DNA from: Saccoglossus kowalevskii
Taxonomy: Eukaryota > Hemichordata > Enteropneusta > Harrimaniidae
NCBI RefSeq assembly: GCF_000003605.2
Contig: NW_003119429.1
Coordinates: forward strand, 410,162-445,463
DNA: 35,302 nt
Direction: 5' to 3'
The notes under the pieces were generated by a model, which was not told where the DNA came from, searched no databases, and worked only from the letters and a program-made list of their open reading frames with translations. Shown one piece after another: positions 1 through 35,302 of the stretch. Position 1 is the stretch's first letter; the number at the start of each line of letters is the position of its first letter. A program made the position numbers and the translations under genes.

Positions 1-650
1 ATTACATACAAAACAATCTGTATGACGTTCTAAACAACCTGTATGACATTCACAACAACCTTTATTACAACCAAAACAACCTGTATGACATTCAAAACAA
101 CATGTATGACATGCAAAATAACCTGCGTGACATCCAAAACAACCTGTATGACGTACAAAAAACCTGTATGACGTCAAAAACAATCTGTATGACATCCAAA
201 ACAACCTTTATTACATCCCAAACAACCTGTATGACATACAAAGCAACCTTTATTACATCCAAAACAACATATATGACATCCAAAAGAACTTGTATGACGT
301 CCAAAACAACCAGTATTACATCCAAAACAGCCTTTATGACATACAAAACAGCCTGTATGAAATCCCAAACAACCTGTATGACATCGAAAACAACCTGTAT
401 GATATACAAAACAACCTTTATTACATCTAAAACATCCCTTATTACATCTAAAACAACCTGTGAAATGCAAAACAACTTGTATGACATCCAAAACAGCCTG
501 TATGACGTCAAAACGACCTGCATGGCGTCCATACCAACCTGTATGACATCCAAAATAAACTGTATGACTTCCAAAGCAACTTGTATGACATTCAAAACAA
601 CCGGTATGTCTTCCAAAACAACCTGAATGACACCTAAACAACCTGAATAA
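1..650. repeat. 21-bp minisatellite (about 30 copies, truncated by the window's left edge)
   Basis: Tandem variants of a unit like CATCCAAAACAACCTGTATGA. Because 21 is divisible by three, long pseudo-ORFs with 7-residue periodicity appear on both strands (174 codons on +, 200 on -); these are not genes. Two copies contain a perfect TGACGTCA (169-176 and 503-510). Confidence 0.93.
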
Positions 651-2465
651 CGATGAAATGTATGACTGTCACAGTCAACCTTAATGACATTCAATGAATA
701 ATGATAATGATAAAGTACGACATATCGACACCAATATCCAATTTTATGGTCATTAAGAAATTTACAATTCTAACAAAACAAAACAAATGACTGATAATCA
801 ATCGAAAATTACAACCATTCGAAGCAAACAACTGACACCAAACCACAGTACAGTCATGCCATAAAAAATATAAACACCCCGTGACATATATGAACTGATG
901 TCAAGTGTTTCGATAAAGAGTGAGCACACCCTGCTCAGATGCAGCAACCGTCAGATAACATTTCAGTCTTAACTGACAAGCCCGCCACCTAGTACATAAT
1001 CAAACGAAACCATTACCAAACAATCACTCCACAATAAAAAGAAGACAGTACAAATGACTGACAGTCAAGTACAACACCAATCTGATTAAAATCTGATGTA
1101 GTGTACGGGCTTTAATTATTTTGGCTATAAACTTATTTTAATTTTATTTTTTCTTACTTTTGTTATTAATGCCCTTTTATTTTATTATTTTACTTTGATT
1201 TTGATTTTGTGATTTTTTTTAATTCCGCCTATGTAACGAGATTTCAACGAGACCCACTATCGACGATTTTAGTCAACCTTCTCCCACACAAAAATAACAC
1301 CAACGCAACCCAGATACACCTATCACCACAGTTCATTTTCTTGATCAAAAGATATATGTGCATCGCAGTCACCTACACTTATTGCAGTGCTGATTTTTTC
1401 TTGAATACTGATTATGCATTGTAGATCGGAGAACCAACTATATCAGGGTAATTGCTTAGCAACCAATCACAGCTGAGTGTGTTTAATCTCTGAACCAATC
1501 ACATTGTACCATTGCATCCAACTAAATCCACCATGCTGATGGCCGCGTGCAGCTCAATTGGATTTTATAACTAGATTTAATGTATGTAATAACTCCTGCA
1601 AAATATTGCTGTGCCTGGAATTTGATGGTCGTCATTGGATTTCCGATCAGATGTTTATGTCTGATCTAAATGTCAGTATAAAAAATCCGAATACAATTAG
1701 TTATGTTTAGCCATAATAGTTAAACATGTTGTGTTCTCTTGAGTGCAATGACATATATGGAAATGAAACTGTATTTTAGAGTATTTTCAAACAATGTTAT
1801 TAAGTTATTTATGAACAGGAATGGTCGGTGGGCATAAACGACAGTCCCAAACTAGTGACATATTCGCCATTAAAATCACATTTTGATGTGACAGCTATGT
1901 ATTTAACTTCAAAAGAAATTACCAAAGAAACATAGACACTTTAGAACCTCTACTTATGACTCGCAATAAAACAGGCGTAGAACAAAACATGCATATTATA
2001 AAGATACTACAAATATGTTTCGAAGTGAACTGAAAACGAGCTTCACTTTCTCCTGTGCTTAACTTTCAGCTCGGAAATATAGATTCATTATTTCCCGATA
2101 TTATATAATAGTCGCGTGAAATGTATGTACATTCAATGAAATTCGTACACTTTGTTTTCTTTGCCAGCACAACGATACGCCAAAACTATTTACTTTTTAA
2201 ATCTTAACCCTGTAAACTTCAATATTAATCTACACAACAAACCCAATCCCTTTATTCTCATATATATTTATAATTTCACAATTGAAACTGAAACTAGATG
2301 TTTCTATTTGCCAATCGAATAACATTGGAACATTTAAATGGCGTCATTGCTCACCGCGCTCGTTGATTGACTGGTTATATTCAACTGTCATTGAAATTTA
2401 TGAATATATATAAAAGTGAAAAGAATGTGTTTGTTGTTGTGTTATTTTTTTAATTATAGCGGGGA
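651..2465. other. No gene seen; AT-rich sequence
   Basis: Unique-looking AT-rich DNA with only short ORFs of random composition. It contains an X-box-like motif directly followed by CCAAT at 1451-1467. No coding exon could be supported. Confidence 0.5.
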
Positions 2466-2606
2466 GTCGTCACCTGCGCATGCGTCAGATGGCCATAGTG
2501 TGTCATTATTTACAAACAAGCGTCTACCCATGAGCCTTTTATCGTTTTTAGCATGTGTTGTTATCGTCGCTTGGGACTCAATTCTTGCGCGTGCGCAGGT
2601 GACGAC
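2466..2606. mobile_element. MITE-like element, copy 1 (141 bp)
   Basis: Terminal inverted repeats GTCGTCACCTGCGCATGCG and (reverse complement of the right end) GTCGTCACCTGCGCACGCG differ at one position. The body matches the copy near 6640-6772. No transposase and no clear target duplication. Confidence 0.7.
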
Positions 2607-3428
2607 CCTCTCGCTTTAATATACATTTATTTCAAAAACGTTAGTAAAACTCTTGACACAGGCGCGATGTTTGATTGCACGAGAAACAAGAATGAGCAGT
2701 TGGGGAAAAGAAATTACAACAATGCCGATGCACGACGTTGCATTATGATTTCCTAGGGATAAAATAATGCATGATCAATTGTATTAGATCAACGGAATGG
2801 CGCAACACTGCTTTGTGTTCTCCTTTTTACGAACTTACCGGATTTTTCTATTAATTCGTTGGCTCTGGTTCCCTGGGGATTTGAAGGGATGGGTTTTTGC
2901 TACTTATCCCACATTATGTGGTAAGACGCCACGCACGACTAATTGGCTATGAATTATGCCTGTCACAAATTAATGTCGATATACTTCATCTTGCGCGTGC
3001 CATCAATCATTCCGAAAATAGACATTTAAAAAGCCCGGAGATATTAAACAAATAGAATAGAATCTTCAATGCCAGTAATCTCCACGTCAAAGGGTTAGAA
3101 TTTCTATATAACTATGTTCAATCAATTACCATATTCATATTCTTTTTTTTTACCTCTTGCCTCAACGAGGACAGGTTGCAGCGAGGATGCACCTGCTCGC
3201 CGGGCTCATATATAAACGTTCCTTCTCGGCTTTGTTCGGAGTGACCTGAATGTGTGTATACTTTGCAGCAGCGGAAATACGAACTATTGCATTTTTTGTT
3301 ATAGAGGCGGTCGCTGTGTGATTGATGTTTCGATTTAATGGAAATCGCCAAAGTCGCGTGGTTTGGTAAACGTTAAAAACTTGAATACATCTTGAGTTGG
3401 ACGATCGAAGGTTATATTGCCAAGCCAA
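2607..3428. other. No gene seen
   Basis: Mixed-composition DNA without recognisable exons or RNA genes; only short random ORFs. Confidence 0.45.
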
Positions 3429-4003
3429 GTGGAGGATCTAGGGGGGTTCTCGGGGTCCGGACCCCCCCCCCCCCCCGTTGAAAAATGTATCTATTTTTTT
3501 TGCATAATATAAAAAATCATTAACTTAGTCTGGTGATTTTAAAGTTTGGACCCCCCCCCCTCATAACAAATCCTGTATTCGCCCCTGCACAAGACAGAAA
3601 GGAATGTACGATTGCAAAAATTATATCGCCCTCTTGTGCTCGGAATGCTGGTTTCTGAGTTACGTTGTTTGAGGGCGCCTTATAGTCATCGGCAAAGCGC
3701 ACTACCATGGAGGTAATATAAGAACCTCCATGGTACTACCCTCTGTGTGGGTTCTGGTTACCACGTAACCAAGCACACAGCAGAGCTTCTATATATTCAG
3801 GGTGACTAGCAATGTACAAATGAGTGCTACCAGAGAGTATTATATAGACCGGTTCATACACGGATGCAAGAGACGCGTTCAAATAAATTATATAATAAAT
3901 TATTTTGATTACGCATAGTTTATCTGCAATTTACGCTCCGTAATTTTAAGCGACGCTTGCCCCCTTCCCCGCCCGCCCCAATACATTTTGCTGGATCCGC
4001 CAC
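3429..4003. mobile_element. GC-homopolymer-rich element with inverted ends
   Basis: The left end GTGGAGGATCTAG and the reverse complement of the right end, GTGGCGGATCCAG, match at 11 of 13 positions. Inside are long C runs (3462-3476 and about 3551-3560) and a perfect 12-bp hairpin (3703-3735). No protein is encoded. It may be a composite of nested insertions. Confidence 0.5.
3703..3735. repeat. Perfect 12-bp inverted repeat (hairpin)
   Basis: TACCATGGAGGT and its exact reverse complement ACCTCCATGGTA are separated by 9 nt. Confidence 0.85.
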
Positions 4004-4581
4004 TGATAATACGTGTGTGTATGTGTGTACGATGTTCCGTTACTGGATGTCCTTCAGTCTTTCAACATTATCCGCCGTGATAACGTAGGTGGCGACACAC
4101 TGGCAGTTAGCTTGGTCAACTTTCGATGTAATCTTGTTCGGAATAATGGTCTCTCAATGCCTTCACATACTACGCACGGGCTTAGACAGTTCAACCGGCA
4201 CTCCTAAACACACCTTTCCTGGAGCTTGGTTCAACACGAACGTGTAACACAACAGTTACATCGAAAAATCATGCAACAGTATGCACACTGGCGTCCAACT
4301 AAGCCCGGTTAACGGCCTCCTGCAGAGCTGAAGTTCAATCAGATCGCGTGCCGGATGCACATGATCGCGGGTACTATCCAATCAGAGTTCTTCTCCAAAA
4401 AAAAAAAAAAAAAAACCTCTACATCTCGATTTTTAAGGAGCATTACATGCATACCCTTTCAACTAGCTCATCTTAAAAATCGGAACTGATGGATTAACAA
4501 AGTTTACACATAATTGTAAGGTTGACATGTTTGTTTCCAATAAATACTTGATTTTATATTTAAACTTTACGTATTACGTAT
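4004..4581. other. No gene seen; includes a 20-nt A tract
   Basis: The A run at about 4397-4416 could be the tail of a retroposed sequence, but I see no tRNA-like A/B boxes or RNA gene upstream of it. Confidence 0.4.
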
Positions 4582-4693
4582 ATGAATGAATGAATGAATG
4601 AATGAATGAATGAATGAATGAATGAATGAATGAATGAATGAATGAATGAATGAATGAATGAATGAATGAATGAATGAATGAATGAATGAATGA
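4582..4693. repeat. (AATG)n microsatellite, about 28 copies
   Basis: An essentially perfect tetranucleotide run, long enough to be polymorphic. Confidence 0.97.
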
Positions 4694-6630
4694 CGAAGAA
4701 AATTTTTAGTCTGCACCTTCGTAGGCACCATCAAATCAAATCTTTCGCCATATTTTTTTTATTATAAAACATGGAAGGTACCTTCATTGATAGAGAGCAT
4801 GTGCCCTGGGATCCAGCTTCAAGGTATAGTTTTGATTACTCGTCCCGGTTACTAATATACATTTGTACAGTGACTTACCATCCAATAATATAGCGCCCTC
4901 AGACTGCGCGTCCTGAAGTATATGTCGGGTCTACTAAAATAATTCTTGATACATATACAAACGCAACATCAACCGATAGAATTGTAGGGAAGAAATTCAT
5001 TTAGAAATGTAATAAGAATAAAGATAATATAACTGTGTATTTCATCAAGGTATGAATTTTTTTTTATATAAATATTTATAAATCTTATATTTCATTATAG
5101 TTAAAAACTACTGAACCAATCATAACGTGTTTAAGATGACAGAAGAAACTCAGGGAAATCCGAGTTACCAAATGGATTCTATAACGAAGATTTTTTTTTT
5201 TTTTTAATGAAATGGGAAGATGGGACAAATGTGTTATAACTATTTTATAAATGTATATAAAACAAATTCTGATACCTCTATAACATGCACAAAATCGCAT
5301 GCTGATTGTATTTATTTAAAAAAAATATTTTTTTCTAAGTTGGATATTGGTCTCTAAAAAAAAAGAACTGCAGATTTAAAAAAAAAAATATTGGCCGTCT
5401 TCCTAGTCAAAGTCTTTGAAATGACAAATATTTAAGGGGTCATTCGTCAACTTAGAACATGATGATTAACAGTGGGCTCAATTTTCACAGACTGTTCTCA
5501 TATGATATAATTCACCATCAATGACGCCTGTGTACTATCACAGTCCCTATGGTACTACTAGTATGTATATGTATCCATTGCCCGAATCGCATGGTTTCGC
5601 GAACTATATGTGAACCAACGCCGTCACGAAGTCGTGCGTCATTCTAGCAAGAACCGTGTCTTATTTGGCTTCGGAAAACACATAGACTTAGAGGGCCTGT
5701 AAAAGATACACCCAATTGAAATTGGTGTTGCATATGTCAATGGACATGAAACAAAATGGCGGGATATTCGAATTGCCAACTTGAGATCGGACTTCTATAC
5801 ACACTCGCTGATATGCACAAATAAGTTGGTAGTGGTGAGGCGATGATCGATCGAAGATGCGGTTTCTCGTGCTTTAGCAAATTAAAAGAAAAAAAACACG
5901 ACACATACATTTTGTAATTTATGTTCACAAACATCGCCACCTAGTGTCGATACTGAAACCAAGTAGTATGCCCTCTAAAATAAGTTCGTTATGCAGCACA
6001 TTTTTGTAGTGGTACATGTCTTCTCCCTGTCACTGAACTCAGTTATATTAACACTATGGAAAAATACTCGAGTGGTTGTGTATGTGAAACGACAATCCGT
6101 CATTTTTCAGCTTGAATATATACAAGTACAAAATAAACTTTGAAAACAATATATATAATAAGATTTAAGGTTATGAGAAAGCAAAACAACAATATTCTAT
6201 TCTACATATGAGTGTACAAACACGTAGTTGCCGTAGCAACTCTGCAAATTGTTGTTATTATGCATTGTGTGTCATCAGCGGGTTCACGTAAACTGCGACC
6301 ACGTGACCGCTTCTCGTGATTCCTACCGTCGCGCAAAATAAATACTGTAACTACGCACCACGCCTTCTATGGCAACTCATGATCATTCGAACGTATACAC
6401 AATAAACGTCTAGCTATTTTGAAAAGTTACTTAGGACAACAATTGCCAAATATTATCTATTATATGTGGCATGCTCAGTAGTGCAAAATTTGATTTCGCG
6501 CCGTCAACGATTCTGTTTTAACCAAATTTGTACAAAGCCACGACATATTTCATGGAATTCGTGGTACTATAATTCGAACGTTTACCCACGGTTACGAGAA
6601 GAACAATTCTTCTAGTAACCGTGATTTACC
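4694..6630. other. No gene seen
   Basis: AT-rich DNA with scattered A/T homopolymers. A consensus-like X-box (GTTGCCGTAGCAAC) lies at 6227-6240. No exon supported. Confidence 0.45.
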
Positions 6631-6637
6631 TGAAAAC

Positions 6638-6772
6638 ATGTGCGCATACGTCAGATGGCCATAGCGTGTCATTGTTTACAAACACTGCAAGCGTTCAGCC
6701 ATGAGCCTTTGCATTTTAGCATGCGTTGTTATCGTCGCTTGGGACTCAATTCCCGCGCGTGCGCAGGTGACG
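6638..6772. mobile_element. MITE-like element, copy 2 (left end degraded)
   Basis: It shares with copy 1 the body TCAGATGGCCATAG, a TTTACAAACA block, ATGAGCCTTT, TTGTTATCGTCGCTTGGGAC and the right end GCGTGCGCAGGTGACG. The left inverted repeat is partly lost. Confidence 0.7.
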
Positions 6773-8700
6773 CGTCCTGTTCGATGTGGGACTCATAGCG
6801 ACGTATACAACGCGTGCAAAATACATTGTTTATTTACATGAAATTCGAACACGCGCTGCACGACGACCACCGCGCTTTAAAATAGCGCCATGAAATCACG
6901 TTTAATATAGTACACTTACATCGCTAATCACAACACATGTTATCGGGGCTTTGGGTGATCCTCTGCTGACATCCACTGATAACACTGCTAAAAAAACATC
7001 GTTAGAATATATAAACATGTTAAACATATATTTGTTACATCCATGGTCACCCTAATCCTACAGCTAATTGCACTAATGGGTTGAAAGGACGACTGGAACA
7101 TTGCAAAAAGTCGAAACAATGTTTTTTCTTTGATCAAATGGTTTTGCAACCGTTCCAAAACAGGAGTATCCCTATGTTATAGTAATGCTATTAGCATGGA
7201 GCTAAAACACATAGCTGCGAGCACGGCCCCTTTTTAATAGGGGAACTGTGTTCCTACACCACAGTCCCTCTATAGAGGGGATGTAACTACACACAACACG
7301 GAGCTCTATGTACACAATGTGTGAAATTGTATCGTATCTTCTTATCAGGGGATCTCCGTTTAAGCGCAAATCTTACGACAAATCAGTAACTGAATTAAAA
7401 TTACATTAAAAACAAAAGACAGATTAATAATGTAAACAGTGTTTACAATGGGTTTTGTGATGAAACCCCAGGCATCAACAGAATACGTCACATTGTGACC
7501 GACCTCTTGTAATAGTTGTACAACATGTCCTGTGTTTCGAAGACTGTAATATGTTTCTCGTCTATTGAGCTTCCAGATTGAAGTCGCCAAAACAAATCAC
7601 AATGTCCTCAATGAATTTGTTTCAATGTTTCTGCAACCCTTTAGAATGTTTTTCTTCTCAGAAGTGTAGACAAGTGTTTTACAACTGGCTGATGTAATGG
7701 AGGCCACTTGAAACAATAAATCACTTTGCGGCATCCTTATTCTTAGCTCACTAATCCCCTTGCCTTCAATTAGAACATTGTTCTGCTTTCCGTGATCTAT
7801 GCCACTTCGGGCCTTTGTATTGTTACAACGGTTCCCGACTGAAGTGATTAATCTGCACGAGTGACTAGCCACAGAATACAGTACTAGCTCATGCCACTAC
7901 TCGTTAGAAAAAAACAAAAAACAACAAAAACAACTCCGTCGAGTTTGCAGATATCACCTTGCGATAGCGTTTACAATCTGAGCATGGAGCTAAAAAAAGC
8001 TCCATGATCTGAGTAAGGAGTGATATATTTTTGAAGGATTAAAATTTGGCCCATGTTTACAAAGTAGTATTGACGCGCACCACGTGATGTGTGGTCTGGG
8101 TATAAACCCCGGGGATCGCAGAATAAAACAAAAAAAAGAATTATTCGTATACAAGCAGCTTACTAAACAATTGACTCGCATCCTGGGGCCATGTTTCATG
8201 ACCAGCGTCTGAGCACGGGACAATGGGAATTTAGGCAAGCGTGAGTAGATCAGTGGCGTTACAGCTAGTAACTTAGAAAAAGGGTAAACCGTGGACGATG
8301 AACGGGGCTCACTTGTGAATGAGATTACTCGGTCATCTATTATATGTGCAGCCACTTAACAGCCAAGTCACAATACGATTTGTCATAATTTACATCACAA
8401 TGAAGAAGGTGTGATGATTGATGTGTTTTGCTGCTTTATCAAGCAGTTGACAGCGTTGGAAGGGTACGTGGTGACTGGCATTCCAAATTAATTTGTATAT
8501 TGGGCCAACACACGGCAACCAATCAACTGTGTCCAACGCCAACTGACAGGATGATCAAATAACCTCAATAGGTTTCACTCGCTTGGCCGGCCAGTTGCTG
8601 TACGCTGTCTCTTCCCGTTTGTGCGGATAATACTACCACTGAAATGCCCAATGACACAATCACTGGCTACTCTACGTCCATCACATCGCTGCCCCACTGA
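6773..8700. other. No gene seen; short hairpin elements
   Basis: Holds CATGGAGCT at 7196-7204 and a hairpin CATGGAGCT/AGCTCCATG at 7983-8006. Near 7262-7280 is an inverted CCCTCTATAGAGGG motif whose flank CACAGTCCCTCTAT recurs near 14552. No coding exon; open stretches on the minus strand have random composition. Confidence 0.45.
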
Positions 8701-8710
8701 CCAATATTGG
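8701..8710. promoter_or_regulatory. Inverted CCAAT palindrome upstream of the SMOC-like gene
   Basis: CCAATATTGG, a palindrome containing CCAAT on both strands, lies about 80 bp upstream of the TATA box. It is positioned like an NF-Y/CCAAT element; its function is inferred. Confidence 0.4.
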
Positions 8711-8791
8711 AATCCAAATCCAGGATCACGTCGCTGTTAATTTAACTCGCTCAGACGATTTGTCTATGTGACGGTTTAGGGAAGAGGACTG

Positions 8792-8798
8792 TATAAAA
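8792..8798 (+). promoter_or_regulatory. TATA box of the SMOC-like gene
   Basis: TATAAAA lies 132 bp upstream of the start codon. A transcription start about 25-32 bp downstream (near 8820-8830) would give a 5' UTR of about 100 nt with no upstream ATG. That start would fall at or just before the AGCC repeat. Confidence 0.6.
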
Positions 8799-8818
8799 TC
8801 AGCCGACCAGACGAACAG

Positions 8819-8833
8819 CCAGCTAGCTAGCTA

Positions 8834-8869
<36 letters not shown>

Positions 8870-8873
8870 GAGC
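8819..8873 (+). repeat. AGCT/AGCC tetranucleotide repeat in the 5' UTR
   Basis: A short run of AGCT units is followed by about ten AGCC units, between the TATA box and the start codon. If the transcription start is where the TATA box predicts, the repeat is in the 5' leader and could vary in length between alleles. Confidence 0.75.
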
Positions 8874-8929
8874 CGAGTCGGAAGTTTGTTGTTCTGTGTG
8901 TGGTGTTGAACTGACTGCAGTGTTGTATC

Positions 8930-9004
8930 ATGAGATATTTATGGCTGTACATTTCGTGTGTAACAATAGCAGGGGTAATAGCCAATCCATTGTTTGGGAG
9001 CCGG
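8930..9004 (+). CDS. SMOC: Exon 1: signal peptide (residues 1-25)
   Basis: The ATG at 8930 is the first Met codon after an in-frame TGA at 8912-8914. The product MRYLWLYISCVTIAGVIA is a hydrophobic signal peptide with a likely cleavage after A18 (V-x-A). The exon ends at CGG followed by the donor GTAAGT, phase 0. Confidence 0.85.
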
Positions 9005-12000
9005 GTAAGTATGAGTTGATAATGTCTACCCTCCCTTTTTTTAGATCGCCGAGTCAGCGAAGAGGTCGATTATTATTGTGTTATTTAGTTTGTGTTTTTA
9101 TGTATACTTCCATGTGTCAACCGGCCAACAGTTAGCCGAGCTTATGTTTGTGGATGGCGGGTTGCATTATAAATGCAACAGTTCATACAAGTCGAATTCT
9201 TTGGTAGTCTTGTAAACTTTGCGACTATGTTAGACATCACGCTGTAGGTGTCCACTTTATACGGCTCAAGTGCTTTTGATGGAGCGCGACCAAACCTCTC
9301 GATATTATTACCAGCACATTTTTCACCATTCGGAACTGTAAACAGACTATGGAAAATACCTTGCTAGGCGTTATATTTTGTGAAAAAAATGGTTCAATAT
9401 TGCAAGGCCCAGTCGACAGCATGGACTCAGAGAATCCCAACCGAAGCGATGTTTATTTGCAGTGAAAAGATGGGAGTATAGCTTGCAAATAAGCGGCGCA
9501 ATTATATCAATAAACGGCTTTTCCTACTATAAACGAACCACTTTACAATCAGCGCAGCAGTTTGCATTCTTTCCCTTTTGTATGTTGCATACTGTGGTAT
9601 AGCATCTCAATTAAGGGCCCACCACCGCAAGCAAGATTCGGGACTAAAAGTTTACCTCACAATACATGCATTATTCAACACGGTCGGTGCAACAAGGACG
9701 ACTGTCCGACACAAAAACACACAACTACACTGGCTACACGCGGTCCTGCAAACGCAGCTGCTCGGCAAGTCCTTGTTTTGTTCGTAGGCATTCGATCCAC
9801 CATTCCCGTGGTTTGTTTTGTAAATATGCAGTGTTCCTCGATTTACACAGAGTGGAGGATCTACTTCAGTCGATTCTTAAGGAGAGCAACTGTCTGGCTA
9901 TACCGATGCATATAAATGTCACTCATTCGTCTTCTTTCAATGGCAACCGCCAACCACCCCACTATTAAGGAATTCTATACGAAATTCACACCTGTTTTGT
10001 CAGCCCAGCGCAGTCAAACGCTATTGACCTGGCCACTCAGTCACTCACAGGCTCACTGGGTTGATTGTCGAGTTGTGTGAGTTAAACGTGTTCTTCCTTT
10101 TAACACAGTTCACACTAACATCAAATAAATTGATACGGGTCGAGAATAGGAAGGTAATCGACCTGCATGTAAACTGTTGTCGACAAACTGAACATCGTAC
10201 AAACTGAACTGTGATTTAAGTTAAGCCAGTATGACTCGATCGTCTACTCTATTGCCAGTATATGTATTCGTAGCCACCGCCGACAAGATACAAGTCGCGA
10301 CACTGTTCAACTATGTCCCTATTTATGTTTGAAATACTGGGTATATTTATTATTATATTGTACGAAAAGCATAAACACAGAGTATTGCATTACAGCACAA
10401 ATACTAATTTATCGCAAGCAATTACGGTCGCTGTTATAGCGCCCGTGCGTACTACCCAGTACGAGCCCCTTAATATAAACCCTTCTCCGTCCGAGTTCTT
10501 CTGACGCTTTACGGCCTTTAATAACTCTATGTACCGTTGAGTAAAGCACCAATCACGGACAGTAGCCAATCCGGTTATTTTGCAAGTTGCAAGTCACAGT
10601 CTGTCCTTCGTTACGTTTAAAACGACTTTGTCGTGTCTATTTCCACGTATCCCGTAACACGTGCCCTTTGGTCTTATTCGTCGTATCCATAAACAACCCG
10701 AATCTGGCACATCCTGTTATTCCCATTCGCATTATTTAAAAGACAACAAAAAACAACCAGTTATTTAGTATGAACATTGTTAGATCGTATAAAAAAGAGT
10801 CTCGGGGCAAATGCGTTCGCCTTGGAACAAATAGTAAAATTTAATGTTCTGTTGAAATACCTATGCATAACGGCAGAGTGTAGCTGCGACCATGGTATAG
10901 ACGGTATAATCTACTAGTATATATATATCATTAACCAATATATTAGGTAAATATACTTATTTAGCATATGTGTCACCATTGGCTAATTATCCAATGAGAT
11001 GTCATGATACCGAATGTACCCGTCCGGCCTACGTTCAGCAGAGGCGATATATTAATTTTATGACCTTGCTAACTTCAGATGTGAAAATATACAGCTAACT
11101 TCAGAAAAATTCACCAAACTAATTTACCGCAGACAAATTTTGTACAGAAAATGGGGCGAAATTCATCAAGTAGGCACACAAAACGTGTAATTTTTACAGA
11201 ATCTGTGATAATGGATTGCAAAAAAAAATCATATTTACGCCCCCCCCCCAAAAAAAGCTATTCTGCGAGCTTAAATATATTGTACCTATAGGGGAAACCA
11301 CGTTAGGGCATCAGACCAGAGAGTATGCGTTGCCATGTAGAACACGCTTCTGACGATTTTGTTTATATTTAAAACGTAATTGTTATTGGTATCATTGATA
11401 TTTCATAGAAAATTTGCAGCACAGCTTACTATATATATAATATCATTTTTGGTATAATTGACAGTTTTTTTTAATTACCGCGAAGGAAAACGTTTGTTCA
11501 TATTAAATTTTCCAAATTTCAAGTTAGCCGTCAGTTTATGTCTTATTTTTTTTAGGTTACACGCGTTTATACACTTTTTGTATTTATTAAATAAAATAGT
11601 TATCGGAAGGTGATCTAAAAGTTCGTATAATATCGTATTTATTAGGACGGTATATATACATGTACCGGTATATCAATTGATATATGGGCATGTATCACCA
11701 GATTTATACAAGATTCACATGTGAAAACACGTGTTACGTAGTCTTCTTGACCAGCATTGAAGATTACGTTCAAGCGAAAACACTCGAACCCTCGCTGGTA
11801 AATAGCTTTTTTGACGAACAAACGTGTAAATTTCACAAAATCAGCGGTGCTAGCAAACACGAGTCGCGCAGTCCGTCAATTTCCATATATATCACTATGG
11901 TACAATAACTATCCTGCTAACGGATTGCCATACGCTTGAACTCGTACGTCACTCTTCAACAACGGTAGGAGAACAACAGACCCAGTAACTAGTAGATCTT

Positions 12001-15000
12001 ATATTGCAATAGTAATAGTAAAATCTAATACAGGACAACTATGTACCTAAAACAAATGAGACGTATATATATTGCACAGCTTTAGTAAAGTGTATAGATA
12101 TTCGAAGCATTTTCCTGTCACAATGTTTGAACTAACTTCGACTTAACATGCGTAGATAAATGGATAGATTTATTTATTAATTATCAATTAATTATCACCC
12201 ATCAGTTTCCCATTGGCAATGATGATGATCGCAGCGATGAGTGCAATGAAGACTGTTCTACGGTAGTGCAGAGGGCGGTATGTGGAAGCGATGGACGCAC
12301 TTACGGCTCAAGATGCGAACTGATGCGAGCCAGATGTCGGGGCAGTACAGCTGAAATACAACATAAAGGAGTCTGCCAAGGTAACACATGCATTTACAAT
12401 ACAAATCTATCACTAGAATAATGTGTCGGATCACTATCATTGCTCAGTCGCACATGTGTTTCTAATAACCATGGCAACGATGTCCAATACGGTTACACCA
12501 TGCCTTTATTTTCGCAATTTAAAATGAACGCTTCTATGCTTTAATCGAATTGATGCCACCAAACTTGTATTATCCTAACTGTTTTGTATAGAGTCGTCGA
12601 GGTGTGAGGCTGAAAGAAAATACAACCAAGAACAGGCAAACCAGGGTCGCCAGGCGGGTCTGTTCATACCAGAGTGCACCGAGGAGGGCAGTTTTAGGGA
12701 GGTCCAATGCTATGCATCCACCGGTTACTGTTGGTGTGTGACTGACCAAGGGAAGCCCATACCGGGGTCATCTGTGCGTTACCAACAACCGCATTGTAAC
12801 GCAGACGACAGTAAGTTAGTACGTTATTTAAAAACGAAGAGTAAACATCAGGATACTAACGTGTTAAAGCACATTACTAACTATACTAAGCAAACTTCAC
12901 GATTTGGGCGCTGTTCCGTTGAAAAATAAGTGCGCTTGTTTTGTTATATACCTATCCAGTAGGTTATGTCCCCCACAAATAAAGTCTGTGTTTATTGGCA
13001 ATGTACTGTACTGTGCTGTACTGTGACTAGTGTTGTTCTGCTTTATTAGGCCGACCAAACAGTAGACAGGGAAAGTCTGCACACAGGAATAAAGGTAAAA
13101 AAAAAGAAAGCCTGCAAAACGTCATTGTACTTTTTCTCTCTCCGCTTATACTGCAATAGTTCCATGCATTCTCACGTGTTTTTTTGTTTTTTTTTGCTAC
13201 CCGGTTTCATTCATCGCCTGCCGCTTTTACCGCTGCGCGTGTTTGTGTGAAGAATGTGTGCACCTGAGTGTGTTGGTTAGCAGCAGTGTTATGGTCACCA
13301 TGCATGCTACCATCACAACTCCCAATGAACGCTTTATAACCTTGAGCAGAGACGGTAGTTTGCTTGCAATATTTACTATCAATACTAATCAAAGCTAGTT
13401 GCCCGAATGCAGGTGCACAGGCTATATTTAGCTGGCTGGCTGGCTTGCCTTGGATACTCACGTAAAATGACGTCATTGTATTCAATTTAAACACTAATAA
13501 TGCTGCATCTTTTAGCATTAATATTAATAATACTTACATTATTATAGCAATAATAAATGGTAACTGTGTTTTTTTTAGTCTGCAGTGAATGCACACCTGG
13601 CGATATGAATCGAGATACAAGTCCCATATAATTACATGAGTGAACGTTGTTCGGTTATTGGTTACTTTCCCGAATCCATTTAACATGCACGCACAAAAAA
13701 AAACGTATTCATATTCCTTTCCACCTTAAGTTGTTACTTTCGTATTTGATTATTTTCTGCTATAATAACTCTCTGTGGTTTCCACTCTTTATTTACAGGT
13801 TGTAGCCAGTCGGAGAGACAAGTCTTCAACAACAACCTAATATCCATATTCAAAGACGAATACGCAAGACTGCCAACGAAACCACCAGCGGCAAATGACG
13901 AAGAGTACGAAGGAAACCCGAGCCTGCAGGCACTGTCGGCAATCGACGAACACGTGGATTCGGTAAACCAAAATGTTATAGACTGGAAATTTTCCGAACT
14001 TGATACGAACGCTGACAGCGAACTCGATAAAAAAGAGTTGAAAACCATCACTAAAATGATTAAAAAAATCGTCGAGCCTCGAACTTGCGCTCGAAATTTT
14101 GCCAAGTATTGCGACTTGGACCAAGATGGCAGCATCACGAACGGTGAATGGGCGGTGTGCCTAGGGGTGGATAACAGTAAGTCATTTATGTACCTCCGTC
14201 TAAGCTTGTACTTGACCGACCGCCATTTTATCATTTGTAGACGAGTTTTTGTTCATCCACCGTTGTTGCTCTCTCTTTCTTCTCTGTTCTTTTCATGTGG
14301 TTCTTTACACGGGATTCCACTAAGGCGGAGATAAGTATGTTACAGATAACATATAAATAAATTAGACACAACGGCGTTTGCGTTTCATTCAAATCCAAAT
14401 AATATGTTGTGATTGGCTGAAACACAAGTTTCTCGGTATACATGTTCACAACCAGATGTACTGGACGTAGACGTTGTACAACCTTAAAAAACCTTGAAAC
14501 ATACAATATCCGATGCCGACATGATTTGTTTTAAATTTGATCATACAAACCACAGTCCCTCTATCGAGGAAATGTGTACAAACCAATGACGTCAATCACA
14601 CACTTATTCTGATTGGTTCGATTCGGGCATTAATGTCAAACATCTATAAACCGATATACCTTGCTTGAGTGGATTCGCCTGTAAAATTAGCCAACGCGAG
14701 TGACATCACTCATAATTAACTATGCTATACTAGCATATGATACAGAAGATGAAACAGAGAGTAGTAGTTTGTCCTTTGATCCAACCCGACCCAACCCCTT
14801 TTTTACCCCCCTCTTACCGCGGATTTTGTCTAAAACACAAACTTTTCCTGTACGTATTAACGTGTTCATCTAATACTGATTTATGTAGATTTGTTTTTCT
14901 CCCAAAAGTATCATAGATTCAACAGATAACGCTACCTCCTCTCTATTACATATATATATATGTGTGTGTTAATTTTTCTCAGTATTTGTCACGTGACCCA

Positions 15001-18000
15001 ATCAATGCATGTATCAAGGTATGTCTCATCTTAACCTTCTTCATAACTAATACCTGTATATCAATCAATCAAATAAATAAATAAATCGATTAGTTAACTT
15101 GAACTTGAATTTTACATGGTTAATCAATGTTTGCAAGACGAGGATGTCCGTGCAAATCGACTACGCCCGATTTTAATTTAAAGAAAAAAAACACCTTCCC
15201 GTCTTCACTATATCCTTTATAAATTAGATATAACAAAGATAGGGAGGGAACCCCGTGGCTCTTCATCGTGAAAAAAAACTCTCTTACCATTTCAAGTTTT
15301 TTTTTAGATGAAGAGCCATGTTCTTTTGTGCCGGGCAAGTGCAAGAGTATTTCGTAGGTTTAGGCTTCATATTCGGTTTGGTTACCTTTGTAAATGTAGT
15401 CTCGTTTCGATTATTCCTTTCTCTTAACGCAGAGGGAGTGATCACAGAACCACAACCCGTGCCCAGTGAAATTCCCCCGGAAATAGGTGAGTATTTTTTA
15501 CTGCATTATTCATGCATTACTGATATATCGTAAAATAACGTATACCTGTTTTCTTGGTCGCCCATAACAATGATAACATGCGTTTTTTATCTGTTATTAA
15601 TCAGTAAAAAAACATAGCACGTTTTCGAACAGTTGTGTGCGTGATCGAACATTTCTAATTTGTGTATAGAATGACAAACGTCACACCGTGAACATATCAC
15701 AGTAACTATATCATATCTTTTTAACCTATGTAGAGGAACCAGAGACGAAACCAGAGCGTATCAGCGATGAGCCTACTCTTGTTGATCGGCAAACTCCACA
15801 AGTTCCGCTTATTCCGATCAAAGGTGAGTACAGGATGATTTTATAGGTGATACCTTTCACGCAGACCCACTCGCATTCACCTCGTCCCGTTAACATAAAC
15901 TGATGTAGACATATGCTCCTGTCGGTCGCCCGGTGTACATCGCCTGGTCACCAAGAACGTATCCTGTCCTTATCAGTCAAGTCTAATGTGAAATGTATTC
16001 AATTTGTAATTCAGTTAGTCTGTAGCCCACTTTTTATTCCCCGTTTCAGGTGCAGACTGAAAAGGGGAGTATAGTTTCTTATTTCGGGTTTCCATCTGTG
16101 ACGTTTCCATTACATCTCTACATCCATTAAATTTTTAGTGGGTCATTTTAATGATTTTCATCCAAAATTACCTCTCCCGTCAACAACTGAGCATGCTCAG
16201 AATAAATAATTCGCTTAGATTGTAATGCTAGGGTTTTCAGTGATGTCATGATCTTGATCTGAATCAGTGACAAAAATGGAAGACAGTCTGGTTTTTGTTT
16301 GGTTTTATGAAAAATTAACGCTGAAATCTTGAAAAAAGTGGTCAGAAATGTTGTTGTATATTATATCTTTAAACTGTAAAAATTGCATTCCATTATAAAG
16401 GGCCATCACTGAAATACCAGGTCACGAAGTTGAATATCAGTGAAAACACTTTACAGTTACTGTTTATAAATCTTGGCCAGGCACATTGACACATGTGGTC
16501 TAAATATAGCCTCAGTTGTCAGGGCTCGTGGATAAATGGGTCGTATCATTACGAATCTCAGTGGAAACTGTAGAGGGGTGTCAGGGCTACATTTTGATGG
16601 AAATTATAGTGGTGGTACTGAAACAAACCCAGGTCCTGGTAATATACAAAGCCCTGAATTAACAAAGAAGTCAAGTTGTTATTAAAGTTACATCAAGGTT
16701 TACTCGGATTTATGAATGCAGTTTCTTGAGCATGTATACATGTATGAGACACAGTTTGGTTGCACTTGTGTACTCTGAGATTTTGGACATGGGTCAATGG
16801 AAGTTTTCAGTTATCAATACAATACTAGATTAAGGGAAACCACTTTATGATGAGTTGTACCCACATAGAGTACATATTAATTCAACTGTTTGCAGATGTT
16901 CCATGTATTATTTTAACATGAGTATTTTATAATTAAATTACGGGGACTGTGTGACATTCATGTCTTGTTAAATTTGATAACCAGAAAATATTATTTCCGT
17001 ATTACTATTATTGGTATTTTTGTTATTACAGAGCATTCTTGTCAGATCGACAGACAAGTGGCTTTAGCAGAAGCTGAAACCGCACCGGACGCCGATATTT
17101 TTATACCTGAGTGCACGTCGGACGGTAAATTCCGGGCGGCACAATGTCACGCTGCGACGCAATATTGTTGGTGCGTACTGGTCGATACGGGGCGGCCAAT
17201 ACCAGGAACGTCGACCCAATATGAAATGCCGGAGTGTGGGACCAGCAACACGCCGAAAGTACCGGACAGGGATATGAAAGGTAGGTTGTCTCCTACTGCC
17301 ATGATGGAATGGCCGTTCTATGTTGCTGCAAAACCAAATAAACCACATGCTTCACCTCCCAGCACCGATGTCGCACAGATGGACCTCATACACTTGAAGA
17401 GAAAACTGCTACGTAAGCTATCCATCGTACTTAGTCGTTATGTAAAAAGGGCAATGTGGGCAACATAAAGAGGGGATTATGATTTATCATAACCCGAAAT
17501 TGTTCAATCTTCGTATTTCTTAGGCTTTGATTATAGTTCCATGCTTTGATCAAGGCCCACGTATTTACGCACTTAATACTGAATTAGCGGTATGTATATG
17601 TAATTCAAAACGGCCGTTCTTATACATGTACCCAGTTCATTATTTCGAGAGAAAAATATAATTTACTATATCAACATGCGCCAATGAAGATGAATAATTA
17701 TTTGCCGTTTTATTTAAATACAGTTATATAATAAAGACTATTGGTGAGCTTATCCAATCAATTAGTTCTAAGCCGCACCACAAGTACAACACTCGATCAA
17801 ACCTATTAGAATAACAGTTTTAGGAAATTTCAAGAGAACGTGCAGGACGGATACTGGTTGAGATATTATTTCAAATTGTGGGACGAATATTGGCAGAATT
17901 TCATTCCCCTTAGGTTTTGGTTGAATCACGTTTCCGGCTTACTAGCATTACAAGACTTCAACCATGACCAAAGTTATCTTCCTGAAGAATGTAGCTGGAA

Positions 18001-21000
18001 ATTTCTATACTGTGGTTCCGTACCGCCGACAAGCGACACATGCAACCAAATATATACGAATATTTTCAGCCATATCATTTTAAAAGGTCTTTTACTCCCC
18101 ACTAAATAATATGGTTAAGTGTGTGTCACATGACTCCAAGTCTCTTGCGACATTGAAAGATTACAAGTAATTGTCTGTGCTGAACCACGTATCTTAGAAT
18201 ACGTCACGGTATGGTTGAATAAGGCAGATGAAGTGGTGTGTTATTGAACAGTGCATTGTATCAACTAGCGATTAAGCATGTTGTATCATTGACATTATCC
18301 TAAAACTGTGCGTATTACCCGGGCTTAATTCTTAAAAAAAACTTGGATGGCGACTGTCGTGTACCTATTCCGAGTTGTCATGACAACAGCTCTAGTATCT
18401 TATGTTACCTACCTATCTACCTACCTACCAAAATTACCTATCCATATACCTACCTGCTCACCTACCTAACACCCAACCAAAACAAACCCAACTATAACAG
18501 TCCAAACCCATGCCACCAATCCCCAAAACATACCTACCTACCACACACCCAAAAAATACACATACACCCACCCACCCACCTACCTGTCTGCCTACAATAC
18601 ACACACCCACCAATCATCCTACGCACGCACGCAACTCCGATCCATCCAAACCATTCTCCCCTTACATCCAACCCACCCTCTTACCTCTCACATTCACGCG
18701 CACAAGCGCAACAACACACACGTATCGAGGACAGAGCATGGCGGGATAGAGGATTTGAACGGAGATGTAATACGAGTAAAAAAAAGTCTTGGCATGTGCT
18801 GCGAATGTCCTTTGACCCAGCACCACTAAGTAGTTTCAGGTTGGGTTTGTAGGTATAGCCTTGTTATCGTAACCCCAGCTATTTGTTGTCAGATGGGGGA
18901 TCTGTAGTCAGTCACATTCCGCGCATTTCCCTCGCAGCTTGAAATCAAATTCCCCCTTCCAGCTACCGTATAAATATTTACGATGTTGGAGAGAGAGAGA
19001 GAGAGAGAGAGAGGCACAGGTGCTTTCATAATCCATGTACAAGACCCTGGGCCGGAAACACCGTCACCTTAAAAATTTCTGTTGGCATGGTGATGACACT
19101 GATCTCCGCGCAGCTTTACGAGCCGTGTAAAAACATCTTGAAGTTTGTTGAGTTGGGAGTTGTCATAACGCGCCGGAGACGACGATATCTCTTGTCTTCC
19201 GGGCTTGTCTCGCTAAACCATTAACTATATGATTCAAATGATATCTCTGTACACGATTATTCTGAGTTGGGGATCTGTTTTGTGTGTGTGCCTTTTTTTA
19301 ATAAGAAACAGTGATTACTATAAAGTGCCGGGTGTCATGTTTTCTGCATTCTTGCGTTATCGACAAGGAGGAATAAAAAAAAACGTATCGCTCATGTGAT
19401 ATTTACGTCACTTAAAAACGTCTTACACGTGTGCGTACTTTAAAAAAATCAGGCGGTATCCTAGCGGGGCTTGAGCAGTTCCCGACTACTCGTAGTACAA
19501 CAAGACCTTTGTCTGACTACCACATGTCGGAGTATTCGCATAATTCAAATGTGACCACTATTGCCCTCACTGAACGCTCGTTTATAGCACGTCGTTTATG
19601 TCAGTTATAATTAAAACGTACACCATTGACGCTGTAATGTGTAAATATTGTTCATCACTTGGGGGATATATAGTTGTCTGCATATTGATATTAAATAACA
19701 TTCAAGTTGGTGTTTATTTATGCGGTATTTTGACGGCGTTTCTCACATGGAAAATGTTTACAGTCATTCGTGTGAGCCGCAGATATTTAGCCGATGCCCC
19801 ACGTCAACGAGTTCTTCAAGTTCTTTGTCAGTCTGAACCGTCCTTGTTCTTGGAAATGTCACGGTCGTGTGTCGCACGGGCACGTTTTTTTTTATCAAGT
19901 TTATTAAAAACTCGGTATTTTTTAGCAATCTGTTTACGCTTTAGGAGTTTCAAAGGTTGGGGCAGTGTGCCAAAGTTCTGGGTTCCCTTGAGATTTGAAA
20001 TGGATTCCTCGAAACATATTAGACGCGCTAGAATATCGTCGATACCCGAAGGCTGACAGATAGAACTGAACTATTCGTAAAACGCGAGTTGACGACATAA
20101 ATTGCTTTAATAGGTGTCTGGCTTGCCATCGCGTTGATTTATATATTGACATTGCGATAAGCGATGGGCACAGGTGTGAATACACAATTGCGAATAACTG
20201 AACATCGTTATAATAACGAGGCCGACTGGTGGAGGGGGGGGGTAATCTTTAGAGAGAGACTGACAATACATTGAAATAAATACCTATTTAACACATGGAT
20301 ATAAATAGCCCGGTCTAAACTTAAACAGTAATGCGATTATAGTCTCTTCTGACCGCCCAATGTGGAGTCTAGGGGTGATAGTTTTTCATTGATAAAGAGA
20401 TGTTTAAAAAATGATTCGTATTTATTTAGTCTTCTAGTCATTCAAGCTGTGATTACGTGGCGTCAACTACGGCATGTCATGCTGGAGACATATTCCCCCT
20501 TTCCCGAGTCACATATTGCAGTTAGACGGGGAAAGCGTGCTCTATGGCAGATATCAATTACATGCTTCTTTCGTTTGTGTTTCAACTTATTGTTATTTTT
20601 ACTCAGGATGTCCCACGGACAAGAAAGAACGTTTTCTCACAAGCCTTTTTGACAAACTGACGACGGACATGGTAGAGAATATGAACGCCCAGGAAGGGTA
20701 AGCGGACAATGAATAATTTAAAATTGCAAATAACACTTCCCGTGGTTACACGATTGGACAACTCTTGGCTCAGTGGAACTCACCATAAGCCGTGCCGAAA
20801 TAGTATGAAACTGGTTTGAACTTGTGTCTGAACTAGAGTGGGTATTGTTCAACACAAAATCCACGGTGTTTTCTCAGGATGCGATACTCACTGAAAATAT
20901 TTATCTATTCACGCGACCACACAAAATGTCTCTCAGTTCAGCACTCCATATTGCGATTTTTTCAATGTCTCTCTATTTACAGCGCCACGGAACCAGACCC

Positions 21001-22214
21001 GAACGACTCTCTTAAAGAAAGTACAGCCAAGTGGAAATTCCGGCAATTGGATCTAAACGGGAACGACTTGATTGACAGGAAAGAATCGGCCAAGTTTAAA
21101 AAGGAAATCAAGTCGCTCAAACCCAAGAAATGTGCGCGAAGTTTTTCACGTTACTGCGATGCCGACGAGGACAGAAAAATCACACTGACAGAGTGGTTGG
21201 ACTGTTACGGCCTAAATAAGGGTAAGATCCAATAAATAATTACTCCACATGGTTACTTACATGTTACCTAGCAACGGTTCATTCTCATGTATTTCATCTC
21301 TTATTTCAGATGAGGAAACAACTACAAGTAGCAAAAGACGGGGTCCCAACCCTTTTAGTAAGTATGCATAGTAACTCATGCAAAACCTTTTTTGTGTGAT
21401 GTCCAATACCTCCCTGCAATAATTTTCATTTTTAGTTTTTAAAAAAAATGCATAATTTTTATGAAGCAAAACACTTGTGGTTTACATTTTTCTTTATTTT
21501 TGTTTTTCCTCTTCTTTTATTACATCAAATCTTTGTACCATGGTTACAGTACAGTGGTTGAATCCAGGTCAGTACTGTAGATCAGTACTAGCATCACCAT
21601 GGTAACACCGCATGTATCCTTTGCATGTTCTTCTGAGGAATTGTTAATTCACTTGTATGTAATGTTTCACCATCCTTCCTCTAGCTGTGACGTGTCACTG
21701 GTGTCCCCCATGTGATTGACAATGGTGTGCCCTGATATACAATATAGTGTTGTGAAGCAATACACGTAGTAATAAATACTGTAAGGGTCTGTGCCATTGT
21801 GAGGGAGGGAGGGTGCAGAAAGTATTTTAACACATAATTACATAAGGCTTTAGTTGATGCTAAGATGCTGCGTAATATTGTTGTTTCTAACATTACTACC
21901 TCCCCTCAACAGTATTAATGGCTATATCCTTTACTGACACTGGAGGTCAACTTAATATATTCATTTTAAAAACCAAAATAGTTTTGCATGGATGACTTTT
22001 TGTATCATGCTACAAATCAAGTGCACTGTACTGAAACAAATTACTTCTTTGATAAAGAATAAATACAAAAGAACTCCATTCTTAAAATGGTTTTGATATT
22101 ATTCAAATAAAAACATTTTACTACAATCAATAGCTGACTTCAACTGCTTTTTTTTTTTTTTTTTTTTAATTTCAACATTATTTCTGTTTGATTTCAGTTG
22201 AGCGACTGACTTAA
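8930..22214 (+). CDS. SMOC: SMOC-like secreted calcium-binding matricellular protein with duplicated TY-EC module (13 coding exons, 572 aa)
   Basis: Spliced model: 8930-9004, 12206-12380, 12592-12810, 13050-13094, 13799-14176, 15308-15346, 15433-15486, 15734-15823, 17032-17280, 20607-20697, 20983-21221, 21310-21357, 22198-22214; 1719 nt including TAA. All introns are GT-AG and all phases join. Domains: signal peptide 1-18; Kazal-like C38-C82; TY C88-C152; EC1 172-297 with two EF-hands; linker 298-358; TY C362-C427; EC2 442-551 with two EF-hands; basic tail. Known SMOC proteins are extracellular matrix/basement-membrane proteins that modulate BMP and growth-factor signalling and bind heparan sulfate; the same role here is inferred from homology. 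EC2 and the domain order fit SMOC better than SPARC, testican or follistatin-like proteins. The oddity is EC1, which sits where the SMOC-specific region normally lies and makes the protein about 130 residues longer than human SMOCs. SMOC-family assignment is strong; strict orthology is not tested. Confidence 0.9.
9005..12205 (+). other. Intron 1 of the SMOC-like gene
   Basis: 3.2 kb between donor GTAAGT and acceptor CATCAG, phase 0. AT-rich with a C run near 11241; open stretches around 9562-9915 look random. First introns often hold enhancers, but none can be identified by eye. Confidence 0.75.
12206..12380 (+). CDS. SMOC: Exon 2: Kazal/follistatin-like domain (residues 26-83)
   Basis: The acceptor at 12204-12205 keeps phase 0 with exon 1; the alternative acceptor at 12233-12234 would give an immediate TGA. 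Acidic residues precede a six-cysteine Kazal pattern at C38, C42, C51, C62, C69 and C82, including the hallmark VCGSDGRTY. The donor is GTAACA, phase 1. Confidence 0.88.
12592..12810 (+). CDS. SMOC: Exon 3: thyroglobulin type-1 domain 1 (residues 84-156)
   Basis: Six cysteines from C88 to C152 with the diagnostic CWCV core and a preceding PEC / VQC pair, as in TY domains of the SMOC and testican families. Acceptor TATAG, donor GTAAGT, phase 1 to 1. Confidence 0.93.
13050..13094 (+). CDS. SMOC: Exon 4: 15-residue basic linker between TY1 and EC1
   Basis: A small symmetric phase 1-1 exon (45 nt) between a pyrimidine-rich acceptor TTATTAG and donor GTAAAA. It encodes an Arg/Lys/Ser/Asn-rich stretch with no fold. 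The fitting phases and open frame support it, but skipping would also keep the frame. Confidence 0.7.
13799..14176 (+). CDS. SMOC: Exon 5: first SPARC-type EC (EF-hand pair) domain, EC1 (residues 172-297)
   Basis: One 378-nt exon encodes a complete EC module. EF-hand loop 1 is DTNADSELDKKE (240-251) and loop 2 is DLDQDGSITNGE (277-288); both have acidic or oxygen ligands at positions 1, 3, 5, 9 or 7 and 12. Four cysteines (C173, C268, C276, C292) have the same CARxF and C-x7-C-x15-C spacing as EC2. Phase 1 to 1. Single-EC SMOCs have no counterpart here. Confidence 0.9.
15308..15346 (+). CDS. SMOC: Exon 6: short Cys-containing linker (residues 298-310)
   Basis: A 39-nt phase 1-1 exon after a strong T-rich acceptor. 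It encodes NEEPCSFVPGKCK, with two cysteines that could pair. The donor GTATTT is weak, but the frame closes at TAG shortly after it, so an exon read here must end there. Confidence 0.6.
15433..15486 (+). CDS. SMOC: Exon 7: Pro/Glu-rich linker (residues 311-328)
   Basis: A 54-nt phase 1-1 exon, acceptor CGCAG and donor GTGAGT. It encodes a Pro/Glu-rich, probably disordered segment. Confidence 0.7.
15734..15823 (+). CDS. SMOC: Exon 8: Pro/Glu-rich linker (residues 329-358)
   Basis: A 90-nt phase 1-1 exon, acceptor ATGTAG and donor GTGAGT. It is rich in Pro, Glu, Asp and Thr and continues the disordered linker between EC1 and the second TY domain. Confidence 0.72.
16536..16685 (+). CDS. Small ORF in intron 8 with an NPGP motif (possible retrotransposon remnant)
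   Basis: Forty-nine codons from ATG to TAA, including GGTETNPGP followed by G. The C-terminal NPGP resembles the 2A-like motifs found near the N-termini of some non-LTR retrotransposons in marine invertebrates, but the usual Asp two residues before the Glu is Gly here. No endonuclease or reverse transcriptase follows. It could be a decayed fragment or chance. Confidence 0.25.
   Translation: MGRIITNLSGNCRGVSGLHFDGNYSGGTETNPGPGNIQSPELTKKSSCY
17032..17280 (+). CDS. SMOC: Exon 9: thyroglobulin type-1 domain 2 (residues 359-441)
   Basis: Six cysteines from C362 to C427 with the CWCV core; the segment PGTSTQYEMPEC closely parallels PGSSVRYQQPHC of TY1. Donor GTAGGT at 17281, phase 1. The frame stays open past this donor to 17468 and holds a second, in-phase donor (GTAAGC at 17413), so a longer form of the exon is possible. 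Confidence 0.9.
18406..18720. repeat. Degenerate ACCT/CCAC-rich low-complexity tract
   Basis: Imperfect runs of CTAC/CTACC and CACCC with almost no G on this strand. The resulting Thr/Pro-rich open frames are artefacts of composition. Confidence 0.7.
18988..19012. repeat. (GA)n microsatellite
   Basis: About 12 GA units within intron 9. Confidence 0.9.
20607..20697 (+). CDS. SMOC: Exon 10: N-terminal part of EC2 (residues 442-471)
   Basis: Begins with Gly-Cys at a phase 1 junction, exactly like EC1. It encodes the amphipathic helical lead of a SMOC EC domain, including FLTSLFDKLTTDMV. The donor GTAAGC gives phase 2, a phase not used elsewhere in the gene. Confidence 0.87.
20983..21221 (+). 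CDS. SMOC: Exon 11: EC2 EF-hand pair (residues 472-551)
   Basis: EF-hand loops DLNGNDLIDRKE (495-506) and DADEDRKITLTE (531-542); in the second, position 6 is Arg instead of the usual Gly. The KPKKCARSFSRYC segment and the cysteine spacing are typical of SMOC EC domains. Acceptor TTTACAG, donor GTAAGA, phase 2 to 1. Confidence 0.92.
21263..21275 (+). promoter_or_regulatory. X-box-like (RFX) motif in intron 11
   Basis: GTTACCTAGCAAC fits the RFX X-box pattern GTNRCC-N(0-3)-RGYAAC with a one-base spacer. Function untested. Confidence 0.35.
21310..21357 (+). CDS. SMOC: Exon 12: Ser/Thr and basic C-terminal tail (residues 552-567)
   Basis: A 48-nt phase 1-1 exon encoding DEETTTSSKRRGPNPF. Acceptor ATTTCAG, donor GTAAGT. 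A basic C-terminal tail also occurs in other SMOCs; heparin binding is only a guess. Confidence 0.75.
22198..22214 (+). CDS. SMOC: Exon 13: last six codons with stop
   Basis: A strong acceptor (polyT tract then TTTCAG) is followed by codons giving I-E-R-L-T-stop in the phase required by exon 12. Short last exons are hard to prove without transcripts. Confidence 0.6.
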
Positions 22215-22890
22215 CTCTCTGGTACTCTGGTGTTGAGGGCGATGTACATACCTGGATATATTTGGAGCCTTTTTATAAAATAATGATCACTTATGTATTG
22301 TGTGTTGTACTTTCTGTTGATTTTAAATCATGTAAACTATTGTTAATGATAAGTGATGTAGAGGAAAGTGAAGTGCGCCCTCTACCCCAAGAATGTGCTT
22401 TTTTCTTGTCTTTATTAGATACAGTTCTTCAGGGTGGGCGGAGCTCGCTAGTAGTTTTTGTGGCGAGTTTTATTACTTAAAGTGGAATTTTTAACCAGTT
22501 TATTGCCCCTCCCCCCCCATCCTAAATGATCTAATTAATTATTTGGTGTAATACTAGGCATAATCACAAAACGTTGTTCTCACTGCCTTTACCCTACCTC
22601 AGTTAACCCACCATTCAGTTAAGTGAATTTTGCCAATCTGATGTGAACATTACAAGATATTTTATTATTCAACATTGATATGTGAAAATAGATGACAATC
22701 AGCCAGTTGTATATGAAAAATAGATCTTATTAATCTTTCTTATTGTATAAGAAACAACATTTTTGTTTTTTTATTTCTGTTTTTTAAATCAGTGCAAGCT
22801 TTTCTCTAAAAGATTTTTTTTATTTCAGCATTTATGTTATGCTTATGAATCCGAAACATTCGCTTATATAATAAATTTTATCAGTTTAAC
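22215..22890 (+). other. SMOC: Probable 3' UTR of the SMOC-like gene
   Basis: AT-rich sequence without another convincing exon, running from the stop codon to an AATAAA signal at 22870-22875. The exact cleavage site is not visible. Confidence 0.45.
22870..22875 (+). terminator. Candidate polyadenylation signal
   Basis: A canonical AATAAA about 655 nt after the stop codon, followed by T-rich sequence. Confidence 0.45.
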
Positions 22891-23328
22891 AACCTACATT
22901 TTTTTTTCTATTCCTTTTTTCTCTCTCATTAAGTGAAAGATCTGTTCATTTTCCCACCCCTTGACTATGAACTCTGATAGGATAATTGGTGGTATGAGAC
23001 CTTTGTTTAAACAAAATCCAGAATGAGAGAAATTTTTGATTTTGATGCATTTATAGCAATGAAATGTTGACATTTGGCTATCCTGAATTGAATTGTGAAA
23101 CTTGTGCATGCATGTCACATGATGTATGTTGATTAATATGGAATTCATTGGTACAGCATTCTTTAAAATAACATAGTTAAGCTCTGGTTACCCTGCCCTT
23201 TGTTAGTATTCCTTGAAAGTGTAATACATTTTGTCACTCATACAATTTTACACTTCATTTTACCATTGGCAAAATCATGTGATAAACAAACTTTGAAAGA
23301 TGCAGCAATGTTTTGAATAAGAAAAATA
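22891..23328. other. No gene seen
   Basis: AT-rich DNA between the putative 3' end of the SMOC-like gene and the repeat block. Only short random ORFs. Confidence 0.45.
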
Positions 23329-25030
23329 ACAAGCAGCCTGTCGGCTGAGATAGCTTCGCTGTTGCACATTTCAATTAAAGAACTGAAGATATCATTAGAA
23401 AATGAACAATATCTATATCCCACTGACTTGCTGTTTTCAACAAGAATTCAAAAATATTACTTTTTACCAAAATTATTCATCAAAATTAGATAATTGAAGA
23501 TATCATTACAAAATTAACAAATCTGAGAGAGGTCCACATGTAGTACCTATAGGGATGTGTAATATCAAAATGTCACACGTAACGTAATATTATGTGATGG
23601 TTCAAATACCAAAATGGCAACAGTAACATAAAGACTTCCCTGGCGGCGATGATAACATACGAACACGGAGCCAACAGATGAGGTTTCAACTGGTACTGGT
23701 ATTATTATACTCTGCAAACATCAAGTACAATAACGCGGTAAAACNNNNNNNNNNNNNNNNNNNNNNNNNNNNNNNNNNNNNNNNNNNNNNNNNNNNNNNN
23801 NNNNNNNNNNNNNNNNNNNNNNNNNNNNNNNNNNNNNCTCAGTGCTGAACAACTCCCCTATATATACCCACTGTCTATAAATAGACCATTACATCAGCAT
23901 ACATAATGAGTCTGGAGCTTACTACAAATTTCTAGAATGTTCCATTACCTTCTATTGCCTCCTACAGTGTTCTATTACTTATTCAACCAGTTTCTAAAAA
24001 AAATCTAGAATATTCCACCCAGACACAGTACGGTTCTAGAACATTCTCAGTGACACGGAAGTGGTAAATAAGTCGTATGCGACACAAAGCAATCAGACCT
24101 GCTGTTTTTTACAAGTTAAAAAAAATATCACTTTTTACCAAAAATATTCATCAAAATTGGAGAATTGAAGATATCATCACGAAATGAACAAATCTGAGAG
24201 AGGTCCACATGTAGTACCTATATATGTAATATCAAAGCAATTGTACTTGCCGCTTTTCACAAGAAGTCGAAAATATCACTTTTTACCAAAAATTACAAAA
24301 ATATTTACCAAAAATAGAGAATTTGAGATTTTGACATGAAATGAACAAATATGAGAAATAACCAACCAAGGTACTTGCTTATCAAATTTAAAACACATTT
24401 TGACATGCGGTTTCAAAGAAGAAGTTGAAATTGTAAAGTTGACGACGACAGACAATCAGTAATATGAACAGCTCTGCTGTGTCGACAGCTAAAAAGTTCT
24501 GACAAAATGACAGACAGATGATCAGCTTAATAAAAATGTGAATTCAGAGTCATTTATTTAAAAGATACATTGCTGGCAATTCAACTTTATAATAAACTAA
24601 ATTTAAATTTAAAAAAATCTTCATATCCAATTTTTAGCACAGCCATGAGCTAAAATATTCCATGCACTTGCATCTTCCAAACCAAAACTGTGTACCAATT
24701 TTTATGAAAAACAAAGTGGTTTTAAAGAAGTTGAAAATATCATTTTTTTACAGAAAAATTTCACAAAAATTAAGAGAATGATTTCATCTATAAATGAACA
24801 AATCTGATAGAGACCAACCAAAGGTACCTACATACAAGTATCAAAGAAATTGGGCTGGTCATACTCAAGAAAAACTCAAAAATATAATTTTTAACCTAAA
24901 ATGACAAATATTTCCTAAAAATTAAGAATCAACCACATAATCATGAAATAAATAAATTTGACCAAGGTACCTACATATTGAGTGGTGGCTGGTATTTTGC
25001 AAGAAGTCAAAAAGATCAGATTTGCCCTGT
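23329..25030. repeat. Diverged ~155-bp repeat family, partly tandem
   Basis: Recurrent blocks like ATCACTTTTTACCAAAAATT, a TCAAAATTAGAGAATTGAAG segment, ATGAACAAATCTGAGAGAG and CCAAGGTACCTACATA. The ATGAACAAATC anchors recur near 23514, 24186, 24343, 24795 and 24949, with 153-158 bp between adjacent copies. The block begins with a head sequence CAAGCAGCCTGTCGGCTGAG at 23330 and is interrupted by an assembly gap. Confidence 0.75.
23745..23837. other. Assembly gap (93 N)
   Basis: A run of N inside the repeat block; true length and content are unknown. Confidence 0.99.
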
Positions 25031-25369
25031 CCTTGAATGAAAATTCAGGACATGCTATAATTGGCAAAAAGTTTGCATATGATCTATTCCAAACTGATAC
25101 ATTTTGTATATTGGCCTGTAATCTGAATCTGATAAGAAGCTGAATGACAACACATGCATCATTGTTGAAATGCATGTCTTAACTACTAAGCTAGATTACT
25201 TCTATCATACACATATTTAGTATACATGTACCTTGAGAAGTCCTCCTAGATTTATTTCTAATTTTTATGATTAATTTGATGTAACAAGCGACCTTGTGGT
25301 CGAAAGAAAGTTTAGCACCATAAAAAAACTGGTCATTGTATTATTACCAGTTTGAAGAAATGGAGATCA

Positions 25370-25880
25370 AAACTCAAAATATCTCAAGAACCAATCATGT
25401 TTCAATGAAACCTGATATATAGATGATCTAGGACAATACACAGACCTGATTAGTTTTGAATTAGAGTCCCATGCATAATAATTCACTATTTTGGGCTTTT
25501 CGACCAATATTTCAAGTACAAAAATTTACATTCAATGAAACTTGGTTAATAGATGTTCTTGGCAAATGTGCAATACCTGCTCAGTTTTGGGTTAAAATCG
25601 ATGCATAAAAATAATAACATAACGCATAACAGTAGTCAATTTTTAGCTTTTCTACTGATATCTCAAAAACTAGTCATGACATTTCAATGAAATACATAGG
25701 TGCATGTGTACTTAGTTTGGTGTTGAAAGTGCAATTAGTTGTTTAATTTACATACCGGGGTATATTAATTTCTTTTTGTCTTAAATACCACTAATTTCAA
25801 TGAGACTTGATATACACCCCTGGGTAATTCACTATAGTGATTAGTTTTTGGGTGAAAGCAGGGAAAAATACAACTTAACA
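25370..25880. repeat. Second diverged tandem-like family (~110-150 bp)
   Basis: The motif TTTCAATGAAACTTGATATA followed by a TTAGTTTTGGGTTGAAA-like block recurs from about 25401, 25531, 25683 and 25796, and again at 26703 with more divergence. Confidence 0.6.
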
Positions 25881-26002
25881 AGACCAGATAATCATATGAC
25901 CCTATTAATATGCATAATTCCAATCTGCAATAGAACTATTGCAGATTAACTCGGGCAACTCATTCTATAATGTAGGAACAGACAAGGGCATGATTAACTT
26001 AA

Positions 26003-26405
26003 TGAGGGTCGGCAAAGGGTATTTTCGTAAGCTGTAAACAATTGTTTTTATTTTCGTAATGTAATTTAACTAAATAAAAAACGTAAATTCGTAGACATGG
26101 GCAAGGTGTAAAATGTAATCAGATATTTTATTCGTCCGTAATTTGTACAGATATTATTTTTTGTAAGCATATAAAGCATTTTACAAATTAAATGTCGTAA
26201 TTCGTACGCAATTTCCAATTTCGATTCTTAAACTCAAGTTATCAAAAATATTATAAAAATGTAATTACAAATTTGCTTTATCTGTAAAGTGTAAAAACCT
26301 ATTTTTCACTGTAAATGGAACTTTCATTTTATTTCCTGTAAAAACGTAAAATGCCGTTTTTATTTCCTGTAATCTGTACCAGCTATCCCCCTTTGCTCCC
26401 CTTCA
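26003..26405. mobile_element. 403-bp MITE flanked by TTAA target duplications
   Basis: TTAA at 25999-26002 and 26406-26409 flanks inverted ends TGAGGGTCGGCAAAGGG and (reverse complement) TGAAGGGGAGCAAAGGG, 13 of 17 matching. A TTAA duplication is typical of piggyBac- and Kolobok-type elements. The interior is non-coding and unusually rich in GTAA / CGTAA words. Confidence 0.6.
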
Positions 26406-26409
26406 TTAA

Positions 26410-27106
26410 TGAGTAATCAACTGTATTACCTCAAGTACTTTTGATAGGGATCAGACAAGTGTTGTGACCAATATATCAGATGACCATTTTTGGTCACATG
26501 ATCTTATTAATATGCATGACTATCTCGTGCACTTCTGCAAATACTGATATACAGTCATCTCTATAGTGAAGGCATCAGACAAGAAGCATGACTGGGTTGT
26601 CATGACGATGATTATATATAGATATGCATTGGCTAATATTTGACATAAAATATAGTATAAAGCATGCACCATCACAAATATTTCAACAACCATTCATCAG
26701 ATTTCAATACAACAACGTAGGTGTTCTGGGCTAATCCATAGAAGTTATTAGTTGAGAAATTAGAATCTATGCATGTTAATTACCAAATTTGCATGAATTA
26801 GCTCATTTTCTCATAAAATTCAACTCAAACACAGACAGCAGACCAGAGATCTATGCTATCACATAATTTTAATACTGTTAATATTATAAACTTGTTAAAT
26901 ACAATAATTAGCATGCTTCTTTTGAATAATCACTAATTCGGCTACCTTAAATACTCTCAGCACACAGATTTTCTTTCTAAGCTTTCTTTGAACTAGCCTG
27001 GCATGGTTGCCAATAGTTACTGTGCTCTCATAGATCCAACTACATGTCTGAATGAATCTGTCAGTGAGAGTGTAATTACCATCACTGACCAGGAAACTAA
27101 ACAGGA
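26410..27106. other. No gene seen; includes a stray repeat copy
   Basis: Contains a diverged copy of the second repeat family near 26680-26830. A minus-strand open stretch at 26895-27116 has no recognisable domain and overlaps the start of the 78-bp array. Confidence 0.4.
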
Positions 27107-27440
27107 ACTTGTCCAATATCTCTGAATATGCAAATTAAGCTCATTACTATGCATGGATTTGCTGAATAACTAATCATGAATTGCACTTGTCCAATATCTC
27201 TGAATATGCAAATTAAGCTCATTACTATGCATGGGTTTGCTGAATAACTAATCATGCATTGCACTTGTCCAATATCTCTGAATATGCAAATTAAGCTCAT
27301 TACTATGCATGGATTTGCTGAATAACTAATCATGCATTGCACTTGTCCAATATCTCTGAATATGCAAATTAAGCTCATTACTATGCATGGGTTTGCTGAA
27401 TAACTAATCATGCATTGCCATTGTCCAATATCTCTGAATA
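27107..27440. repeat. 78-bp tandem array (4 full copies plus a partial fifth)
   Basis: Copies start at 27107, 27185, 27263 and 27341, nearly identical, with a truncated copy from 27419. Each full copy carries ATGCAAAT (27128, 27206, 27284, 27362) and GCTCATTACTATGCATGG. The 26-residue periodic minus-strand ORF is a by-product of the unit being divisible by three. Confidence 0.95.
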
Positions 27441-27762
27441 CTGCATTATTGATACATTTTGGAATAGAATTTGCACTGATTGATAGCAATATCTTCTTTA
27501 TATAAATTCCAAATACCCAACCATTTAAAAATCAAAAACTTCACCATAAAATATGCAATGCTACAGCAATAAATTAAAAAATCCGGACATTAGCATAAAG
27601 GCAAATTGTCAGTCTGGCAGAATTTTGTTCATCTCATGGAATAACATAAACTGAGATGAATCATTGAGTACACAACTTGAGGGTCACTGTGGTATATTAA
27701 GATATCAGAGTCAACATTACACAAAGTTCACTGATGCATTAGAGACATCACATATAGATAAT

Positions 27763-27865
27763 TTATGGGTCACTAGAACCCTCTTGTATTTTCTTATTCT
27801 TCTTTCTATGAAATTCTTCATAGTTTTGTCTTAACAGTTCCATCTGCTTCTTGGGTCCATTTTCC
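27763..27865 (-). CDS. Probable last coding exon of an unidentified minus-strand gene
   Basis: On the minus strand a pyrimidine-rich stretch and acceptor AACAG are followed by 34 codons ending in TAA: a hydrophilic, Lys/Glu/Gln-rich, likely helical C-terminus including KKQMELLRQNYEEF. Composition looks coding, unlike the surrounding low-complexity DNA, and the acceptor is well formed. The exon starts with the last base of a split codon. I do not recognise the family and did not find upstream exons, which should lie above position 27900. Confidence 0.45.
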
Positions 27866-28646
27866 CTGTTATTGAAAGCATAATCAAAGAAATGAATGGA
27901 AAAAACTGACGTGTGCTAGAAAGTATGTCAGTAAAGAACTGAAGCGCGTAGAGTCAAAATAAGTAACATTTTAATGATCCAGTATATAATATTTTTTGGT
28001 TTATAAGCACTTCTATGGGAGATGTTTTTCTAATAGAACAAATACAGTATCCAAATTCAATTAAAAATTCAAGTCATTTAAAATTACACAGTCTCTGTTG
28101 GTAATTTTTCAAAGTGATCTCTTATGAAGCTAAATACCAGACATTCCAAAGAAAAAAAGGTTGATTAATTTGCAGAAGAAAGCAATGACCTATTTAAATG
28201 TGTCAATTGATGTTGGTGTGGTTAGTAAAATGCTAGGTTACGTCAAGTAGAGTGGTGCCACAGTTGTAAGATACAAGACATGCATGTCTTTACTATCCAC
28301 ATTGTATTATTACTCCTACATCAGACAAGCTACAAACTTGAGCCAGTATATTTTTGCTGAATGAGATGAAACAAATGCATGTGCTTATGTATGAAATGAT
28401 GTGTTATGTATGTGATCTGTCAGGGCATGTCAGATATGACCCTGGAACTGCATTTGTCAAACAAAATGGTCACCAGTTGGCCATTTTGAATCCAATCTGG
28501 GAAACAATTTGTGTGCATCAAGTACCAATTAAATTTGAAGTAAATACATCTATGCACGACTGAGATCCAGTTCCAAAATGGCAGAAATGCTTGATTTTTA
28601 GCACTAAAATGGCCACCATTCGACAATCTTGAATTGGATAAAGAAA
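27866..28646. other. No gene seen; likely intron of the minus-strand gene
   Basis: AT-rich. Around 28465-28615 are several CCATTTTG / CAAAATGG words on both strands, like the core of the 27-bp minisatellite further right. Confidence 0.4.
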
Positions 28647-29120
28647 CAGTCAAGCAGTCTAAAACTTACCCTATGGGGCTTAGTTTGCAGTCGCAGCAAG
28701 CAGTCTGAAAAAGACCTAAGGAGCCTATTTTTCAGTCACAGTGAACAGTCTGAAACTGGCCTAAAGGGCCTAGTTTTCAGTTACAGTGAGCAGTCTGAAA
28801 TTGACCTAAGGAGCCTAGTTTGCAGTCACAGCGAGCAGTCGAAAACTGACCTAAGTGGCCTAGTTTGCAATCGCAATGAGCAGTTTGACACTGACCTAAG
28901 AGGCCTAGTTTGCAGTCACAGCGAGAAGTCTAAAACTGACCTAAGGGGCCTAGTTTGCAATCGTAATGAGCAGTTTGACACTGACCTAAGTGGCCTAGTT
29001 TGCAGTCACAGTGAGCAGTTTGAAATTGACCTAAGGGGCCTAGTTTGCAGTCGCAACGAGCAGTCTGAAACTGACCTAAGTGGCTCAGTTTTCAGTCACA
29101 GCGAGCAATTTGAAACTGAC
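28647..29120. repeat. 45-bp tandem array (about 10.5 copies)
   Basis: Variants of a unit beginning AGTCACAGCGAGCAGTCTGA and continuing AACTGACCTAAGGGGCCTAG. No indels shift the period, so the + frame is open from 28629 to 29174 (181 codons) as a 15-residue repeat of the type CSHSEQSETDLRGLV. Central copies form a 90-bp dimer. No signal peptide or flanking splice sites support translation. Confidence 0.92.
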
Positions 29121-29174
29121 ACAATAACGATTTATACACTTCCAACAAAGACTTTTTACAACAGACTTTATTAA

Positions 29175-30494
29175 TGAGTCAATTGTTTTAAATGCACTTA
29201 AATACTCCCTAATGCAAAGTGTTTTGAATGCATGTGAATGAGCAAAAATTACAAAAATAAATAGGCAATGCATTTGACAAATTTAATTTTAATTGCTTTT
29301 AGGACACTATACAAACATACATAAAATATTTGAATATTGTCTGTAGGCAAAGTTGTATTAAAATGAGCAGTTTAGAAGATAATTGACATTAGTGACGTTA
29401 CATTGATTGCTAATGAACCATGGACGACAAAAACTTGCACATTGCATACAAATCAGCAAGGTGGGTATTGATCACAGTTTTCACTTTTTTACACATGGGT
29501 ATAAGTGAAATTTATCATATCCAGTTCACAAGTTCAAGCTATTGAAAACCATAACGTCTAAGAAGATGTCGCATTTCAATGATCAAGCAAGCAATAAATG
29601 TTGTACAATGTATGTGTGCCTCTATTAGACATGTGCTTCTAATAGAGTAAATATGGTATTTAGATGCACAAGACTCAGCAGCCATGCATTGCAGACATGT
29701 ACACTTGGTTACAGCCCGAAGTTATACAAGTGATCCCTATTAAACAGGAACAACAATCTAACTACTACAGTACATTATTAAATGATAAACTAATTACTAT
29801 CACAGATTAGATTTCCACAAGCACGCCCCCTAGTGGCCACTGAACAACATTGTTATACCGGTAGTTGCAGTGTACAGAGTCGGGTGCAGGCTTTGCATAA
29901 CAGTTTGTGCCAAGCCACAGATTGAACATTCTTAATTATAAATAATGATGTATGTTTGCCATTTTTTAACTTCACTGTAGAATAGTCTTTAAAAAAAAAA
30001 TACTCATGTTACTAGTAATTGTGTGCATTAGTTATGATTTTAGGATTTTGTCAGAATTTAAAAATATTCAGAAACATTAAGTTTTCTCGCAAATAGAAGC
30101 AAAAGTGTGCAGTGATTTTGGAAAACACTTTGGGATTTGTTTTTTTGTTTTGTTTCTAGGCCTTATGAGTTTCAAAATATTGATGGTTTTTCAGATTCAT
30201 TTTTTTTCATCTCACCAAATAGAAGATGTTTTGTGCATGTCAAATAATGAAATTTACCTTCTAACAGCATGATGACTCAAAAATAAACAACTATACTTGC
30301 AAGAAGTATGATATCAAATGACAAAGATTTGGAGAATATCAGAAAAGTCATTCAAGAGGCTATCAAATGTCTGCCGCTGGTTTACATAATTGGCATACAA
30401 CTCTACAAGTTTTCTTGTTTGACACTTCAATTTGACTTTAGAAATCTTTATTCTGACAAAAAGAGCACAATGTACTTTTTTTCTGAGAATAAAA
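29175..30494. other. No supported gene
   Basis: AT-rich. GCCCCCTAGTGGCC near 29825 resembles a CTCF-type core word and also a common dispersed-repeat end. A short + ORF at 30308-30532 runs into the minisatellite. Confidence 0.4.
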
Positions 30495-32224
30495 CTGTCA
30501 GTCAGCCATTTTGGCATACAACTGTCAGTTAGCCATTTCGGCATACAACTGCCTGTCAGCCATTTTGGCATACAACTGTCAGTTAGCCATTTCGGCATAC
30601 AACTGCCTGTCAGCCATTTTGGCATACAACTGTCAGTCACCCATTTTGAAATACAACTTCCTGTCAGCCATTTTAGAATACAACCGTCTGTCAGCCATTT
30701 TGGAATACAACTTCCTGTCAGCCATTTTGGAATAAAACTGTCAATCATCTATTTTGGCATACAACTGTCATTCAGCCATTTTGGCATACAACTGTCAGTC
30801 AGCCATTTTGGCATACAACTGCCAGTCAGCCATTTCGGCATACAACTGTCAGTCAGCCATTTTGGCATATAACTGTCAGTCAGCCATTTTGGCATACAAC
30901 TGCCTGTCAGCCATTTTAGAATACAACCGTCTGTCAGCCATTTTGGCATACAACTGCCTGTCAGCCATTTTAGAATACAACCGTCTGTCAGCCATTTTGG
31001 AATACAACTTCCTGTCAGCCATTTTAGAATACAACCGTCTGTCAGCCATTTTGGAATACAACTTCCTGTCAGCCATTTTGGAATAAAACTGTCAATCATC
31101 TATTTTGGCATACAACTGTCAGTTAGCCATTTTGGCATATAACTGTCAGTCAGCCATTTTGGCATACAACTGCCTGTCAGCCATTTTAGAATACAACCGT
31201 CTGTCAGCCATTTTGGCATACAACTGCCTGTCAGCTATTTTAGAATACAACCGTCTGTCAGCCATTTTGGAATACAACTTCCTGTCAGCCATTTTGGAAT
31301 AAAACTGTCAATCATCTATTTTGGCATACAACTGTCAGTCAGCCATTTCAGCATACAACTGTCAGTCAGCCATTTCAGCATACAACTGTCAGTCAGCCAT
31401 TTTGGCATACAACTGTCAGTCAGCCATTTTGGCATACAACTGTCAGTCAGCCATTTTGGCATACAACTGTCAGTCAGCCATTTTGGCATACAACTGTCAG
31501 TCAGCCATTTTGGCATACAACTGCCTGTCAGCCATTTTGGCATACAACTGCGTGTCAGCCATTTTGGCATACAACTGCCTGTCAGCCATTTTGGAATACA
31601 ACTGTCAATCAGGTACTTTGGCATACAACTGCTTGTCAGCCGTTTTGGCATACAAATTCCTGTCAGCCATTTTGGCATAAAACTGTCTGTCAGCCATTTT
31701 GGAATACAACTTCATGTCAACCATTTTGAAATAAACTTCCTGTCGGCCATTTTAGAATACAACTTCCTGTCAACCATTTTGGCATACAACTGTCTGTCAG
31801 CCATTTTGGAATACAACGTTCCGTCAGCCATTTTGGAATACAACTGTCAGCCATTTTGGAATACAACTGTCAGCCATTTTAGCATACAACTGTCTTTCAG
31901 CCATTTTGGAATACAACTTCCTATCAGCCATTTTGGAATACAACCGTCTGTCAGCCATTTTGGAATAAAACTGTCAATCATCTACTTTGGCATACATATG
32001 TCTGTCAGTCATTTTGGCATACAACTTCCTGTCATTCATTTTGGAATATAACCATCTATCAGCCATTTTGGAATACAACTTCCTGTCAGATATTTGGAAT
32101 AAAACTGTCAATCATCTACTTTGGCATACATATGTATGTCAGCCATTTCGGCATACAACTTCCTGTCATCCATTTTGGCATACAACTTGTCAGTCATTTT
32201 AGCATACAACTTCCTGTCAGCCAT
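30495..32224. repeat. 27-bp minisatellite with higher-order structure (about 64 copies)
   Basis: The unit is approximately CAGTCAGCCATTTTGGCATA plus CAACTGT. A variant junction AATAAAACTGTCAATCATCT recurs at 30731, 31082, 31298, 31974 and 32098; the first two spacings are exactly 13 and 8 units, showing block duplication. Long 9-residue periodic frames are open on both strands but are not genes. Right-hand copies are more diverged and contain small deletions. Confidence 0.95.
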
Positions 32225-32586
32225 CATTTAAAAGAATTCAAAGCAGGTCTAAGAAATATCTATTGAGATATATCTAGGCTACAAATGACGCCATCTGGGA
32301 TCCATGGATTCATCATTCCAGTGGAGTCTGAATTATAAATTAGTAGTGATTAAATCACTCCGGGCACACACATATATAAAGAATACCTACATGTAGATAC
32401 ATATAATGTATAATGATATAACAAATTGGTTACAGACGAGCTGCTGTCTTTAATGATGTACTGCGTATCATAATCAAATAACATTAATTAACTGTAGTGT
32501 TAACAAAAATAGCTTCAGACCAAAAAAAAGCCATCTGTGGCAGTGGGAAAATGAACATTACACCTTACATAAGCTTTAAAGAAGGT

Positions 32587-32600
32587 GTTGCTTAGCAACC
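32587..32600 (+). promoter_or_regulatory. X-box-like (RFX) motif
   Basis: GTTGCTTAGCAACC, a near-palindromic X-box with one mismatch to GTNRCC-N-RGYAAC, followed closely by CCAAAT. Confidence 0.4.
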
Positions 32601-32726
32601 AAATGTAAACAAATTTAGGCGGAGACAAATGACAATATTACATACACCACATGTAGGGATGAGTACGTAATAATAGTGGAAGCTATCAATAACAATTTAA
32701 ATAGCTTTGTTATCACTTGCGGTAAA

Positions 32727-32788
32727 ATGGCCACTCTCGTTCCCACATCACAGTGCTGGCAGACTTGGTTGCATTTTACATGCATCCT
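32727..32788 (+). CDS. Candidate first coding exon, unknown gene
   Basis: ATGGCC in a good start context opens 20 codons plus two bases and ends at donor GTAAGT. An X-box-like motif lies 127 bp upstream. No following exon could be joined convincingly inside the window, so this may be chance. Confidence 0.2.
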
Positions 32789-35112
32789 GTAAGTGTTGTC
32801 ATAGTAATTCTAAATTATAACTATTACAGAGTATTTCATTACCGTAATTCATGAAACTGCGTAAATAATAGTTGATTTTCTGCACCTTATGAGATCCGAA
32901 CGATAATTGTTTTAAAAAGTCACTGGTCTGTCATTACTGGCGTGTTATCACGAGTGAGCAAGGTTGTCTACCTACGTTTTTCGCTATATCTTTGTATATT
33001 TCTGATGTCTCCGCCAAAAACATTGATATTTTTCTGAGTTCAGAAACGTTTAGAGTAAGAGCTACAAACTACCAGTACGGTAATCTTTTATAAATGATGT
33101 TCATTTGGACTTCGTTGAATATTAAATATTATTATATAATTGTATAACAGTTAAGTAGAAAATACAGAAAGAGACTTCTATATAGGTACACAGTTACAAA
33201 GATAAATAGTAAAATGTAAAGATTCATGCAGTATTCTAAAGAGTATGCATGTTGCCGGCCGTGTTAAAATCTTAGAAGTGGCACGATATACAATAACAAT
33301 CACAAGATAATTATCGTCTAATACAGTATATATAATATATGTCTGTTTCGTTAAATTTTTTTTATCCAGTAGCATGTATGAATTATTGGTAATGGCATTT
33401 AACAAACAGGCCCACTTAGAGACAGAAATGTCATCGTAAAACGATAATGCCTACAATAATTACCGTATTTAATATCCCACTCTGTTGATAAGTAATAAAT
33501 CCGCATTAGTGAGTTATATGTACACCGCATTGTCATAATATGTTCACATAGTGATTGTTGCGATTTCAGGAGCGTACTAAATAGAACTGACGTAATATAA
33601 GAACGCTGTCCAGCACATGAAAGAGATCGAATGAAGACAGAGTGAGAAAACGCTAAAAATGTTTTAAACCCGGACTGCGTTGCGTTACTTTACTGTGTTT
33701 TCAGTGATTTGTTTGCAATCCTAAAGATTGTCTGAACAAAGCCAGTAAGTAAGAAATTATTTCAACACCACAACAGTTATAAACATGCCACAATTTTTGC
33801 TCTTGTTTGTCTGAATCCAACTTCCCCATGAATAATTAATCACATGACATTATGCTCAGCTACGCTATATTTGAAACTAACGCTACAGTGCAAATTAGCT
33901 GTTTCTGTGTAACACAATAAATAATCATTTGTATGAAGAAAATAAAAAAAAAAGACTTTCAAATTACTGGGATGTTAGTTTGTTACTTTATATGGCGTAA
34001 CAATAAAACCCTTTTATGTAAACATTACTTTACTCTTGTGGCGCATCATTAAACATTCATTATTCTGGTAAATGATCACTTCTCAATATATGTCACTATT
34101 GAGAATGTAGAATATGACCTGCGACAGCCTCATTTGTCGAATCGCATGAGGAAAATGGTTTGTTCATTTCTCACAATGAGGTCAGAAACTTGTATCACAC
34201 AATCATAACATACACTTTTCAACACTTTGTTCTTTAGTTTATTCTGACATCCACTGACCAGAACACAAAATAAACATTGCCCAGTTCCGCTTACATCAAT
34301 TTCATCCCATGCAAACAAAATAAGGAAGAGACTAGACAATGTACAGTATTATAAAACATAACAGTGGGTTATGAGTCAAAGAAACTGTTCTATTCATTTT
34401 TTTGTTTTATCTTCTTTGAGATTATTTTTCATTGAAACTTGTCCAACAAAACTTTCATCTCAGGAAGCAATACATCATATCTCAGTAACATCCACTCAAT
34501 CTCCAAGAGGGAACTGTCTTTTTAATAGATCCAATTCAATGTATATTGATTTTTAAATAATAATGAAGACAGATGTAAATGTGTTACATGCCATAGTGAC
34601 AGCTCATTGCCTGCATTAGTGTGGAAATTGGTCATTAATTATTTATAATTGTTGTTATTTCACTTTATTTGAATACCATACTGAAGAAGAGACATAGCCA
34701 TCATCTGTTCTAGCAGCTTTCACCATTTTTTTATCAATAGGGCCTTGATGCATGTTATTTTTTTAATTTTGAATCAAGTTTAAAATGGCCAAATGTCAGC
34801 CATTTTGTTTTAAAGAATGGAGTATGGGATCCATATATACGACATGCCTGGAACAATCAAGTTTAAAATTCACACATACAGCACACATCGAGGAAATATA
34901 TAAGGACTACTGGTATGTCATCAACAATGACTTGTTTTTAACATTTCTTCCAGATTTTGTTTCCTTAATTAAGACTACTAATTAATTATGATAATTGATT
35001 CGCAATGGTTTCTCATCATGGTAGACGGTGAACCATATGCATAGTTTACTATTTGAGACACCATGACGGTTTACTCTTAATTATGGAGAGTAATTATTTA
35101 TAATAATTAAAT

Positions 35113-35302
35113 ACAAGCAGCCTGTCGGCTGAGATAGCTCCGCTGTTAGCAATGCACATTTCAATTAAAGAACAGAAAGTATCATTAAAAAATGAACAAT
35201 ATGTATAGTATCAAAACAATCAGACTTGTGGTTTTCAACAAGATGTGGAAAAAATCACTTTTTACCAAAAATTACAAAAATGTTCACCAAAATTAGAGAA
35301 TT
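35113..35302. repeat. Second copy of the 23.3-kb repeat head, cut by the window edge
   Basis: It begins with ACAAGCAGCCTGTCGGCTGA, as at 23329, and continues through the same TTTCAATTAAAGAAC, ATGAACAATAT and CACTTTTTACCAAAAATT blocks. The two heads are in the same orientation about 11.8 kb apart. Confidence 0.85.

What the first reader, a model, noticed from the sequence alone, without database searches (positions are those of the whole stretch)
12592..21221. SMOC-type protein with a duplicated TY-EC module (two SPARC-type calcium-binding domains)
The spliced protein reads Kazal-TY-EC-linker-TY-EC. Both EC units begin with Gly-Cys at a phase 1 junction, have four cysteines with identical C-x7-C-x15-C spacing after a CAR-x-F motif, and carry two complete EF-hand loops each. 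Described SMOC proteins have one EC domain at the C-terminus and a SMOC-specific region between the TY domains. Here an EC domain occupies that place. It could be a lineage-specific duplication, or the ancestral layout from which the SMOC-specific region decayed.
Basis: partly seen in the sequence, partly recalled or inferred. Interest (0 to 1): 0.8.

Follow-up and report, generated by a model that had tools for sequence, protein, structure and literature searches.

The report
Acorn-worm SMOC with two EC domains
This is a secreted matrix gene (SMOC) of an acorn worm whose protein carries two calcium-binding EC domains instead of the single one in our own SMOC proteins; fruit-fly Pentagone has the same layout, so the two-EC form is probably the old one and vertebrates probably lost a domain.

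Summary
A 12-exon gene on the + strand (8930-22214) encodes 559 aa: signal peptide, Kazal/FS, TY1, EC1, linker, TY2, EC2. Both ECs pass the Pfam SPARC_Ca_bdg cut-off and EC1 is modelled like the SPARC EC domain. It is the only SMOC-like gene the EC search found in its genome. The genome's mitochondrial code and gene order match those published for the acorn worm Saccoglossus kowalevskii, so this is a deuterostome.

The layout is not new: Drosophila Pentagone is published as FS followed by two alternating TY and EC domains. What the window adds is the same layout in a deuterostome. This favours an ancient TY-EC-TY-EC form and loss of EC1 in vertebrates; but the EC tree is unresolved, and a review that credits echinoderm SMOC with the vertebrate domain set is a counter-hint. 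Decay of EC1 into the SMOC-specific region has no sequence support; loss of the single phase 1-1 EC1 exon is simpler.

Likely function (inferred): a secreted heparan-sulphate-binding modulator of BMP range, with basic clusters in both ECs. No transcript data were available. New member of a known kind; moderate interest.

The parts
8930..9004 (+). exon 1, signal peptide MRYLWLYISCVTIAGVIANPLFGSR, phase 0 donor gtaagt
   Evidence: only hit of a scan of window 1-12190 for ATG + hydrophobic stretch + phase-0 GT[AG]AG donor (no shuffle control); joins in frame to exon 2. Predicted, not proven
12206..12380 (+). exon 2, FS/Kazal domain
   Evidence: Pfam Kazal_2 38.7 bits; splice sites
12592..12810 (+). 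exon 3, thyroglobulin type-1 domain 1 (TY1)
   Evidence: Pfam Thyroglobulin_1, 2 stretches in the protein; best TY hit of the own genome, 74.6 bits
13050..13094 (+). exon 4, short linker SRPNSRQGKSAHRNK (45 bp, phase 1-1)
   Evidence: resembles the stretch after TY1 of recalled human SMOC1 by eye only, not above shuffles (289 of 1000 as good)
13799..14176 (+). exon 5, EC1: complete SPARC-type EC domain in one symmetrical phase 1-1 exon (378 bp)
15433..15486 (+). exon 6, Pro/Glu-rich linker
15734..15823 (+). exon 7, Pro/Glu-rich linker
17032..17280 (+). exon 8, TY2 (alternative in-phase donor after 17412)
   Evidence: second-best TY hit of the own genome, 71.7 bits; donors
20607..20697 (+). exon 9, first part of EC2 (phase 1 to 2)
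20983..21221 (+). exon 10, EF-hand part of EC2 (phase 2 to 1)
   Evidence: Pfam EC2 (exons 9+10) 45.1 bits
21310..21357 (+). exon 11, C-terminal tail
22198..22214 (+). exon 12, last residues of the tail (protein ends RRGPNPFIERLT) and stop
   Evidence: recalled human SMOC1 ends GTNPFIGRLV

Best explanation
The window holds the SMOC (Pentagone-type) gene of an acorn worm, Saccoglossus kowalevskii or a close relative. It encodes a secreted protein with layout signal peptide-FS-TY-EC-TY-EC. The TY-EC module was duplicated before the split of protostomes and deuterostomes. The acorn worm and Drosophila Pent keep both ECs; vertebrate SMOC1/2 keep only the C-terminal one. EC1 is one symmetrical phase 1-1 exon, so its loss in one step leaves the frame intact. 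Mechanism (inferred from the family): EC1 and EC2 bind Ca2+ through paired EF-hands and heparan sulphate through basic helices E/F. The protein would sit on glypican-type proteoglycans, compete with BMP for these sites and so widen BMP range, while the TY region antagonises or binds BMP. Two basic ECs may make it a bivalent heparan-sulphate binder. Shown: gene model, domains, modelled fold, taxon signature. Inferred: age of the duplication, vertebrate loss, all function.
For: Gene model and domains. EC1 fold. One SMOC: 4 EC matches in 572 Mb, 2 of them in this gene, the other two SPARC-like (L002) and testican-like (L001). Taxon: in the mtDNA of the same assembly ATA falls on Ile in COX1 (5 Ile, 2 Val, 1 Leu, 1 Met of 9 sites against PDB 7o37; ATG 17 Met of 19), AAA on Lys (1 of 1), AGG is absent from the 12 genes read, cox1 is inverted, nd2 precedes nd1, nd5 and cob are adjacent, as published for S. 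kowalevskii (PMC3121625; PMC2697986). Layout in Pent. Orthology, human letters recalled: TY1-TY1 37/66 and TY2-TY2 40/68 against 31/64 to 33/65 for the four TY1-TY2 pairs; holding the two acorn-worm TYs together is nearly rejected, p-AU 0.053; EC2-human 51/109 against EC1-EC2 38/109, higher in 9844 of 10000 column resamples. EC1 does not look fast-evolving: EC1 and EC2 each match acorn-worm SPARC at 22 of 59 columns. SMOC-type heparin site: basic at 6 of 8 positions in EC1, 5 of 8 in EC2, 2 of 8 in own SPARC, 1 of 8 in own testican and in human SPARC (the 8 positions from PMC3578922).
Against: No RNA: EC1 could be skipped in transcripts; skipping it leaves an in-frame protein of 433 aa. The EC tree is unresolved: EC1+EC2, EC2+human and EC1+human are all acceptable (p-AU 0.419, 0.45, 0.466), and the three SMOC ECs are not even recovered as one group, a very long testican branch falling among them. 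In the 59 columns shared by all six ECs the pairs are level (EC2-human 27, EC1-EC2 26, EC1-human 25), so the closeness of EC2 to human rests on the N-terminal part. No Pent letters were at hand, so EC1 of fly and acorn worm were not shown to be orthologous. A review says echinoderm SMOC has FS, two TY, the unique domain and EC (PMC10381214, passage read), which, if exact, demands a second loss in echinoderms or a gain in acorn worms. Human comparisons rest on a recalled sequence (8 of 8 published residues agree, but its length, 453, differs from the 434 listed for human in PMC2235864). AGA as Ser was read by the code chosen, not tested against a reference.
Confidence: 0.78

Rival explanations
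1. Lineage-specific duplication: EC1 arose inside acorn worms (or Ambulacraria), and fly Pent gained its inner EC independently.
For: The EC tree does not exclude EC1+EC2 (p-AU 0.419) and the 59-column core shows no clear difference between the pairs; the echinoderm review gives echinoderm SMOC the vertebrate domain set; C. elegans SMOC-1 has one TY and one EC.
Against: It needs two independent insertions of the same kind of domain at the same place between the TYs; over 109 columns EC2 is nearer to human EC than to EC1 (51 against 38; 9844 of 10000 resamples) although EC1 is no faster than EC2 against own SPARC (22 of 59 each).
Confidence: 0.17
2. The vertebrate SMOC-specific region is a decayed EC1.
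For: It lies in the same place between TY1 and TY2.
Against: Human stretch against EC1: matched or beaten by 797 of 1000 shuffles; against exon 4: 289; exons 6-7: 587; controls EC2 875 and TY1 186 (human letters recalled). The recalled stretch has no cysteine and no EF loop. The EC1 exon can be lost cleanly (phase 1-1).
Confidence: 0.06
3. Gene-model artefact: EC1 belongs to another gene or is an exon never spliced into SMOC.
For: No transcript data.
Against: Same strand, phase 1-1, gtaagt donor and pyrimidine-rich acceptor, intact cysteines and EF loops, same layout in Pent.
Confidence: 0.03

Closest known systems
Drosophila Pentagone (Pent/Magu, CG2264)
   Same: FS followed by two alternating TY and EC domains; an additional EC between the TYs (PMC10464977, PMC5360445, passages read)
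   Different: protostome; sequence not at hand, so identity and exon structure were not compared
Vertebrate SMOC1/SMOC2
   Same: FS, TY1, TY2, C-terminal EC with basic helices E/F; similar last residues (NPFI.RL, recalled human letters); a very short exon (window exon 4, 45 bp; buffalo exon 5, 48 bp, PMC2235864), correspondence untested
   Different: one EC only; a SMOC-specific stretch where EC1 lies here
C. elegans SMOC-1
   Same: TY followed by EC; binds glypican through EC (PMC10464977)
   Different: one TY, one EC, no FS
SPARC-like and testican-like genes of the same genome (L002, L001)
   Same: EC domain of the same Pfam family
   Different: one EC match each; in the testican-like locus the TY follows the EC; few of the SMOC heparin-site basic residues (2 and 1 of 8)

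Membership tests
[quoted passage not shown]
   Kazal_2 38.7 bits; candidate signal-peptide exon
[quoted passage not shown]
   2 stretches of PF00086
[quoted passage not shown]
   EC2 45.1 bits, loops intact
[quoted passage not shown]
   EC1 6 of 8, EC2 5 of 8 basic; own SPARC 2, own testican 1, human SPARC 1 (reference human SMOC1 letters recalled); heparin binding itself not tested
[quoted passage not shown]
   no similarity above shuffles to exons 4, 5 or 6-7. It marks vertebrate SMOC1/2, not the whole family: published Pent has an EC there
Pentagone-type double TY-EC SMOC | order FS-TY-EC-TY-EC | tested here: met
   Pent layout from PMC10464977 and PMC5360445
Pentagone-type double TY-EC SMOC | EC1 orthologous to the inner EC of Pent | not tested
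   no Pent sequence at hand
SPARC EC domain (Pfam PF10591) | profile match over cut-off and SPARC EC fold | tested here: met
[quoted passage not shown]
   needs protein

The most novel reading that the evidence does not exclude
FS-TY-EC-TY-EC is the ancestral bilaterian SMOC. The vertebrate SMOCs are derived by clean loss of the single phase 1-1 EC1 exon, and the vertebrate 'SMOC-specific domain' is rebuilt linker, not a relic of EC1. C. elegans SMOC (TY-EC) is a further reduction. The acorn worm then keeps a bivalent heparan-sulphate-binding SMOC that vertebrates gave up. (Probability lowered from 0.55 on rechecking, because the 59-column EC core shows no clear difference between the pairs.)
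Probability: 0.5. Interest if true: 0.5.

Novelty: new member of a known kind. Interest (0 to 1): 0.36.

Why it matters
Papers on vertebrate SMOC treat one EC plus a SMOC-specific region as the form to start from, and the extra EC of fly Pent as an addition. The same layout in a deuterostome suggests the reverse: the fly form is probably original and the vertebrate form reduced. That bears on which functions (BMP spreading through heparan sulphate binding, BMP inhibition by the TY region) are old, and makes EC1's role testable by comparing native and EC1-less versions.

Tried and rejected
1) Relatives in viral contigs: no match to any of 6 peptide patterns; expected for an animal gene. 2) EC phylogeny with 6 rows (EC1, EC2, recalled human SMOC1 EC, own SPARC, own testican, human SPARC letters from PDB output): unresolved; p-AU 0.45 (EC2+human), 0.419 (EC1+EC2), 0.466 (EC1+human), 0.472 (all three SMOC ECs); testican branch 3.34. 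3) TY phylogeny with 5 rows: TY2 pair supported 85/91; TY1 pair not recovered but not rejected (p-AU 0.35); the two acorn-worm TYs together p-AU 0.053. 4) Decay of EC1 into the human SMOC-specific stretch: no better than shuffles. 5) A SMOC structure in the PDB: no chain so named among the 35 sequences listed for the protein at E <= 0.001. 6) Papers on SMOC in hemichordates: whole words 'SMOC' and 'hemichordate' 0 papers (this misses 'hemichordates' and 'SMOC1'); 'SMOC1' with 'Saccoglossus' 1, the echinoderm matrix review; further searches, of which only listings were seen beyond the papers named. That I saw no printed hemichordate case rests on these and on an open-licence library only. Bertrand et al. 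2013 on the SPARC family (PMC3619480), Novinec et al. 2006 and PMC1223551 on SMOC-2 are not held and may discuss it. Passages of PMC3464141, PMC6079037 and PMC5122892 gave nothing on the layout. 7) Long ORFs of the tandem-repeat regions are repeat translations. 8) One search stopped with an error after its alignment; its pairwise part was rerun.

Full report
What is there. The + strand of the window carries a 12-exon gene from 8930 to 22214 that encodes 559 amino acids. Exons 3 to 8 and 11 are phase 1-1; EC2 is split by a phase-2 intron; all 11 introns are GT-AG. The order is signal peptide, Kazal/FS, TY1, EC1, Pro/Glu-rich linker, TY2, EC2, short tail. Pfam finds two TY stretches, two SPARC_Ca_bdg stretches and one Kazal_2 in the protein, given without exon 1 and the first 10 residues of exon 2. 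The signal-peptide exon at 8930-9004 is new here; it was the only hit of a simple scan without a shuffle control and is a prediction.

Which animal. In six frames the assembly (572 Mb, 4830 contigs) has four EC matches, two of them in this gene. The others look like testican (L001, EC followed by TY) and SPARC (L002). The search is exon by exon and can miss divergent genes. The mitochondrial contig (17,037 bases, 16,500 read) gives the taxon. Against COX1 of PDB 7o37 (mouse, by recall) ATA falls on Ile at 5 of 9 sites (2 Val, 1 Leu, 1 Met), whereas ATG falls on Met at 17 of 19; the one AAA falls on Lys; TGA on Trp at 7 of 9. AGA occurs 7 times and AGG never in the 12 reading frames taken, whose starts I set roughly; AGA was not tested against a reference. 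The order is atp6-cox3-nd3-nd4l-nd4-nd5-cob-(-nd6), then the presumed rRNA region, nd2, nd1, (-cox1), cox2 (tRNAs; genes other than COX1 named by me from their translations). PMC3121625 (passages read) gives for Saccoglossus kowalevskii AUA Ile, AAA Lys, AGG absent, AGA Ser, an inverted cox1 and a transposed nd1 or nd2; for Balanoglossus AAA is absent, for echinoderms it is Asn, for chordates AUA is Met. PMC2697986 (passages read) adds that nd5 and cob are adjacent in hemichordates. The window is therefore from S. kowalevskii or a near relative, a deuterostome.

What is known. Two papers state the Drosophila layout plainly. [quoted passage not shown] SMOC homologues have one or two ECs. PMC5360445 (passages): Pent has an additional EC between the two TYs. 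The layout in the window is thus that of Pent.

Old or new duplication. TY1 pairs with TY1 (37 of 66) and TY2 with TY2 (40 of 68) above the four cross pairs (31 of 64 to 33 of 65); holding the two acorn-worm TYs together costs 6.6 log units, p-AU 0.053. For the ECs, EC2 and human EC agree at 51 of 109 shared columns, EC1 and EC2 at 38, EC1 and human at 36; EC2-human exceeds EC1-EC2 in 9844 of 10000 column resamples. EC1 is not simply faster: EC1 and EC2 each match own SPARC at 22 of 59 core columns. But in those 59 core columns the three SMOC pairs are level (27, 26, 25), so the closeness of EC2 to human comes mostly from the N-terminal part, and the maximum-likelihood EC tree is unresolved and cannot choose. 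Layout in Pent, parsimony and the TYs point to a duplication before the protostome-deuterostome split; the EC evidence is moderate. Against it stands a review sentence that echinoderm SMOC has FS, two TY, a unique domain and EC (PMC10381214, passage); I could not check the sequences.

How EC1 may have been lost in vertebrates. EC1 is one 378-base exon, phase 1 at both ends. Removing it leaves the frame and a 433-residue protein; human SMOC1 is listed with 434 residues in PMC2235864, but other species there have 452 to 468, so the near-equality may be chance. Human SMOC-specific residues do not align to EC1, to exon 4 or to exons 6-7 better than to shuffles (797, 289 and 587 of 1000; controls EC2 875, TY1 186), so decay of EC1 is unsupported, and homology of the linkers is unproven too. 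[quoted passage not shown] window exon 4 has 45 bases directly after the TY1 exon. This may be the same exon; I could not test it.

How it works. Inferred from the family. SMOC-1 EC binds heparin through basic residues of helices E and F (PMC3578922, passages); Xenopus SMOC EC competes for heparan sulphate and widens BMP signalling while the EC-less protein inhibits it (PMC5360445); C. elegans SMOC-1 binds glypican through EC (PMC10464977). At the eight mutated human positions EC1 is basic at 6, EC2 at 5, own SPARC at 2, own testican and human SPARC at 1 each. EC1 also keeps the longer E-F connection of human SMOC EC (EC2 lacks one residue of it), where SPARC lacks three residues and testican five. 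Both ECs thus look like SMOC-type heparan-sulphate binders, and the pair may bind two chains or one chain more tightly. That is untested.

Verdict. A real, well-formed gene with a known layout; the value lies in its taxon, which favours an ancestral double-EC SMOC and loss in vertebrates. On rechecking, the probability of the novel reading was lowered from 0.55 to 0.5 because of the level core counts.

Noticed in passing
window 17281-17412: The TY2 exon has a second in-phase donor (after 17412, gtaagc) that would add 44 residues with an open frame before EC2; possible alternative splice form.
   Followed up: partly
window 4-645, 4582-4693, 27107-27445, 28653-29120, 30489-32224: Tandem arrays (units 21, 4, 78, 45 and 27 bp; the last about 65 copies) flank the gene; long ORFs there are repeat translations.
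   Followed up: partly
L006-L007 (G000 C4830, 17,037 bp): Mitochondrial contig with hemichordate code and Saccoglossus-type gene order (inverted cox1).
   Followed up: yes
L001 (G000 C1337): Testican-like gene: EC exon followed by a TY exon near the contig end.
   Followed up: partly
L002 (G000 C2185), minus strand: SPARC-like EC exon whose acceptor lies directly behind a long CT repeat that would serve as its pyrimidine tract.
   Followed up: no
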